From NCBI GenBank assembly GCA_021604005.1, contig BQIV01000024.1:1-64000 (forward strand): 64,000 nt of DNA. Reading direction: 5' to 3'. The notes below the pieces were generated by a model, which searched no databases, was not told the DNA's origin, and was given only the letters and a program-made list of their open reading frames with translations. The position numbers were made by a program, and so were the translations under genes. Source of the DNA: Nitrospirales bacterium (GTDB lineage Bacteria > Nitrospirota > Nitrospiria > Nitrospirales > UBA8639). Below, in pieces: positions 1-64,000 of the stretch (the first letter of the stretch is position 1; every line of letters begins with the position of its first letter).

Positions 1-324
1 ATCGCTCGGATCCCACATCCGTTTGTTCCCCGCGATAGTCGGCCGCCCCTGCTCCCAGGCACATTTGTACAGGCGGAGATCGAAGGACGGGAACGCCATG
101 ACATCTTTCTCTTACCCCCTGCCGCCATCAATACCACAACACACGAAGTCATGATTGTCGATGACGCCAACCGCGTGACCCTTCACCAACTCGACATTCT
201 CAAACAGGAACCGGATCGCGTGTTGGTCCGTGGCGGACTGCAGGCAGGGGACCGGGTCGTCCTCTCCGGCATCGATGTCCCGGTGGATGGTCTAGAAGTG
301 CAAATCGCCTCACCACAATCCTAG
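1..324 (+). CDS. RND/HlyD-type periplasmic adaptor, C-terminal part only
   Basis: The window opens inside a reading frame of 107 codons closed by TAG at 322. It reads like the last beta-barrel and membrane-proximal part of a membrane fusion protein: LLPGTFVQAEI, then LPPAAI, VMIVDDANRV, and a closing VLVRGGLQAGDRVVLSGI, the pattern that ends most RND-pump adaptors. Such proteins link an inner-membrane pump to an outer-membrane channel. The start and partners lie upstream of the window, and no pump gene follows. It is unrelated in position to the complete RND operon at 34.9-41 kb. Confidence 0.75.
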   Translation: MARIPHPFVPRDSRPPLLPGTFVQAEIEGRERHDIFLLPPAAINTTTHEVMIVDDANRVTLHQLDILKQEPDRVLVRGGLQAGDRVVLSGIDVPVDGLEVQIASPQS

Positions 325-679
325 CTCCTATAGAGTATTAACTTTTCATTAAGACATATATGCCCTTCCGTCTGTACGAAGTGTGTCCTCGCACTGTGTG
401 AGTGGTGGACATTCGGCTGGAAGCTCTGTGGTTCCGCGATAGCCTTTGGGGATACGATTGCGTCAGAGGACATGTTGCTCGAGTCCACGGCTCACCCCAC
501 CGTTCATTGCCTATGTTCTTTGTCGTCTCAGTTTTGACTCCCTACCGGGTTTCGTCCCGGCGATCGAATGTATTGCTTGTCGCATCCCGAAGGGTGCATC
601 CTTTGTTGTGAAGGCAAAAGGACCCAAAACCATTGACGTCCAGGCCAGCTTCATCAGATGAGCTGAACTCCGGTAGGTG

Positions 680-716
680 GGGCGGGCTAACTCGCTACGC
701 TCAAACAAGCCCGCCC
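680..716. repeat. Intergenic hairpin, 9-bp stem
   Basis: GGGCGGGCT at 680-688 pairs with AGCCCGCCC at 708-716 around a 19-base loop. No T-run follows, so it is more likely a short dispersed palindromic repeat than a terminator. A second palindromic block lies at 810-848, where CCCTC/GAGGG encloses CCCCA-TGTG-TGGGG. The rest of 325-926 holds only short unsupported frames. Confidence 0.5.
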
Positions 717-926
717 AATATAAGAGGCGTTCACTCAACGGACTGGCCTGCAGACGTTAGAACATAGGTACTGAAAGAAAGTTAAAAAACTATAGGACAT
801 TCTAATTTTCCCTCGCCCCATGTGTGGGGGAGAGAGCCAGGGTGAGGGGGCCTTTTCGAATGCGCATAGTTGACGCGCATTATCTATAGTGATATTTTAT
901 AGAAACCACCTACTCAGGAGGGCCAC

Positions 927-1178
927 ATGCATTCACTTCGGGAACATCAATCATCAAAAAGACGTCCGGTAAACCTCACCATTAGGGATGATGTCTTAGC
1001 CGAAGCCAAGTCGCTCAATGTGAATGCGTCTCAAGCGGCTGAAGTTGGAATTCTCGAGGCGATCAAAAAGGCTCGGGAACAAGAATGGCTTCGCAATAAT
1101 CAAAAGGCGTTGCGGGCACATAACACACGCGCCGAGAAAGATGGGCCTCTGTTAACGCCTGATTGGGCAGACCACTAA
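927..1178 (+). CDS. ccdA: CcdA-type antitoxin
   Basis: An 83-residue protein with the order expected of CcdA: a short N-terminal DNA-binding segment (RRPVNLTIRDDVLAEAKSLN), a linker helix, and an acidic, tryptophan-containing tail (EWLRNNQKALRAHN, ending LLTPDWADH) that would wrap the toxin. In known systems CcdA neutralises the gyrase poison CcdB and represses the operon with it. AGGAGG at 917-922 lies just before the ATG. The stop codon overlaps the start of the toxin gene by one base (TAATG), the usual coupling for this pair. Confidence 0.85.
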   Translation: MHSLREHQSSKRRPVNLTIRDDVLAEAKSLNVNASQAAEVGILEAIKKAREQEWLRNNQKALRAHNTRAEKDGPLLTPDWADH

Positions 1179-1483
1179 TGGCTAGATTTGATGTTTACGC
1201 CTACTCAGGACGATCGGTTCCATTCGTTTTGGATGTCCAAGCAGATTTGCTCTCAGATCTGAAAACTCGGGTGGTTGTTCCCCTTATCCTTGAGTCTAAG
1301 GCTAGACAAGAGGTTTTGCCGCGGTTAAAACCTGTCTTTCAAGTCAATGGAAAACGCTACATTATGATGACAACGGATATTGGAACGATCAGAACAAAAG
1401 AGTTGGGCACCCTCATCGGCACCCTCAAAAGTCACCGACACGACATTACCGCAGCCTTGGACTTTCTTTTTCAAGGGTTTTAA
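1178..1483 (+). CDS. ccdB: CcdB-type gyrase toxin
   Basis: Starting at the ATG that shares its first base with the ccdA stop, the product is 101 residues, the length of the F-plasmid toxin. It keeps the CcdB framework: MARFDVYAY at the start, VLDVQADLL, VVVPLI, RYIMMTTDIGTI, and a C-terminal helix ending LDFLFQGF. The terminal WGI of the classical toxin, important for gyrase binding, is QGF here. That may alter or weaken activity, although variation at this end appears to be common in chromosomal homologues. Frame and length look intact. Confidence 0.85.
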   Translation: MARFDVYAYSGRSVPFVLDVQADLLSDLKTRVVVPLILESKARQEVLPRLKPVFQVNGKRYIMMTTDIGTIRTKELGTLIGTLKSHRHDITAALDFLFQGF

Positions 1484-1588
1484 GCAACAATCGTATTGCC
1501 CCCTTCTAACCTCTTCAATGCATAGAGATTCAAGGCATCCCTGCCGCCCAAAATGTTGTCGTACCGGATGTATCGATCGATTTTTTTT

Positions 1589-1840
1589 CTACGATGTAGA
1601 TAGGGCCAATCGACGACCATGCATCACATCTTGACTCGTTACTTGTCGTAAACCGGTTGCCGGGACGGAAACCACGGCAATTGTGTCTCCATTACCGGCA
1701 AAACACTCCACCTCATAGCCTTCCGGATACTCTCTGGTTGCAGGGTGATGCTCAACAATCGTCCACATGTCTCCCGGCACTAACTCATGCTCACGAATAT
1801 CTTGTGTCAGAATCACTCGAGAAAACAAAGGTAGTGTCAT
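1589..1840 (-). CDS. DUF4926 domain protein
   Basis: An 83-residue protein starting at the ATG at 1840, preceded by GGAG on the minus strand; a longer in-frame start at 1918 has no such site. MTLPLFSRVILTQDIREH followed by LVPGDMWTIVEHH and YEVECFAGNGDTIAVVSV matches the DUF4926 pattern, a small beta-barrel of unknown role often found next to toxin-antitoxin or DUF6883 genes. No DUF6883 partner is visible. It runs towards ccdAB and probably belongs to the same accessory patch. Confidence 0.65.
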   Translation of the reverse strand: MTLPLFSRVILTQDIREHELVPGDMWTIVEHHPATREYPEGYEVECFAGNGDTIAVVSVPATGLRQVTSQDVMHGRRLALSTS

Positions 1841-2253
1841 GGCTGTTTCTCCGGAATAAGAGTAATAAAGCGAGCGATAGACTCTCCGTGGCGAATCATC
1901 CAGATTGACCGGATCCATCGGCTATTGGCCCATCTTAATCAACATAAAAGATTTGGTGATCAATCACAATCCGTATTTAGCAACATTAAATAGAATCTGG
2001 ATGTATCGACATATGTCGTTCAAGATACATTCATTTCCTATCTCTAGCCTGCAAACTCGACTCCGTTCCCTCGCCACCACGATAGGTCAATTACGACATC
2101 GATCGAGACAGGAAAGATTTGGATATTGTTGCAAGCAACAGCAAATGGTGCACCAGCCTGTAGTTTGGCAAACAAAACCCCGACTATAATCGGTCTGGCC
2201 ACGAATTCCACCTTGGGTTGTGAACTCAAGAACACTTTAGAAATGAGTTTGCT

Positions 2254-2838
2254 GTGAAACACACCCGCTCATCAACATTCCTTGCCGATCAACATCTTGA
2301 CATGCCCATTTCTCATCTCAATGATGTTGCGGAGTCTGTTGAAAAAGAAACGATTTTAACGCTCTATGATGAGTGCCATGATGAGCTGGTTCAATTCATT
2401 TCCGGATCGATTCAGCCGCCTCTTTCCGCCAACGATATCGTACAAGAGTCCTTTCTCCGCTTGGTACGGCATCCCAACCTTCAAGATATCGACAATCTCA
2501 AAGCCTATCTTTTTCGGATTGCTCTGAACCTGTCCGTGGATTATCAGCGCCAGCATCTGACATCAACAAAAGCATTACAACGATTCGGAAGTCAGGAGCG
2601 ACACCGGGTAGAGACTCGTACGGCAGAAACCATGCTCCTCGCAAAAGAAGAGCTGGTACGCCTTCACCAGGCGTTGACTGAACTCTCGCCCTTGTGTCAG
2701 CGAATTTTTTATCTCAACCGATTCAAGGGATTCAAACACCGAGCAATCGCCGAACAACTTCACATTTCCGTCCGAACGGTCGAAGATAATGTGAAGCGCG
2801 CGCTCCTGCACGCCCATCGCCGCTTGGGACAGATGTAA
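2254..2838 (+). CDS. FecI-like ECF RNA polymerase sigma factor
   Basis: Up to 194 residues from a GTG at 2254; an ATG at 2302 (MPISHL) would give 178 residues and is equally plausible. Region 2 is seen in DIVQESFLRLVRHPN and LKAYLFRIALNLSVDYQR. Region 4 is seen in LSPLCQRIFYLNRFKGFKH followed by the helix-turn-helix IAEQLHISVRTVEDNVKRAL. The spacing and the FecR and TonB receptor genes directly downstream fit a FecI-type factor that turns on the iron-uptake operon when the receptor signals ligand. About 215 bases separate it from the anti-sigma gene. Confidence 0.88.
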   Translation: MKHTRSSTFLADQHLDMPISHLNDVAESVEKETILTLYDECHDELVQFISGSIQPPLSANDIVQESFLRLVRHPNLQDIDNLKAYLFRIALNLSVDYQRQHLTSTKALQRFGSQERHRVETRTAETMLLAKEELVRLHQALTELSPLCQRIFYLNRFKGFKHRAIAEQLHISVRTVEDNVKRALLHAHRRLGQM

Positions 2839-3053
2839 TATCACCTTTCCCGCTCACACCCTCTACATTTTTCACGACCGACATCAGGTGTCTGCATAAA
2901 AAAACTGTCAGCAACATTATCGGCAAAGCCTCAAAGATTAAAGTCTCACGTTCAAACTTTGGACCTGCATGATCATGTGGGTTTGCCCTTCTATTTCGTC
3001 TCATATATGTTCCCTTGCTCATGGAACATTATAGCTGAGACACTTGACTGCAT

Positions 3054-4067
3054 ATGAATACCCCCCAACACGATTCACAATCCGAGCCCGAACTCACAAA
3101 CCTTCAGAAAGAAGCCTTCGATTGGCTGGTCCGTTTAACTTCCGGAGACACGTCGCCAGAAGAGGTGAAAAGGTTTGACGCCTGGAAAGCCAGCAGCCCC
3201 GCGCATGAACAGGCCTGGCAAGAAGCCTCTAGGGTGTGGCAGGGATTCGAACAGTTACCCAAAGACCATCGGCCGGGCCGCGCGCCGCTCAAGAAGTCAT
3301 CCAGACGGCCTACAACAAGTAGTCCGAAGAGACGAAAGTATCAAGCACGCACCCCCTATCTACGGTGGGCAGCCGCACTCACGACAACCGCCATGCTGTT
3401 TACGCTGCTCTTACTCGCACCACCGCCTCACCACTGGCTCGCGGATATCTCGACAGGGGTTGGAGAACGCCGCACCATGCCTCTCCCCGACGGGTCGACT
3501 GTGGAGATGAATAGCCAAACTGCTCTCCAACTCGAATTCACGGACACACACCGTATTGTGGAGCTTCTTTCAGGAGAAGCCGCGTTTCAAGTTGAACACG
3601 ATGCAGCGCGACCCTTCGTCGTGTCCAGTGACCAAGGCAACGCAGAAGCGCTGGGCACGGAATTCATTGTCGGGCACCGGGATGCACACACCTTGGTGGC
3701 GGTACGAGAGGGCACAGTCGAAGTCCGCTACCCTCAGCATGACCAAAGGACTATTCTCAACGCGGGAGAAGCCGCAGGATACAGCCCCGCACAAGGACTT
3801 CAACCCATGCCACTCGTTGATTGGGATATGCTTTCCGCATGGCGGGATGGGTACCTGGTCTTTGACAACACGCCGTTAGCCGATGTGCTTGCCCAGATTA
3901 ACTTGCACCGCACAGGACACATCATTTTACTGGATGACTCCCTGGCCGACCATCGAATCAGCGGACTCTTCCGGCTGGATGCCATGGCCGACGTCGTCAC
4001 CACTATCGTCGACACCACGCCAGCCCGGCTCGCCAGCATCACACCGTATCTCGTCATGTTGTATTAG
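3054..4067 (+). CDS. FecR-like transmembrane anti-sigma regulator
   Basis: A 337-residue protein. Residues about 20-70 form the cytoplasmic DUF4880-type sigma-binding part (EAFDWLVRLTSGDTSPEEV, then FDAWKASSPAHEQAWQE). One membrane segment follows at about 103-122 (YLRWAAALTTTAMLFTLLLL). The periplasmic FecR domain has GVGERRTMPLPDGSTVEMN, ELLSGEAAFQVEHD and GTEFIVGHR, and a C-terminal STN-like tail (LADVLAQINLHRTGHIIL) would touch the receptor. In the Fec paradigm this protein passes the ligand signal from receptor to sigma factor. The gene lies between the sigma and receptor genes. Confidence 0.87.
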   Translation: MNTPQHDSQSEPELTNLQKEAFDWLVRLTSGDTSPEEVKRFDAWKASSPAHEQAWQEASRVWQGFEQLPKDHRPGRAPLKKSSRRPTTSSPKRRKYQARTPYLRWAAALTTTAMLFTLLLLAPPPHHWLADISTGVGERRTMPLPDGSTVEMNSQTALQLEFTDTHRIVELLSGEAAFQVEHDAARPFVVSSDQGNAEALGTEFIVGHRDAHTLVAVREGTVEVRYPQHDQRTILNAGEAAGYSPAQGLQPMPLVDWDMLSAWRDGYLVFDNTPLADVLAQINLHRTGHIILLDDSLADHRISGLFRLDAMADVVTTIVDTTPARLASITPYLVMLY

Positions 4068-4257
4068 AGTCTGAGGCATCGCCTCATTCTCAACATTTGC
4101 CTACCCTTTCTACACTCATGATCAGCAAGCAGCTCTCTCCGCAAAAAAAAATCTTGAAATTTTCGATTTCTTCACGTGGGTTTCCGATTTCACTTCGTCT
4201 TTATCATGTAGGAACATTTTTCACTTTTTTATTCATTTTGACGCGGAGACACGACGT

Positions 4258-6735
4258 ATGCATGCGAGTCAGATTTTGCACCATTCACAACCAGAAACTC
4301 CTCAACGAACCCGCACACACCTGCACAGAGCCAGTCTCACCTTGGTGTGCTGGCTGCTGCTCAGCATGACTATTCCCTCTTTGGCTGTTTCTGCTTCCGG
4401 CAATGCCATTGATTTCGATATTCCAGCCCAGTCATTGGACCGGGCGTTACGCACCTTTGCCAAACAAAGCCAGACGTCCGTGCTCTACGACAGCCAAGTG
4501 AGCCGGCCATACACATCGCAACGGGTCGTCGGTGGATATACCGTCAATCAAGCGCTCAACCTACTCTTGCGTGACACCGAACTGACCTACCGGAAAACGT
4601 CAACGGGTGTTTTTACGATCGAAGAGTCAGCCGATCCCGTCACCCCCCTATTAGTGGCGGCCACCGATACACCGGCCGAGACTCGAACGCAAAGTCCCAC
4701 GACTGACAATGCGCCGGTCGAAACCCTGCCCGAAGTGCTGGTCCCTGGCTTCCGACTGACGCGCGACTCCTACAGCGCCCCCAACGCAACGACGGCCACA
4801 AAGCTGGATACCCCCATCATGCAGACGCCGGTGTCGATTCAGGTCGTCCCGCCGCAAGTCTTGAAAGACCAGCAGGCGATCGAACTATCACGTGCGTTGG
4901 AGAACGTCAGCGGTGTCTATCCGAGCCAAGGATTCAACCTCACCAATGCATTCAATGTCAGAGGGTTTCAAACCTTCACCTACTACCGTAATGGGATGCC
5001 GATCGAGGCGGCCCTCACACAAGCAGGTAGACGGGAAATGGGGAATATCGAACGTTTGGAAGTTTTAAAAGGCCCGGCCTCGTTCCTGTACGGGCGTATT
5101 AATCCGGGAGGGCTGGTCAATATGGTCACCAAGCAGCCGCTCAACAAACCCTACTACGCTCTGCAACAGCAATTCGGCTCGTTCGAGCGCTACCGCACCA
5201 CGGGGGACGCGACTGGTCCGCTCACTAAAGATGGCTCTCTTCTCTATCGTATCAATTTTACGCACGAGACCTTTGATTCCTTCCGTGACTTTGTGGATGG
5301 GGAACGGCTATTTATCGTCCCCGTTCTACGTTGGGAAATCAGTGACCAAACACAGATCACCTTCGAAATGGAGTATCAACACAACGAAACATTCATCGAC
5401 TTCGGCGTTCCAGCCATTGGCGATCGTCCCGCCAATCTTCCCCGCCGCCGTCACTTGGGCGGCGAACCCGACAATAAGGATGAATCGGATTACGTCTTAG
5501 GAGGTTTTCATTGGTCGCATGCATTTAACGACGACTGGTCGATTTCCCATCGCTTCAATGCTTTATTGAGCACGGAAGACGGCACGGCATCCTTACCAAG
5601 TGGGGTTCAAGCGGATGGCCGAACACTCAATCGGTTTTCATCTGAATTCGAGGACAACAAAGTCGAGACATACTTCACGACGGTCAACGTCAACGGATCC
5701 CTCGACACCTTCGGTCTCAACCATACGCTACTGGTCGGCGGAGATTATTACAATTTCACCAATACCCTGAACGTGATTAGCAGAACGCTGAATTCTGTAG
5801 ACATTTTTGCTCCTGATTTTTCGCAGGGTCCTGGAGCTCTGACTTCTATGCCCTCCCATGTCAACGCTCAGAAAGAGCGTTATGGGATTTACATACAGGA
5901 TCAGATCGAACTCCCGTTTAACGTTTTCCTGCTGGCCGGAGGACGGTTTGACTACGCCAAAGTGGAGAGTAAAGGGAGCAATGTCAATATTGATGAAGAG
6001 GCATTAAAACCTCGATTTGGTATACTCTGGCAGCCCGTGCCACAATTATCCTTTTTCGGCAGTTATGTGGAAAACTTCGGTAGTGACGACTTTTTCAGCG
6101 TTAACCCGGACGGCACAGTCTTACCCCCCGATACGGCTGATCAATGGGAAGTCGGAGTCAAAACCGAGCTGCTGGATGGCCGCTTGCGGGGTACTTTAGC
6201 ATTTTATGATTTGACCAAGCAGAATATTGCCACACCCGACTTGAACAATCCGACGTTTTCACGAGCAACTGGGGAAGCACGAAACCGTGGCATTGAGCTG
6301 GACGTGACAGCCGAGATTCTGCCGGGCTGGAAAACAATCGGCGTGTATTCCTATATCGACTCCGAGATCACCAAAGATAACAGTGGCAATCAAGGTAATC
6401 GCTTCGCCAACGTTCCCCGCCATGGTGGATCGTTCTGGACCACCTATACCTTTCAGGAAAACCAACTGCGTGGGCTGACTCTGGGTGCAGGCGTCGTAGC
6501 GCGCAGCGAGCAGGAAGCGGATAACGCCAACACCGCTCAACTGCCTGGCTATGCGCTAGTCCACCTGCTAAGCAGCTATTCGTGGAATATTGGTGGCACA
6601 CGCATGACCACTCAGTTGAATGTGGAAAATTTGCTCAACAAAAAATATTTTCCAAACAGCGCCGGTAGCCGCAACCGAATCGATGTCGGCGCGCCGCGTG
6701 TGTTTTTAGGTATGCTACGGGCAGAATTTAACTAA
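4258..6735 (+). CDS. TonB-dependent siderophore receptor with STN signalling domain
   Basis: An 825-residue outer-membrane receptor. After a long signal region (to about residue 43) comes a secretin/TonB N-terminal domain (AIDFDIPAQSLDRALRTFAK to FTIEES) that identifies a transducing FecA/FpvA-type receptor. A TonB box follows (ETLPEVLV), then a plug domain (VSIQVVPPQVLKDQQ, FNVRGFQTF, LEVLKGPASFLYGRINPGG) and a 22-strand-type barrel ending in the terminal phenylalanine motif GMLRAEFN. With the FecI and FecR genes upstream it should import a ferric siderophore and switch on its own expression. Confidence 0.9.
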   Translation: MHASQILHHSQPETPQRTRTHLHRASLTLVCWLLLSMTIPSLAVSASGNAIDFDIPAQSLDRALRTFAKQSQTSVLYDSQVSRPYTSQRVVGGYTVNQALNLLLRDTELTYRKTSTGVFTIEESADPVTPLLVAATDTPAETRTQSPTTDNAPVETLPEVLVPGFRLTRDSYSAPNATTATKLDTPIMQTPVSIQVVPPQVLKDQQAIELSRALENVSGVYPSQGFNLTNAFNVRGFQTFTYYRNGMPIEAALTQAGRREMGNIERLEVLKGPASFLYGRINPGGLVNMVTKQPLNKPYYALQQQFGSFERYRTTGDATGPLTKDGSLLYRINFTHETFDSFRDFVDGERLFIVPVLRWEISDQTQITFEMEYQHNETFIDFGVPAIGDRPANLPRRRHLGGEPDNKDESDYVLGGFHWSHAFNDDWSISHRFNALLSTEDGTASLPSGVQADGRTLNRFSSEFEDNKVETYFTTVNVNGSLDTFGLNHTLLVGGDYYNFTNTLNVISRTLNSVDIFAPDFSQGPGALTSMPSHVNAQKERYGIYIQDQIELPFNVFLLAGGRFDYAKVESKGSNVNIDEEALKPRFGILWQPVPQLSFFGSYVENFGSDDFFSVNPDGTVLPPDTADQWEVGVKTELLDGRLRGTLAFYDLTKQNIATPDLNNPTFSRATGEARNRGIELDVTAEILPGWKTIGVYSYIDSEITKDNSGNQGNRFANVPRHGGSFWTTYTFQENQLRGLTLGAGVVARSEQEADNANTAQLPGYALVHLLSSYSWNIGGTRMTTQLNVENLLNKKYFPNSAGSRNRIDVGAPRVFLGMLRAEFN

Positions 6736-6758
6736 TTTATGCCGAAGACAGGATAGCA

Positions 6759-8027
6759 ATGACAATCATGACTCGTCCTTTTTGGGTCTGGCTCCATCGG
6801 TGGGCGGGATTGGTGATGGCCGGCTTTCTTATCTGCGCCAGCCTCACCGGCAGCCTGATGGCCTTTTACCCCGAGTTGGAACGGGCTCTCAACCCGCAGT
6901 GGTATCCCACGCCGCAAGACGGCCGCCCACTCGATCTGGCGACGCTGATCGAGCGGGCCGAGTCGTACGCGCCGGAGGCGCAGGTTGAAGGCGTCGCACT
7001 CCGCAGTTTTATGGACAACACCTTGGCCTGGGTCGCCCCCAAAGATCCGGACCACCCCCTCGCCTTCAATCACCTCATGCTCGATCCCTGGACCGGCGAA
7101 GAATTGGGCCGCCGGCAGTTCGGAGATCTTTCCGACGGATTACAGAATGTGATGTCGTTTCTCTACGACTTTCACTTCACGCTCGGCTTGAACTCGTACG
7201 GCATGTGGGCACTGGGTATTTGCGCCTTGATCTGGACGATCGATTGTTTTGTGGGCCTATATCTAACGTTTCCGGTTTGGAGGCGAATACACATACCCGG
7301 CGGCGGCTCTGTCAAGTCTCGCCGTTCGTGGTGGATGCGTTGGAAACCGGCCTGGATGATTCGGAGCGACAAAAGCCGGTACCGGCTCAACTTTGATCTG
7401 CATCGAGCCGGCGGCTTATGGCTGTGGATCGCGTTCCTGGTTTTTGCCTGGTCCAGCGTCTACATGAATCTCTGGGATACGGTGTATACCTGGACCACAC
7501 AAGCGGTAACCGAGTACAAAGCGCCATGGACCGAGTTGCCGAATGTGGATCGTCACGTGACAAATCCCCGCTTGTCTTGGCGCGAGGCTCAAACACGAGG
7601 CGAGCAGCTCATGGCGGAACTCGCGCAAGAGCATGACTTTACGATCGAGTCGGCTCATATGTTGTTTCTGAATCCGGCAAAAGGCGTATACGTGTATGCC
7701 GTCCGTAGCTCGCTGGAATTTGAAGGTCCGCGCCGCAGTTTCACAAAAGTGTTTTTCGATGCGAATACTGGCGAACGTCGATTCTGGCTGCTCCCGTCTG
7801 GACAATACAGCGGCAACACATTCAGTAACTGGCTAATCTCGCTACACGAGGCCAACGTATTCGGGCTGCCCTACCGCATCTTCGTCTGCACACTGGGCCT
7901 GCTGACGGTGATACTCTCTGTCACCGGCATCATTATCTGGCTCAAGAAGCGGCACAGCCGGAACATTGTCGCAGTAAGACAGCAGGTAAGGCGCTCAGCA
8001 CTTCAAGAACATTCACTTCAACTCTAA
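6759..8027 (+). CDS. PepSY-associated TM protein, probable siderophore-iron reductase type
   Basis: A 422-residue integral membrane protein with the PepSY_TM layout: a first helix with WLHRWAGLVMAGFLI and LTGSLMAFYPELE, a periplasmic part, a helix near YGMWALGICALIWTIDCF, another at GLWLWIAFLVFAWSSVY, a second periplasmic domain, and a last helix (FVCTLGLLTVILSVTGIIIWL). Several histidines sit at helix ends. Members next to siderophore receptors are thought to reduce or process the ferric chelate in the periplasm. It begins 23 bases after the receptor stop, so co-transcription is likely. The enzymatic role is inferred. Confidence 0.8.
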   Translation: MTIMTRPFWVWLHRWAGLVMAGFLICASLTGSLMAFYPELERALNPQWYPTPQDGRPLDLATLIERAESYAPEAQVEGVALRSFMDNTLAWVAPKDPDHPLAFNHLMLDPWTGEELGRRQFGDLSDGLQNVMSFLYDFHFTLGLNSYGMWALGICALIWTIDCFVGLYLTFPVWRRIHIPGGGSVKSRRSWWMRWKPAWMIRSDKSRYRLNFDLHRAGGLWLWIAFLVFAWSSVYMNLWDTVYTWTTQAVTEYKAPWTELPNVDRHVTNPRLSWREAQTRGEQLMAELAQEHDFTIESAHMLFLNPAKGVYVYAVRSSLEFEGPRRSFTKVFFDANTGERRFWLLPSGQYSGNTFSNWLISLHEANVFGLPYRIFVCTLGLLTVILSVTGIIIWLKKRHSRNIVAVRQQVRRSALQEHSLQL

Positions 8028-8105
8028 TGCGGCTTTGAGACGTTTACGCATTTGTCGTGGTTTTTAGAAATGCCTAAATATTTTTTACCGGGAATCATAT
8101 ACACA

Positions 8106-8456
8106 ATGATTCAATTTGATACGGTCATGTACTTTGTCGTAGATATTGGCAGTGCAGCAGAGTGGTATTCCAAAGTTTTTGAATCGAAGGTCGAATGGGA
8201 AAATGAACAGTATGCATTCATACGAGTGGGTAAGCATCGAATTGGGTTTCATCCTGAGGACGAAAAATCCCGCTCGGGTACAGGTGGTCCAATCGTCTAT
8301 TGGCAAGTTGACTCACTTTCGATTGCGATGAAACAGTTAGAAGAACTGGGTGCCACCGTGCAGAGAGGAACACTAAAAACAGACTTGGGAGAGTGGACAT
8401 GTGTGCTGGTAGATCCATTCAAGAATGTATTAGGGCTGATGTCATACCGAACCTAA
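8106..8456 (+). CDS. VOC-family (glyoxalase/bleomycin resistance fold) protein
   Basis: A 116-residue protein if started at ATG 8106 (MIQFDTVMYFVVDIGSAAEW); the frame extends up to 8052, but the family begins near this methionine. Hallmarks are WYSKVFESKVEWE, GKHRIGFHPEDE, VYWQVDSLSIAMKQLEELGA and VLVDPFKNVLGLM, the two beta-alpha-beta-beta-beta units of vicinal oxygen chelate proteins. Histidine and glutamate candidates for metal binding exist but the substrate cannot be named. It follows the PepSY gene by about 80 bases and may be the last gene of that operon. Confidence 0.75.
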   Translation: MIQFDTVMYFVVDIGSAAEWYSKVFESKVEWENEQYAFIRVGKHRIGFHPEDEKSRSGTGGPIVYWQVDSLSIAMKQLEELGATVQRGTLKTDLGEWTCVLVDPFKNVLGLMSYRT

Positions 8457-8592
8457 TACATCACTCCACCAGGCAGAGGACATCACACACGGCCAATCAT
8501 GCACATTCCTTCACAGCATGCCTGTGGATCAAGAGAGGTCAGGAATCCGCATCAATCCTTGTTTGTTGCAAGGATTGGTCATGATCGCTAGA

Positions 8593-8612
8593 CGAGCATT
8601 GCTCGTTTTTCT
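8593..8612 (+). terminator. Rho-independent terminator
   Basis: CGAGC-ATT-GCTCG is followed by TTTTTCTTT, a short stem with a T-run. It sits between the VOC gene and exbB, so exbB is probably transcribed from its own promoter or by read-through. Confidence 0.6.
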
Positions 8613-8627
8613 TTATAACACATCTCC

Positions 8628-9218
8628 ATGCAACAAATTCTTATCAATGACGGGTGGATGATGATTCCCATTGTGCTCTCGTTGTTCCTCGGTATCGGCA
8701 TCATCCTTGAACGCGGAATCTATTTTTTGATGCACCGGGCCAACACGGCTCCGGAAAACATGCTGCAGTTGATGGAACAAGGCAAATTTACTGATGCATT
8801 GGCTATCATGGAACAGCACCGGAATCCAGTCTTACACATGTTGGCCTCGGGAATTGCACACCGGCTGCACGATCCCGTGAAGGCCATGGAAAGCCGGGGG
8901 CTGGAGGAAGTCAGAAAAATGAAACGTGGGCTCCCCAGCTTGGATACGATCATTACCCTCGGTCCGCTCTTGGGATTGCTGGGGACGATCATTGGGATGA
9001 TCGACTCTTTCGGCATCATGGCCTCGGACGGACTTGGGCAGCCACATGCGGTTACCGGCGGCGTGGCTGAAGCTTTGATCTGCACGGCAGCTGGGATTTT
9101 TGTCGCCGTTGCTATCCTCATTCCTTACAATTATTTCCTGGCCCGTGTTGACCGGGAAACCGAACGGATCGAATACTTTGCGACACGGGCGGAGATCGCT
9201 CTGGCACCATCCAGATAA
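8628..9218 (+). CDS. exbB: ExbB/TolQ/MotA-family proton channel
   Basis: A 196-residue protein with three membrane segments: MMIPIVLSLFLGIGIILER near the start, then ITLGPLLGLLGTIIGMIDSF and ALICTAAGIFVAVAILIPYNYF. The motifs LGTIIGMI and ALICTAAG are characteristic of ExbB/TolQ, which convert the proton gradient into motion of TonB or TolA. Its place next to a TonB receptor locus favours ExbB. No ExbD or TonB gene follows in the window, so partners must be encoded elsewhere. Confidence 0.8.
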   Translation: MQQILINDGWMMIPIVLSLFLGIGIILERGIYFLMHRANTAPENMLQLMEQGKFTDALAIMEQHRNPVLHMLASGIAHRLHDPVKAMESRGLEEVRKMKRGLPSLDTIITLGPLLGLLGTIIGMIDSFGIMASDGLGQPHAVTGGVAEALICTAAGIFVAVAILIPYNYFLARVDRETERIEYFATRAEIALAPSR

Positions 9219-9924
9219 CTAATTGCCTGTTCACCTGCCTAGGCAGGAAGCTACAACTGTTCGGCCTTTCTAGCCCACATAACTCTGACGACGTAGGCTG
9301 AGATTGTGAGGTTCCACACTACAGGTCGAAGGCTACGCCATATAACCCTATACTTAGGAGTAGCAGGGGTTTTACTACAAAACAACAACTCGACAGAGTT
9401 CGCTCCCCCGGCATTCTTTGCAATCTTCCAGCATCGTCATTACATCAAAAGTTTAGAGCATGCTAAATCTCGACTTGCTTTCAATTTCCTCAAAATTTCT
9501 TTCACAATCTTCTTATGGCAAAGCCTTGTCCCAACGGTTCGCTAACTGAACGTTGTATGTTGGCGGGATGATGCCCTTTCTTTTTATAAAAGTTTTCAGA
9601 TGAACCTTCATGAACCCCTGTGGCCCTGATTCTTTTGAACGTCAATGAGCACTCTTGGCACCACAAAGAGATCAAGACTTTTCTTGTGTAGTAGCAACCA
9701 GTGGTTTTTGGTGTTTCCATCGGTAGTCCTTATTCAATAACCTATGGTAATCACTGGGTGATGTTGGTGTAGGGGCATCCATAGCGGTACAGGTAACGTC
9801 AACAACGTGCACGGATAATGGATCGTTTTCCACCTCATAGTACCTATGTCCTGTCCTGCCTCTAAACACGCGGATAAAAAAGCAATAAGGCTATTGTGTC
9901 TCCATCGAACTTTCTTATGACAGA
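9219..9924. other. 706-base stretch without a recognised gene
   Basis: The only marked structure is the 14-base palindrome CCTGCCTAGGCAGG at 9234-9247 just after exbB, a possible transcription stop. Minus-strand frames at 9502-9720 and 9672-9869 are short, lack a ribosome site and resemble nothing I can name. No exbD-like sequence was found in any frame. Confidence 0.5.
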
Positions 9925-11388
9925 ATGAACGGCTCATATATGCACAATCACTACGATATCGGGAACGCCAACAAGACACCTGTCTATCATACGTCTCTTT
10001 GCTATCTCTCCCTACTCTTCATGACCCTGGTTGCCTGCCTGGTGTCATATTCACTCGCTGAGGCTGGACTTACTCATTCACCAGCACCACTCTCTGTTCA
10101 GACAGTCTATGAAATTACTAACGGGCAATGGTTTGACGGAGAGACCTTTCAACGCATGACGTTTTATGCCAAGGATGGGCATTTGACCAAGACTCGCCCC
10201 GCAGTTGTCGATGAGGTGATCAATCTCGATGGTGGGTTCGTTCTTCCACCATTCGGAGAAGCCCATACCCATAAGGTCGAAGGTCCATGGAACATTGAGC
10301 AGGCGGTTGTGACGTACTTGAAGCACGGAGTCTTCTATGTCAAGAATCCGAACAGTATTAGAACATTCACTGAACAGATCAGAGGATCAATAAACATCCC
10401 CCAAAGCATCGACGTGACGTTCGCTCATGCGGGACTGACTTCAAGCATGGGGCATCCCGTAGCACTTTACGAGGATTTTCTTCGTGTTCACCGTTATGAA
10501 CCGTTTATCGGCCAAAAGAAACGGGGGTGGTTTAAGGGTCGTGGGTATTTCACGATCGATTCGAAGGAAGATTTTGACCTTAAGTGGCCCAGAATTTTGT
10601 TGGGCAAACCAGATTTTCTCAAAATTTATGTTGGCCATTCGATGCCCTCGGACGCAACGCACACTTCTACGACACCATACTTTCGCCAAGGGCTCAAGCC
10701 TGACCTCATTCCTCTCATTGTCAAACGTGCTCATGAACATGGGTTACGAGTGTCTGCACACGTCGAAACGGCTGATGATTTTCGTGAAGCCGTGCTGGGC
10801 GGCGTTGATGAAATCGCTCACACACCTGGCTGGTATCTTCCGGACAAGGAGTTGGCTGCAAGAACGGTCCTGCAGAAACAGGACGCCGAATTGGCTGCCC
10901 GTCATAACGTCACGGTCGTCACGACGACGGTGGCAAGTTTATTCCCACCTTCTGGGCATCATCAGCCTTCTCATGCAAAACCGCATTCTCATGCGTCGAA
11001 TAGCTTGACGAAACACCAAAAGGCAACCTTGAAACACCATCAACACATAATCCGAGATGTCCTGAGCCAGAACCTTCGACTCCTGCACGGACAAGGGGTC
11101 AACCTTGCCATTGGGAGTGACCATGCCGAGACCTCGCTTGCCGAAGCACTCTTCCTTCATCAGTTGGGCATCTTTCATAACCTCACATTGCTCAAACTAT
11201 GGTGTGAGAATACAGCAGAAACCATTTTCCCACATCGAAAAATTGGCAAACTTGAGGAAGGATATGAGGCGAGTTTTATTGTACTGCCAGACAATCCGAT
11301 TCAAAACTTTCAAGAAGTCCGCCATATAAGCTTTCGCATGAAACAAGGCAGACCTCTATTGGCCAATAGTAGCTTCGATGCACAGTAA
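9925..11388 (+). CDS. Exported amidohydrolase-family protein with His-rich insertion
   Basis: A 487-residue protein with an N-terminal hydrophobic segment (LSLLFMTLVACLVSYSLAEA), so probably exported or lipid-anchored. The metal-dependent amidohydrolase fold is seen in GGFVLPPFGEAHTHKVEGP (the HxH metal pair), a conserved lysine in FLKIYVGHSMP, GLRVSAHVETADDF and EIAHTPGW (two further histidines), and NLAIGSDHAETS (the catalytic aspartate). A histidine-rich stretch (HHQPSHAKPHSHA, then KHHQH) is inserted before the last part. It leads a plus-strand series with two TonB receptors. The substrate is unknown; the His-rich stretch suggests contact with a metal. Confidence 0.75.
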   Translation: MNGSYMHNHYDIGNANKTPVYHTSLCYLSLLFMTLVACLVSYSLAEAGLTHSPAPLSVQTVYEITNGQWFDGETFQRMTFYAKDGHLTKTRPAVVDEVINLDGGFVLPPFGEAHTHKVEGPWNIEQAVVTYLKHGVFYVKNPNSIRTFTEQIRGSINIPQSIDVTFAHAGLTSSMGHPVALYEDFLRVHRYEPFIGQKKRGWFKGRGYFTIDSKEDFDLKWPRILLGKPDFLKIYVGHSMPSDATHTSTTPYFRQGLKPDLIPLIVKRAHEHGLRVSAHVETADDFREAVLGGVDEIAHTPGWYLPDKELAARTVLQKQDAELAARHNVTVVTTTVASLFPPSGHHQPSHAKPHSHASNSLTKHQKATLKHHQHIIRDVLSQNLRLLHGQGVNLAIGSDHAETSLAEALFLHQLGIFHNLTLLKLWCENTAETIFPHRKIGKLEEGYEASFIVLPDNPIQNFQEVRHISFRMKQGRPLLANSSFDAQ

Positions 11389-11459
11389 CACACGATTATT
11401 CATCATCAGCATTCGCGATAACACGTGACTCTCGTTCCTCACAGGAAAGGATCGTCCGC

Positions 11460-13679
11460 ATGTTCAGAGGATTTGTTCGAACCTGTTCTACCAGGTATGA
11501 CTTGTTCACTATTGGTACGCTCCTCACGCTTCTTTGGGGAATCCCTGCGTTCGCCGCTCCATCAATGGAAACAGAGACCAGAACGGTTGAGACGCTGCCA
11601 ACGGTATTCGTCGAAGGCAAACACATTGAAAATATTGACGTCGTCAAGGAGGAACTGGCACGTCGTCCCGGAAGTGTGGCATTGATTGAAGAAAAAGAAA
11701 TACAAGAATCTCGAGGGCTCAACCTGAACGATGTCTTACAATTCGTTCCTGGTGTTCGATTTCAAACCCGTTTTGGCGCCGACGAAGGGCAATTTCAAAT
11801 TCGCGGAACTTCTCTTCGAAATAATTTTCACCATCGAGGTATTAACATTCTCATCAATGGAATCTATTTTGGAGATGCCGATGGATTTTCAGACTTTGAG
11901 TCAATCGACCTTCTTGCGTATGAACGCATCGAAGTCTACAAAGGTGCGAATGCACTGCGGTATGGCGCCAATACGATTGGCGGTGCCATCAACTTCGTTC
12001 CCCGAACCGGATACAATGCCTCATTGTTACAAGTCAGACTCCAAGGTGGAAGTTTTGGACTCGTCATGGGACAAGTTTCGAGCGGATACGTAACCAAGCC
12101 ATTCAAGATTGGACACATGGATGCCGTCGCCGATTATTACATCAGCGCATCGGGCAGTCATCAGGATGGCTATCAAGATAATAGCCAACAAGATAGGCAA
12201 CGACTCAACGCCAACATTGGATTGAAAATTGGCACCCATCAGGAAATCCGTGCCTATATATTAGGAGGCGTCGTGGCTGAACGCATTCCTGGATCTTTAA
12301 CGAAGGCACAATTAGAAAGAAACGATCAGCAGGCCAATACATTGGGTGGCATTAGTCCCTTTGCTTGTGGCCCCAATCAAGCCTGTAAATATGGCCGATA
12401 TTACAACTTAATCCGAACGGGGATCGCCTATCGGAACGAATTCACCACTAATCAATTTTTTGAAATTATTCCCTATTACTCCTATCAGTATGTCGATCAT
12501 CCCATTTTCCAAACGATTGTCCAGGACAACTATAATGTGGGTGGAGAAATTCGCTATAGCAATACCAATCCTCTATTGGGTCATGACAATGTGTTCATTA
12601 TCGGTCATCAACCACGATACGGAGATACTAATCAACGACGGTTTGTGAACAATTTCGGGAATCGCGGAACACAGACGCAAAACCTCAGTTTACAGACCAC
12701 TAACTTTGGGACCTATTTGGAAAACCAATTCAATGTCACCGAAGATTTCATTTTCATTGCAGGAGGCCGTTGGGATTACAGTATTCGAGAAGGCCGGAAT
12801 CAGCTCTTCAGCCCATTTACAGGCGGCATGACCAGCAGCCGAACTGACCTTCGGCAATTCAATGCCATTACCCCGAAAGTCGGATTTTCTTACCAAACCA
12901 CCCCAACGTCTCAAATCTACGGAAATGTCAGCCGAGGATACGAGCCTCCAATTAATTTAGAGTTAACCTCTTCCGTCAACCCTGATGGGTCGACTCCAAC
13001 CAGCGCGTTCCTTTCACTTGATGCACAACGAGCATGGCAATTTGAACTTGGCACACGCGGTACCACCGCCGATCATCGCATCACTTGGGATATCACGGTA
13101 TTCGACCTGGAAATGCAAAAAGAAATCATCGCCTCTAATATTAACAATCAAGGCACCTTTCAGAATGCCAAAGGCACCAGGCATACAGGTGTCGAAGTTG
13201 GAGGGAGCCTTGTCGTAGCCAATGGGTTGCTGACTCCTGGACCCAAAAATCAAAGTGACACGATCACAGTACGGTCCGCCTATACATGGTCGCTATTCAA
13301 ATTTACGGACGATGTGATTGGAGGAGGCTCCGTCGTAGCCAAAAAAGGCAATCGAGTTCCAGGAGCACCAGAACATTTTCTCACAGGTGAGGTACGATAT
13401 GACCATCCGGCAGGATTTTGGATTGCACCAAACTTCGAATGGTCAATGACTGGATTTTATGTGGACTCACTCAATACCACGAAGAACCCACCCTACTTCA
13501 TCACCAATCTTCGCTTAGGCTATGCCTATAACGACAACCTTTCGTTTTTTGCCGAAGGACGGAATTTAACCGATCAAACCTATGCCGGAGCCGTCGTCGT
13601 CAATGACTCTTTAGGCCGCTTCTTTAATCCAGGGCAGGGCATCAGTGGATTTGGCGGGGTCGAATGGAAGTTTAACTAA
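11460..13679 (+). CDS. TonB-dependent outer-membrane receptor (FecA-like, no STN domain)
   Basis: A 739-residue receptor. A signal peptide ends near GIPAFAA, and a TonB box (ETLPTVFVEG) follows directly, so there is no signalling domain. The plug shows SVALIEEKEIQESRGLNLND, FQIRGTSLRN and IEVYKGANALRYGANTIGG, and the barrel ends FGGVEWKFN. The plug resembles receptors for ferric dicitrate or other small metal chelates. It lies 71 bases after the amidohydrolase gene and 115 bases before the BNR protein. The ligand is not deducible; the context suggests a metal complex. Confidence 0.87.
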   Translation: MFRGFVRTCSTRYDLFTIGTLLTLLWGIPAFAAPSMETETRTVETLPTVFVEGKHIENIDVVKEELARRPGSVALIEEKEIQESRGLNLNDVLQFVPGVRFQTRFGADEGQFQIRGTSLRNNFHHRGINILINGIYFGDADGFSDFESIDLLAYERIEVYKGANALRYGANTIGGAINFVPRTGYNASLLQVRLQGGSFGLVMGQVSSGYVTKPFKIGHMDAVADYYISASGSHQDGYQDNSQQDRQRLNANIGLKIGTHQEIRAYILGGVVAERIPGSLTKAQLERNDQQANTLGGISPFACGPNQACKYGRYYNLIRTGIAYRNEFTTNQFFEIIPYYSYQYVDHPIFQTIVQDNYNVGGEIRYSNTNPLLGHDNVFIIGHQPRYGDTNQRRFVNNFGNRGTQTQNLSLQTTNFGTYLENQFNVTEDFIFIAGGRWDYSIREGRNQLFSPFTGGMTSSRTDLRQFNAITPKVGFSYQTTPTSQIYGNVSRGYEPPINLELTSSVNPDGSTPTSAFLSLDAQRAWQFELGTRGTTADHRITWDITVFDLEMQKEIIASNINNQGTFQNAKGTRHTGVEVGGSLVVANGLLTPGPKNQSDTITVRSAYTWSLFKFTDDVIGGGSVVAKKGNRVPGAPEHFLTGEVRYDHPAGFWIAPNFEWSMTGFYVDSLNTTKNPPYFITNLRLGYAYNDNLSFFAEGRNLTDQTYAGAVVVNDSLGRFFNPGQGISGFGGVEWKFN

Positions 13680-13794
13680 TACCTCGGATGGAAATATTGC
13701 TGGAATGACCAATAAAACATTCTTCAGAGTACCAGTAGTGACGATGAAATCTTCGTGAGTAAGGAACACAACCATTGCAATATGAAAGTTATAT

Positions 13795-15066
13795 ATGAAC
13801 ATGAAAAATACTAAAAACATTTTCATACAAGTTATGGTGACCAGCACGGTCGTGTTTTTATGGTTCAGTTTTACCTTGGTAGCCAGAGCTGAAACAACCC
13901 ATGAGCTATTACTTGGACAACAACTCTCCATCAACCATGGATCGAAAAAAGTCTCGGGGGCGGCGATTGAGATTGATGAAGAAGGTGTTCGCCATCTAGC
14001 TTGGTACGAAGCAGGGAAGGATCGGCATGAACTGCTGTATGTCTCCATCCCACCGAACGTGGACACAGTTCCTTCTACCGTTCATGTGAACACAAACGGG
14101 CCATCTGTAGCAGCGATTCACCAATCTCCGGGCTTAGCGATAGGAACTACAGGTGAAGTGTATCTCTCCTGGACGTCACCGCAATCACCACTTTCGAAAA
14201 ATCCGTTTGCCAGTACACTCCGACTCAGCACGTCGAAAGACCAAGGGCAGACATTCTCCACGCCGATTACCGTCAATGATGATGCGACGCCCACGAGTCA
14301 TACGTTTGATAATCTGTGCGTCGATCCGAAGGGAGCTGTGCATTTTGCTTGGATTGATGAACGCACAGGAAAACGGCAGCCAAAAACCTACGTCACCCGC
14401 TCACTTGATCAGGGCCAGAGCGTCGCAAAAAACCTGCAGTTGGAAGGAAACACCTGTGTCTGTTGCCGCACAGCCTTAACCTCGGCGGCAAACGGTACAG
14501 TCTATGTGGCTTGGAGACAAATCATAGATGACAAGTTTCGGGAGACCGTCGTGGCCCGTTCAAAGGATGGTGGACAAACCTATTCATCACCTGTGATCGT
14601 CGGGAATGACCAGTGGAACTTCCCTGGATGCCCGCACCGACCAGCTACGATCTCGGTCGATGGCCAAGGGCGTCTGTACGTGACATGGTACACCGAAGGC
14701 CCTGATGATGTTCCGGGTATCTATCTCGCCATGTCCGACGACGAGGGGCAAACCTTCTCTCCTCGAAAGAAGCTCAATGTCTCGACCAGCACATTTCCAG
14801 ACAAGCCACAAATGGCGGTTGATCCCTTGGGTCGTGTCCTGGTTGTTTGGGAGGAACTGTCACCCGTTCGGCATGAAATCTTTTTATCGTACTCCCTCGA
14901 TCGTGGTCTCACTTTCAGTCCACCTCAAAAGTTGAATGCTGCCAAGGCTCAACACCCTGCGATTGCGGTCAATCAACGAGGACAAGGGGTCGTATCGTGG
15001 GTGGAGCATGCCTTTCCCAATAATGTGATGATCGTTCAGGACCTCAAATTCCTCAATCATAAGTAA
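13795..15066 (+). CDS. Exported BNR/Asp-box (sialidase-like beta-propeller) protein with CVCCR motif
   Basis: A 423-residue protein with a signal peptide (residues 1 to about 34, ending LVARAET). At least four Asp-box repeats are visible: SKDQGQTF, SKDGGQTY, SDDEGQTF and SLDRGLTF, plus a weaker SLDQGQ, which predicts a six-bladed propeller. I do not see a convincing arginine triad, so true sialidase activity is doubtful. Between blades lies NTCVCCRTAL, a cysteine cluster suited to binding copper, another metal or a thioredoxin partner. The TlpA gene starts 12 bases after its stop, which supports a redox or metal link. Confidence 0.75.
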   Translation: MNMKNTKNIFIQVMVTSTVVFLWFSFTLVARAETTHELLLGQQLSINHGSKKVSGAAIEIDEEGVRHLAWYEAGKDRHELLYVSIPPNVDTVPSTVHVNTNGPSVAAIHQSPGLAIGTTGEVYLSWTSPQSPLSKNPFASTLRLSTSKDQGQTFSTPITVNDDATPTSHTFDNLCVDPKGAVHFAWIDERTGKRQPKTYVTRSLDQGQSVAKNLQLEGNTCVCCRTALTSAANGTVYVAWRQIIDDKFRETVVARSKDGGQTYSSPVIVGNDQWNFPGCPHRPATISVDGQGRLYVTWYTEGPDDVPGIYLAMSDDEGQTFSPRKKLNVSTSTFPDKPQMAVDPLGRVLVVWEELSPVRHEIFLSYSLDRGLTFSPPQKLNAAKAQHPAIAVNQRGQGVVSWVEHAFPNNVMIVQDLKFLNHK

Positions 15067-15078
15067 CCTAGGCTGTTC

Positions 15079-15627
15079 ATGCCATTTCCATACGCAAGGA
15101 CCATTCTCTTCTGCATGCTCACACCATTATTTTTGAACGTTGGGCAAATATGGGCATCGACTGACTTTGAGACGTTTCAGATCTCTCGTGAACAGGCTGG
15201 GACTCCGATGCCACCCTTTGAACTCAAAACACTGAAAGGGACCGTGGTTCGTTCCACATCGTTAAAAGGGCGCCTTGTGTTATTGAATTTCTGGGCCACG
15301 TGGTGTGGTCCGTGTAAAGACGAAATGCCAGCACTGGGTCGACTTCAGGAACAACTCCACGACGAAGACTTTCAGTTGTTGACGATCACTTCTGATCTCC
15401 AACCAGAAGCCATTAAAGCTTTCCTCAACATCCTTAGCGTTGATTTCCCCGTGCTTTTGGATGAAACGCAAGACGTCTCACGGACCTATATGGCTCAGGC
15501 ACTTCCACTGTCTGTCTTGATCGGAAAAGATGGGCGGATCATTGGTAGAGCCATGGGCCCTCGTGCCTGGGACGACCTAGCGATGATCGCTTTCATGAAA
15601 CTCCTGCTGAGTCAGTCGGCTCGATGA
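15079..15627 (+). CDS. TlpA/ResA-like periplasmic thioredoxin
   Basis: A 182-residue exported thiol-disulfide protein: signal segment to about residue 25, then PMPPFELKTLKGT, the redox motif WATWCGPCKDEMP (Trp-Cys-Gly-Pro-Cys), and VSRTYMAQALPLSVLIGKDG with the cis-proline loop. This class keeps cysteines of periplasmic cytochromes or copper proteins reduced. The neighbouring protein with a CVCCR motif is an obvious candidate client. It is 12 bases downstream of that gene and overlaps the next small frame by four bases (ATGA), so the three probably form one transcript. Confidence 0.85.
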   Translation: MPFPYARTILFCMLTPLFLNVGQIWASTDFETFQISREQAGTPMPPFELKTLKGTVVRSTSLKGRLVLLNFWATWCGPCKDEMPALGRLQEQLHDEDFQLLTITSDLQPEAIKAFLNILSVDFPVLLDETQDVSRTYMAQALPLSVLIGKDGRIIGRAMGPRAWDDLAMIAFMKLLLSQSAR

Positions 15628-15854
15628 ACCTGTTCCTCCAGACTATGCTCCGGCTGTTTATTGTGTGGCTATTCTTGCTCACAGGCGTCACGGCGTTTTG
15701 CGCCACGGCGCATGCGGACCTCGGCACGACCCACAGCCACCACCAATTATCGCATCTATCGATTTGCTTTGTTGCCTGTCAGGTGGGTTTTGACTCCGGC
15801 ACAGCTATACCATTCCGGGGCTGGCGAGTATTGTCCTGCCCCATCGTTTCGTGA
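15624..15854 (+). CDS. Small exported His/Cys-containing protein, possibly frameshifted
   Basis: A 76-codon frame starting in an ATGA overlap with the tlpA-like gene. It has a clear signal peptide (LRLFIVWLFLLTGVTAFCATAHA) followed by GTTHSHHQLSHLSICFVAC. The outline recalls DUF2946-type small metal-associated proteins, but the match is by layout only. After about 15800 coding character seems to move to another frame reading PGLASIVLPHRF and closing QPCRAPPI, so an indel may separate the two halves. Its position in a cluster with a His-rich hydrolase and a Cys-rich propeller suits metal binding. Confidence 0.45.
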   Translation: MNLFLQTMLRLFIVWLFLLTGVTAFCATAHADLGTTHSHHQLSHLSICFVACQVGFDSGTAIPFRGWRVLSCPIVS

Positions 15855-15997
15855 CTTTTTACTCACCTCACGTTTCGTGGGGTACGGGTTCTGTGGTCTT
15901 CCAACCGTGTCGAGCTCCTCCAATTTAATTCTCGATCCGTTCAAGTATCAGACGATTTCTTTTCTCGAAATCTCTACTCTAGAGGAGGGTTCTACGC

Positions 15998-18226
15998 ATG
16001 TGTCAATTTTTGGTCTGTTCACGACTGTCCATTCTCATCACCATATTGCTGACAAGTCAGCCCCTGTGCTTCGTTGCCGTTACTGTAGCAGCCGACGTTG
16101 ACACCTCACATGTTGATACACAACAGAAAGACCTACAGACAACACACCAACCTGAGATCGAAACGCTTGACCCCGTCGTCGTCACTGCCACTCGTACTCC
16201 TAAAGCCATGACTCAAGTTCCCGGCGCCGTGACGGCAATCAATCAAAAACAACTTCTGCAAGCCAATCCGGCAACTGGAATTGATGAAACACTACGAGCG
16301 GTACCGGGAGTCTATGCAGAACGACGTTTCGGTCCTGATGACGTGCGCATTTCCATTCGAGGCACCGGACAACGCGCGACATTTGGAACTCGTGGAGTTC
16401 GGGTTCTTATTGATGGGATTCCACTCACAGAACCAGATGGGCAAACACGGTTGGAGCCGATTGACCTTGACGCGATTTCTCGCGTTGAAGTACTGCGTGG
16501 CCCTAATTCGGCCCTGTATGGAAATGCCTCAGCAGGCGTTATCAATTATGTCATTGAAGAAGGTTCAAGTGACAATCAATATATAGAAACTCGATTCACC
16601 TTTGGTGCCTACGACTTTTTTAAGAGCCGCATAAAGACCGCAGGTGTACTTCTCGACAATAGACTCAGCTACATGGGGAGTTATTCGTTCGTGGAATCCG
16701 ATGGCTATCGAGATCATAGTACGGTCCGCAACCAACGTTTTTTTGGAAAACTCAAATACCGCATCGATGACGAATCTGACGTCTCTCTCATTGTCACCTA
16801 TAGTCGTCCCAACATTGATATTCCTGGAAGTCTCACCAAGACTCAAGCCGAAACGAATCCACGACAAACTCAACAGACACTCCATGCCGTGCCTCCGGCG
16901 GCCTTTCCGCGTACGACACCATTTTCGTCATTTGACCCTCAGAGAAAGGATGAACGCTTTCGACCATCGTTAACCTACCGAAATCAGTTTACTCCCAATC
17001 AGGAAATCAGCTTGACCGGATTCTTTGGTACACGGGACTTGAATCATCCACTCTGCTGTTTTACCGGCAGTTTCTTGACCACGCGTCGTGTGGAATGGGG
17101 CTCGTTCGTCAAATACACGAATTCTACACCAATTTTGGGTCTACCCAATCGCCTCATCATCGGCTACGACTATCAAGATCAGAATAGCGTGAATAAAAAC
17201 TTTGATAATGTCTTGGGACGGCAAGGCACGCAGCGCGTCTACAACCAAGCCCGAACCAGTCAAGATGGATTTTATGTGCAAGACGAATTTAGCCCGTTTA
17301 AGATGATCGAATTGATTGCGGGCGTTCGATACAGCCAGGTCCGCTTTAAGATTCAAGACAATATTCCCAACGTCGGAGGAAACAGCTCAGGACGTCGCAA
17401 CTTTGCCGAGACGACCCCCATGGGAGGTATTCGCTTCTCACCTGTGGAATGGGCCAATTTTTACGGCAGTATTAGCACGGCCTTTGAAAGCCCCACGAGC
17501 ACTGAATTTCGTAACCCGAATAACGCTGCAGGCGTGGGATTCAATCCCGGAGTCAAACCCCAAAAATCAACCAACTATGAGGTCGGTATCAAAGGCACAG
17601 TAGGCGAGAGTTTTTACTATGAGATGGCAGTCTATCGCCAACGATTTCGAGATGAGCTTATTCCCTTTAATTCTCCTGGGCCGTGTTTTTTCGTCCAATG
17701 CTTTCGCAATGCCGGAAAGAGTGACCACGATGGGTTTGAACTTGGAGTCACGTACCGTCCAATTCCCGGTTTAACCTTGCAGACTGCTTATACCTACTCA
17801 GATTATCGATTTCGTACGTACACCGTGAACGGAGTGGATGTCTCAGGACGCCGCCTGCCGGGAATTCCAGAACATCGCATCGTGTTCGATACCACTTATG
17901 CGCATCCCTCGGGATTCTACGGAGGCGCTGAATGGCTTTATCAGACGGGCTATTTCATTAACGATACGAACCAAGAATCAACGGCCACTGGTGCTGCAGG
18001 AAATGATCAGAAAAACCCTTCGTATACGGTCACCAATTTGAAGGCTGGATTTAATACGATGATCGGGAGTGAATGGGAACTAGAGATTTTCTCACGCGTG
18101 GATAATATCTTTGATGCCAATTATTTCACATCGCGACTCAATCCAGGAACAAGCCCATCATTTTCGCCATTTCCAGGGCGCAATGTGTTTGGAGGATTTT
18201 CCATGCGGTATCTATTTCTTTCCTAA
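15998..18226 (+). CDS. TonB-dependent outer-membrane receptor (second in cluster)
   Basis: A 742-residue receptor preceded by a strong ribosome site (AGAGGAGGG at about 15980). After a signal region comes a TonB box (ETLDPVVVTATRTPK), a plug with VPGAVTAINQKQLLQANP, ISIRGTGQRATFGTRGVRV and VEVLRGPNSALYGNASAG, and a barrel ending FGGFSMRYLFLS. Two CC/C-rich spots (LCCFTG, GPCFFVQC) occur in predicted outer loops. It has no STN domain. It closes the cluster that starts with the amidohydrolase and may take up the same or a related ligand as the receptor at 11460. Confidence 0.87.
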   Translation: MCQFLVCSRLSILITILLTSQPLCFVAVTVAADVDTSHVDTQQKDLQTTHQPEIETLDPVVVTATRTPKAMTQVPGAVTAINQKQLLQANPATGIDETLRAVPGVYAERRFGPDDVRISIRGTGQRATFGTRGVRVLIDGIPLTEPDGQTRLEPIDLDAISRVEVLRGPNSALYGNASAGVINYVIEEGSSDNQYIETRFTFGAYDFFKSRIKTAGVLLDNRLSYMGSYSFVESDGYRDHSTVRNQRFFGKLKYRIDDESDVSLIVTYSRPNIDIPGSLTKTQAETNPRQTQQTLHAVPPAAFPRTTPFSSFDPQRKDERFRPSLTYRNQFTPNQEISLTGFFGTRDLNHPLCCFTGSFLTTRRVEWGSFVKYTNSTPILGLPNRLIIGYDYQDQNSVNKNFDNVLGRQGTQRVYNQARTSQDGFYVQDEFSPFKMIELIAGVRYSQVRFKIQDNIPNVGGNSSGRRNFAETTPMGGIRFSPVEWANFYGSISTAFESPTSTEFRNPNNAAGVGFNPGVKPQKSTNYEVGIKGTVGESFYYEMAVYRQRFRDELIPFNSPGPCFFVQCFRNAGKSDHDGFELGVTYRPIPGLTLQTAYTYSDYRFRTYTVNGVDVSGRRLPGIPEHRIVFDTTYAHPSGFYGGAEWLYQTGYFINDTNQESTATGAAGNDQKNPSYTVTNLKAGFNTMIGSEWELEIFSRVDNIFDANYFTSRLNPGTSPSFSPFPGRNVFGGFSMRYLFLS

Positions 18227-18360
18227 AGTTTACCGCACAGCATAGGGGACCGAAGATTGACAGCCAGATTGTAAAATTTCCCAGGCTGAAGGCATTTGGA
18301 CTTGCAGCCTCCTTGGCCTTCATCCTAAGCCATCTATAACTGATTCTAGGAATTTCCGTT

Positions 18361-18498
18361 TGTTGAGATATTTTATCGCGCGAAGCTCATGATATTTTCA
18401 TGTTTGGAGTGTATTTTGGATTCGCTATAGCTGAAACGTTGTACTGCACCAAGTTCGTTGTATTTTCCTCTTTAAAACGTATTTGGATTCGCTATAGC
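18361..18498 (+). repeat. Two tandem copies of a CTATAG-ended repeat
   Basis: Two head-to-tail units of about 68 bases each end in TTTGGATTCGCTATAG (18415-18430 and 18483-18498). Shared inner positions include the AGTTCGT/AGCTCAT and GTATT blocks. The same unit recurs at 48981-49136 and as an inverted pair at 59776-59961, and its end alone near 31000-31016 in reverse. Confidence 0.65.
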
Positions 18499-18538
18499 TC
18501 AAAAGACAGAAGATGTCTTCGGCAGACCGTTTCGTCAA

Positions 18539-18583
18539 GGAGTTTTGAGAATTTGCTACGCTGCATTTCTCAGGAAAACTCCT
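18539..18583. repeat. Imperfect inverted repeat
   Basis: AGGAGTTTTGAGAA at 18539 pairs with TTCTCAGGAAAACTCCT at the right end with a three-base bulge and a loop of about 14 bases. It may act as a transcription stop downstream of the receptor gene. Apart from this, the tandem repeat and the small minus-strand frame at 18734, the stretch 18227-19338 appears empty. Confidence 0.4.
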
Positions 18584-18733
18584 ATTATGATTCGTAGATA
18601 AAGTAGGGGCAGTTCAATGGATTCAAACGACTTACCGTCCATTTGATCAGCTTAACTTTCTCCTTTACCCAAATCCACACGACCTAATCCATTAGATCAC
18701 GGACCGAGTGTTCAGAGACAAACCGACCGTCTT

Positions 18734-18835
18734 TTACGACAAGGGCACCGAACTCAAATAGCTGAACACATTGATCACCGCCCATGCCACAAGCACAACA
18801 ACTGCAATAATCGTTAATTCAAATAGTGAGTCCAT
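18734..18835 (-). CDS. 33-residue single-pass membrane peptide (putative)
   Basis: ATG at 18835, TAA at 18734-18736. The product begins MDSLFELTIIAVVVLVAWAV and ends SSVPLS: a short acidic head, about 20 hydrophobic residues and a short polar tail. GAGGT sits six bases before the start codon. Nothing in the frame is broken and no larger gene overlaps it. I know no family for it. It is isolated among repeats, so chance cannot be excluded. Confidence 0.35.
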   Translation of the reverse strand: MDSLFELTIIAVVVLVAWAVINVFSYLSSVPLS

Positions 18836-19338
18836 GGTATTACCTCACAGTGACCGATGATGTGCCGTGCTTCACAGTTCTTAACCGCAAAAATCGTTCC
18901 TTGCTCACAATCTGATCGCCTTTCAGACAAAACTCAGAAAAGTATCGATTATTCAACATGATTGTTCATAGGTTGCAATCAGTCTCTCTTCAACGCCGTA
19001 CATGAATCTGTTCGGAATCACACCCCGAACCTGTGCGTATCCGATCAATCGACGGTTCAAAACACACAATCAGTAAACATTCCATCACCAAAACAGCACA
19101 CCATTATCGAGTCTTGAGAACACCGATGCTGTCGAAGCTTCTGGCCGGACTCTCTGCTAAGTAATTTGTTGAGAGAACTGGAAGTAGATAGGTGGGCGGA
19201 AATCAAATTACATGGGTCAATAGAGTCGATGCCGACTTACTCCCTTTCATAGAAAAATGTATGATCGACGTGTCATCATTTGACCGGTCAAGTCCGATAG
19301 CCTACCATTGATGTGTAAATCTTACACATGAGGAGATC

Positions 19339-19551
19339 ATGCCAACAAATCTTGCAGTTAAAGACGCTCTCCTTGAAAAGGCTCTCAAGGCAGGTGGACT
19401 TCGTACAAAAAAAGAGACGGTCACAAAAGCCCTCGAGGAGTTTATACAACGACGTCAACAGCGAAAAATTCTTCGCGCAATGGGATCCATCGAGTTCCGC
19501 GAAGGGTGGGGCTATAAAACTGATCGGCAAGATCGTACATCTCGTCGTTGA
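19339..19551 (+). CDS. vapB: VapB-type antitoxin
   Basis: A 70-residue protein: MPTNLAVKDALLEKALKAGG, then RTKKETVTKALEEFIQRRQQ, the ribbon-helix-helix pattern of type II VapB antitoxins, and a tail (ILRAMGSIEFREGWGY) that would insert into the toxin. AGGAG (19331-19335) precedes the ATG. The operon partner downstream is broken, so this antitoxin is now an orphan unless it protects against a VapC encoded elsewhere. Confidence 0.75.
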   Translation: MPTNLAVKDALLEKALKAGGLRTKKETVTKALEEFIQRRQQRKILRAMGSIEFREGWGYKTDRQDRTSRR

Positions 19552-19713
19552 TACGTCAGTCTGGCCTCTCGTCCTTCGGAGGCCTCAAGTCCAAGAAGAT
19601 AATCCCTTTGTTCAGACTTTTCGATGCTACAGCCTGCATTGAGTATAGTTTTCCGCTATTAACTGGCGATCGCGACTTTTCCTACATCGCCAACCAAGAG
19701 ATGGTCCTAGGAA
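19514..19713 (+). pseudogene. vapC: vapC toxin remnant, internally deleted and cut by an insertion sequence
   Basis: One frame carries the start of a PIN-domain toxin (LVVDTSVWPLVLRRPQ, with the first catalytic aspartate). About 100 bases later another frame carries its end (YSFPLLTGDRDFSYIANQ). Most of the middle, some 60-70 residues with further active-site acids, is missing and the halves are out of frame. The last residues run into the left end of the IS3 element at 19714. No functional toxin can be made. Confidence 0.7.
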
Positions 19714-20967
19714 TTTGGACAGGGTGTTACGCTACAATTTGTGACCAAAGGGGAGTCATGGATTATGAGTCGAACCCGTAAGAATCATCCTGCCAATTTT
19801 AAGGCGAAGGTGGCGTTGGCTGCACTCCGGGAGGATGCGCCGATCTCGGAGCTGGCTTCAAAGTACAGTGTGCATGCCACCGTCATTCACCGCTGGAAAC
19901 GTGAAGCTTGGGCCGCGATGGAGGCTGGGTTTTCAGGAAAACGTGAAAAAAGCCACTGCGAGCAAGAGGCACACATTCATGAACTGCACGCCAAAATCGG
20001 CCAATTGAGTGTGGAACGCGATTTTTTAGTCGATGCCTCCAATCGATTGGGGTTAGGAGGCGTCAAAAAATGGTAGACTCATCTCATCCTTACCTCAGCC
20101 TGACGACACAGGGCCGATTGCTCTCCATCAGCCGTTCAAGCTGGTATTACAATCCCAAAGGTGAACCCCCGTTCAATCTCAAGCTAATGCGGGTAATGGA
20201 TGAGCAGTTTTTAGCCACTCCCTATTATGGCTCCCGCCAGATGGCCCGCTGGTTAAAACGGCAGGGCTATTCCATTGGTCGGCATCGCGTGCGGCGGTTG
20301 ATGCGCGTGATGGGGCTGCGTACGATTTATCAGAAACCGCGCACGAGCCAGCCTCATCCGCACCATCAGATTTATCCGTACCTCCTGCAGAATCTGACTA
20401 TTCAGAAGGCCAATCAGGTCTGGTGCACGGATATCACCTACATCCCGATCAAGCGGGGATTCTTATATCTCGTGGCGATCATGGACTGGCATAGTCGGAA
20501 AGTTCTCTCATGGCGCTTGTCCAATACGCTGGAAAAACATTTCTGTATTGAGGCTCTAAAGGAGGCTCTCACTCTGTATGGTGTACCGGATATCTTCAAC
20601 ACAGATCAAGGGTCGCAATTTACGTCGTATGAGTTCACCGCTGTGTTGAAAGACCACGAAATCAACATCTCAATGGATGGAAAAGGCCGGTGGATGGACA
20701 ATGTATTCATTGAACGGCTGTGGCGAAGTCTGAAATATGAATGTGTGTACCTGCATGCCTTTGAGAGCGGCTCTCAGGCCCGTACTCACATTGGGGCATG
20801 GTTTAGCCATTACAACCACACACGGCCTTATTCGACGTTCGATGGAAAAACACCTGATGAGATGTCTCATCTCTCTCATCTACAGAGCCCTGACTCTGAA
20901 GAGGCGAAGCACGCGGCCGAACATCAACCAATGAATTGTAGCTTAACTTTGCCGCAAATCTGTCCAA
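19714..20967 (+). mobile_element. IS3-family insertion sequence
   Basis: About 1.25 kb with two overlapping transposase frames. Ends are provisional: TTGGACAG at 19715-19722 and CTGTCCAA at 20960-20967 form an 8-bp inverted repeat, and GGAA occurs at 19710-19713 and 20968-20971 as a possible target duplication. The orfB stop lies eight bases past the proposed right end, so the true end could be slightly further out. Both frames are intact, so the element may still be mobile. Confidence 0.75.
19765..20076 (+). CDS. IS3-family transposase OrfA
   Basis: A 103-residue protein from ATG 19765. It has the helix-turn-helix of IS3 OrfA (NHPANFKAKVALAALRED, ISELASKYSVHATVIHRWKREA) followed by a leucine-zipper-like segment (IHELHAKIGQLSVERDFLVDAS). 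An in-frame methionine at 19741 is upstream of the usual start. The last codons overlap orfB by seven bases, the arrangement in which a minus-one ribosomal frameshift makes the full OrfAB transposase. Confidence 0.85.
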   Translation: MSRTRKNHPANFKAKVALAALREDAPISELASKYSVHATVIHRWKREAWAAMEAGFSGKREKSHCEQEAHIHELHAKIGQLSVERDFLVDASNRLGLGGVKKW

Positions 20968-20975
20968 GGAAGTAG
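20070..20975 (+). CDS. IS3-family transposase OrfB (DDE integrase core)
   Basis: A 301-residue protein. An HTH_21-type segment (PYYGSRQMARWLKRQGYSIG) precedes the integrase core. The catalytic acids are seen in WCTDITYIPI (first D), DIFNTDQGSQFTSYEF (second D) and DNVFIERLWRSLKYE (E). A C-terminal motif (HYNHTRPYSTFDGKTPDEM) is typical of the family. No stop or indel interrupts it. Confidence 0.9.
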   Translation: MVDSSHPYLSLTTQGRLLSISRSSWYYNPKGEPPFNLKLMRVMDEQFLATPYYGSRQMARWLKRQGYSIGRHRVRRLMRVMGLRTIYQKPRTSQPHPHHQIYPYLLQNLTIQKANQVWCTDITYIPIKRGFLYLVAIMDWHSRKVLSWRLSNTLEKHFCIEALKEALTLYGVPDIFNTDQGSQFTSYEFTAVLKDHEINISMDGKGRWMDNVFIERLWRSLKYECVYLHAFESGSQARTHIGAWFSHYNHTRPYSTFDGKTPDEMSHLSHLQSPDSEEAKHAAEHQPMNCSLTLPQICPRK

Positions 20976-21060
20976 GACCACCTCTGTTCTCGCCTTCTGG
21001 CATTGCCACACCTTATTCCACCCTGTCAGTTGGAGTGATTATAAAACTAGACTTGCCCCA

Positions 21061-21459
21061 TTAGACACGATTTGCATCGCCCAGTGGTAGGTATAAAAAT
21101 GACACTGGGCATAGTATTCCGTTTGATTTAGCGACAGGGCAATGAGGGATGCTGGCCAAGTGCATCGGCAATTTATTTTGCGTGTTCCCTTCCCGTCGGG
21201 CCTGCCAGATGTAAAGCCACTCTTCGTTGCATAAGTGGTGATAGTGTTTCATGGGTGTCATTCCTTCGATAATATGGATTGGGCCGTCACAGCATCGTAC
21301 CCTCTTAAAGGGTTTGAGGCACATTGCACGTATTGTATGAATCCGCGCCTGATGCTTGTCAGCCTCCTTTCCCGAAATCTTTGTGGCGAAAGGCCGCTTC
21401 TTATTTTCTATGAGAATGTCGTAGAACTTTGAAAAAGCGCTGAGCGGATATGCACGCAA
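21061..21459 (-). CDS. Unrecognised 132-codon frame (doubtful)
   Basis: This frame has no clear ribosome site, an unusual mix of histidines and cysteines and no motif I recognise (for example PIHIIEGMTPMKHYHHLCNEEW). It lies in the insertion-sequence-rich stretch, so it could be a fragment of a mobile-element gene or noncoding. Otherwise 20976-21640 holds nothing I can identify. Confidence 0.2.
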   Translation of the reverse strand: MRAYPLSAFSKFYDILIENKKRPFATKISGKEADKHQARIHTIRAMCLKPFKRVRCCDGPIHIIEGMTPMKHYHHLCNEEWLYIWQARREGNTQNKLPMHLASIPHCPVAKSNGILCPVSFLYLPLGDANRV

Positions 21460-21644
21460 CGCTCCGTGCGAGATGCCTCAACTCCCGCTCATTCCAGACA
21501 CTCATGATGCAATAGCTTGAAAATATAATGGGTTGAAAATAATGGTTATTCACCCTTCTTGAAGGTTGTCTTTGGTTTGGCTCCATAATTGCTCAGATAA
21601 AAAACATTGAAAAACAAAGGACCCTGAGACAAAGGAGGGAGAAC

Positions 21645-21932
21645 ATGAACTGGGAACCCTTGGACGCAATCAATCTTTTTGGAATTTTGGCTATTCTTGC
21701 GCTGGCTGGTTTCTTGATAGGTTGTCTGCTGGGATATATCTGGGTGCACCTGGAGCAGCGGAAAATCATGAAGGCTTTGGGGTTAAAGGGAGCTGGGACT
21801 GAATTGTCAAACAATTATATCCATACGAGAAATTTACAAGAGCCGCATGCAATCGGTCCCATCAAGTTTTACCCAATTCCTGTCGGGTATCACCCTTGGC
21901 AACAAACCAGGGAATACGCTAAAGAAGCATAG
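21645..21932 (+). CDS. Small single-pass membrane protein
   Basis: A 95-residue protein with a strong ribosome site (AAAGGAGGG) eight to ten bases before the ATG. The N-terminus is one long hydrophobic helix (INLFGILAILALAGFLIGCLLGYIWVH), followed by a polar tail of about 60 residues (LEQRKIMKALGLKGAG to REYAKEA). The helix-then-charged layout suggests a cytoplasmic tail. I know no family. The next gene, for an exported protein, starts 110 bases later and may be co-transcribed. Confidence 0.6.
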   Translation: MNWEPLDAINLFGILAILALAGFLIGCLLGYIWVHLEQRKIMKALGLKGAGTELSNNYIHTRNLQEPHAIGPIKFYPIPVGYHPWQQTREYAKEA

Positions 21933-22045
21933 TCTTTCTATCAAGTAGCCACATATGGAGGATTCTCAGTCCAGACATATTGATCACCGCCATGGTCAGA
22001 GCGGGTCACAAATTGAACAAACTTGAGAGTATGAAAGAGCAAATC

Positions 22046-22384
22046 ATGAAAACAACCCAACACATGTTCATAGCAATTCCAGTCATCCTGTTTTTGTTGA
22101 GTACGGCTCAGCCGGTGGTAGGCGAAGAGAGGAAAAGTCTTTCCGATGACAACCCGTTTGATTCTCCGTCTGTACAGTCATTGCTTAAACTTCCGTCATG
22201 GGTCAAACGTGAACTATCGGGGCAACACAAAACGGAATCAACAAAAAAACCCTCACGGCATTTCACAGGAGGGGGTATCTTGAGGTTGAATAGCGATAGA
22301 ATTCGTGAATATTCCCGCCACGGTTCTTGGGCACCACTCGAAACCAAGCCAGGTGAAGAAAGTTTTCATCTCTTCACATTTTAA
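22046..22384 (+). CDS. Hypothetical exported protein
   Basis: From ATG 22046 (GAAAGAG seven bases upstream) the product is 112 residues with a clean signal peptide (MKTTQHMFIAIPVILFLLST, cut near AQPVVG-EE). The mature part is short and charged (SLLKLPSWVKRELSGQHK, then FTGGGILRLNSDRIREYSR, ending ESFHLFTF). Other in-frame starts at 22031 and 21980 are less convincing. No family recognised. It may pair with the membrane protein upstream. Confidence 0.5.
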   Translation: MKTTQHMFIAIPVILFLLSTAQPVVGEERKSLSDDNPFDSPSVQSLLKLPSWVKRELSGQHKTESTKKPSRHFTGGGILRLNSDRIREYSRHGSWAPLETKPGEESFHLFTF

Positions 22385-22414
22385 CGGCTCGATGATTTGA
22401 GTTTTCGCGGCGGC

Positions 22415-22860
22415 CTACAAGAAATGGTGGAGAAGGGTGATTGCTACCACATTCAACGATGAAGTGCACCACGAGATTTCTCGAAAAACTTCATACAGCG
22501 TGCGATAGTCTAAATACTTTTGTGTACGATGGTTCAATAACTTTTCAATGAGATCGATCGCCGTCCGAGTCATCGAAAAATTCGTGCCTTTAGATAAGAA
22601 CCGTCGAATGAGTACATTGACCTGCTCGACACTCCCTTTCTTCCGACTGTGATAGGGGGCACTGAAGAATGACTTTGCGCCCAAGACCGCATTGATGGTT
22701 TCATAACAGACATTTTCACTCCCATTATCATAGATAAGAGATTGTCTGAGTGTGTCTGAATACTTTTTCAGTCTCCGACGGATCACCTGTTACGTCGCCG
22801 CTGCCTTGCTTTCCACTAAGCTGAGATGCGTCAATCGGCTCTCACGCTCAACCAAGATTT
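22415..22860 (-). pseudogene. IS30-family transposase remnant
   Basis: Minus-strand frame with the end of an IS30 DDE transposase: SLIYDNGSENVCYETINAVL (second aspartate), then SAPYHSRKKGSVEQVNVLIR (catalytic glutamate) and FLSKGTNFS. The upstream part continues in the same frame as LVERESRLTHLSLVESKAAAT but is interrupted by a TAA at about 22789. The N-terminal half is gone and the C-terminus has drifted. Confidence 0.8.
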
Positions 22861-23070
22861 CATCTTGAGGTCAAGTTTTATAAGATTTACCTATCTTTAA
22901 TACGCCATACCAAAAACTAGTAGTGCTTTATATTGACGAATACCTCTTGAATCATTCACGTAGCGCTTTAACCCGAACGTCAATGCGATATCCCCTATCG
23001 CAAGTCTGTTTCGCGTTGACCTACATACCCTCCTGTTAGCCGTCAGTGTCGGGAACATTGATCCGTCCTC

Positions 23071-23210
23071 CTAAGGAAGACGGATCAATCCCGCGCTAGC
23101 CATTTGATCAAAATGGACGTCAAAGGCAAAGGCTTCGCGAATGTTCCGATTGTGTGCAACGGCAAGGCAGGCACAATCAAAAGGACTCCATGCTTTATCG
23201 GCATATTTCG
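23071..23210 (-). pseudogene. PIN-domain toxin C-terminal fragment
   Basis: Minus-strand translation ending at the TAG at 23071-23073 reads KYADKAWSPFDCACLAVAHN, then IREAFAFDVHFDQMASAGL, the C-terminal half of a VapC-like PIN ribonuclease (the WS..DC and A.AFD.HF.Q patterns). No start or N-terminal half is present, and an IS630 remnant lies on its 5' side. It is a second broken toxin in this accessory stretch. The surrounding 22861-23070 and 23211-23459 show no gene. Confidence 0.5.
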
Positions 23211-23459
23211 TTTATAGGGTCGGGATGCTTGTTTCATGATATAAATATAGATTAGGTTCAGCAGCGAGTCGGTCATCGCTTGGAAAACATCAGCAGCAAA
23301 TTTGAGCTATTAAATATCGGGACGTAAGTTTCTTCACAACCCAGGTACGGAAGCGAAGTAAAGACAGCCCAAAACTCTACGGTACAATCCAAATACATAA
23401 AATGCTGTATCATGAAGAAAGCGTCTTGACCTCATTTTCATCACCGATGGAAATGGGAG

Positions 23460-23647
23460 TGACAATACTAGCCATGAGGCGATCAATGGAGCCTTGGCCA
23501 CACGCTCCTCTTTTTGCCGCCGTATTCCCCAGACTTCAATCCGATTGAACAAGATTTTGCGACTCTCTCAAGAAACGCCGCCAATACGCGCCGCCGGTGA
23601 CCTCCCTTGATACCCTCATTCGATCATATGGAACTTACTTGGAATGA
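23460..23647 (+). pseudogene. IS630-family transposase C-terminal remnant
   Basis: Forward translation shows LFLPPYSPDFNPIEQDFATL, the hallmark end of IS630/Tc1-mariner-type transposases, then a one-base shift into KKRRQYAPPVTSLDTLIRSY and a stop at 23645-23647. The rest of the gene is degraded upstream. A CTATAG-like end follows at 23648-23653. Confidence 0.7.
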
Positions 23648-23747
23648 CTATAGATGTGGGGGGGAGAAACCGCGGGTTGGGTCAGCTGTAGCGCGGTGTT
23701 AGGCAGATGTTGTCACACCAACTTTGAAATGCGGAGGGCTTTCCCAC

Positions 23748-24461
23748 TCAGAGCAATCCGTCACAATTTATCGGTAGGCCTGCATTATCAAGTTCCCGAG
23801 CAAGTGCATTTCGCCATGCGCCGTCCTCGTCCAGCTTCACATAGACGACTCCGTCCACATCTGATGGTGTTTCAATGTTGCCCTTGTACAAAGCACATAC
23901 TTTACCTCGTCCCAAGCGCCCTAGGAAGTATCCGAGTTCAAGGACTACATTCTGGCGTGCTCTGGGTCTACGGTGCTCGGGATCCGTAGCTAGAGCTCCT
24001 AGGTCGTCCGGAGTTAACAACACTACTGCAAACGCCACGTCTGAATGTCGTTCGAATTTCTCAACGATAGTAAGTCCCTCGTTGGGTTGATCGTGCAATA
24101 CCACAGCATTGAGGCTGATCTTTTCTAGAAAACGACACACGCTGTCCTTGATGCCCGAATCGTGACCATGGACAACGAAAACTCTCGATACAGACGACGC
24201 AGGCCCTCCCTGCGCACCAATCGAATCCGGATCAGCGTTGGAAGCGCCGAGACTTTGTACAAGTGCGTCAAGAAAACCAACTTGGCGAGCAATGTCGTCG
24301 AATATATTGTCGCCTTGCGCGCACGCAGCAAAGTCATTCGCTTTAGTTTCCCCGATGGCTGTGCTCAGATAGGTCCACACCCGCTCCTGCCAGCGAAACG
24401 CCTCATGGGACTCTGAGCAGTTTTCCCCGCTCGAAATGAATGATCGCAACTTTTCAAGCAT
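23748..24461 (-). CDS. TIR-like nucleotide-binding effector (PF10137 type)
   Basis: A 237-residue protein when started at ATG 24461, which has GGAGG directly upstream; an in-frame TTG at 24524 lacks one. Residues about 1-110 are helical and unrecognised. The rest matches the TIR-like domain found in CBASS/Pycsar-type effectors: SRVFVVHGHDSGIKDSVCRF, VLHDQPNEGLTIVEKFERHS, FAVVLLTPDDLGAL, RARQNVVLELGYFLGRLG and VCALYKGNIETPSDVDGVVY. Known relatives cleave NAD+ on activation. No cyclase or reverse transcriptase gene is nearby, so it may act alone or sense through its N-terminus. It sits among mobile-element debris, as defence genes often do. Confidence 0.8.
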   Translation of the reverse strand: MLEKLRSFISSGENCSESHEAFRWQERVWTYLSTAIGETKANDFAACAQGDNIFDDIARQVGFLDALVQSLGASNADPDSIGAQGGPASSVSRVFVVHGHDSGIKDSVCRFLEKISLNAVVLHDQPNEGLTIVEKFERHSDVAFAVVLLTPDDLGALATDPEHRRPRARQNVVLELGYFLGRLGRGKVCALYKGNIETPSDVDGVVYVKLDEDGAWRNALARELDNAGLPINCDGLL

Positions 24462-24948
24462 CAAACCTCCGGATTCGTGCCTAACGTCCGCGCTCAGCGG
24501 AAAAATTGTCGACGCAACCGGCAATTTTATTCGACTGCAGCGACTTGTTATGCAGAAATTGCACGAATCACTCGAATTCTATTGATCAAGCTGTGCGGAC
24601 TGGCTGCTAACTGTTTGCCCAAAGAAATATCCTAGAATAATCAGAAAAGTGTTATTAACTATTTCAGATGTCGACAAATTCATAAACATAGCGATTAGTA
24701 GGCTTACTGTTTAGATTATTAGTAAAAATCTGCAAAGGATGGTCGCCATAGACTCTCGCTTTAGAAATGACTTCCACGCCCTTGTCCTGCGCGCTCCAGA
24801 AGGTCAAGTCGTTGCGAGGCTAACTCTATCTCTAGCCGTCGCTCTTCTTGACGCCTGCATTTGGCCTCATCCAACAAAAACCGATAGTGGTCTCCCTCAA
24901 GCATCATTTGAGAACGATGAAAGATGGTCTTCCTTTAGTTCCAATCAC

Positions 24949-24969
24949 TACACCCTACATTAGGGTGTA
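24949..24969. repeat. Perfect inverted repeat
   Basis: TACACCCTA-CAT-TAGGGTGTA, a 9-bp stem with a three-base loop, in the gap upstream of the TIR-like gene. No T-run follows. It could be an operator or an RNA hairpin. The rest of 24525-25056 contains no recognisable gene. Confidence 0.4.
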
Positions 24970-25056
24970 CATACGAGCCAACTCAAGACACTCTATCAAA
25001 AATACAATTTCATGGTAAGGAGTTGTAAAACTCGCTGCTTTTATTGTCACAGATGA

Positions 25057-26019
25057 TCAGGGTTGGGATAGTTGTACAGCTGGTGGATACACGATCACTG
25101 ACAACGCGTCATGATCACTCAACACATCTTTCAATGGAAGTGATTGTGCTTTTTCGATTTTGAGATTTCTCACGGCAATCAGATCTGGTCCGTTATGACG
25201 AATCAGGGTTAATCCATTTGATTCGAGAAATTCTTGTAAGATCTCTCCATCTTGCTTCTCATTCTCTGGTCGTAAGTTCGAATCCATGCCAATGAGAATG
25301 GGCGCATCGTATGGGACCATCCGTTTTAAGGCAGCGGTAATTTGGCGAAATTGCAGCATACGGGCGTCAATGCTCTGTTGCCCACGTCCTGAGTCCATGT
25401 GACTATTGAGCACCCAAAAGTTTTGGAATTTGACGAGTTGAAATCCCTTTGAGAAAAAATCATCAGCTTTATTGAGTTTCGTATTCCATCCTGCGAAGGC
25501 TTCGTAAGGTTCGGTATGCACCGATTCAGGTTCTTCTCCAGCCATCATGAGTAGACCGGGCGTTAGACAAATTTGACAAAATACTCGCAAAGGCCACCAG
25601 TCACCCCCACCCCCTTCCTCGAAGACAGGATGATCGGCCCATGCATGTCTCGTGTAACGAGCAATTTGCGCGGGCCGGACGAAGGCTTCTTGAAACAGTA
25701 CCAGGTCAAACTGTTTGGCTAGGTCACCAATACAGACGACTTCTTCCTCAGTATGGCCACCTTTTGAAACGTTGGATTCTCCAAGCAGACGGTCATGAAT
25801 GTTCCAAATCAACACATGCAGACCGTTTGTCGTTGTTGAACCAGGAAGTTCTGATATATCAATACCCGACTGCCAATCGGTTTGACATGTTTCAGTGAGC
25901 GTCGGCTTCGTTTCAAATTTCCCCACACAGGCGTTGAGCATCAGTAATACAAGCAGAGCCAACACAAGCCAATCTGCTGGCCAAAGCAATCTTCGTGGTA
26001 TGTCGACAAGCAAGAGCAT
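25057..26019 (-). CDS. Exported endonuclease/exonuclease/phosphatase-family protein
   Basis: A 320-residue protein. A hydrophobic N-terminus ends in a lipobox-like LMLNAC (cysteine 31), suggesting a lipoprotein. The EEP fold motifs occur in order: VLIWNIHDRL, LVLFQEAF (metal-binding glutamate), VLNSHMDSG (histidine), ILIGMDSNL (Asp-x-Asn) and DVLSDHDALSV (catalytic Asp-His). The family includes DNase I-like nucleases, sphingomyelinases and phosphodiesterases; a surface phosphodiesterase is most likely but the substrate is open. AGGA lies about 12 bases upstream. Confidence 0.78.
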   Translation of the reverse strand: MLLLVDIPRRLLWPADWLVLALLVLLMLNACVGKFETKPTLTETCQTDWQSGIDISELPGSTTTNGLHVLIWNIHDRLLGESNVSKGGHTEEEVVCIGDLAKQFDLVLFQEAFVRPAQIARYTRHAWADHPVFEEGGGGDWWPLRVFCQICLTPGLLMMAGEEPESVHTEPYEAFAGWNTKLNKADDFFSKGFQLVKFQNFWVLNSHMDSGRGQQSIDARMLQFRQITAALKRMVPYDAPILIGMDSNLRPENEKQDGEILQEFLESNGLTLIRHNGPDLIAVRNLKIEKAQSLPLKDVLSDHDALSVIVYPPAVQLSQP

Positions 26020-26156
26020 TTTTTAAATCCTATGTATTAGACCAATATCGAACGAGGTTCAACCTCTACAGGAATTTCCGTCTCTCTGCTCATAGCAGAA
26101 GCGCAAGAGAGGAAAAAGACCAATTCAATCAAGACAGCATTTCCAGCCACTCCGGT

Positions 26157-26897
26157 TCACAGCTTATTCGCATACGGATCCACAAAGTGAATGTCGTCAT
26201 AGCGGTCCTTATGCCTCAGCCATTCCATACCGTAACTGAATCCCGCTTCATCTCGGCCCTTTGGAACGATGTCGAGTAAATGATACGCGCTGATGAACAT
26301 ATCGAGACCGCGAGCGTATGACGAATAGGTGTGGAAAACACTCCCAGATTGATCCTTGAAAAACACGCTGATTCCTGGGCCTTCATTCACTGGGAAACGC
26401 CCTGTCTCATAGTTGTAATAGACTTGTTGCTTCTCTATGTCCTCTGGCTTGAAGGAGGCCTGATAGTCCCAATTAAAGTCGCTCACTAATGAAGACAGCC
26501 ATCTAAAATGCCATCCCATACGTTTCTTGAATGCTTCTAGCTTTGCGAGTGGAGCACGCGATACGGTGACCATGGTGACATCACGATGGTTCAAATGAAT
26601 AATTGACCGGTCATAATGATCGGCAAGAAATGAGCACGACTTACAGCCCTCACCCCAATCACGATCAAACATAAAATGGTAGATGATGAGTTGGCTACGG
26701 CCATCAAAAAGATCAGCCAAACTCTCTTTCCCATTTGTGCCTTCGAACACATATTCCTTTTCAACTTTTTCCCACGGCAGATCCCGACGTTGCTGACTCA
26801 GCTCGTCACGCAGTCGAGAAAATTGCTTCTCTTTGGCCAGCAACTCCTTACGTGCGGCAACCCATTGTTCGTGCGAGACCACAGTATGATTAGTCAT
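26157..26897 (-). CDS. DUF899 (thioredoxin-like fold) family protein
   Basis: A 246-residue protein from ATG 26897 with AAGGAGGG upstream; the frame continues to 26990 without a site. It has the family hallmarks VSHEQWVAARKELLAKEKQ, LPWEKVEKEYVFEG, LADLFDGRSQLIIYHFMF, GCKSCSFLADH (Cys-x-x-Cys), FRWLSSLVSDFNWDY, VFHTYSSYARGLDM and the terminal FVDPYANK. Members are annotated as dithiol-disulfide isomerase-like, with an unproven reaction. It lies about 140 bases upstream of the EEP gene on the same strand. Confidence 0.82.
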   Translation of the reverse strand: MTNHTVVSHEQWVAARKELLAKEKQFSRLRDELSQQRRDLPWEKVEKEYVFEGTNGKESLADLFDGRSQLIIYHFMFDRDWGEGCKSCSFLADHYDRSIIHLNHRDVTMVTVSRAPLAKLEAFKKRMGWHFRWLSSLVSDFNWDYQASFKPEDIEKQQVYYNYETGRFPVNEGPGISVFFKDQSGSVFHTYSSYARGLDMFISAYHLLDIVPKGRDEAGFSYGMEWLRHKDRYDDIHFVDPYANKL

Positions 26898-26976
26898 ACT
26901 ACTACCCTCCTTCAGTAGCCAAAACACTCCCCATGCAAAGTAAACCAGGGGAGCACAAAATATCACACATGATTCC

Positions 26977-27115
26977 TTAGCGACAGCCACCCATCGTGCA
27001 GAAAAACTCTTCTTTCGTGATTTTCCTGTTCTCGACGGTGTACAAACCCATTTCTTCCATCGTCATACGCTGGCCCGTCTGCTTGGGCATCACATCGTAT
27101 TGAAAATGTGTACAC
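26977..27115 (-). pseudogene. SnoaL-like (NTF2 fold) C-terminal fragment
   Basis: Minus-strand translation ending at 26977 reads HFQYDVMPKQTGQRMTMEEM, then LYTVENRKITKEEFFCTMGG, which resembles the closing strands of SnoaL-like/ester-cyclase proteins (the V.NRKI..EEFF pattern). No start or upstream half is found. The remainder of 27116-27494 looks noncoding apart from the ribosome site of the next gene. Confidence 0.35.
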
Positions 27116-27494
27116 GGTAACAACTCCTCAAACTGGCTTCAACGTTTGCACAACACCATGCTCGAGAACAATGCGCCCCGCTCAGCTGCGTTCCAATTCT
27201 CTCGAGCCTAGATAGGGTGAGAAGTCGTGCGTTCGCCGATGACAGCAAGTACTGAACCACCACGCTCTGAAAGGTGAACGCTCACGCTCTACACCCCTAA
27301 GCAACTGTTGAGGCAAAAAACACCGTCAATTTCTTTTTCTTCTACTTCTACATCCTAGAGCAAAGTGATACAATGAGGACCACATCTGGTCTTGCATGGC
27401 AGCTTTTCCTGAAAATTCCGGCAAGAGTAAAGAGGGTTGGATGGTCCTCATATTCCTCAATGCCTTTCAGATTCCATCATAAGGAGGTGTTTCA

Positions 27495-27911
27495 ATGTCA
27501 GATTTAGCGGAAATCATGAAGAAAGAAATTAAATCTATTGAGGCTGGCGAATCGCTCATCATGGCTGCCCGTCGAATGCGGGACGAACGAATTGGGTCGC
27601 TACTTGTTACATCCAATGCTGACTATGTAGGAGTCGTCACCGAAACGGATGTGGTACGAAAGGCTGCAGCTGAAGGAAAAGATCTCTCAAGCCTGACAGT
27701 TGACACCGTAATGACGAAACCCGTGGTGAGCATCGAATCAGCCAAAACTATTCGCGACGCCAACGATATGATGGGTGAGTACGGAGTTCGTCATTTAGCC
27801 GTAAGTGAGGCTGGAAAAATTATTGGGATCGTCTCTGTTCGAGATATTTTGCTGTACTTCAAAAGCTATGCAGAACCCACTTACGCCGAGCCAAAAATTT
27901 CTCAAGACTAA
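27495..27911 (+). CDS. Stand-alone CBS-domain pair protein
   Basis: A 138-residue protein preceded by AAGGAGGTG, a near-perfect ribosome site. Two CBS motifs are visible: IMKKEIKSIEAGESLIMAAR to GVVTETDVVRKAA, and VMTKPVVSIESAKTIRDAND to IIGIVSVRDILLYF, making one Bateman module. Such proteins sense adenine nucleotides and regulate partners. No enzyme domain is fused and no partner gene is adjacent. It ends before a strong palindrome facing the convergent nucleotidylyltransferase gene. Confidence 0.85.
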   Translation: MSDLAEIMKKEIKSIEAGESLIMAARRMRDERIGSLLVTSNADYVGVVTETDVVRKAAAEGKDLSSLTVDTVMTKPVVSIESAKTIRDANDMMGEYGVRHLAVSEAGKIIGIVSVRDILLYFKSYAEPTYAEPKISQD

Positions 27912-28006
27912 CATGCTTGAGGCATTATGGCCCTGTCGGATCTTTGCCTGTAGTTCGACGATTCCGAAATTAAGTGAATTTTTGACGACAAGAATGAAAA
28001 CAGAAG

Positions 28007-28034
28007 TGCTCTCATACGCTAGCGTATGAGAGCA
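28007..28034. terminator. 28-base perfect palindrome between convergent genes
   Basis: TGCTCTCATACGCT at 28007-28020 is followed immediately by its reverse complement. It lies between the stop of the CBS gene and the stop of the minus-strand nucleotidylyltransferase gene, so a bidirectional terminator is likely although T-runs are weak. An operator or small mobile repeat is the alternative. Confidence 0.55.
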
Positions 28035-28075
28035 AAGAATCCCATCATGACACACAACTGAGCCTTGAGCAGAGA

Positions 28076-29020
28076 TCAGGTGGAGAGTTGAGGAACAAGA
28101 AACGTAGGCTCTTTCCCTAAGACTTCTAACGTTTCAACAATTCTTTCCGGCTTACCCCAATCACTCCAAAGAATGCCCTGCAATTCCATGGTAGCCAGAT
28201 GCATGACAATGCATTCCAGAAAATTTTTTGAAAAATTCTTCCGAGGCATGTCCTGATAAATTTCTTCTAACGTCAAGGCTTCTTGCGCTGACCCTATAGT
28301 TTGTTGCAGTCGAAGAAAGAGCTTCAGCATATCTGGACACCACTGTTCTCCCAAACTCCACAGCCTATTTCCATAGGCGGTGACAATCATCGTATTCCAA
28401 ATTCCGCCTTTTTGAGCTAAGGCTTGAATTGCTTTTTCGTCAGGTTTTTCAATAAATTCTTCTACCGCACGAACGGGCATTCCAGAATTCCCGGTCAGAG
28501 ATTTTCCTGGACGAATCCATCCATACTCCCCTTCCGGTGCGTTTGGCACGGCTCCCAATAATACGATCCGTTCTTTTACACGCCTCACAACTGACACTGC
28601 CCCCTGGATCATTCGTTTAAATTTTCGATGAGGAGCAATAAAATGATCGGAAGGATAAATCGTCACGATCGCATGAGGATCCCAATAGTTTATATAGGTC
28701 AATGCTAAGAAAATCCCAACTGCGGTATCACAATTTCTCGGTTGAATAAGAATACGCCCTTTGGTTTGAGCATCCAGTTGTCGGAAAATTTCTTGCCTAT
28801 GCGTCTTATCGATAACCGTCACTTTCTGTTCGGGAAGACTAGCTTGATCAGCTCGATCCCATGTGTATTGCAACATCGATCGTTTCCCTACAAATGCACA
28901 GTATTGCTTGGGTTTGGCGTATCCTAACCATTTTTGAATAAACGGTCTCATTCGTTGGCCTTCTCCCCCTGCCAAAATAATACCCCAGTGATTCCTATTT
29001 TTATTATGTCGACCATGCAT
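28076..29020 (-). CDS. Mannose-1-phosphate guanylyltransferase-like nucleotidylyltransferase
   Basis: A 314-residue protein from ATG 29020, with AAGGGGA upstream; the frame itself reaches 29047. The nucleotide-binding signature GIILAGGEGQRMRP is followed by KPKQYCAFVGKRSML (the pyrophosphorylase lysine), ILIQPRNCDTAVGIFLALTY, VTIYPSDHFI, EYGWIRPG, VEEFIEKPDEKAI and GGIWNTMIVTA, all as in GDP-mannose pyrophosphorylases. It lacks the isomerase half of bifunctional enzymes. A role in making activated sugar for cell-surface glycans is expected; the exact sugar is inferred. Confidence 0.8.
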   Translation of the reverse strand: MHGRHNKNRNHWGIILAGGEGQRMRPFIQKWLGYAKPKQYCAFVGKRSMLQYTWDRADQASLPEQKVTVIDKTHRQEIFRQLDAQTKGRILIQPRNCDTAVGIFLALTYINYWDPHAIVTIYPSDHFIAPHRKFKRMIQGAVSVVRRVKERIVLLGAVPNAPEGEYGWIRPGKSLTGNSGMPVRAVEEFIEKPDEKAIQALAQKGGIWNTMIVTAYGNRLWSLGEQWCPDMLKLFLRLQQTIGSAQEALTLEEIYQDMPRKNFSKNFLECIVMHLATMELQGILWSDWGKPERIVETLEVLGKEPTFLVPQLST

Positions 29021-29218
29021 AAGGATTCCCCTTTCACAATCATACATACCAGCAGCTCATATCACCGACAACGAAAGACGGCCACTGGCAATAAAACTTC
29101 GTATGATAGAGAGCAACAGAATGTAAGAGTTTTTCACTAGATTTTGCAACAACGCAACGTGACGAATGGTTCGTTGACCACAGCCAGAACAAAAATTCAA
29201 GTAAGAGTTTTGATGAAT

Positions 29219-30091
29219 TCATGGGGCTGAGTTCCTCTGAGACAATGCTCTCATTTCGGTGTTTAACAGGAGAGGAACTTGCAGCTCATCTGGAAGAAGG
29301 ACAAATTTGGAATTGGTCGAGTCATAGAGTTTGAAACGTAAATATTCGGGAGTCAATGTCTTTGTAATGTTTTCCTGAGCTTTGGCTTGGCCTTCGGCTC
29401 GAATTCGAAGGCTTTCAGCTTCTCCCTCCGCCCTGATTTTCAGAGAATCCCCTTCACCTTTAGCTCGTCGCCTCATAATCTCAGCGTCTTTTTGCGCGAT
29501 CACTAGTTCAAAGTCCTTTTGTTCATTCTCCTGTTCCTTAGCCTGTTTTCGTTCAATCGCATCCAACACCACTTTGGGCCATTCGATATCCGACAGTGCG
29601 ATACTCCGAATCTCAAGATGCCGGCCTTTTAATTTTTCTTCCAATACTCCCTGAATCTTATGCGCAATTTCTGTGCTCCGTTCCGGGATGCTCACCATAG
29701 TGTATCCTGAAATCACACTTCGGACTGCTGAAAGAAATTCTGGTCTAACGACTTTAGGATACCAATTTGAACCGACTTCTTGAGCTAAAAAATAAATTTC
29801 TTCCGGTATGGGGCGTATGATAATGGCGCTTTTCATAATCACTTGCAAATCGTCAGAACTCAGGGCATCGACTTTTTCGGTAAAACTTCCCCACTGAACG
29901 GGATACACGTACACATCATTCCAAGGCGCTCGCCAATAAAATCCATCTTTGAGAGGTTCCTTGACCAAACCTTCAGATAATGGATGCCATCGAAGCCCCC
30001 GCTCCCCGGGCTTTACGGAGACTCCACAAGCAAACGTTAAAAGAATACTGGTAAGGAGCAAAAATTGTAGAATCCAATGAAGAGGTTTCAT
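29219..30091 (-). CDS. SPFH/band 7 (prohibitin-like) lipoprotein
   Basis: A 290-residue protein from ATG 30091, chosen because GGAGGATAAA sits just before it; an ATG at 30103 is 12 bases upstream. A hydrophobic leader ends in TFAC (cysteine 22), suggesting a lipoprotein. The band 7 domain runs from VSVKPGERGLRW through VDALSSDDLQVIMKSAIIIR and FLSAVRSVISGYTM to SIALSDIEWPKVV. A charged coiled coil follows, with a repeated motif (EGDSLKIRAEGEAESLRIRA). SPFH proteins form membrane scaffolds. The partner lipoprotein gene lies immediately upstream. Confidence 0.82.
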   Translation of the reverse strand: MKPLHWILQFLLLTSILLTFACGVSVKPGERGLRWHPLSEGLVKEPLKDGFYWRAPWNDVYVYPVQWGSFTEKVDALSSDDLQVIMKSAIIIRPIPEEIYFLAQEVGSNWYPKVVRPEFLSAVRSVISGYTMVSIPERSTEIAHKIQGVLEEKLKGRHLEIRSIALSDIEWPKVVLDAIERKQAKEQENEQKDFELVIAQKDAEIMRRRAKGEGDSLKIRAEGEAESLRIRAEGQAKAQENITKTLTPEYLRFKLYDSTNSKFVLLPDELQVPLLLNTEMRALSQRNSAP

Positions 30092-30115
30092 TTTATCCTC
30101 CATACATTTAATTCA

Positions 30116-30490
30116 TCATTCCTTACCCTCACGAGTTTTAAAGCTTACCGCGCGAGGGCGAAACGAGGCCAATCCAACATGTTGAGCGGCTAATTTTTCT
30201 CGATCATAGGCCTCATTGATATAAAACGCTTCTAACATTTTCGCACTTGTCACCCATTCTGATTCAGGTCCAAACAATTGCGCATATCGTTCTGACTTTC
30301 GCCTTAAATCTTGCGCCTTTTGTACCATGTGAACAGCCTGATTCAGATACTGTTTGATAATGAACCGTTGATCTTGCGAAGGATCAAAATTATTAAGGTT
30401 GATGGGCACAGTAGACTTCTGACATCCAATACTCACCATGATCAGTATGAACAACATGATTTGAATGCACCTGTGAGATGCGCGATTCAT
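30116..30490 (-). CDS. Small lipoprotein upstream of SPFH gene
   Basis: A 124-residue protein with GGGAGG before the ATG. The leader (MLFILIMVSIGC) ends at a likely lipobox cysteine (23). The mature part is helical and charged (DQRFIIKQYLNQAVHMVQKA, RRKSERYAQLFGPESEW, FYINEAYDREKLAAQH). I know no family. It ends 24 bases before the SPFH start on the same strand, so the two form an operon and may be partners in the cell envelope. Confidence 0.65.
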   Translation of the reverse strand: MNRASHRCIQIMLFILIMVSIGCQKSTVPINLNNFDPSQDQRFIIKQYLNQAVHMVQKAQDLRRKSERYAQLFGPESEWVTSAKMLEAFYINEAYDREKLAAQHVGLASFRPRAVSFKTREGKE

Positions 30491-30892
30491 GAGAAAACCT
30501 CCCTTGCTTAGCCTAGTCCTCAGATCCTAAATGAAAATTTATTTCTAGACTTTCTCAATAGGATGTTTCTTAAGCCTCTTTCATGATGATGCCTACATAC
30601 ACACATCAGTTGAATATCGTTTGCTCTGAATCTTTCAAACATCAATATTCATGCCAGACGCATGAATATCTGGGTCGGCACGCATAAAGCTTGAAAAACA
30701 AGACTTTCGCTTGGAGATTGATCTCTAACGTATTTCTGTCTCCCGTGAATTCGTGCAATACCTCACATTCGTGCTCGTTCATATTCGCTCTACACAACGA
30801 AAAAGTTTCGTAAATGAATGAAAGATTAAGCTCTCAAAGCTCGAGATCGTCATGTACAACAAAGGTTGTTTTTCTACAGCGACAGCAATAAA

Positions 30893-30918
30893 GATCCCCG
30901 TGGCAAGACCACGGGGAA
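30893..30918 (-). repeat. Isolated IS200-type right-end hairpin
   Basis: Read on the minus strand, CCCCGTGGTCTTGCCACGGGG is a hairpin followed by ATCTTTATT. The hairpin at 31017-31038, downstream of the IS200 transposase, has the same form and is followed by TTCTTTATT. It may be a solo end left by an earlier insertion or a nonautonomous copy. The rest of 30491-31000 appears noncoding. Confidence 0.5.
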
Positions 30919-31016
30919 TCACAAGTTCAACTGTGCGTGAAAAACAATACTGTCCATATCCAGTCTTTGAAATGAGTGTAGGTGAGAAATGATAGGGTTA
31001 TAGTGAATCCAAATAA

Positions 31017-31600
31017 AGAACCCCGCCGCAAGCAACGGGGTATTAGAAGAGTGCCAATTGGTGATTTGCGTATAACTTTTGGTACGCTTTCCCTTGTTGC
31101 TTGACATACGTGCCTATCATCGCTTCATTACCATGCTTCCCCCCTGTGCTTGCGTAGTAACCGTCGGTCCATAATTCTCCACCCCATCATTGTTCGTTCA
31201 CCTGAGGAGCTCGACGGAAGATCTCTTTGGCGGTCAGACTCTTGATGCTGGTGACCACTTTCGTCACACTGTACCGCGGAACCGCCGGGACCAGAAAATG
31301 TACATGATTCTTATCTGTGCCAATCTCCAAAAATTTCAACTGATACCGCTGCTCGATCTCGAGATAAACATCTTTCAACACGCTATCGACGGTGGCATCA
31401 AAGATCGCACGGCGATATTTGGTAGGAAAAACCAAGTGATAGAGCAAGACCGTGACATTACGACTCTTATGAATGTACTCGCTCACACGAGTCGTGTACG
31501 CCGCAAGTGGCGGGGAATATACCCTTAAGTGATTCAACTTGTCAGTGCAACTCGCGCTCTTGGCTGAGCGGATTAGCCGCAATAGCCTCGTGGCTATGCC
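31017..31600 (-). mobile_element. IS200/IS605-family insertion sequence (inactivated)
   Basis: The element has a right-end hairpin (ACCCCGTTGCTTG with its partner GGGGT, 31017-31038), a TnpA-type transposase on the minus strand, and a left-side hairpin (ATAGCC-TCGT-GGCTAT, 31582-31597). These subterminal hairpins are what the single-strand transposase recognises. Exact ends are not determined. Confidence 0.65.
31043..31486 (-). pseudogene. tnpA: IS200 TnpA transposase with internal stop
   Basis: From a GTG at 31486 the protein reads VSEYIHKSRNVTVLLYHLVF, then KFLEIGTDKNHVHFLVPAVP with the HUH histidines, and EIFRRAPQVNEQ, where an in-frame TGA (31187-31189) occurs. The same frame continues WGGELWTDGYYASTGGKHGN (with the catalytic tyrosine region) to YVKQQGKAYQKLYANHQLAL and a stop at 31043. 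A complete TnpA is about 140 residues, so a single nonsense codon, at a position usually holding a residue before WGG, inactivates an otherwise whole gene. Confidence 0.85.
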
Positions 31601-31784
31601 TCACCGACCAACATAAGAGGAACACACATAAGCGGCTATAGACAGCTAATTTGCGAACAACAGTATCTAATTCATACCCTATTGAGACTTGAGCAGACTC
31701 AAACTCAAATGAGCGTTTGCCTCACAAAACCTGAATCTGTTGGCCAACCGTCAGGGCCTTCTCCTAACCCCAGAAGCGAACAGA

Positions 31785-31980
31785 CAATGCATTTATTGAA
31801 GCGTTCACTAGCTGGCTCAAACAAGAGTGTCTCAAGCAACATAGACTTCTCTACAGTCAAAACTACGGCAACGATCAAAGCCTGGCGGTAGGATGACAAC
31901 AGGTGTCGACTCCATCGAGCATTCAGAGATTTGACTTCCATGGAGTTTCTTCCACAGGCTACTAGTATACCATTCAATTA
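31785..31980 (+). pseudogene. IS3-type transposase OrfB remnant
   Basis: Forward translation shows DNAFIEAFTSWLKQECLKQH in one frame (the glutamate block of an IS3 integrase). After a shift it reads TATIKAWR, a stop, then CRLHRAFRDLTSMEFLPQ in another (the usual C-terminal block). Only the last third of a transposase remains, with at least one indel and one stop. It is not the same element as the intact IS3 at 19.7 kb. Confidence 0.65.
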
Positions 31981-32694
31981 GGTGTCAACTACTCCTGCAT
32001 CAGTCTAGTTTTCTTCGCCTCTTTCACAATGGCAGAATTCACCTTCATGTCACCTTGATATATGAATCGTGGGGGGTATGCATTTCTGTACCGGAACCTC
32101 GATGCGATCTTTGGAGCATGAGAAAAGTCTTCCTATGGCCTTTCTAATCAACATTCAACGGCTGTCGTGTGTAATTGCGTATTGGAAATACAAAAATTCA
32201 GCCGGATATTACATGGTTTCGCTATAGTAGTTGCCGTATTAGCAGTGAATTGTGAATATACGCACCCATAACGGTAGGTCCAAGTTCGCACATAACAGCC
32301 TGTGCAAATTTACTCAATGTTGATCCTTGTTAACTATGAGAAATTTTTTAGCATTTTGCATGTTCTTGTTTTTATAGTGTTTAAGCATGGAATTCTTTAA
32401 ATGTCGAAATGGGCACACAACTTGCCTCATTAAAGAAATTATGTGGCACTTCAAGAATGAATCATTCCATTCACTGACACAAATAGATCATAAAATGAAG
32501 GCCTTTATTCTGATTTTTCCCATCACCTAGGCTGTTGGTTCTTATTTGTGATGACACTTTTCACTGCGCAACCGTACGGTATTTTCTATAAAACGGGTTA
32601 AAAGTTGTGTATTGGGAGTCTGGATAATGATTTTGCATAAACGGTGAAGAGGTTTTTTCTCTGTTTTCTAAGACAATTAAAGAAAGGAAACATT
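31981..32694. other. About 700-base stretch without a recognised gene
   Basis: AT-rich, with no frame showing a ribosome site or known motif. TTTCGCTATAG at 32218-32228 recalls the ends of the dispersed CTATAG repeat but no full copy is present. The last 100 bases should hold the promoter of the CBS gene at 32695. Confidence 0.45.
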
Positions 32695-33120
32695 ATGACT
32701 ATCCAAGGGATACCGGCTGAAGGTTTCAAAACGGTTGGTCAGATTAATGCGACGAATACATTGCAGTTTTATCCGGATCAAGAAGGATTAGGCATCGCAG
32801 TTGAATTAATCTCGTCTCATACCTCGGGAGGACCTGTTGTAGACACAAATGGACAATTCCTTGGGTTTATCAGCGAGTTCGATATACTAAGAATGCTGGA
32901 GGCTGGTAAGGACTTAAGCACACTTCAGGCTACAGATATCATGAAACATGCGCAAATTTTTGTCGCTGACTCCACGCCGCTTGTCGAAGCCGTCAGGATC
33001 ATGGAACAGAAGCATATGTTGGTTCTTCCGGTACTAAAGAATGGTGTCGTGATAAAATCCATCACGCGACATGACCTTCTAAGGGCTTGGATTGGACTTG
33101 GCGTTGGGGTTGAAGATTAG
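32695..33120 (+). CDS. Second stand-alone CBS-domain protein
   Basis: A 141-residue protein from ATG 32695, with AAAGAAAGGAA upstream; the frame reaches 32644. The first CBS unit is diverged (GLGIAVELISSHTSGGPVVD, FLGFISEFDILRMLEAGKDL). The second is clearer (DIMKHAQIFVADSTPLVEAV, LVLPVLKNGVVIKSITRHDL). It differs from the protein at 27495 in the N-terminal unit and is not a recent duplicate. No fused domain and no clear partner. Role: probable nucleotide-sensing regulator. Confidence 0.75.
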   Translation: MTIQGIPAEGFKTVGQINATNTLQFYPDQEGLGIAVELISSHTSGGPVVDTNGQFLGFISEFDILRMLEAGKDLSTLQATDIMKHAQIFVADSTPLVEAVRIMEQKHMLVLPVLKNGVVIKSITRHDLLRAWIGLGVGVED

Positions 33121-33269
33121 CTGGAAAAATTTCTACTTTCGGTGACGATATCAAAAACAATATCCTATTCGACACAAGAAGTATGACACGGAAAACTTCT
33201 TCATAGGTTTTTATAGTTGGAGTATTACAATCTTCGTAAAGGTTGATGAGAAGTCAGACGGTATTTGAG

Positions 33270-33398
33270 GATTTATGAAGAACAGAGCCTCACTTTCTTG
33301 CCTCATTCCCTCCACACCTTCCTGCGTAAATTTCACACGCCATCTCTCTGTAGACACATCCAAGATTTTTTACTGTGAGGCTCTATTCTTCGTAAATC
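33270..33398. repeat. 129-base element with 24-bp inverted ends
   Basis: The left arm starting GATTTATGAAGAACAGAGCC (33270-33293) and the right arm (33375-33398) are reverse complements at 22 of 24 positions; both differences are C/T-type. The arms enclose about 81 bases without coding signs. The size and ends fit a MITE or the trimmed ends of an insertion sequence. A long RNA stem is the alternative. Confidence 0.55.
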
Positions 33399-33510
33399 GA
33401 CATCTATACCTAGGCCGTGCTCTTATCCAGTGTCAGACAGGTTATTCCTGAGGTTACATTGTCAGGTTTTAAGGCAGTTTTAATATCATAGTCTGTGAGA
33501 TTTCTTTGAG

Positions 33511-34275
33511 ATGGACCAGGCACATACCGCTTTGCAACTCATTGGCTTTGGGACCATTGCTGCAGTCTTTCCTATCTATCAGGGATTCGCCTCAGCCTTT
33601 TTCATCATTCGTCGGATAAACCGTTCTTGGGAAGGCTTTTGGATTGGTATTGCACTCGGGGTCTTAGTTTACCTCTTTTTTGATGTCATGCATGAGGCGA
33701 CTGAACAGACAGTGTAAACACACATGATGTCTTGGGGAACGTTTCTGGAGAGTCTCCTATTGAGCTTTGTCGGACTCCTTGTCATCGAAAACGCCAGCAG
33801 GGACAATATCGATTTGAGGCATCTCGGCTCTTCCGCCCCCATATGATTGCCTTAGAAATGGGTTTACACAATTTAGGTGAGGGATTACCATAGGGGCCAG
33901 TTACGCTCATCATGATTGGTCTTGAGCGGACTGCTCGTTAGTAGGTTTGCATTGCACAATGGAACAGAGGGTTTCGCTATTGTCGGCGCAGCAGGAAGGG
34001 CTCAACCTGAAATCAAGGACACGTTCTTGATAGGAATGCTGGCAGGGCTGCCAACCTGTGTCGGGACCCTCATCAATGGACCAACCGTTTCCCCATATTT
34101 CTCGCTCATGTTCTATGCGTTGGTCGTCGTCTCCCTACTATACGTCATTTTTTCACTCATTACAATTTTTTATACGGCTTCCCGTCGGATCCAGTCCGCA
34201 TACGGCGTCTTCACAGGAATAAGCCTGATGTACCTCACCGCCATGGTATTAACTATTGTCCCTGGCAGCTCGTGA
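33511..34275 (+). pseudogene. ZIP-family metal transporter, broken by several stops and shifts
   Basis: The pieces occur in order: a 68-codon frame (LIGFGTIAAVFPIYQGFASA, LGVLVYLFFDVMHEATEQ), a piece at 33842 reading MIALEMGLHNLGEGLP before a stop, and a frame at 33931-34275 containing FALHNGTEGFAIVGAAGRAQ, GMLAGLPTCVGTLINGPTVS and two more membrane segments. The two HN..EG motifs are the metal-binding motifs of helices 4 and 5 in ZIP zinc/iron transporters. At least three interruptions separate the parts, so no full transporter is made. Confidence 0.65.
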
Positions 34276-34871
34276 TGGCCTAACACCATCGTAAAGAAAC
34301 GTTCATCAAGTGCGGAGCAAAGTTAGCGCAAAAAAGGGAGACTGGGGAGAGATCTGAGAGGGACTAAACGGTGGCGAAGAAATAGTCGGCGAGGTCATGG
34401 GCTACTCTACTTTGGGTTTCTGGGTTATGAGGCTGTTGAAAAAAGCTGGCAGCGGCGTCCTCACCATTGTGCCGTGCTCATGTACGAGGGGTACGCTCCG
34501 CATGCACTTGAGCACCTAAAATCCCATGACCACATGGACTCTGTTGCATTGAAATAATGGTAGCCCGTTAATATCCACATTATTCAAACACCCCCTTTAT
34601 GGCCAAAAACGACGGACTTTTGCTACTCCTCTGATGTGACCTGACGTTTCGCTTCAAACCAATCCGCCCAATCATGTCCATGGTGGGCACATCAACATTG
34701 ATAGAGTTGATGAGCTCGGATTGCAATGAGGCTATGGAGATCTTCAGATGTTGGAAGGGTTTTCTGTCCAAAGGTCTCAATTATCTTTATTACTATCAAG
34801 TATCCATCACAAAAAGTCTGTTCAAGGCAACCATGACTCTGAAAACAGGCGATGAATTCTGGTGACGCTGG
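34276..34871. other. Gap with a repeat-like GC-rich block
   Basis: No gene recognised. From about 34430 the text GAGGCTGTTGAAAAAAGCTG leads into a GC-rich block with a short hairpin-prone tail (TACGAGGGGTACGCTCCGC), which looks like one arm of a dispersed noncoding repeat or a degraded insertion-sequence end. Confidence 0.35.
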
Positions 34872-36506
34872 TTAATGAGCTGAATGCTTTGTCAAATCAT
34901 TATTGACCGAGTTATTGTTCGCGTTGACATCGATTCCTCCGGCAGGTGTTGGTTTATCGAGATTAACATATTGGAACGTGTCGAAGGGCTGGATCTCTTC
35001 ATCGGTTGGCAATTGTTTACGGTCCCAGCCTCCGCCAAGCGCACGAATAAGAGCAACCGTGGTTCTCAACAATTCGGCCTTGATCTGAACTGATTCGATG
35101 CGCGCCGTAAGTGTGGCAACCTGCGCATAAATGAGTTCAAGACTGGAAGCCAGCCCACCCTGATAAAGCTCCGTAGTGAGATTTTGCGTCTTGAGCGTAG
35201 CTCCGACGGCCGCGTCCTGCCGATTGGCCGCAAGGGTCAGCCGGTTGGTCAGACTCAAATTGTTCTCGACTTCACGAAAGGCATTGAGCACTGTCGAACG
35301 GTATCGATCTTCCGTCTCACGATAGGTCGACCAGGCCTGCTGTAATTGGGCGCGGCGATACCCTCCCTGGAAGATCGGCAGCGAAACACTGGAGCCGTAC
35401 GACCAGAAGCTCGAGGCAAGCTTGATCAGGCTGAAATCAGCGTCTTCGAATCCGCCGCCGGCCGAAAAACTCACATCGGGGAAAAAGGCGGCTCGAGCGA
35501 TTCCGATGACGCGATTCGCCTGCGCCATCCGACGCTCCATCCCAGCAATATCGGGTCGACGCTCCAGCAAGGTGGAAGGGATTGTCCTGGGGATTGCGAA
35601 ATCTGCCACCTGAATGTCGTCGACCGGCTTGATCGTAAAGCTGGCCGGTGCCACATTGACGAGAATGGCGATCGCCTGTTCCGTCACTTGTCGTAGACCT
35701 TGAATCTGGGCTAATTTCGTTTCGGTGCTGTACAACAGAGATTCGACACGGGCAACGTCGAGTGCCGATGCTATCGCACCGGCAAACTGGGCCTTGACGA
35801 GAGCGAGCACGTTTTTATAGAGAGCAATTGATTGAGAATAAATCGCCACCTGCGCATCGTATCCGCGAAGTGTGAAATAGTTCGCACCAATTTCCGCCTG
35901 TAAGCTGAGCCGTGCGAGTCCATAGTCGGCGGCCCGCTCCTCGGCTCGGTAGAGTTCGGCACGCGTGGCATTGCGAAGCGCCGACCAAAAATCTGGCTCC
36001 CAGGACGCAAGCCCCCCCGTGGAAATTTGTGCATCCCGATTGGGTTCGTCGAGACCGCGAAACAGACGATTGCGAGATTGCTTATTATTTGAAGCACCAA
36101 ACCCCAGGCCGGCGCGAGGAAGATATTGCGATCGAGCCCTCATCATGACATCCCGAGCCTGGACGAACCGTTCGGCGGCAGCCTGGAGATCCGGATTCGC
36201 CACCATGGCCTGTTCTTCAAGACTGTTCAGGATTGAATCGTTATACAGTTTCCACCAATCCGGTCGTAATTCACCATCCGACGGCTTCGCCTCGACGAAA
36301 GGACTTGCCCCTTTCCATGAAGCGGGAACGACATATTGAGGCGGATCATAGTCGGGCGCCAAATCAACTGCCGGAAACCAACTACAAGCCGGGACAGTGA
36401 TGATCAGCAGTAATAAGCCGCAGCACCACGCATGAGCCCGAAAGATGCGTGATATTTCTCGTCGTGCATATAAACGCTCACCCATCATGAGTATTGGGAT
36501 TATCAT
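34872..36506 (-). CDS. Outer-membrane efflux lipoprotein (NodT/OprM type)
   Basis: A 544-residue TolC-like channel. The leader ends in TVPAC (cysteine 41), the lipidation site of OprM-type proteins. Family motifs: LAPDYDPPQYVVPASW, WWKLYNDSILNSLEEQA, NPDLQAAAERFVQAR, LASWEPDFWSALRNATRAEL, LRGYDAQVAIY, TIPSTLLERRPDIAGMERRM, RAAFFPDVSFSAGGGFE, SLPIFQGG and LYQGGLASSLELI. A low-complexity asparagine-rich tail (NANNNSVNNDL) closes it. Last gene of the RND operon; its start overlaps the adaptor stop by four bases. Confidence 0.9.
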   Translation of the reverse strand: MIIPILMMGERLYARREISRIFRAHAWCCGLLLLIITVPACSWFPAVDLAPDYDPPQYVVPASWKGASPFVEAKPSDGELRPDWWKLYNDSILNSLEEQAMVANPDLQAAAERFVQARDVMMRARSQYLPRAGLGFGASNNKQSRNRLFRGLDEPNRDAQISTGGLASWEPDFWSALRNATRAELYRAEERAADYGLARLSLQAEIGANYFTLRGYDAQVAIYSQSIALYKNVLALVKAQFAGAIASALDVARVESLLYSTETKLAQIQGLRQVTEQAIAILVNVAPASFTIKPVDDIQVADFAIPRTIPSTLLERRPDIAGMERRMAQANRVIGIARAAFFPDVSFSAGGGFEDADFSLIKLASSFWSYGSSVSLPIFQGGYRRAQLQQAWSTYRETEDRYRSTVLNAFREVENNLSLTNRLTLAANRQDAAVGATLKTQNLTTELYQGGLASSLELIYAQVATLTARIESVQIKAELLRTTVALIRALGGGWDRKQLPTDEEIQPFDTFQYVNLDKPTPAGGIDVNANNNSVNNDLTKHSAH

Positions 36507-37795
36507 AGTGAAGAATGGTCCTTTGATGCCGCAGCCTCTTTGAGCGAAGGAGCGTCCGCTGGCGCCGCAACTTCTGGTGGCAGGGGCGCGTCTATTGGCG
36601 CAGGGGCTTCCATTGACGCAGGCACGTCCATCCCAAGGAGGTCATAACCGGGCGCCGGCGTCACGACGCGAACCGTATCACCTTCAAGCAACGCGGCGCT
36701 CGGATTGTTGACGATGCGATCAGCTGGGGAAATCCCCTCTGCTACTTCGACGGCGCTGTCAAGAAGTTTACTCACAATAATTGGTTTCATATGCACTCGA
36801 TCGTCCTCTGCCACCAGAGCCACTTGCGTCCCGTGCTCCTGGAACACCAACGCAGTGGACGGAATCGTGACAACATTCCTGTCAACCGGAGCCGTAAGGT
36901 AAACCTCGGCGTAGGACCCGGGCCAGAGGGCTCGGTCCTCGTTTTCGATCGTGAAGATGGTGATGGCGGTACGCGTACTGACGTCGAATCCACGGGCGAC
37001 AGTCAGGAATTTAGCGGTGAAACGACGATTGGGCAATTGTGGCACTGTCACCTCGGCTGTCAACCCAGGCTGGAGAAAGGGCCCAAACGACTCCGGCACG
37101 GAAACAAAGAGGCGCAACATGCTGACATCGGCCACCGTAAAAAGATTACTGACTGAGCCGGGAGAACTGATCGTGCCTTCTTTGTTGACATAGTCACCGG
37201 CATTGATGTTGCGCACGGTCACAATACCATCATATGGCGCGACGATAGTTTTGAACCGAATTAATGCCTCGAAGTTCCTGACGTTCTGCTCCGCGGCTCT
37301 AACCTTCGCCAATTCGGCTTTTGCCTCTGCTACTTTTACCGAGATCGATTGCTCGGACACTGAATGGTTTTTGCGCAGCGCCAGATAACGCTTCGCGGTC
37401 ACAGCGGAGAGTTCATATATGGCACGCACTGAATTCAAATCGGCTTTGGCCTGGGCATATTGCGCGTCAAGGGTCGGCGCATTGATTTCGGCGAGGATAT
37501 CGCCCTTCTTCACCTGCGCACCGTAGTCCTTGTACCACATCTTGACATAGCCCGAGACCTGCGCGTAGATCGGCGCTTCAAACCAAGCCTGAACATTGCC
37601 GGGAAGCGTAATGGTCTCGGATGGCGGCACTGGCTTTGGATGGATGACTGCCACAGTGGAGATGGCGTCTTCGAGCGTTTGTTCGCGCAGCAGTGCAGAG
37701 GCGCTTTGGTTCTCATAAAACCGATAGCCCAGGTAGAGCCCACACAGAAGAATCGCTAAGATGACCAAAAGTTTTCCACGCAGAATCCTACCCAT
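36503..37795 (-). CDS. RND efflux periplasmic adaptor
   Basis: A 430-residue membrane fusion protein: one N-terminal membrane anchor (LLVILAILLCGLYLGYRFYE), a lipoyl-like half motif (SGYVKMWYKDYGAQVKKGDI), a coiled coil (ALRKNHSVSEQSISVKVAEA), the second half (FKTIVAPYDGIVTVRNINAG), and a beta-barrel (VSVPESFGPFLQPGLTAEVT to WPGSYAEVYL). The C-terminal 45 residues are rich in Ala and Pro and include AP repeats (EAPAPIDAPLPPEVAAPADA), unusual for the family. It overlaps the pump gene upstream by eight bases. Confidence 0.9.
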   Translation of the reverse strand: MGRILRGKLLVILAILLCGLYLGYRFYENQSASALLREQTLEDAISTVAVIHPKPVPPSETITLPGNVQAWFEAPIYAQVSGYVKMWYKDYGAQVKKGDILAEINAPTLDAQYAQAKADLNSVRAIYELSAVTAKRYLALRKNHSVSEQSISVKVAEAKAELAKVRAAEQNVRNFEALIRFKTIVAPYDGIVTVRNINAGDYVNKEGTISSPGSVSNLFTVADVSMLRLFVSVPESFGPFLQPGLTAEVTVPQLPNRRFTAKFLTVARGFDVSTRTAITIFTIENEDRALWPGSYAEVYLTAPVDRNVVTIPSTALVFQEHGTQVALVAEDDRVHMKPIIVSKLLDSAVEVAEGISPADRIVNNPSAALLEGDTVRVVTPAPGYDLLGMDVPASMEAPAPIDAPLPPEVAAPADAPSLKEAAASKDHSSL

Positions 37796-39491
37796 TGTAT
37801 GTAAGGCCCTCCTGGCGAGCCGCTCGCCTGTTATAAATCATCGCGTAAACGCAGGGTACGAAAAATAGGGTGAAGAAGGTGGCAACAAGCAGACCTCCAA
37901 TGACAGCTCGACCCAGCGGTGCATTTTGTGAATATCCTATCGCCATGGGAACCATCCCGAAGATCATGGCCAAAGCTGTCATGAGTACAGGACGGAACCG
38001 CGTCACTCCGGCTTCAACCGCAGCCAGCAACGCATCGCCGTGCTCTTGGAGCCGCTCACGCGCATACGACACAACAAGGATCGAATTGGCGGTTGCCGTC
38101 CCCATGGTCATGATGGCGCCCGTGAGGGCGGGTTCCGAAAGCCGCGTATGGGTCAGGAACAACGCCCACGCGATGCCCGCCAGTGCACCTGGCAGGGCGG
38201 TAATGATGATAAAGGGATCCAGCCAGGATTGGAAGTTGATGACGATCAACAGATAGACCAGCACGACCGCGAAAATCAGTCCGAAGATCAGCTCAAAATA
38301 GGCATCATGCATCAATGAGGCCTGGCCATGGATTTCGAGCTCGGCGGTACGAGGTTTCTCGTCCTCCATGCTTTTGGCAACCTTTTCGACATCCGCCAAG
38401 ACACCTCCCAGATCACGCCCTTCGGCAGATACATAGATATTGAACAGTGGCATAATGTTCCCGTGCGTGATCACACCTGGCGTGCCAACCGCTGAAATCT
38501 CGGCCAAATTACCGAGGAGCTGCACACCCTGATCGTTCGAAGAATCGCTCGATGACTCGACCGGGATCGTCTTGAGACTATTAACACTGTTGATCTGCGA
38601 CTGCGGCGTATAGATGTTGATCAGGTACGACATGCCCGTACTGGGATCGAGCCAATAGTTCTGATCGACCTGTTGGCTTCCAGCGGTGGTCATGAGCAGA
38701 TTATCAGCCATTTCCTTCAGGGATCTATTGACACCCAGTCCGAACGTGCGATTGCCATCGACCGTGAGGGTCGGCGTGCGCATTGTCTGCTGAATCACCA
38801 CGTCCGCGGCGCCAGGAATCTCACGAAACTTGCCCACCAATTTGCGGGCATACTCATAGTTGGGGTACATGTCCGGACCATTGATTTGCACATCGATCGG
38901 CGCAGGCGCGCCGAAGTTGAGAATTTTGGCCGTCAGATCGGATGGCTGGAACGTGAATACAGTTCCCGGATAGCGTTCTCTCAACCCCTTCCGGAGAATG
39001 CGCCGATAATCCCATACCGGCGACTTTTCATCTTTCAAAAGTATTGTCAAGTCACAATCCTGGGAACCGATCGTTGGCGTCGGAATGAAGGCCAGGTTGT
39101 GCGGGCCGACCGGAAGGCCGCAATTACTAACAATGTTTTCGACCTGGCCAGCTAGCAGTTCTTCGATACTGTGAGAGACGAGCGTCGCAATGCGTCCTGC
39201 AACCTCAATACGTGTCCCAAGCGGCGCCCGCATATGCATTGTCATGATGCCCGACCTGATCTCGGGAAAGTAATCGCGACCGAGGAAGAAAAAGAGGGAA
39301 CAAGAGCATACGGCGATAGTCAGTAAGATTATCACAAAGGCGTTGCGGCGGGCGATTGCCTGTTCGAGCAGAGTACCGTAGCGCTCACGGAACCGATTAA
39401 AGTGGCGCTCGAATCCCTTCTGAAAGCGGACGAAGACGTTCCGCGATGATTCCGCACCGAGCTGTCCTGGCTGGTCATGGGCTGGGGACAT
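37788..39491 (-). CDS. RND pump, C-terminal half (separate frame)
   Basis: A 567-residue frame equal to the second half of an RND permease: a cytoplasmic linker (FVRFQKGFERHFNRFRERYG), helix 7 (VIILLTIAVCSCSLFFFLG), the second periplasmic loop region (QDCDLTILLKDE, FNIYVSAEGRDLGGV), and helices 8-12 (LIFAVVLVYLLIVINFQSWL, GTATANSILVVSYARERL, MTALAMIFGMVPMAIG, VIGGLLVATFFTLFFVPCVY). The helix-10 lysine of classic drug pumps is absent (ATANS), as in several other RND branches. Its ATG lies 17 bases before the end of the N-terminal-half frame. Confidence 0.87.
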   Translation of the reverse strand: MSPAHDQPGQLGAESSRNVFVRFQKGFERHFNRFRERYGTLLEQAIARRNAFVIILLTIAVCSCSLFFFLGRDYFPEIRSGIMTMHMRAPLGTRIEVAGRIATLVSHSIEELLAGQVENIVSNCGLPVGPHNLAFIPTPTIGSQDCDLTILLKDEKSPVWDYRRILRKGLRERYPGTVFTFQPSDLTAKILNFGAPAPIDVQINGPDMYPNYEYARKLVGKFREIPGAADVVIQQTMRTPTLTVDGNRTFGLGVNRSLKEMADNLLMTTAGSQQVDQNYWLDPSTGMSYLINIYTPQSQINSVNSLKTIPVESSSDSSNDQGVQLLGNLAEISAVGTPGVITHGNIMPLFNIYVSAEGRDLGGVLADVEKVAKSMEDEKPRTAELEIHGQASLMHDAYFELIFGLIFAVVLVYLLIVINFQSWLDPFIIITALPGALAGIAWALFLTHTRLSEPALTGAIMTMGTATANSILVVSYARERLQEHGDALLAAVEAGVTRFRPVLMTALAMIFGMVPMAIGYSQNAPLGRAVIGGLLVATFFTLFFVPCVYAMIYNRRAARQEGLTYNG

Positions 39492-40974
39492 GGTGATCCT
39501 TTAACATATATTTCGCCATGGTCGGCACCAGGGTACGCGACAGGATGAAAGAAGCGATCATCGCGATGATAACCGCCTCCGCCATAGGTTTGAATAAGTA
39601 GCCAGCGACGCCGCCAAGCCCGAATAACGGAAGCCAGACAATCGCAATACAGAGGGTGGCGACAAGCGTCGGGACGACGATCTGATTGGCGGCGTCAATG
39701 ATGGCCTGTTCGAGCGGCTTGCCCATTTCAATATGGCGATCGATATTTTCGATCATTACGGTCGCATCGTCGACCAGAATGCCGACGGCCAGCGCCAACC
39801 CACCCAAAGTCATGACGTTGATGGTCTCTTCGAGCAGATGCAGACCGATGATAGCGGTCAGAATGGATAAGGGGATTGAGGTCCAGACGATGACCGTGGC
39901 CCGCCATGAGCCAAGCAGCAACAGCACAATGAGGCCGACCAGCGCCCCCGCCAACAGCATTTCATGCAGAACGTCTGCAATCGATTCTTTGACGAACGTC
40001 GAGGCGTCGTCGAGGAGCTTGATCTCCACTCCCTCGGGAGAGATTTCCTCGGCGCGTGGGATCATTTTTTTGATTCCATCGACGACGTCGAGGGTCGAGG
40101 CCTCCGTGCTCTTCATTGCGACAAGAATCACCGTCTGTTTTCCATCCACCAGCACGGAGTTCTGTTGGACCCTACCCATAAGCCGCACCGTCGCCACGTC
40201 GCGCAAGTGGACAAACGCATTGCCTTCCCGCTTGATCGGAAAATTGGCGAAATCTTCAATCTTTAACGGTGACGCGTTCGTCTGGACGATCCAGTCGGTC
40301 TGCTTGATCTTGATGTCGCCGGAAGGCAGCACCAAGTATTGCTGCATGAGCGCCTTGTGAATGTCCGCTGGTGTGAGTTGACGGGCAAGCAATTTCTGTT
40401 GATCGAGGTTAACCATGACCTGCATGTCTTGACCGCCGTAGGGGTGCGGCAGCACAATCCCCGGCACCGTCACAAGCAGAGGGCGGATTCTCATATAAAC
40501 GAGATTGTAGAGCTCCGCGGGCGTCATGTTGTCGGAACTGATTTGGAGCATGGCCACTGGTATAGAGGAAGGCGCAAGACGCATAACCATCGGCGGCGAA
40601 ATATCAGGTGGCAGGGCATTGACGACGTTCTGCGCAATGCCCACGATATCCGCTTCAGCCCTCCCCACGTCGACGTCGTCTTGGAGGAAAATGTTCGTGA
40701 TGCTGCTCCCAAAATAAGAATGACTATGGATATATTTAATCCCTTCCACCGTCGATGTCAGGAAGCGTTCAAACAGATAGGTAATTCGCCCTTCCACTTC
40801 CTGCGGCAACATACCGGAGTAAATCCAGACTACGGAGGTGACGGGAGTCGTGATATTCGGGAAAACGTCGGTTGGCATGTGGCGCACGGTCAGCACACCC
40901 AACAACACAATGAGGATAGTCATAACAACGAAGGTGTATGGCCGTCGTAAAGCAATGAGAACGAGCTTGTTCAT
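39475..40974 (-). CDS. RND pump, N-terminal half (separate frame)
   Basis: A 499-residue frame equal to helices 1-6 of an RND permease: RPYTFVVMTILIVLLGVLTV, MPTDVFPNITTPVTSVVWIY, LPPDISPPMVMRLAPSSIPV, periplasmic pore domains, then VGLIVLLLLGSWRATVIVWT, LALAVGILVDDATVMIENID (the helix-4 acidic pair for proton flow) and LSRTLVPTMAKYMLKDHH. It stops in the cytoplasmic linker (HHVPSP). With the next frame the total is about 1060 residues, the size of one complete pump. It is first in the operon, followed by adaptor and channel. Confidence 0.87.
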   Translation of the reverse strand: MNKLVLIALRRPYTFVVMTILIVLLGVLTVRHMPTDVFPNITTPVTSVVWIYSGMLPQEVEGRITYLFERFLTSTVEGIKYIHSHSYFGSSITNIFLQDDVDVGRAEADIVGIAQNVVNALPPDISPPMVMRLAPSSIPVAMLQISSDNMTPAELYNLVYMRIRPLLVTVPGIVLPHPYGGQDMQVMVNLDQQKLLARQLTPADIHKALMQQYLVLPSGDIKIKQTDWIVQTNASPLKIEDFANFPIKREGNAFVHLRDVATVRLMGRVQQNSVLVDGKQTVILVAMKSTEASTLDVVDGIKKMIPRAEEISPEGVEIKLLDDASTFVKESIADVLHEMLLAGALVGLIVLLLLGSWRATVIVWTSIPLSILTAIIGLHLLEETINVMTLGGLALAVGILVDDATVMIENIDRHIEMGKPLEQAIIDAANQIVVPTLVATLCIAIVWLPLFGLGGVAGYLFKPMAEAVIIAMIASFILSRTLVPTMAKYMLKDHHVPSP

Positions 40975-41251
40975 GCGCGAAGCCTTCCCAAAAGAATTTG
41001 AGTTTCTACCATGGTGAATACCATTTGCCTAAGCGGCCTCTTTGTTTTCTGTGGTCCGAAGTATCATCTGCGAATCAAACCATTCACTTTAGCGATTAGC
41101 AAAATTCTTACCAAACTCAAATTATCGCGACATCCAAGTACGCCAGAACAGGATGCATGCACGTTACTTGACGCAGTGTCGTAGCGATCAACTCTTCATC
41201 TAAAGCCTTAAACAACAACGCATGAAGAACCCAGATCCACATTTTGCACAG

Positions 41252-41266
41252 AGCGCACTGTGCGCT
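41252..41266. promoter_or_regulatory. Palindromic site in the divergent gap
   Basis: AGCGCAC-T-GTGCGCT, seven-base arms around one base, flanked by TTTTGCACAG and TTTCACAATT. It lies between the leftward RND operon and the rightward modA-like gene and may be a repressor site. The remainder of 40975-41726 is noncoding and should hold both promoters. Confidence 0.4.
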
Positions 41267-41726
41267 ATTTCACAATTCCGCCATATTCGCGTGTCAGTAT
41301 TAAAGAAGAATTTATGGAGAACTCTTTAGAAGGATGAACTTAAACCGGTTTCTTTCATTACATTATTGCATCCGACAGTAGGTATTGATTTTGCAAAACA
41401 GGAATATAGTTCACTCGTATTGACGTTTTGATGGGGTAAAAGTAGTAGATCATTTGAATTCAACAGAACGATATTGATCTATTAGATCCCAATATTTGTT
41501 CGATGCATGGCACCACGAAAGAAACCGGTATGGTGATGAAGTATCGGTTGGGAAAGGCAATCAACTCATTATCTGAGATGTGATCAATATCAGAGATGAC
41601 TTCCTAGGCTAACTTGCACACGCACAGTAATTAGTCTCAGGATCTATCTCATGAAGATTGCCTCAGTCTCATTTATTCATTTTACAGGGCAGACCCTCAG
41701 ATGAACGGGTCAGGAAGAGGTGTAGA

Positions 41727-42524
41727 ATGTTAGGAATTCGTAAGTTCGGAATTGCTCTAGCTATCATAGGTGGACTTGCAAGCACCATGGCAACTGGGGA
41801 GCCTGCTCAGGCTGAAACTCTGAAAATTGGGGCTGCTCCAAGCTTGAGAGCGGCATTACAAGAAATTGTCCCGATGTTCGAGAAGGAATATGGTGCGACC
41901 CTACAGGTCGTGTACGGTCCGTCGCCAATACTGCGGCGGCAAATTGAACAGGGCGCTCAGATTGACCTGTTTCTCCCTGCCGCAGTTGAGGAAGTCGAAC
42001 AACTACAAAACAAAAAACTGACCCTCAACGGGGGCCATCGTATCTACGCCCAGACCTCCCTCGTGCTCGTCATGTCTGCGAACTCTCGGGTCATGCCAGT
42101 CTCTTTTCACGAGGCGCTGCCCAGTGGAACAACCCGCATTGCTCTGGGCGATCCAAACCTTTCGACACTGGGAAAAATTACGGCTCGGGCACTCACCAAT
42201 CTTGACCCCACTTATAAAAACCGACCCAAGCTTCTCTACGCACAGCACGCCGAAGATATCGTGAACTTGATTCACACGGGGAAGGCAGATCTGGGCATCA
42301 TCTATCGTGCGGATGCGATTAACAACGCGAACGTGCGTATTATTGATGAAGCACCAGCTGGAATGCACATACCAGTTCAGTTGGGACAAGCGGTGGTGTG
42401 GACATGTCGGGAAGCATCCTTGAATGTTGCGGAAGAGTTCTTTGATTTCATCTTAAGTCCTCGCATACAAAAACTTCTGCTCAAATATGGATTTGATTCC
42501 GTATCCTTGAATAACATTTCATAG
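41727..42524 (+). CDS. modA: Molybdate-type ABC substrate-binding protein, orphan
   Basis: A 265-residue periplasmic protein from ATG 41727 (AGAGGTGTAG upstream); the frame reaches 41658. The signal peptide ends near AQAE. ModA-type motifs: IGAAPSLRAALQEIVPMFEK, VVYGPSPILRRQIEQGAQID, LFLPAAVEEVEQL, ALGDPNLSTLGKIT and GKADLGIIYRADA. The family binds molybdate or tungstate for the ModBC importer. No permease or ATPase gene is next to it, so partners must be elsewhere or it has another ligand. The ligand is inferred from the family. Confidence 0.8.
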   Translation: MLGIRKFGIALAIIGGLASTMATGEPAQAETLKIGAAPSLRAALQEIVPMFEKEYGATLQVVYGPSPILRRQIEQGAQIDLFLPAAVEEVEQLQNKKLTLNGGHRIYAQTSLVLVMSANSRVMPVSFHEALPSGTTRIALGDPNLSTLGKITARALTNLDPTYKNRPKLLYAQHAEDIVNLIHTGKADLGIIYRADAINNANVRIIDEAPAGMHIPVQLGQAVVWTCREASLNVAEEFFDFILSPRIQKLLLKYGFDSVSLNNIS

Positions 42525-42744
42525 CATAACCCTTCGAAGGAGGCTACATCTGTGTGCCTCGAGTGGCTCAATGAAATCAATCTTGTCCAGGTACACAGGG
42601 GCCGCTCAATCTAGGGGCCAGGCAAGTTATCTCTGTAACTGATTGGCGTCATAAACGTGTGTTAGTACGCCGTATTCTAAAATCAGGGCGCGATGGATTG
42701 AGCACCTGTTTCTACTCCACCAAAGGCACCGTCCAGTTTTCGGC

Positions 42745-42774
42745 CCCGTGCTGCAGCTCAGACTGCAGCACGGG
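42745..42774. terminator. Strong hairpin, 12-bp stem
   Basis: CCCGTGCTGCAG pairs perfectly with CTGCAGCACGGG around the loop CTCAGA. It lies 220 bases after the modA-like gene. Without a T-run it is an atypical terminator and may be part of a noncoding RNA. The stretch 42525-43143 holds no other feature except the ribosome site of the next gene. Confidence 0.45.
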
Positions 42775-43143
42775 AGTATCACGTCATCCGTCAAAAAACT
42801 TCACGTTTTTTCCGTACTTTTCATAAGGAATATTTCAGCGATTCAATGACATCACTGCTGCCTTTGATCTTATTACCTGCAACAAAAAAATCGTCAGTCT
42901 TGATGCAGAAGCGTAGCATAGAAAGCTTGTTTCGCTTGAGTCGTGAGCCGAATCGATTATGACTACGATATATTATTACCAATATGATCTTTCTTCGAAA
43001 AAAGGTAGTACAGACATTGGTTTTTAAAGAAAGGTCTGTTCCCTCATTAAAGATTGAACGATTTCGCACCAGCTACGCTGTGCTGTTGTGAATATTTCTA
43101 TATTTTCATGTTACGGGTGGGCTACTTAACGAGGAGGCCTCGA

Positions 43144-44271
43144 ATGAAAGTCCTAAGTCTTGGTGGAGCTGGGTTTATAGGCTCACATCTCACAGAGCGA
43201 CTATTACAAAAGAACCATTCGGTGGTCGTAGTCGACTATTACGACGATAAACTTTTGGAATTACTCGGTCATCCTGGCCTAACGATGCTCAAGCAAGATA
43301 TTCGTGAAGAGAATTGGGGCTTGGAAAAACTCGTGGAAGACTCCGACGTCGTGATTGATTTGATCGCTTATGCGAACCCTGGGCTTTACGTCAAAATGCC
43401 ATTAGAAGTCTTCGACTTAAACTTTACCGAAAACCTGAAGATTGCGAAAACATGCAGAAAGCTCAAGAAGCGACTCGTGCAATTTTCGACGTGTGAAGTG
43501 TACGGGAAAACCCCAGCAAGCTTTATGAATGAAAATCTTATGAACCCGACCGATCCAGCGCATGCGACCTTTTCCGAAGACAACACAAATCTCATCCTTG
43601 GCCCAATCGGCAAACATCGATGGATTTATGCGTCAGCGAAACAACTGCTCGAGCGCGTCCTCCACGCCTATGGTCTGGAAGATGGATTTAAGTATTGTAT
43701 TATTCGCCCCTTCAACTTCATTGGCCCAAAAATTGATTATCTTTTAAATGAGACAGATGGCATCCCACGAGTGTTTTCCTATTTTATGGATGCCTTAATC
43801 AATGGGGGGCAGATGAAACTCGTTGATGGTGGGCACAATCTACGATGCTACACCTACATTGACGATGCGATTGAAGCCATCTATCGGATTGTGCAGAATC
43901 CCAATGGAGTCTGTGATCAAGAAATTTTTAATATTGGCTCCCCACACAATGAAACAAGCATTAAAAATTTAGCAATGTTGATGAGGGATATTTATGCCAA
44001 TGATATGTGGCAAGAAGGGATGCCGGACCTTCCAGAAATTGTAGCTGTATCTTCTGAAGATTTTTATGGCAGAGGGTACGAAGATTCAGATAGACGGATT
44101 CCTGATATTACAAAAGCGAGAAACTTGCTCGAGTGGGAACCGAAATGGAATATGGTCAGTACGCTGAAGGCGACCATGAATTATTATGTCCACGACTATC
44201 GGTTGCACTATGGGCTTAATTCACTTAGAGACCATTTCAAGCATGAGACCATTGTACAGAAAATAAGTTGA
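43144..44271 (+). CDS. ArnA-type NAD-dependent nucleotide-sugar epimerase/decarboxylase
   Basis: A 375-residue short-chain dehydrogenase-like enzyme from ATG 43144 with GAGGAGG upstream. NAD-binding GGAGFIGSHL opens it. VIDLIAYANPGLY, FSTCEVYGKT and YASAKQLLERV (the catalytic Tyr and Lys), IIRPFNFIGP and RRIPDITKARNLLEWEPKW follow the pattern of the dehydrogenase domain of ArnA and UDP-xylose synthases. It probably converts a UDP-sugar acid for envelope glycans or lipid A modification. The product is not certain. No glycosyltransferase is adjacent. Confidence 0.8.
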   Translation: MKVLSLGGAGFIGSHLTERLLQKNHSVVVVDYYDDKLLELLGHPGLTMLKQDIREENWGLEKLVEDSDVVIDLIAYANPGLYVKMPLEVFDLNFTENLKIAKTCRKLKKRLVQFSTCEVYGKTPASFMNENLMNPTDPAHATFSEDNTNLILGPIGKHRWIYASAKQLLERVLHAYGLEDGFKYCIIRPFNFIGPKIDYLLNETDGIPRVFSYFMDALINGGQMKLVDGGHNLRCYTYIDDAIEAIYRIVQNPNGVCDQEIFNIGSPHNETSIKNLAMLMRDIYANDMWQEGMPDLPEIVAVSSEDFYGRGYEDSDRRIPDITKARNLLEWEPKWNMVSTLKATMNYYVHDYRLHYGLNSLRDHFKHETIVQKIS

Positions 44272-44745
44272 CGAACAGTGTCATATGTCGCACTGTCTTT
44301 TGTTTCCAGACGTTCTGATCTTGACTGTCTGTGTGTCACGAGAATATAGCTTATGTGTCGATAGTGTGATGACATGATAATTCTTTATGTTTATAGAGAT
44401 TTCTATAAACATTTGGGTATTCCATATCAAACGCACGCCTTTATCGAAGTAGAAGCTAGGATTGGCCATGAGCTCACAACTATCCCATACACGAGTGATT
44501 GGGTGAACTATCTGCCAGCCTTACTCATGGGATTTATTGCGTTACAATCAGAGAAAACATGGATGCGTGACGCTTAAGGCTGAGTCGTGGGGTCGAGCAA
44601 TATTGCCTTTCATTTAAGAAGACGAAAAGAGTCGTGCGTACCCCCATCAACGTTACTAGATGGGTGATACCGTCCGCTCAACGGTAAAAGTTGATGAAAA
44701 AATGAAGAAGAATATATGGATGCTGAAGAGCATCTTACCAATGGC

Positions 44746-46068
44746 TTAGCCTTTTTTCAGGCTTAACATATAACTGGCCAGGTTGTTTTTATCTTGGTCC
44801 GACAGGTGAAGTTTTGGCATGATGGATCCTGGCGAGACCGATTGAGGATCGGTAAAATGGCGGAGATGCCAAGCCCGATCAGGTCTCCGGTTGCCGACGT
44901 ACGATAAATCTGGTCCGACCTTGCCCCCTTCCCCGTGAATTCTGTGACAGGCTGCACAATGATGTTGGACAAACAGTTTTTGACCTTGGACAACCGACGG
45001 GTCGGACTTTGGAATAGCGTACAAATTTTTTAAGGAAATGCCAAGTAGACCGAACACAATGATCAGAAATCCAATTCCAGCAACCATCACGAGAGGTCTT
45101 TTCGTAGGACGTCGTTCCGAGCGACGATCAAGAAAAGGAAGGAATAGTAGCGCTAAGATAAAGAGGGTCGGGAGAATCCAAGTCGCCACCGGCTCTAACG
45201 GGCCAGTGACATATTTCAGTAACTGATAGAAAAACAAAAAGTACCATTCTGGAACTGGCACAAACGAATGATCCGCAGGATCGGCCTTGTCCGCTAAAGG
45301 AAAGGGAAGAAAGTACGCCAGAGCGGCAAGCAGGAGGAAGAGGCTAACTATGACTACCGCATCCATATAGACCTGCCGAGGCCAAAAGGGTTCACTTCTA
45401 TTTTGCGTTTGTTCGGTATTCCATGGACCAGCTGGACCGACTCGCCGGAGAATGAACAGATGCACCGCGACCCCCATGAGCATCAGAGCCGGAAGAAACA
45501 GTACATGTATCGCAAAGAACCGGGAGAGAGTCAGCGCGCCTAACGTTTCGCCGGCACGGAGGATTCGAACAAGAAAACCTCCGATGCTGGGAAGGGTTCC
45601 CATCATGTTGATGCCTACCTGGGTCGCCCAGTACGCGGTTTGATCCCAGGGGAGAAGGTATCCGGTGAAGGCGAAAGTCAACATAATCAGGAAAAGAATG
45701 ACGCCGACCATCCACATGACTTCTCGAGGAGATTTGTAGGCTCCATAGAGATACACCTGAAGAAGGTGCAGCCCGATTGCCACCATGACCGCAGAAGCAC
45801 CCCAGTGATGCAGTCCGCGCACAAACCAGCCAAACCAGACTTCGTGTTCAATATATTGGATCGAATCGTAAGCATGATCTGGTGTTGGAGCATAATACAA
45901 AGCCAAAAACATACCGGTCACTGCCTGCAAGAGGAAGAGAAACAAGGTGGCCGATCCAAAAACATAGATCCAGCTCGCACCGCCGGGTATGGGTTCATCG
46001 AGAAGTGTGTGCCCAAGAGATTTCAACTTGAGCCGGCCGTCTAACCACTGATAAAGACGCGAAGCCAT
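44746..46068 (-). CDS. Cytochrome b fused to a C-terminal cytochrome c domain
   Basis: A 440-residue subunit of a quinol:cytochrome c oxidoreductase. The N-terminal part has heme ligands in RGLHHWGASAVMVAIGLHLL and FAIHVLFLPALMLMGVAVHL; 14 residues separate the second pair, as in b6 rather than mitochondrial cytochrome b. The Qo motif appears as PVPEWYF. After eight predicted helices a cytochrome c domain follows (HHCAACHRIHGEGGKVGPDL with CAACH, methionine in GSIMPKLHL). It starts three bases after the Rieske gene stop. It should oxidise quinol in the membrane and pass electrons to its own c domain. Confidence 0.92.
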   Translation of the reverse strand: MASRLYQWLDGRLKLKSLGHTLLDEPIPGGASWIYVFGSATLFLFLLQAVTGMFLALYYAPTPDHAYDSIQYIEHEVWFGWFVRGLHHWGASAVMVAIGLHLLQVYLYGAYKSPREVMWMVGVILFLIMLTFAFTGYLLPWDQTAYWATQVGINMMGTLPSIGGFLVRILRAGETLGALTLSRFFAIHVLFLPALMLMGVAVHLFILRRVGPAGPWNTEQTQNRSEPFWPRQVYMDAVVIVSLFLLLAALAYFLPFPLADKADPADHSFVPVPEWYFLFFYQLLKYVTGPLEPVATWILPTLFILALLFLPFLDRRSERRPTKRPLVMVAGIGFLIIVFGLLGISLKNLYAIPKSDPSVVQGQKLFVQHHCAACHRIHGEGGKVGPDLSYVGNRRPDRAWHLRHFTDPQSVSPGSIMPKLHLSDQDKNNLASYMLSLKKG

Positions 46069-46071
46069 CAG

Positions 46072-46581
46072 TTACAGCTCAACCTTTGTCGAGAGTCCGG
46101 ATTTGAATTCTTTGTAGATGACTAGTAATTCTCCATTTTCAATTTTGGATGGTAAAACATCCAAAGGCCGAGGTGCGGGCCCACCCAATACCTTGCCATT
46201 CATGTCATACACGCTCCCATGACATGGACATTTAAACCTTCGATCCTGAGAATCCCAATGATAGCCACACCCTAAATGCGGACAAATCGGAGAAAAGACG
46301 GTCACCGTCTGATCTGGATGTTTCAGGGCCCAAACCGCTTTGGTTTGCCGCGTTTCAAGATAGCCATCCTGTGTGGTAACGGCATAGTCAAGATCTTTAG
46401 GTTCGTTCACAGGAAGATTTTCGACTTTTTCAACTGGCATCCAAGACGCTTTCCGTCGCGTGAGAGCCGGAGAAATGACATATCCTATCAAGGGAATAGC
46501 AAGGGACAGCCCGATAAATGCAGAGGACAGCCCCGTGACCCATTTAACAAAACTCCGCCGCGTTCCGACTGGCGTAGACAT
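46072..46581 (-). CDS. Rieske iron-sulfur protein
   Basis: A 169-residue protein. One membrane anchor near the N-terminus (WVTGLSSAFIGLSLAIPLIG) is preceded by an RR-containing segment (GTRRSFVKW), fitting Tat export. The [2Fe-2S] ligands are in CPHLGCGYHW and CPCHGSVYD (Cys-x-His and Cys-x-x-His boxes, with the extra disulfide cysteines). GPAPRPLDVLP is the usual proline loop. It is the first gene of a two-gene operon with the cytochrome b-c fusion. Confidence 0.93.
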   Translation of the reverse strand: MSTPVGTRRSFVKWVTGLSSAFIGLSLAIPLIGYVISPALTRRKASWMPVEKVENLPVNEPKDLDYAVTTQDGYLETRQTKAVWALKHPDQTVTVFSPICPHLGCGYHWDSQDRRFKCPCHGSVYDMNGKVLGGPAPRPLDVLPSKIENGELLVIYKEFKSGLSTKVEL

Positions 46582-46787
46582 CGTCTTATCCTAGGGGTTG
46601 GACCCTTTGTTGGACTGTTGAGAGAAGTTCATGGATGAACGTACCAATCGACAAAATAGCCATGGAGAGTACGAACTTCCTTATAGAGAATAATCGTTTG
46701 CCTTTTCATTGTTGCACATTCGTTTCTACAACTATTCCCGCGTTGATGTGTTTCGATAACGGTCATGACCAGAGTCGGACCTTTCTC

Positions 46788-48209
46788 CTATTGAGACAGC
46801 TTATTATAGGCATTCAGCGCAGCAACCTTGTAACATTCCGCAAGTGTCGGATAATTGAAGACGCGGTCAAGAAAATAATCGAGGCCACCTCCTAAATCCA
46901 ACACCGCTTGTCCAATATGGATGAGTTCCGTCGCACCGGTGCCGATCGCATGGACTCCTAACAGTTGCCGGGTTTCTCGGTGAAAAAGCATTTTCAAAAA
47001 TCCACTGTCATCCCCGAGAATTTGCCCACGCGCAATTTCTTTATAGCGGGCCACTCCAGTTTCATACGGAATTTTCTTCTCTGTCAGTTCATGCTCATGC
47101 GCGCCAATCATAGAAATCTCGGGAATCGCATAGATACCGAACGGAAAGTGTGTATCCATGGGACCGGCATTGACTCCAAACGCATGACACGCAGCTCGTC
47201 TTCCTTGCGCAGCAGATGTGGCTGCGAGACTGGGGAATCCAATGATGTCGCCGGCGGCGAAGATATGTGGGACTTTTGTTCGAAATTTTTCGTCGACCGC
47301 GATGCGACCTCGTTCATCCGTGGTCAACCCCGCCTTTTCCAGGTTCAAGCGATCAGTTGAACCGATTCTCCCAGCAGAATACAGGACCATATCAGACACG
47401 ATTCGCTTGCCAGACTCAAGCTGAATCACGGCTTGCCTGGGAGGGCCTTCAGTAATATTTACCGTTTCTACAACTTCTCCCATCCGGAAAGTCACATCCC
47501 GGTTTCTCATTTGATGCATAAGTTCTTCGACAATTTCGTTGTCCAAAAATTCCAATAATCGTTCCCGTTTATCTACCACGGTCACGTGGATTTCGAGTGC
47601 TGCGAACATGGACGCGTACTCCATTCCGATCACGCCCGCTCCGACAACGACCAATCCTCTGGGTAGGTGCGTGAGACAGACCATTTCGTCGCTGGTAACA
47701 ATATTTTCACCATTCACAGGAACACCTGGAGGAGAAGCCGCCATGGTTCCCACGGCAATTAGGATGTTCTCAGCAGTAACGGTTTTTGTCGCGTTTTCTG
47801 AGGTAATGACGAGAGTATGAGCATCTGTGAATGAGGCTTCACCAAGAATAAGCTCAATATTATTCCTCCAGAGCTGATCTTCAACCATTTCAACTTCTCG
47901 GCTCCTGACGAGATTCACACGGGAAAACAGTTGAGCCGCTGATGGACGGTGACGATTTCGAGTTCCTGCTTGTTGCCAAAAAGGGTGGTTGGTGGCCATA
48001 AAGGATAGTACGGCCTCCCGAAAAGTTTTGCTGGGAATTGTGCCTAGCTCCACACAAACGCCTCCCGCGCATTGCCGTCGCTCAATCACTCCCGCTCGCT
48101 TCCCGAGCTTGGCGGCTTGTATGGCCGCTCGATGACCAGCAGGTCCACTCCCGATGCACAAAAGATCGAATTCAAACAGATCGCTCATTGTAATTTCGCA
48201 CGGTTGCAT
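46788..48209 (-). CDS. sthA: Soluble pyridine nucleotide transhydrogenase-like flavoprotein
   Basis: A 473-residue flavoprotein (466 if started at ATG 48188, MSDLFEFDLL). FAD site CIGSGPAGHRAAIQAAKLG, the SthA signature CVELGTIPSKTFREAV in which the second redox cysteine of lipoamide dehydrogenases is missing, the NAD site VVGAGVIGMEYASMFAALE, FAAGDIIGFPSLAATSAAQG, and a dimerisation domain ending AALNAYNKLS. It would exchange hydride between NADH and NADPH. It is on the same strand as and 200 bases upstream of the Rieske gene. Confidence 0.85.
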   Translation of the reverse strand: MQPCEITMSDLFEFDLLCIGSGPAGHRAAIQAAKLGKRAGVIERRQCAGGVCVELGTIPSKTFREAVLSFMATNHPFWQQAGTRNRHRPSAAQLFSRVNLVRSREVEMVEDQLWRNNIELILGEASFTDAHTLVITSENATKTVTAENILIAVGTMAASPPGVPVNGENIVTSDEMVCLTHLPRGLVVVGAGVIGMEYASMFAALEIHVTVVDKRERLLEFLDNEIVEELMHQMRNRDVTFRMGEVVETVNITEGPPRQAVIQLESGKRIVSDMVLYSAGRIGSTDRLNLEKAGLTTDERGRIAVDEKFRTKVPHIFAAGDIIGFPSLAATSAAQGRRAACHAFGVNAGPMDTHFPFGIYAIPEISMIGAHEHELTEKKIPYETGVARYKEIARGQILGDDSGFLKMLFHRETRQLLGVHAIGTGATELIHIGQAVLDLGGGLDYFLDRVFNYPTLAECYKVAALNAYNKLSQ

Positions 48210-48467
48210 CGCTGATGCGTATTAAAATTCCAAACAAGCTGTTTTTTTTTCATACATAAGTTTAAGGAGCATAAATCATGCCTTACCATTTCTAGGGTTG
48301 TGCCTTAGAATTGCGCGGTATACACATGGCAGTTAGGAAATCTAAAAGTAGAGTAAAATCAAAGTAATTCTTGGGTTACTCCAAGTGATCAAGAGAGGAT
48401 GAGATGCGAAAAAGACTTGACTCTGATTCTTTAAAAGGGAAGTGAGTGGGCACCGAGGCTCTTATCT

Positions 48468-48941
48468 TTAAGACGCTACCTTAATAAATTTTAAAACAAG
48501 GAATAAAATATTTTGAAGATCGTAGGGCTTAGAGAAAATGTATAGCGCTCCGGCTTTAAAGGCTTTTTCTTGAATGATGTCCGTAAGATTTCCAGAAATC
48601 ATGATTGCCGGGGGAGGATGAGGATTTTCCAGTGCAAGTTGTTCAAGAAAATCGCAACCATTCATAATTGGCATGTGACAGTCCGTAATAATAAAACTGA
48701 TCGAATTCTTCCGAATAATCTCAAGTGCTGATTTTCCATTTTCTGCCTCTAGACACCTTAGCCCTTGATGCTCAAGAGGCAAACGAAGGACTTCACGACA
48801 ATCAGGATCGTCGTCGACAATCAAGACTGCAGGCGAATAGCCCTTCTCAACCCTTTCATTTGAATACACATGAGAGGCTTGAGGCACCAAAACATTATGC
48901 GCACAATGACCTTGTAAGCCAGATGATTTATGTTTATTCAC
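48468..48941 (-). CDS. Single-domain response regulator
   Basis: A 157-residue protein if started at GTG 48941, which has GGAGGG eight bases upstream; the frame extends to 48992. A 35-residue polar leader is followed by a receiver domain: VLIVDDDPDCREVL (acidic triad), FIITDCHMPIMNG (phospho-acceptor Asp 87), AIMISGN (Ser 116) and YIFSKPYDL (Lys 138). There is no output domain. No kinase is adjacent. It ends at the C-terminus typical of CheY/Spo0F-like proteins, so it probably acts by protein contact or in a phosphorelay. Confidence 0.8.
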   Translation of the reverse strand: MNKHKSSGLQGHCAHNVLVPQASHVYSNERVEKGYSPAVLIVDDDPDCREVLRLPLEHQGLRCLEAENGKSALEIIRKNSISFIITDCHMPIMNGCDFLEQLALENPHPPPAIMISGNLTDIIQEKAFKAGALYIFSKPYDLQNILFLVLKFIKVAS

Positions 48942-48980
48942 AACCAACCCTCCAAAGTGTCCTGCAAGAGTAGAGAGGTA

Positions 48981-49136
48981 TAGCCGCTTCACATAACTTC
49001 CGCTGGTGGAAACGTTCTACCGCGCTGGGCTATAGCCGATTCACTGAACTTCCGAACCCTTGAAGGTTTTGATACCGCGTTGAAAGTCTTTAGGCATTAA
49101 CTGGACCGAATTGAGATTCGCTATACTCTAAAAATA
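48981..49136 (+). repeat. Copy of the CTATAG-ended repeat, tandem and diverged
   Basis: TATAGCCGCTTCACATAACT and TCCGCTGGTGGAAACGTTCT match the left half of the 59.8-kb element. GCTATAGCCGATTCACTGAA then starts a second partial unit, which ends GATTCGCTATA near 49131. Around it, 49137-49895 contains a doubtful 90-codon frame at 49252-49524 (charged, no ribosome site) and nothing else I can support. Confidence 0.55.
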
Positions 49137-49895
49137 ATTGTAGGCACTGAATCCTGACTACATAGGAGCAAGAGCAACTGGAATGCCAATTATAGTTGAT
49201 ACCAGCTCATTACTCTTGTTCGTAAACTAAGATATATGCACAACAAGCAAAATGACGATCGTTGACGCACTACAATACGAGCGGGAATGCACGCACACAG
49301 GTGAGCGAAAAACACCAATCCATCGTATAGATCACGATCCCTCTTTTGGAAAACTGTTACGCGGGAGAGGAAGGGAGCTTTCGCACAACATAAAAAAACA
49401 AAAATCCACCGAGATTGGTAAGGTCGAAACCAACGTTGGAAATTTTCGATTCATATATTCTTTAAATGACAAACAATTGAATGACATCAATAATTCGTGG
49501 GTACAGCAAGAAAATGCGAGATGAAACAGACTATAGATGGACGACATTTCTGCAACCCAACAAAACGGCAGGGTATGAGAATGATAAGGTAGACGGCTTA
49601 TCTAGCGGAGAACAAAATGCAACGAAAGGTTAGAACATACGAAAGGCTGAAGCCAGAACATTTCATTGAAAGATGTGGAGTGTGCAAAACCAGATCCGGA
49701 GCAATATAGGAATAGAGACTCGACACTGAACTCTTGCGCCTACTGCGCAAACACCGTTGCGGCAAATCTACATGAGAGGTTTTCGGCAGAGTTTGATTCC
49801 AATATATACACTTTTTCACTGAAGTTGCATAATCATATTCTTCACATCCACTTCCTTCTTTGAGAAATTTTTTGCTTCCAAGAAAGAGAGGAAGT

Positions 49896-51074
49896 TTACA
49901 TTATATAATCGTCTGCAGAAAAATCCAAAGACGTGAGAGCTGGGCCTTGAGAGCTTAGCAAGGCTCTTCTAATCATAGCTTCCAATTCTCGGATATTCCC
50001 TGGAAATTTATAATTTCCCAACACGGCAGTTACTGAATAATCAATATCGAGTTTTGGACGACCAATTTCTTCTCCGTAAGCGTGTATCATTTTCATGGCC
50101 AAAGGGATAATGTCCTGCCTACGCTCCCGGAGAGGCGGAATTGAAATTTGATTACTCCGAAGTAACGAAAGCAATTCAGGATGGAAGTTTTTCCCCTGGC
50201 CTGACTGACTCGGCATAATCGTACTGGCCAATACAAAACAATTAGTTATAGGAAACTGTTCCACCCCTCCCATTCGGCAGAAAGAACGGGTACTAATCGC
50301 TTCAGCCAAGCTCCTTTGAACAGGAAAAGGAAGATGTTCGACACCATCAATCAAAAGCGTTCCTTTGTCGGCATGTTCGAAACTTCCCGGCTTGGCCTGA
50401 CTGGCGCCACTAAAGGCTCCTCGTTCATAGCCAAATAAATGGGACTCCAACAGTGGCCCTCTTTGTTCATTGCAACTGACCGCTATAAAAGGAGCCATAT
50501 GTCTGGGACTGTTATAATGAAAAACACGTGACAAAAATTCTTTGCCGGTCCCCACCTCTCCTTGGAGGAATATGACAGGTGCCTCCTGGACGGCAAGAGA
50601 TTTTAGTTGCTCAATGACCTTTACCATGGATTGACTTTTAGCAATCACCTGGTCCCAGGCATATTGACGTTGCTTTTCCAAGGCGGAGTACTCAACTTGA
50701 CTTCTCAGCTCAAGAAAATTAAGCGCACGTTCCAACGCCGGTTCAACTGTTGAAAAATCAACCGATTTAATCAAAAAATCGTACGCTCCAAGACGCATAG
50801 CTGCTACAGCATCTTCGATGGTGCCATATGCGGTTAACAAGATGACTAGGGTTTTGGGAGTCACCTCTCGTAGCCGTTTTAACGTTTCCAATCCATCCAT
50901 TTCTGGCATTTTCAGATCCAGGAAAAGTAGATCAGGTATTTCAAAATCCAAAGCATTAAGAAGGGATTCCCCTGAATTAAAACTTCTCACCAAGTGTCCG
51001 TACTTGGTCAACCGGCGACTTAACGCGGAACACACACTTTGTTCATCATCAGTGACATAAATCGTTGCACGCAT
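49896..51074 (-). CDS. NtrC-like response regulator lacking a DNA-binding domain
   Basis: A 392-residue protein from ATG 51074. The receiver domain is complete (TDDEQ, LLFLDLKMP with Asp 53, LLTAYG with Thr 81, FLIKSVD with Lys 103). The sigma-54 ATPase part has Walker A GEVGTGKE (172-179), GAFSGA (219-224) in place of GAFTGA, and a degenerate Walker B TLLIDGVEHL without the usual DE pair. The arginine-rich sensor stretch (IPPLRERRQDIIPLAMKMI, FPGNIRELEAMI) is present. The protein stops soon after (SADDYIM) with no Fis-type helix-turn-helix. It may be an inactive ATPase working by phospho-dependent binding. Confidence 0.85.
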   Translation of the reverse strand: MRATIYVTDDEQSVCSALSRRLTKYGHLVRSFNSGESLLNALDFEIPDLLFLDLKMPEMDGLETLKRLREVTPKTLVILLTAYGTIEDAVAAMRLGAYDFLIKSVDFSTVEPALERALNFLELRSQVEYSALEKQRQYAWDQVIAKSQSMVKVIEQLKSLAVQEAPVIFLQGEVGTGKEFLSRVFHYNSPRHMAPFIAVSCNEQRGPLLESHLFGYERGAFSGASQAKPGSFEHADKGTLLIDGVEHLPFPVQRSLAEAISTRSFCRMGGVEQFPITNCFVLASTIMPSQSGQGKNFHPELLSLLRSNQISIPPLRERRQDIIPLAMKMIHAYGEEIGRPKLDIDYSVTAVLGNYKFPGNIRELEAMIRRALLSSQGPALTSLDFSADDYIM

Positions 51075-51294
51075 AACAATCCTTAGTGTTCGAAATGAAT
51101 AAGCAAGACCAAACTTCAATCCAGAACTTTGCGGCTCATTGCCAAAACGACATACTCCTCATGACTACGACCGACAAACTGTTATCGGTATCAGGAAACA
51201 CCGCGATGAATTTCATCGTGAGCAATTATACCGTTTTACGGTGAAATCTACCAAGGCATCGAATCGAGAAGAATGCACACAAACCCTGAATTTT

Positions 51295-51669
51295 TCAAAG
51301 GCCATCACATGTATGTAAGGAATCCCTCCGGAAGACCTCCACTCCACAACATACAGACAAAGCTGAAGGCTCTGTACTTCGACTTCGTGAATTGCAAAGT
51401 CCATACTCGAAAAACAGTCTCGACATGATAGAGATTCTGCCGTCAATAATCATGAGTACCTGCAAGGATTTTTGTTTTTCTTGCTCGCAATTCATGGTCC
51501 GCAGCATACGTAATAATTCAACCAACGTGCGATGATGCACAGCAAGTAAGTGTGAATTGGCACTCTTTTTCACACAAGACGCCATCTTCTCCATAGAAAA
51601 ACCACCGCGCGGGTCTTGTGATACGGAGGCATAACTAATGTCTGGATACATGCCAATGCGCTTCTTCAC
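51295..51669 (-). CDS. Unrecognised 124-codon frame (doubtful)
   Basis: The first two thirds look coding in composition (MEKMASCVKKSANSHLLAVH, LVELLRMLRTMNCEQEKQKS), the last third less so (VCCGVEVFRRDSLHTCDGL), which could mean a frameshift. No clear ribosome site and no family. It lies between the NtrC-like gene and the porin gene. Confidence 0.25.
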   Translation of the reverse strand: MKKRIGMYPDISYASVSQDPRGGFSMEKMASCVKKSANSHLLAVHHRTLVELLRMLRTMNCEQEKQKSLQVLMIIDGRISIMSRLFFEYGLCNSRSRSTEPSALSVCCGVEVFRRDSLHTCDGL

Positions 51670-51845
51670 TGTGAAATATCTAGTCTATCTACAAGGATGA
51701 ATGCACAGCTCATCGTCCTCCCTTCCAACCCTATGCTTAGAATTTTCAGATAGTTTACAACTGGTATTAGACTTGCTTAGGGAAACGGTCGTTGCACAGA
51801 TCACGATGAACAACAGCAAACTGAATGTCCAGGAGTAAAGAGACG

Positions 51846-53231
51846 ATGAAAAAATTTCAACGAGCGGCTTCGTCAATCCTTATTCTTATCGGAGCGTTGT
51901 CATGGACCGCGATCGCACTCGGGGCTGGGGATCATACCAAAGAATTCCCGAGTGACTTTGATCGATTGAGTTCCATCTTACAACAACCCAAATCTCTTTC
52001 TGCTGCTACCCCTGAATGGTTAGATTTGGGTATTGAACATCGTACTCGCTATGAAACGTTCGACCACAGCTTTACTCGAGGCACCGCAGGGAGCAATCAG
52101 CAGATTCACCAACGGACGAGAGTCTTGTTGGGAATTAAGGACATCTGGGACCCAATCCGATTCACACTCGAACTGGCTGATTTTCGTGCTCCTCTAGCCG
52201 ATCGAAGGCAAGATCGGTCACCAATTTTTGTCAATCACCTGGACATTTTTCAACTTCATTTTGACCTGGTGACTGATAGTTTTTTGGGAACAGGAATTTC
52301 TGGAAAACTTGAAGTCGGGCGATTGATCATGGATTTTGGGCAAGGACGCTTAGTCGCCGGGCATCGGTTCGGCAGCTTTACTCCATCATTTGATGGCGTA
52401 CAATTGACCTTTGGTGGAGATTCATCCTCCAAGTGGGGACTTCGCGCGTTTGCTACACGACCCGTTCAGCGACATTCTGTTAGCCCGGATTGGAACACCC
52501 CCAGTTCTTATTTTTCAGGTGCCGCGATTTCCAGCCGCCATGTTCCATGGGCCAATGGAGAACTGTATGTCTTTCAACTCAAGGAGGGAAATCATCTTCA
52601 AAAACGGGATCTGTCGACAGTCGGATTTCGACTTTTTTCTCTACCCATGAAAGAACACTTGGATTATGAGATAGAATCGATCTATCAAGTGGGAGAGGTC
52701 GGCCGCACTCATCACTTTGCACATCGTCATCACGGTGAGGTGGGGTACAGCTTAGGGACGGCTTGGCCTCTTCGGTTTGTATACCTGTTTGACTATTCGT
52801 CAGGGGACCCGAACCCGAGAAAAAACTTTGACTTCTTATTCGCGAAACGCCGAGCAGAATACGGACCAACCGGAATTTTGGGAGTCATCTTCCCATCGAA
52901 TATTCTTTCACCCATTGGATTTCGTGCGACCCTTCAACCAACGTCCACGATCAAGTTGATGGCATCTCATCGCACTTTCTGGCTAGCCGATGGTCGCGGC
53001 CCTTTTGTTGGCAGTGGTCTGCAGGATCCCTCTGGTCGAGCGGGCACCTTCCTGGGCAATATGTTTGACACGTCTGTGAATTGGGCTCCTCAAGCTGGCT
53101 ATTTTCGACATACCTCGTTCCAGGTGGGGTATACCCGTTTTTTCAAAGGCTCTTATTTTGATCGAGTCCCACAAAGTCCAGGTACGGCCGATGTGAATTA
53201 TGTATATACCATGGCCGTTATTACGTTCTAG
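51846..53231 (+). CDS. Alginate-export-type outer-membrane porin
   Basis: A 461-residue protein from ATG 51846 with GGAG about 13 bases upstream. A signal peptide (AASSILILIGALSWTAIALG) is followed by PEWLDLGIEHRTRYETFDHS, QIHQRTRVLLGIKDIWDPIR, LEVGRLIMDFGQGRLVAGHR and FDGVQLTF, the pattern of the Alginate_exp beta-barrel family. Later segments alternate as barrel strands and the protein ends in the aromatic motif YTMAVITF. In Nitrospirota such porins are common and probably general; export of alginate itself is not implied. Confidence 0.82.
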   Translation: MKKFQRAASSILILIGALSWTAIALGAGDHTKEFPSDFDRLSSILQQPKSLSAATPEWLDLGIEHRTRYETFDHSFTRGTAGSNQQIHQRTRVLLGIKDIWDPIRFTLELADFRAPLADRRQDRSPIFVNHLDIFQLHFDLVTDSFLGTGISGKLEVGRLIMDFGQGRLVAGHRFGSFTPSFDGVQLTFGGDSSSKWGLRAFATRPVQRHSVSPDWNTPSSYFSGAAISSRHVPWANGELYVFQLKEGNHLQKRDLSTVGFRLFSLPMKEHLDYEIESIYQVGEVGRTHHFAHRHHGEVGYSLGTAWPLRFVYLFDYSSGDPNPRKNFDFLFAKRRAEYGPTGILGVIFPSNILSPIGFRATLQPTSTIKLMASHRTFWLADGRGPFVGSGLQDPSGRAGTFLGNMFDTSVNWAPQAGYFRHTSFQVGYTRFFKGSYFDRVPQSPGTADVNYVYTMAVITF

Positions 53232-54096
53232 CTCTTTGAACCAATCATCGGTCGTATCTCAAAACCTGAGAGACTTCTCCCGCGAATTTCGAGTATCGAA
53301 TGACGAAATACGTGTCCGACGGACAAGATACGATTCACTAAGGACCAGTCAGGGAAGCAGCGCTGACTGACTTTTTCCAACCTCCCTTGAATAGTCAAGA
53401 ATTGCTGCACATGACTTACTCCTCGAGAACTGTCACAAACCTTATCGAGGCGTAATGACACTGAAAAAATACCCGTATGGGTTCTCTGTATCTATATCGA
53501 TTTGTATTCACATATTACTTTCCGGTCGTTCAATCTCTGAAGCTACAGCGTAGCTTCGCACCATACCGCAAGTGCGTCTCCGCACAGATGAAAGATTAGG
53601 CTTCTTTAAAAGTAAAAAAATGAATGCAATAAAATTTACTAAGCACATGAATTTTCAAATGAAATTGTCGCGACTCGTAAATATCCTCTCGACTGGAATC
53701 GATCTTGCTCTCTTCAACATCAGCTCAATTTAAGATCAAAAATGAACTTAAGAAATGTGGCATACATGAAAGAGGGTGAACCCAAAGAGCGCCTACAAAA
53801 TTATAGAGGTTCGCAGTTCCACAAATTCGTCGCTCAGTGGAGCCTTGCCACTCGAATTTGTCAGAGTTTTCTTCGACAGATATTTCCATTTTACTAGTAA
53901 CGGACAGAATTAAACTTTCCAACAGGGTGTAGAAATATTCGGTCTGTTCGTTTTTGTTCATCTCACCCAACGACGAATGACACTTTATTTTCAATTCAAA
54001 CTTACAAGCCTAGCCCTCAGCTCATTGAGATCTGACATAGTCTCTCCACTAACAAATGGCCCAGGGCACATATTTCTTTAGGACAAGGAGCAATTC
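53232..54096. other. About 860-base gap without a recognised gene
   Basis: A minus-strand frame of 89 codons at 53725-53994 has no family or ribosome site. AT-rich sequence precedes sbtA and should contain its promoter. No dyad of note was seen. Confidence 0.4.
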
Positions 54097-55320
54097 ATGC
54101 TTGAGGATTTTATCTACAACTTCACCCACAACTTATTTAAACCACTGTTGCTCTTTTTCTATATGGGCTTTCTCATACCTATACTTAAAGTCCCGTTTGA
54201 ATATCCACACGTCTTATATAAAAGCATATCGATTTACCTGTTGATCTCCATCGGCTGGCATGGCGGTGAAGAATTAGCCATGTTAGAGGCCGTTGACCTC
54301 CAACATGCCCTTGGATTCATGATCATCGGCTTCATCACGAACACGATCATCGGAACCATTGCTTATTTTTTCCTCCGATATATGACCAAGCTTCGGCAAA
54401 TCGATGCAGCAACCGTCGCGGGCTACTACGGTTCAGATTCGGCAGGAACCTTTGTCACCTGCGTTGGGGTGCTGGCCGCCACTAATATCGCCTTTGCAGC
54501 ATATATGCCGGTCTTGCTTGCTGTGATGGAAATCCCCGGCTGCCTTGTCGCCCTCTTCCTCGTCTCACGACTTCGGAACTCAGGTCAGATGGACGCCTAC
54601 GGCAATATGCCGGGAGAGCCAGAGTATGACCCCAGTACTCGCCCGAGCATCAATGCTCCGACCCATTCGGAACATCATATGGAAAGTCATGATGGGAAAA
54701 CCGATACCGAGACGACCGTTCCGGTTTACGCAAAATCAGTCGGTGCCGCGGCAGCATCGGACTTTCAACAGTCTCAACCTCAGAGCGTGTTCAGCAAAAA
54801 AGTCTTACACGAGGTGTTCTTCAATCCAGGATTATATTTGCTGTTCGGGGGCATTTTAATTGGATTTATCGGCCGATTGCAGGGAGTGAAAGTCACCGAG
54901 GTTGACGACAAATTTTTTGTTGTTTTATTCCACGGAGTCTTGAGTCTCTTCCTCTTGGAAATGGGAATGACGGCTTGTTCACGACTCAAAGACTTGAAAA
55001 ACGCTGGACCAGGCTTCATCGTATTTGCCCTACTACTGCCAAATGTCTTTGCAATGATCGGTATTCTTGTGACTCATGGATACAGCATGGTACTCGGAGA
55101 GTCCTTCGACGTGGGAACCTATGCGCTTTTTGCAGTGCTGTGCGGAGCGGCATCGTATATTGCCGTTCCGGCTGTTCAACGACTCGCCATTCCTGAAGCA
55201 AGCCCCACTCTGCCATTAGCCGCCTCACTCGGTCTAACATTTACCTACAACGTCACGGTCGGCATCCCGTTGTATATCATGCTGGCCACAGCAGTAATCT
55301 CAGCAATGCCGGTAAATTAA
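54097..55320 (+). CDS. sbtA: SbtA-type sodium-dependent bicarbonate transporter
   Basis: A 407-residue membrane protein; AGGAGC lies about nine bases before the ATG. Family marks are FKPLLLFFYMGFLIPILKVP, LLISIGWHGGEELA, ATVAGYYGSDSAGTFVTCVG, MPVLLAVMEIPGCLVALFL, FLLEMGMTACSRL, AVLCGAASYIAVPAVQRLAI and ASLGLTFTYNVTVGIPLYIM. Two five-helix halves are split by a polar loop (about residues 165-230), as in cyanobacterial SbtA. The family imports bicarbonate with sodium. No SbtB (PII-like) gene is adjacent. With the LCIB-type gene and SulP carrier downstream it forms an inorganic-carbon set. Confidence 0.9.
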   Translation: MLEDFIYNFTHNLFKPLLLFFYMGFLIPILKVPFEYPHVLYKSISIYLLISIGWHGGEELAMLEAVDLQHALGFMIIGFITNTIIGTIAYFFLRYMTKLRQIDAATVAGYYGSDSAGTFVTCVGVLAATNIAFAAYMPVLLAVMEIPGCLVALFLVSRLRNSGQMDAYGNMPGEPEYDPSTRPSINAPTHSEHHMESHDGKTDTETTVPVYAKSVGAAAASDFQQSQPQSVFSKKVLHEVFFNPGLYLLFGGILIGFIGRLQGVKVTEVDDKFFVVLFHGVLSLFLLEMGMTACSRLKDLKNAGPGFIVFALLLPNVFAMIGILVTHGYSMVLGESFDVGTYALFAVLCGAASYIAVPAVQRLAIPEASPTLPLAASLGLTFTYNVTVGIPLYIMLATAVISAMPVN

Positions 55321-56337
55321 GTTTGACCCATTACAGTCTAAGTGAGCGAGGAGACGAGGAATAAGGGGTCACAAACCCACAGGGAGTAACTAATATCTCG
55401 CCGAGGGATGTTAACAGTAATCCAAACATACAGAGACACGCTGATAGCAAACCTGGAAATCTGTCATTGCTTCTAGGAAAATTTGACACTCTTCTCACTC
55501 TACATCCATCTCCGAGCGACTTGACTGGGAGGAAGGATACATGATTAATGCAGGCATCTCCCTCACAATAGGTCTTCATGCACGAAATACACAACAACAT
55601 GAGTCTGACAACGGTGTTCGGCGTTGCAAAATTGAATGACTGCCCTAACTGTCTCGTAGCGAAACGAGGAAAACTGAGGGTTAAGGATTTTTTTTCGTTT
55701 TTTATGCTATGTCATACTCAACAAGCACGTTGTCCATTTAACAGCTTTCCCGCCCCTACTTAATCACTCATACGTCTTACAAGACTCCGGTACAGACTTG
55801 GAGGAAAGTCGCAGAGTATCTTGATTGATTTTAAAAATTATGGGCAACGGATAACATCTCACCTTCTTCAGCCAATAGATGACATGGTCCTTATTCACAA
55901 CAACCACTGCCTGCAGCGAATTCATGGCCTTGCGTTCGCTCACCGGTTGCCATAGAACCCTTTAGCTAAAACATTTGCCCAAACATCCCAATATTCTCTT
56001 GAAGCAGGCACGGTAAAAGTTGCTGTTCCGGCTCCAACAGAATGGGCAGACTAACCCATTCAGCCAATGTCTGGAAATTGTCTTTTCCAGGCTTGAATCT
56101 GATGACATTTCTGTCATTGTAGCCAAGCTAATTCCGCGACGATCTTTTACGTCTCAAATGATTATCTTGACGATTTTTACTATTAAAGAAGAAAAATGAG
56201 AGGAAGGATATTGCTGACCAAACGCCAGAAGGTTAGCGAGGAAAGTGGCCTATTCATACAAACACAAGGCCTGCCTATCACCACTCTTGTTTCAGCACTT
56301 GAACAGTTCAAACGACCTGAGCATGGAAGCGGGTAAA
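55321..56337. other. About 1-kb gap without a recognised gene
   Basis: Several short frames, none with a ribosome site or known motif; in particular no SbtB-like PII protein in any frame. This gap separates the convergent sbtA and LCIB-type genes, so only terminators would be expected. Confidence 0.45.
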
Positions 56338-57087
56338 TCAGGCCACAAGTAGAGGTTTGGGCATCACATTCAATTTTGTCAGTTTCTCTAAATCATCTTT
56401 AACCACAACGTACGGTGTATCCGTCCAGATCCATGTTTGATTGTCGGGACCATGAATTTGCACACCGGTAAAGACTGCATAGGATACAGGGTCATTATTA
56501 ACCGTCAGATAGATCATGCGTTCGAGATCTTCTCGAATGGCACTATGCGCAATTTTGGTCAGGGTGACTAAATCAGGAACTTCTCCATAGCGAATTTTTT
56601 TCAACATCCGTTGCTTCAAGAGACTGAGTTCAATGTCATCTGAGTCAAAATCCAAAGTGATTGAGCCATTGGCAAGTTCTTTTTGTAATCCGAACAATGC
56701 CCCGCACGCATGCGAGACATCCTTTCGGCCAGACCGGTAACAATTGCCGATGACACCTTCGGCATCAATACTAATATGCGGAAACGCAAAGTAGACAACC
56801 CGTTCTTCCCCATCCTCATTTGGTGAATGATGACTCGCTGTCTTGAATCCAGTTTTCCCCAAATACAGCATGCCCGCCAAGCTGGAAAAATCAAAGACAT
56901 GCGTCCACGCCTTTTCAATCTCTTCTATCAAATTTCGGGTCAGTTCATCACGACACACGCTGGCACAGACAATGGCATTTGTCGCGTGAAACCCATATCC
57001 ATGTAAGGCTTCTGATGTTCGTTGTATATAATCTGATGAACGCATTGCTCCAGGAAAATGAGTCTCCACCGTTTCTTCAAACCCCAT
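56338..57087 (-). CDS. LCIB/LCIC-family (theta-type) carbonic anhydrase
   Basis: A 249-residue protein resembling limiting-CO2-inducible protein B. It opens ETHFPGAMRSSDYIQRTSEA, then shows ASVCRDELT (Cys 45 and Asp 47), SSLAGMLYLGKTGFKTASHH (His 86/87), YFAFPHISIDAEGVIGNCYR and VSHACGALFG (Cys 128). In characterised members two cysteines and a histidine bind zinc with a nearby Asp-Arg pair; candidates for all are present. The reaction would be CO2/bicarbonate interconversion. It lies between two anion carriers that could move bicarbonate. No signal peptide, so cytoplasmic. Confidence 0.78.
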   Translation of the reverse strand: MGFEETVETHFPGAMRSSDYIQRTSEALHGYGFHATNAIVCASVCRDELTRNLIEEIEKAWTHVFDFSSLAGMLYLGKTGFKTASHHSPNEDGEERVVYFAFPHISIDAEGVIGNCYRSGRKDVSHACGALFGLQKELANGSITLDFDSDDIELSLLKQRMLKKIRYGEVPDLVTLTKIAHSAIREDLERMIYLTVNNDPVSYAVFTGVQIHGPDNQTWIWTDTPYVVVKDDLEKLTKLNVMPKPLLVA

Positions 57088-57749
57088 CTAACAATCTCGT
57101 CCTTCCTTGCACGTTCATGGGTTCGCAACCCCCATCGTTATGATTTACGCCACGTGTTATTCCAAAACGATCACCATTCCCTACACTAAGCAAATCTTAT
57201 TCCAGAAACAGAACATTCAGAAAAACCCCAAAATACAAAGGAAAATGCCAGTCTAATGATAAGCCTCTCAAAAAAACTCAAGAGATTCAAAGACAATTGA
57301 TTTGATTCGCACAAGCAAACTGAGCGTTTTCACTCAATATGGGAATGTAGAAAAAAGCCGCTGCCTACTCCGGCTTCGTTGCTCGTCGTTCGTTGCTCGT
57401 ATTTCGTGGGAAACGTCCTTCATGTTTTTCTGCTGCCTATACCACAGACTCGTCACGTTTCATGTCTATCAACACGGCACTTCATAATTATTTGTGCAAT
57501 CGGACAGCATCAAAACAGCATGACTTCTCAGACAAGTATCGCTCACAGATATGATTGTCCTGAGTGCTTCATTGTAGAAAATCACGTATTTCTTATATAC
57601 TCTCAGCATTTTTACGACAACATTGCCATACGTTGCCAACAAGAACACCAAAGACAACATATCTATCTGCGACCAATCGAATAGATGTTCTGCACAAGCA
57701 ACCTATTCCACATTCATCTCTTGGCTCCCAATAGATCGATAGCCTGTTA
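57088..57749. other. Divergent intergenic region (LCIB-type and SulP genes)
   Basis: About 660 bases between genes that point away from each other, so promoters for both should lie here. ATTTGTGCAATCGGACAGCA at 57491-57510 recalls the GCGCA/TTGTGC motifs upstream of the stress genes, but only weakly. No gene seen. Confidence 0.4.
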
Positions 57750-59513
57750 ATGGAACGCATACGCGAATACCTCAAAGACTTTAATTTCACAGAAAACCTC
57801 CAAGGGTTAGGCAGTCACGTTCGCGGTGACGTCTTGGCAGGCATTACCGTGGCGATGGTGGTTCTTCCGATGGCTCTGGCTTTTGGAGTGGCCTCCGGCC
57901 TTGGTGCTATTGCCGGCATGTGGTCCGCGGTTGCTGCGGGCCTTGTTGCCGGTCCCTTAAGTGGATCCGCCTGGTCGGTGGGGGGACCGACCGGACCGAT
58001 CACCATTCAAATCCTGACCATTGCCCAGACCCATCAAACATCTGATGGCACTCCGGACTTAATCTTTATTTTTACAACTATTGCCTTAGCTGGCTTTATC
58101 TTGATTGTGTTGGGCCTTCTAAAGCTCGGACAGTTTATAAAGTTTACCCCGTATTCCGTCATTTCCGGATTCATGACCGGACTAGGGGTTTTATACATGC
58201 TGCTTCAACTCAATCCCTTTCTCGGCCTTGACGGAGTCAAAAGCATCACGGCTGCTATCACGGAATTGCCGTGGAGTCTCACCCATGCGTCACCGGCGGC
58301 AATGGGGATTGGAATGTTGACCTTACTGCTCGTCATCGCGTGGCCGAAAATCTCGCCGGTGCCCTGGTTGCCCGGCCCCTTAATTGGCTTGCTAGCTGGA
58401 ACAATCACAACCGTTGCGTTAGGACTAGATATCCCTACGATTGGGGATATCCCGACCGGCTTACCCAGCCTGTACCTTCCTGATCTGACGCTCCTTGAAT
58501 CCGCCTTTGTCCCCGCTGCCGCCCTCGCCGGCCTCTGCATTTTCGATAGCCTACTAACCTGTCTCATTGTCGATAATATGACCGGGACTCATCACAACAG
58601 CGATCGTGAACTCGTCGCACAAGGTTCCGCGAATCTATTTTCTGGACTTGTCGGAGGCTTAGGAGGCGCCACCAACACCATGCCATGTGTCGTCAACATT
58701 CAAAGTGGAGCGCACACACGATTAGCTTCGATGACGATGGGTCTCGTCTTACTATCATTCATCCTGGGGCTTGGCCCGCTGGCGGCTTCAATTCCGCTTT
58801 CGGCTTTAGCGGGAATTCTCTTGAAAGCTGGATATGACATTTTAGATATGCGGGTCCTCCCTGTGGTCCGGCGCCTGCCCACATCCGATCTCTTGGTGTT
58901 TGGACTTGTCGTCTTTATGACCGTGTTTTGGAATTTGCTCTCGGCCATGGCCATTGGACTAGCCGCCGCATTTTTTCGGTTTGTCAAAGATCAAGCCGAT
59001 CGGTATATTGCCGACCTCGACCGACGGAATGAAGATGTGAAGCAAGAAGAAAATGATCTTATTTTTGCCTTTGCGCGAGACCATGCACGGCAAATTAGCC
59101 TTAATGGAGAAAATAGAGGAGAGATCAGCGGTCGGTTCGAGCACATTGTGCGAGATCGCATTGTCTTTGTCCGCCCTCATGGACCATTATTTTTTGGAGC
59201 CATCGATTGGCTCAATGAAACGGTCGAACATCTTGAAGGAAAAGATGTCCTCATCATCCGGTGCAAATGGCTAGATGAATTAGATTTATCGGGAGCCTAT
59301 GCCTTAGGCGATTTAATCGAAGCGGCAAATAGTCGTGGAGTAGAGGTCCTGACTGCCGGTATGTCGCCGAGAACTCGTCAGGTGCTTGAAGATTTGAACG
59401 AACTGTCCCGGCTCAAAGAAGATCACATTTGCACACACTTTAATGAAACCCTCGAGAAAGCCGTACAGATAATCGAACAGAAGACAGTCGCCGCCTCCTC
59501 CAACACACTCTGA
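57750..59513 (+). CDS. SulP-family anion transporter with STAS domain
   Basis: A 587-residue membrane protein. The transport domain has VRGDVLAGITVAMVVLPMAL, GPLSGSAWSVGGPTGPITIQ, FTPYSVISGFMTGLGVLYML, LIVDNMTGTHHNSDRELVAQ, GSANLFSGLVGGLGGATNTM and PLSALAGILLKAGYDILDMR. A cytoplasmic STAS domain follows from about residue 465 (RIVFVRPHGPLFFGAIDWLN, LDELDLSGAYALGDLIEAAN). The family moves sulfate or bicarbonate; the neighbourhood of sbtA and an LCIB-type enzyme favours bicarbonate, as in BicA, but substrate is inferred. It differs from SbtA in having no sodium-site family link that I can read. Confidence 0.87.
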   Translation: MERIREYLKDFNFTENLQGLGSHVRGDVLAGITVAMVVLPMALAFGVASGLGAIAGMWSAVAAGLVAGPLSGSAWSVGGPTGPITIQILTIAQTHQTSDGTPDLIFIFTTIALAGFILIVLGLLKLGQFIKFTPYSVISGFMTGLGVLYMLLQLNPFLGLDGVKSITAAITELPWSLTHASPAAMGIGMLTLLLVIAWPKISPVPWLPGPLIGLLAGTITTVALGLDIPTIGDIPTGLPSLYLPDLTLLESAFVPAAALAGLCIFDSLLTCLIVDNMTGTHHNSDRELVAQGSANLFSGLVGGLGGATNTMPCVVNIQSGAHTRLASMTMGLVLLSFILGLGPLAASIPLSALAGILLKAGYDILDMRVLPVVRRLPTSDLLVFGLVVFMTVFWNLLSAMAIGLAAAFFRFVKDQADRYIADLDRRNEDVKQEENDLIFAFARDHARQISLNGENRGEISGRFEHIVRDRIVFVRPHGPLFFGAIDWLNETVEHLEGKDVLIIRCKWLDELDLSGAYALGDLIEAANSRGVEVLTAGMSPRTRQVLEDLNELSRLKEDHICTHFNETLEKAVQIIEQKTVAASSNTL

Positions 59514-59775
59514 CCGAATCTTCGACGATCACATCTATCGCGAACCCACGTACATTCAAATCAGTGGAATATTGTTCTCGCACGCACACCACACATCAAG
59601 AAAGGCCTCTTACAATTAGAAGGGATGGTATAGTATTTTAACTTTTTCTCAGTTCCTATGATCTAACGCCTACAGGCCAGTCCGCAGAGGGTAAAACCCT
59701 AGGACGATAAGCAATGCATGTGATGAATGAGGGAATGGGAATGCTCCATGTTCTTGAGCAAAAGCTCCTCCTCCA

Positions 59776-59961
59776 CTATAGCAAATCCAAATACACTCCA
59801 AACATAAACATATCATGATCTCCGGGCGGTACCATCTATCAACGAAGAGAAATTCCTTGAACCGGCTATAGCCGGTTCAAATAACTTCCGCTCGTTGAAA
59901 CATGGTACCGCGCGGAGTTCGTGGTATTCTTCTGATTGGAATTTATTTGGATTCGCTATAG
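59776..59961. repeat. MITE-like inverted element with CTATAG ends
   Basis: Two copies of the dispersed repeat face each other. The left end CTATAGCAAATCCAAATAC (59776) mirrors the right end TATTTGGATTCGCTATAG (to 59961), and the centre is a perfect 24-base palindrome (TTGAACCGGCTA, 59857-59868, then its complement). The whole is an imperfect 186-base hairpin. Single units occur at 18.4 and 49.0 kb. No transposase frame is inside, so a nonautonomous mobile repeat is the best reading. Confidence 0.65.
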
Positions 59962-60530
59962 AGTGCAAGGGAAGGAAAAGATGCAGTTGAGACTTGAATG
60001 CCAACGAATGCGAAATGTATCTAGACACTCGTCTCATGACAAAGACGAAAATGCAATACACGCACTTCACTCAAATTCTTGACATGATCGCCCAGGTTAT
60101 CAGCAGTATGAGTGTAAACGCTTCCATGTGACTGTACCTCTGTATCGGTGAGTAATCTTCTTCAGTGGTTGCGAGCAAGGTAAATGCCAGATTGTCTGAC
60201 ACACCGCATTCAATGAAACAGCTAGATATTTCGCGCACTTACGAACGCCAACTCTCTTCGGTATACCCACGGCTCTTCTGGACTGTGCGATTTCATATAA
60301 CGCATACAGTACGTAATCGCACAATTTAAAGCAGTTGACGCATCTGCGTAAAACTCTATCTCACGACAGGGTCAATGCTAGATCATTCCAATCTCAGCAC
60401 GTTGGCCCGGTACAATTGTGCAAAAATTGTTTGATTCAAGAAGTGCGACCTGAAGCTTGAGATTTCAACAGCTACCTATCAATTACTTCAATTCCCCATT
60501 AAACACCTCATTGATGTTCGGACAGGAAAT

Positions 60531-60685
60531 TGCGCTACTTCGCACAAGATGTTTCGATCGAATACGCACAATTTCATGAAACGACATGATCTCTTCCACT
60601 GAAACATTTCTAAAAAACCCTTATTTTTCATTGCTATAGAAGACATTATGATATAGGAGTACAACATTGGTATATCCTTTGCTGT
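60531..60685 (+). promoter_or_regulatory. Conserved upstream block, first copy
   Basis: This block is repeated with many matches at 62661-62823, each time upstream of a small gene plus a universal stress gene. It starts with the dyad TTGCGC-N6-GCACAA (60530-60547), then the perfect palindrome TTCGATCGAA, then an A/T-rich run and TTGGTATATCCTTTGCTGTC. A promoter with one or two operators is the simplest reading. A related partial motif (ATTGTGCAAAAATTGTTTG) occurs near 60414. The rest of 59962-60530 holds no gene I can support. Confidence 0.5.
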
Positions 60686-60814
60686 CACCCTGGACATAGT
60701 ATTTATTCTAGCCCAGAACTAGCGACACGCCTGTTGGGATGCGGAACACATTCAATGTACGTACACAACAGCTTTCAACAGATATCAAGCACATGACCCG
60801 ATGCCCTTCTAAGC

Positions 60815-61012
60815 ATGATTGAAAAAGAACAAAAAACTACGGACGCAGACCAGCAGGTCACCGAGACTGACTCTCAGCTTGATGAACGTGAACATCAGTT
60901 ACTGGAGACCTACAAAACCTTGCAGAAATACGCCTCACAACATTTTTCATGTGATGAGTCCGCCGCCGGCCTCGCGCAGTTGTCAAGTGAACGGAAGTTT
61001 TTCGAGCCTTGA
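60815..61012 (+). CDS. Small conserved protein upstream of stress protein, first copy
   Basis: A 65-residue soluble, acidic, helical protein (MIEKEQKTTDADQQVTETDS, then REHQLLETYKTLQKYASQHF, SCDESAAGLAQLSSERKFFEP). The block QLLETYKTLQKYASQHFSCD is nearly repeated in the small protein at 62936, which proves selection on the frame. Its end overlaps the start of the following coding unit's leader by a few bases. I know no family. A regulator or partner of the double stress protein is a guess from context. Confidence 0.65.
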   Translation: MIEKEQKTTDADQQVTETDSQLDEREHQLLETYKTLQKYASQHFSCDESAAGLAQLSSERKFFEP

Positions 61013-61029
61013 AGCAAAGGAACGCGAGT

Positions 61030-61980
61030 ATGACCAACCTCAAAGATTCACTCCTTCCACAAACCAAACTCCTGCGACCCAAAACAAACAGTCTGACAAC
61101 GTCAACCCTCGACAACAACACGACTCTCACGCCGTTCAATCTGTGTCGTATTTTCCACCCCACCGACTGCTCGGCTGAAAGTACGTTGGCTTTTATCCAT
61201 GCACTAAAAATAGCTCAAGCAACCGGTGCCGAATTGAGCATTTTTCATCGCGAACAGAGCAGAGAGAAAAAGATTCTCCCAACCTTGAACGATTCCCCTC
61301 ACGTTCGAACTACCCTCACAGAGTGGGGAAAACAATTCAGTGCGTCTGAAAAAAGCCAAGATGAAAAAAATGGATTTTCTGTTGAGAAAATCTTGGCAAT
61401 GCCCTCAAACGCAAAGAACGAAACGCGACAATATTATCGAGACAATTCTACTGATCTGATTGTTCTTACGACTCACCAGCACCATGGTTTCTGCTTTTTC
61501 TCTTCTTACAGGACCGCCGAGGCCATAACGTCTACGTATGGAGTCATGACCTTAGTGGTCCCGTCAGGCTGCCAAGGGTTTGTGTCGCCTCTTGATAGGA
61601 CTGTCACGCTAAACCGCATTCTCATTCCGATTTCGTCTACTCCTGATCCACAGACTGCTATAGATGCGACATCGGCCATGGCTCAAATATTAGGAAATCC
61701 TGAAGGTGTCTTCACATTGCTTCATATTGGATGTGAACAAGATATGCCAAACATAGAGTTGCCGGATCATCCAGGATGGACATGGAAAACCACGATCAAA
61801 ACAGGGAAGGTCGTCGACGAGGTGTTATTCGAAGATGCTGAGCAGTCCTTCAATCTTATTGTTATGACCACACGAGGCCACCAACATTTTCTCGAGGCCA
61901 TACTCGAAACCACAACCGAAAGTGTGATGCAACAGGCACGATGCCCCATCCTTGTGCTACCAACACTCTCACCATCATAA
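61030..61980 (+). CDS. Double-domain universal stress protein, first copy
   Basis: A 316-residue protein from ATG 61030 (AAAGGAA upstream); an in-frame TTG at 61009 overlaps the small gene's stop. Two UspA units: residues about 40-180 (RIFHPTDCSAESTLAFIHAL, DLIVLTTHQHHG, TLVVPSG) and about 190-316 (LNRILIPISSTPDPQTAIDA, FNLIVMTTRGHQHFLEAILE, ARCPILVLP). The second unit ends with the usual GRGH-like loop and PILVLP strand, while the first loop is diverged, so ATP binding may be limited to one unit. Its paralogue starts at 63168. Confidence 0.85.
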   Translation: MTNLKDSLLPQTKLLRPKTNSLTTSTLDNNTTLTPFNLCRIFHPTDCSAESTLAFIHALKIAQATGAELSIFHREQSREKKILPTLNDSPHVRTTLTEWGKQFSASEKSQDEKNGFSVEKILAMPSNAKNETRQYYRDNSTDLIVLTTHQHHGFCFFSSYRTAEAITSTYGVMTLVVPSGCQGFVSPLDRTVTLNRILIPISSTPDPQTAIDATSAMAQILGNPEGVFTLLHIGCEQDMPNIELPDHPGWTWKTTIKTGKVVDEVLFEDAEQSFNLIVMTTRGHQHFLEAILETTTESVMQQARCPILVLPTLSPS

Positions 61981-62013
61981 ATCATGCACACAACACACCC
62001 TCTTTATCTTCAT

Positions 62014-62040
62014 AAAGGTGTGCTAAAAGGCACCTCTTTA
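62014..62040 (+). terminator. Weak hairpin after the first stress gene
   Basis: AAAGGTG and CACCTCTTT flank a ten-base loop, followed by AAAA rather than T-rich sequence. It could end the first stress transcript. Low certainty. Confidence 0.3.
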
Positions 62041-62119
62041 AAACGCTTGACTGTGCGTGCCTAGCTTGCCATAGACAGACCAGGTCGGCAATCAAGGCTC
62101 TCCTGATTGGGGAAACCTG

Positions 62120-62460
62120 CCTCATGCGCGGTCTTTTTTCGCGTCATCGTCCGGGCTCGCCCCCTTCCTTATGCCGTGTGCTCGCGACTGGACCACGTCA
62201 ATAGCACAAACCGTTGGAAGTTGTACGTCAGATTCTTCAGCCCGATCTGTGCTCGCGCCCGAACCCGGCCAATCATGCGAACAAATTTTCTGCCCATCGC
62301 CATGACGAATGCCCGAAGACATGTTCAACCCGGACACGAATCCCTGAGCAGCGTTGGTTGATCGCTTGCGGGTCAACAGTCAAAGGCCCTCCCTGAGCCC
62401 CCTTGTCGTGAATCTTGACCCGCAGCTGCCGTTTCTTGAGTGTGCCTTCAATCTCCTCCG
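62120..62460 (-). pseudogene. IS5-type transposase C-terminal remnant
   Basis: Minus-strand translation shows, across frames, HDKGAQGGPLTVD, then IRVRVEHVFGHS (the conserved R.EH.FG block with the last catalytic residue) and MIGRVRARAQIGLKNLTYN, the usual end of IS5-family transposases. At least two frameshifts break it and the N-terminal half is missing. It lies between the two copies of the stress unit and may mark how they were separated. Confidence 0.65.
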
Positions 62461-62660
62461 CCGATAGGGGCCATGCCCGAGCGCATGTGCTAAAAACTAT
62501 TTCTCCATCATCAGCTACCCAATCTTGACGTGGAGCGTCTGTTGGACCTGCTCGTGCGTAGCAGTTTCTCCAAGCCCCGCTCCAAACACGTTTTCAGCCT
62601 TTGTGACCAACGGCTTCTTCTAGCAGTCGATTCAATACAGCTTTGATATCTGGAAGGACC

Positions 62661-62823
62661 GGACATTGCGCTAGTTCGCACAAAATAGTTTGATCAAATG
62701 CGCTCAATCTCATTGAACAACATAACGCCTTCTTCCGTAGAAATTCCACAAAAACACCTATTTTTCAGCGCTCTCAAATAACCACCGAATACTAACAAAT
62801 TTTTGGTATACCCTTTGCTCTCG
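62661..62823 (+). promoter_or_regulatory. Conserved upstream block, second copy
   Basis: Matches 60531-60685: dyad TTGCGC-N6-GCACAA at 62666-62683, then TTTGATCAAA where the first copy has TTCGATCGAA, then CTTCTTCC, an A-run with TATTTTTCA, and TTTGGTATACCCTTTGCTCTC shortened to its core. The palindrome in the middle is kept although its bases differ, which points to a functional dyad upstream of the gene at 62936. Confidence 0.5.
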
Positions 62824-62935
62824 TTCATAAGCATCATGAAACCTCCATCATTCAAGAACAAACTCATTGATACAAGGAATAGGCTTGAATGTATTTACAC
62901 AGAAATGTATCAATTGCTAACCAAGAGGTGATCTG

Positions 62936-63100
62936 ATGTCGACTCTTAGTATGATCGAGAAAAAAGAACGAAACGCTGTGAAGAGAGAAAGTCCAGCCAC
63001 TGAAATTCATCAGCAACGTGATGCACACGAACAGCAATTTTGGAAGACCTACGAAGCTTTGCGAAAATATGCCTCTCAACACTTTTCATGTGATAGCTAA
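62936..63100 (+). CDS. Small conserved protein upstream of stress protein, second copy
   Basis: A 54-residue protein (MSTLSMIEKKERNAVKRESP, then HEQQFWKTYEALRKYASQHF, ending SCDS) closed by TAA at 63098-63100. AAGAGGTG lies a few bases before the ATG. It shares the TYxxLxKYASQHFSCD block with the 65-residue protein at 60815 but ends directly after it, so the extra tail of that copy is not essential. It is 67 bases upstream of the second stress gene. Confidence 0.65.
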   Translation: MSTLSMIEKKERNAVKRESPATEIHQQRDAHEQQFWKTYEALRKYASQHFSCDS

Positions 63101-63167
63101 CCTTTAGTAATTGTGGATATGTAGAACACATGAAAGACAGCGAGCCGGCAATCAAAGGAGCACGAAT

Positions 63168-64000
63168 ATGAATATTCTCAAAAAATTTTCTGTTCCACAA
63201 AACGAATCTCGATTTCTCGAAACGAACACCATCGATGCTTCAACTTTTGCCAAGCAAACAACTCTACCGAGTTTGAATTTTCGCTGTATCTTTCATCCCA
63301 CCGACTGTTCTGCTGAAAGTAGAGTGGCTTTTGTCCATGCGCTGAAAATGACTGAATCCACCGGTGCAGAACTGCGTATCTTTCACAGTGAAAAGAGCGA
63401 AAAAAAACCGACTCTTGCAGCCTGGGAGAATTTCCCTCGGGTTCGAACTACACTCGCACAATGGAAAAAACAACAGGGTGAACCGGAAAGGAATCAAGGC
63501 GAACGGCCAGGCTTTCATGTTGAAAAGATATTGGCCTATAGCACAAACGCAAAGAACTCTATTCTTCGCTATCTTCGGGACAAACCCTGTGACTTAATTG
63601 TTTTGACCACTCATCATCGACATAATTTCGGCCTACGTTCTTCTTATGGCATTGCGGAAACCATTGCGTCTGAGTCTGGAGTCATGACCTTGGTTGTTCC
63701 GCCAGGGTGCCACGGTTTTGTTTCACCTCTTGATGGAACCGTTACCTTAAACCATATTCTCATTCCAATTACTTCGATCCCAGACCCACAACCGGCAATC
63801 GACGTGGCATCGGTCATGGCTCAAAGATTAGGGAATTCTGAAGGTGCCTTCACGCTCCTCCACGTAGGCCATGAAGAAGACATGCCGAAGGTGAAATTGC
63901 CCATTCACCCAGGATGGACTTGGGATACCGTTATCAGAAGCGGTCAAGTGGCTGAAGAGATTTTTTCCGAAGATGCTGAGCAGTCTTACAATCTTATTGT
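63168..64000 (+). CDS. Double-domain universal stress protein, second copy (runs off the window)
   Basis: ATG 63168 with AAAGGAG upstream; 277 codons are in the window and no stop is reached. It is a clear paralogue of the protein at 61030: FRCIFHPTDCSAESRVAFVH, CDLIVLTTHHRHNF, MTLVVPPGCHGFVSPLDGTV, HILIPITSIPDPQPAIDVAS and SEDAEQSYNLIV at the window edge. Both stress proteins keep the same two-unit layout and the same gene order after a small protein, so the whole unit was duplicated. Confidence 0.85.
   Translation, partial: MNILKKFSVPQNESRFLETNTIDASTFAKQTTLPSLNFRCIFHPTDCSAESRVAFVHALKMTESTGAELRIFHSEKSEKKPTLAAWENFPRVRTTLAQWKKQQGEPERNQGERPGFHVEKILAYSTNAKNSILRYLRDKPCDLIVLTTHHRHNFGLRSSYGIAETIASESGVMTLVVPPGCHGFVSPLDGTVTLNHILIPITSIPDPQPAIDVASVMAQRLGNSEGAFTLLHVGHEEDMPKVKLPIHPGWTWDTVIRSGQVAEEIFSEDAEQSYNLI

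Follow-up and report, generated by a model that had tools for sequence, protein, structure and literature searches.

How does a nitrite-oxidizing autotroph that has no carboxysomes obtain its inorganic carbon? The reductive TCA cycle needs both CO2 and HCO3-, and inorganic-carbon acquisition is poorly known in chemolithoautotrophs that use this cycle and lack carboxysomes. We discuss here a locus from such a bacterium, a member of Nitrospirales, in a 64,000-nucleotide stretch of DNA (the window; contig BQIV01000024.1 of assembly GCA_021604005.1, positions 1 to 64,000). A preliminary description, made from this sequence alone, had proposed that genes for an SbtA-family transporter, an LCIB-type carbonic anhydrase and a SulP carrier form a distinct module for carbon supply. 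In our reading, to which we give a probability of about 0.7, the locus serves inorganic-carbon acquisition, with a porin for entry, SbtA and SulP for import, and LCIB for conversion in support of the reductive TCA cycle. The locus gives concrete and testable parts in a nitrite-oxidizer lineage, and the outer-membrane step is rarely considered.

The locus and its transporters

The Nitrospirota origin and the reductive TCA cycle were both suppositions that are now supported, as the genome is that of a member of Nitrospirales with ATP-citrate lyase, of which the citrate-binding domain was matched. Carboxysome genes had been thought absent, and a search of the genome for BMC shell proteins (PF00936) indeed gave no match, on which ground we reject a carboxysome-type CO2-concentrating mechanism. 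The three open reading frames are present as described and Pfam profiles confirm their families (Table 1). They are not co-directional, and the gaps SbtA-LCIB and LCIB-SulP are 1017 and 663 bp, so that a single operon is ruled out. A search of the window for a tRNA marking an integration site found none.

Table 1. Features of the locus, with positions in the window
Feature	Position	Strand	Basis
NtrC-family response regulator (REC + sigma-54 AAA+)	49896-51119	-	PF00072, PF00158, PF25601; orthologue alignment
Weak sigma-54-type -24/-12 site	51762-51776	+	TGGTATTAGACTTGC, 2 mismatches, 63 bp before porin
Outer-membrane beta-barrel porin, PF13372 family	51825-53231	+	PF13372 E=4.7e-43; orthologues; termini
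SbtA-family transporter, 407 aa	54097-55320	+	PF05982, structure 7cye
Segment of about 5.2 kb (LCIB + SulP)	55321-60525		absent here in NPIRA01/NPIRA04
LCIB-type (beta/theta-like) carbonic anhydrase, 249 aa	56338-57087	-	PF18599, structure 5k5w
SulP/SLC26 carrier + STAS domain, BicA-like, 587 aa	57750-59513	+	PF00916, PF01740, 6ki1
Universal stress protein	61009-61980	+	PF00582; next conserved gene beyond LCIB-SulP segment

The SbtA-family protein is a probable Na+/HCO3- symporter, with a full-length match to PF05982 (Sbt_1; E=1.3e-95, spanning 1-307 of 308) in the Pfam profile search and E=7.1e-24 against the solved structure 7cye. It is a member of a Nitrospirales-Nitrosomonas-Planctomycetota group that stands well apart from the remaining SbtA proteins in the phylum. 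The PII-like protein SbtB, noted earlier as not visible, is absent from the window and from the rest of the genome, and SbtB control of SbtA is rejected on that ground. SbtB is found beside SbtA in genomes G251, G314 and G302.

The SulP carrier appears from its sequence to be closest to BicA. It matches PF00916 (Sulfate_transp; E=1.4e-70) and the STAS domain PF01740 (E=1.3e-11), and the BicA transmembrane domain 6ki1 is by far the best solved structure (E=5.5e-74). The best NCBIfam model is also that for BicA (NF050096), at 344 bits, which does not reach the curated equivalog cut-off of 880. The side-chain ligands for HCO3- and Na+ in BicA are T69, D258, T262 and T302 (PMC13249358), and all are conserved, as T81, D266, T270 and T310. 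The positions of BicA G300 and A301 differ, being T308 and N309, and this and the low NCBIfam score count against our reading. SulP members carry many anions and there are many SulP paralogues in the family, and with a score under the BicA cut-off one could argue that this protein moves sulfate or another anion, in a region of general use for anions or salt adaptation where inorganic carbon concerns SbtA and LCIB alone. We think this quite improbable given that BicA gives the best model and the best structure and that the ligands are kept, and also because the sister genus constantly has SulP linked with LCIB, the two sharing a promoter-like motif there.

The LCIB-type protein and other carbonic anhydrases

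The 249-residue protein belongs to the LCIB family as had been proposed, and the preliminary description would have been refuted had it not; it matches PF18599 (LCIB_C_CA) over its full length (E=9.4e-54, spanning 2-222 of 223) in the Pfam profile search, and the structure 5k5w with E=3.2e-38. Its N-terminus has no obvious signal peptide. Candidates for a Cys/His/Cys zinc site and an Asp-Arg pair are all present, namely C45, H104 (or H87), C128, D47 and R118. The zinc ligands had been given as Cys45, His86/87 and Cys128. Cys45, Asp47, His87, His104, Arg118 and Cys128 are invariant in all 36 distinct Nitrospirota homologues, whereas His86 is kept in only 26 of the 36. The H88A mutation of PtLCIB4 falls at the residue aligned with His87, and we infer that the zinc-binding His is more likely to be His104 than His87.

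With regard to other carbonic anhydrases, a search of this genome, for which completeness is given as 100%, found no match to PF00484, the beta-carbonic anhydrase family. Each of four congeners examined has one such gene and no LCIB. A periplasmic alpha-carbonic anhydrase is encoded elsewhere in this genome. On this distribution of genes LCIB probably fills the place of the missing beta-carbonic anhydrase. However most sister-genus genomes carry both, which counts against replacement in general and leads us to reject a clean mutual exclusion across the family, and the loss of the beta-carbonic anhydrase alongside LCIB is one case. We therefore claim replacement for this genome only. In G251 and G308 frameshifts and stops seem to disrupt the beta-carbonic-anhydrase genes, with sequencing error a possibility in these single-contig assemblies.

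The activity of LCIB proteins is disputed. According to PMC5876011, Jin et al. (2016) found CrLCIB to be inactive in vitro; it has Arg46 in common with the window protein, a point against carbonic-anhydrase activity, and PtLCIB4, reported active (PMC9614477), has Ser at that position. The window protein could thus be a structural or regulatory relative and not an active enzyme. We consider this unlikely. The six residues listed above are invariant, and the lack of a beta-carbonic anhydrase here, where the congeners each have one, is what a takeover by LCIB would give. Kasili et al. (2023), cited in PMC13275658, later reported that CrLCIB complements carbonic-anhydrase-deficient yeast and Arabidopsis. 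A bacterial LCIB in a genome without beta-carbonic anhydrase makes the question directly testable.

Gene order and promoter-like sites in relatives

The family comparison covered 49 genomes, and SbtA, LCIB and SulP are grouped in this one only. G251, a single-contig relative, has all three, with SbtA over 500 kb away from either of its LCIB genes. The three-gene grouping is thus absent from the other family genomes compared, yet the genes are not simply scattered, as in six sister-genus genomes LCIB and the orthologous SulP are 3.6-4.9 kb apart, together with a porin and a regulator, and NhaB or NhaD-type Na+/H+ antiporters are found beside this unit. The congeners NPIRA01 and NPIRA04 have the porin next to SbtA and lack LCIB and SulP. 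The distinct module of three genes does not extend beyond this genome, but the LCIB-SulP and SbtA-porin linkages within it do.

The porin and regulator genes of the window, overlooked earlier, belong to the unit on comparison with relatives. The window SulP shares 83-88% identity with the SulP that accompanies LCIB and porin in the sister genus, and the regulator 62-71% with orthologues there that adjoin LCIB. The porin has a signal-peptide-like N-terminus and a C-terminal Phe; its orthologues are 76-80% identical where beside SulP in the sister genus and 90-91% where beside SbtA in NPIRA01 and NPIRA04, and two Nitrosomonas loci have a related porin (56-59%) adjacent to SbtA or close to it. 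From these comparisons the conserved unit inside the cluster is judged to be LCIB, the NtrC-type regulator, the porin and SulP, and to be older than the three-gene grouping.

The LCIB-SulP segment has no counterpart at this place in NPIRA01 and NPIRA04, although both flanks align colinearly, and in NPIRA01 the universal-stress-protein orthologue directly follows sbtA. A palindromic repeat lies within the segment. Taken with the occurrence of the grouping in 1 of 49 genomes, this could mean that reshuffling brought the three genes together incidentally, by placing an LCIB-SulP segment beside a porin-SbtA pair, and that there is no three-gene module. We regard this as a real possibility, but not the favoured one. 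One genus has this porin and regulator with SulP and LCIB, and the other has them with SbtA. In the tree the window LCIB groups as sister to the LCIB proteins from the sister-genus unit (support 99/94). On both counts the parts share an ancestral locus.

In the sister genus, sites of the sigma-54 type are conserved ahead of SulP and LCIB and, in some cases, the porin. Allowing up to one mismatch, TGGCAC-N5-TTGC is found in 14 of 24 upstream regions of these genes (sister-genus loci plus G302), as against 1 of 91 other genes, and 0.03 of 24 expected. In the window such promoter-like sites are weak or absent before the module genes: the site before the porin, TGGTATTAGACTTGC, has 2 mismatches, whereas NPIRA01 and NPIRA04 have TGGCATTAGTTTTGC, with 1 mismatch, at -44 of the porin. 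The window regulator is without the C-terminal extension present in the sister genus, and its Walker B DE is changed to DG. The linked regulator and the sites thus look eroded in this genome. The view that control must differ from that in cyanobacteria gains from the conserved sites in relatives, but for this genome the apparent erosion leaves it weaker.

A proposed pathway and known systems

We suggest that bicarbonate would cross the outer membrane by the PF13372 porin, the proposed entry, and that SbtA and the BicA-like SulP would import it through the inner membrane, probably together with Na+. In the cytoplasm the LCIB-type enzyme would then interconvert HCO3- and CO2, supplying CO2 to ferredoxin-dependent carboxylases in the reductive TCA cycle and HCO3- to biotin and PEP carboxylases. 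The ancestral unit of LCIB, regulator, porin and SulP would be switched on by sigma-54 and the NtrC-type regulator and not by SbtB gating, and in the window genus, with the regulator altered, sigma-54 control may be partly lost. Two further points count against this explanation: two congeners keep porin and SbtA without LCIB and SulP, and CO2 leakage can result where bicarbonate importers and a cytoplasmic carbonic anhydrase occur together (PMC10880623). A broader proposal, which we put forward tentatively and think somewhat unlikely as a whole, is of a trans-envelope carbon pathway in nitrite oxidizers, with a bicarbonate porin, exchangeable SulP and SbtA importers and LCIB, ancestrally one sigma-54 regulon, the porin and SbtA being shared with Nitrosomonas by gene transfer and LCIB replacing beta-carbonic anhydrase here.

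Among the papers searched, none relevant was found that connects LCIB and Nitrospirota, or that connects bicarbonate uptake by chemolithoautotrophs to a porin. The transporter families are those of cyanobacterial SbtA/SbtB and BicA (Synechocystis 7cye/7egk and 6ki1), with full-length matches here, but this genome has neither SbtB nor carboxysome shell genes and its SbtA falls in the group described above (54-92% identical). The LCIB protein is a full-length homologue of algal LCIB/LCIC (Chlamydomonas 5k5w, 5b5x) and matches in the CRDE motif and invariant residues, but it is bacterial, with no pyrenoid, and its gene is linked to those of a SulP carrier, porin and NtrC-type regulator. A survey of inorganic-carbon toolkits of autotrophs (PMC10880623) also has a transporter with a carbonic anhydrase in reductive-TCA 'Nitrospirae'; it gives gene counts per genome, LCIB is absent from its main text, and no porin or promoter evidence was seen in it. 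In the lineage-IV Nitrospirales, BicA-like carriers, Nha antiporters and carbonic anhydrase have been proposed for Nitrospira marina, there feeding the reductive TCA cycle (PMC8115632), and for Ca. N. alkalitolerans (PMC7784846). These share with our locus the BicA-like SulP, beside NhaB in relatives, and a carbonic anhydrase for the reductive TCA cycle. They also involve Mrp, and the available text of the two papers mentions alpha, beta, gamma and SulP-fused carbonic anhydrases, but not LCIB, SbtA, a porin or sigma-54 sites. The import logic had thus already been proposed for Nitrospira, and the new elements here are the LCIB-type enzyme, the link to a porin and the sigma-54 signature.

The three proteins and their candidate residues

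The preliminary description took three ORFs for an inorganic-carbon island of SbtA, LCIB-type carbonic anhydrase and SulP carrier. All three were confirmed at their coordinates, and the families are borne out by near full-length profile matches (PF05982, PF18599, and PF00916 with PF01740 respectively). The top solved-structure matches by sequence search are 7cye for SbtA, 5k5w for LCIB and BicA 6ki1 for SulP, but the SulP protein scores 344 bits with the NCBIfam BicA profile against a cut-off of 880, which allows it to be called BicA-like on sequence but does not support identity with BicA itself. The BicA ligands T69, D258, T262 and T302 (PMC13249358) correspond to T81, D266, T270 and T310 in SulP, and BicA G300 and A301 to T308 and N309. 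The genes do not form a single operon, as the strands alternate and the intergenic gaps are 1017 and 663 bp.

Of the zinc ligands first proposed for LCIB, Cys45 and Cys128 stand, but we prefer H104 to His86/87. C45, D47, H87, H104, R118 and C128 are invariant in all 36 distinct Nitrospirota LCIB proteins. R46 and H87 align with S47 and H88 of PtLCIB4, both of them sites mutated in crystallised variants (5b60, 5b5z), and H87/R118 have the spacing of CrLCIB His162/Arg194, two residues that PMC5876011 describes as disordered in the inactive form. It is because of these correspondences that we take C45-H104-C128 as the more likely ligands.

Features of the window
Feature	Coordinates	Strand
Palindrome copy	18334-18497	
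AcrB-family pump gene, two ORFs	37788-40974	-
Cytochrome b/cytochrome c fusion	44746-46581	-
Receiver-domain ORF	48468-48992	
Palindrome copy	48979-49025	
Sigma-54-type site	49188	-
NtrC-type regulator	49896-51119	
PF13372 porin	51825-53231	
SbtA	54097-55320	+
LCIB-SulP segment	55321-60525	
LCIB	56338-57087	-
SulP	57750-59513	+
Palindrome	59776-59961	

Distribution, gene order and trees

LCIB matches were found in 45 and SbtA in 14 of 296 phylum genomes, and both only in the window genome and G251. Within the family (49 genomes searched) the figures are 15 and 6, and a close SulP orthologue (83-88%) is commonly present in sister-genus genomes. The proposed three-gene grouping holds for the window genome and for none of the other 48. 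On the single contig of G251, LCIB occurs at 1.295 Mb, close to SulP (1.300 Mb), and again at 3.708 Mb, and SbtA lies at 3.139 Mb.

In the sister genus LCIB adjoins an NtrC-type regulator, with a PF13372 porin and SulP then on the opposite strand; regulator and porin are 62-71% and 76-80% identical to those of the window. LCIB and SulP are 3.6-4.9 kb apart in G231, G251, G308, G315, G317 and G324; in G251 and G324 the SulP-linked LCIB copy is broken. The unit is retained in G316, its LCIB degraded, and in G311 and G322 its parts are split over separate short contigs. The flanks include NhaB, NhaD-type antiporters, Tll0287-like proteins and a CHASE3/PAS histidine kinase. Six LCIB proteins of this unit, four of which share a contig with SulP, form the sister group (99/94) of window LCIB, and a second LCIB paralogue clade is separate from them all.

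The nearest named relatives of window SbtA are in the Nitrospirales MAGs NPIRA01 and NPIRA04 (91-92%), where the order is regulator, porin, SbtA; both lack the LCIB-SulP segment and are colinear with the window on either side of it. In the tree this SbtA groups with those of Nitrospirales, Nitrosomonas and Planctomycetota, far from other Nitrospirota SbtA. In Nitrosomonas aestuarii the porin (59% identical) is immediately 5' of SbtA (69%), and in Nitrosomonas sp. NMNS01 it is within 5 kb. Transfer between nitrifiers, in one direction or the other, is likely. Homologue searches found an SbtB/PII-like gene accompanying SbtA in G251 (PF00543), G314 and G302, and none in the window genome; the preliminary description had seen none in the window.

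More distant PF13372-family porins (32-33%) adjoin or neighbour LCIB in three genomes from the Nitrospiraceae side of the order. In other Nitrospirota families (six loci, L049, L051 and L053-L056) a DASS-type Na+ symporter adjoins LCIB, often with CitMHS/NhaD-type transporters and CBS-domain proteins nearby, and at Nitrosomonas loci L098 and L105 two-component genes also accompany the related porin and close SbtA.

Within the LCIB-SulP segment lies a palindrome with 93-nt arms, 80% complementary and without spacer; it is probably a MITE/REP-like repeat, as related copies occur elsewhere in the window. The AcrB-family gene comprises two overlapping ORFs (profile positions 4-494 and 499-1020), through frameshift, natural split or assembly error, and the cytochrome b fused with a cytochrome c domain adjoins a Rieske protein.

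Sigma-54-type sites

A TGGCAT-N5-TTGC site lies 76-105 bp upstream of SulP in every sister-genus locus examined and in G302, in sequence that has otherwise diverged. A perfect TGGCAC-N5-TTGC lies upstream of the linked LCIB in G231, G315 and G317; in G251 and G308 one falls at the start region of the longest ORF of this LCIB. The other LCIB paralogue has none upstream. Sites with at most one mismatch occur in 14 of 24 module upstream regions (SulP, LCIB and porin of sister-genus loci plus G302; 0.03 expected) against 1 of 91 others, an enrichment that the Fisher p of 7.5e-11 overstates since the copies are related. Window porin and LCIB have weak sites upstream, and window SulP has none. In the window's genus the regulator is without the C-terminal extension, and its Walker B DE is changed to DG; the G231 and G317 orthologues likewise lack the Walker B Glu. 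A further site, TGGCATTCCAGTTGC, lies 196 bp upstream of the receiver-domain ORF and is shared by NPIRA04 (L095).

Carbon supply in the host genome

The window comes from contig C24 of a 4.7 Mb genome. The SulP-NhaB linkage of its relatives matches the arrangement reported for lineage IV (PMC8115632), and lineage IV is family UBA8639 in PMC12342949, to which we infer that the genome belongs. It encodes an ATP-citrate-lyase citrate-binding domain and a single alpha-carbonic anhydrase whose N-terminus resembles a signal peptide; neither a BMC shell protein nor a PF00484 beta-carbonic anhydrase was found in it. The four congeners compared all have beta-carbonic anhydrase and lack LCIB, whereas the window genome shows the reverse, consistent, as a single case, with LCIB standing in place of the beta enzyme. 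In two LCIB-carrying single-contig genomes, G251 and G308 (L113, L114), frameshifts and stops seem to disrupt the beta-carbonic anhydrase genes, possibly through sequencing error.

We found no prior description of the LCIB enzyme, the porin or the sigma-54 signature in the open-licence papers searched. The best reading is that imported bicarbonate would feed the reductive TCA cycle and that LCIB would interconvert HCO3- and CO2 in the cytoplasm. The general import scheme is itself published, for two lineage-IV Nitrospira (PMC8115632, PMC7784846) and in a survey (PMC10880623).
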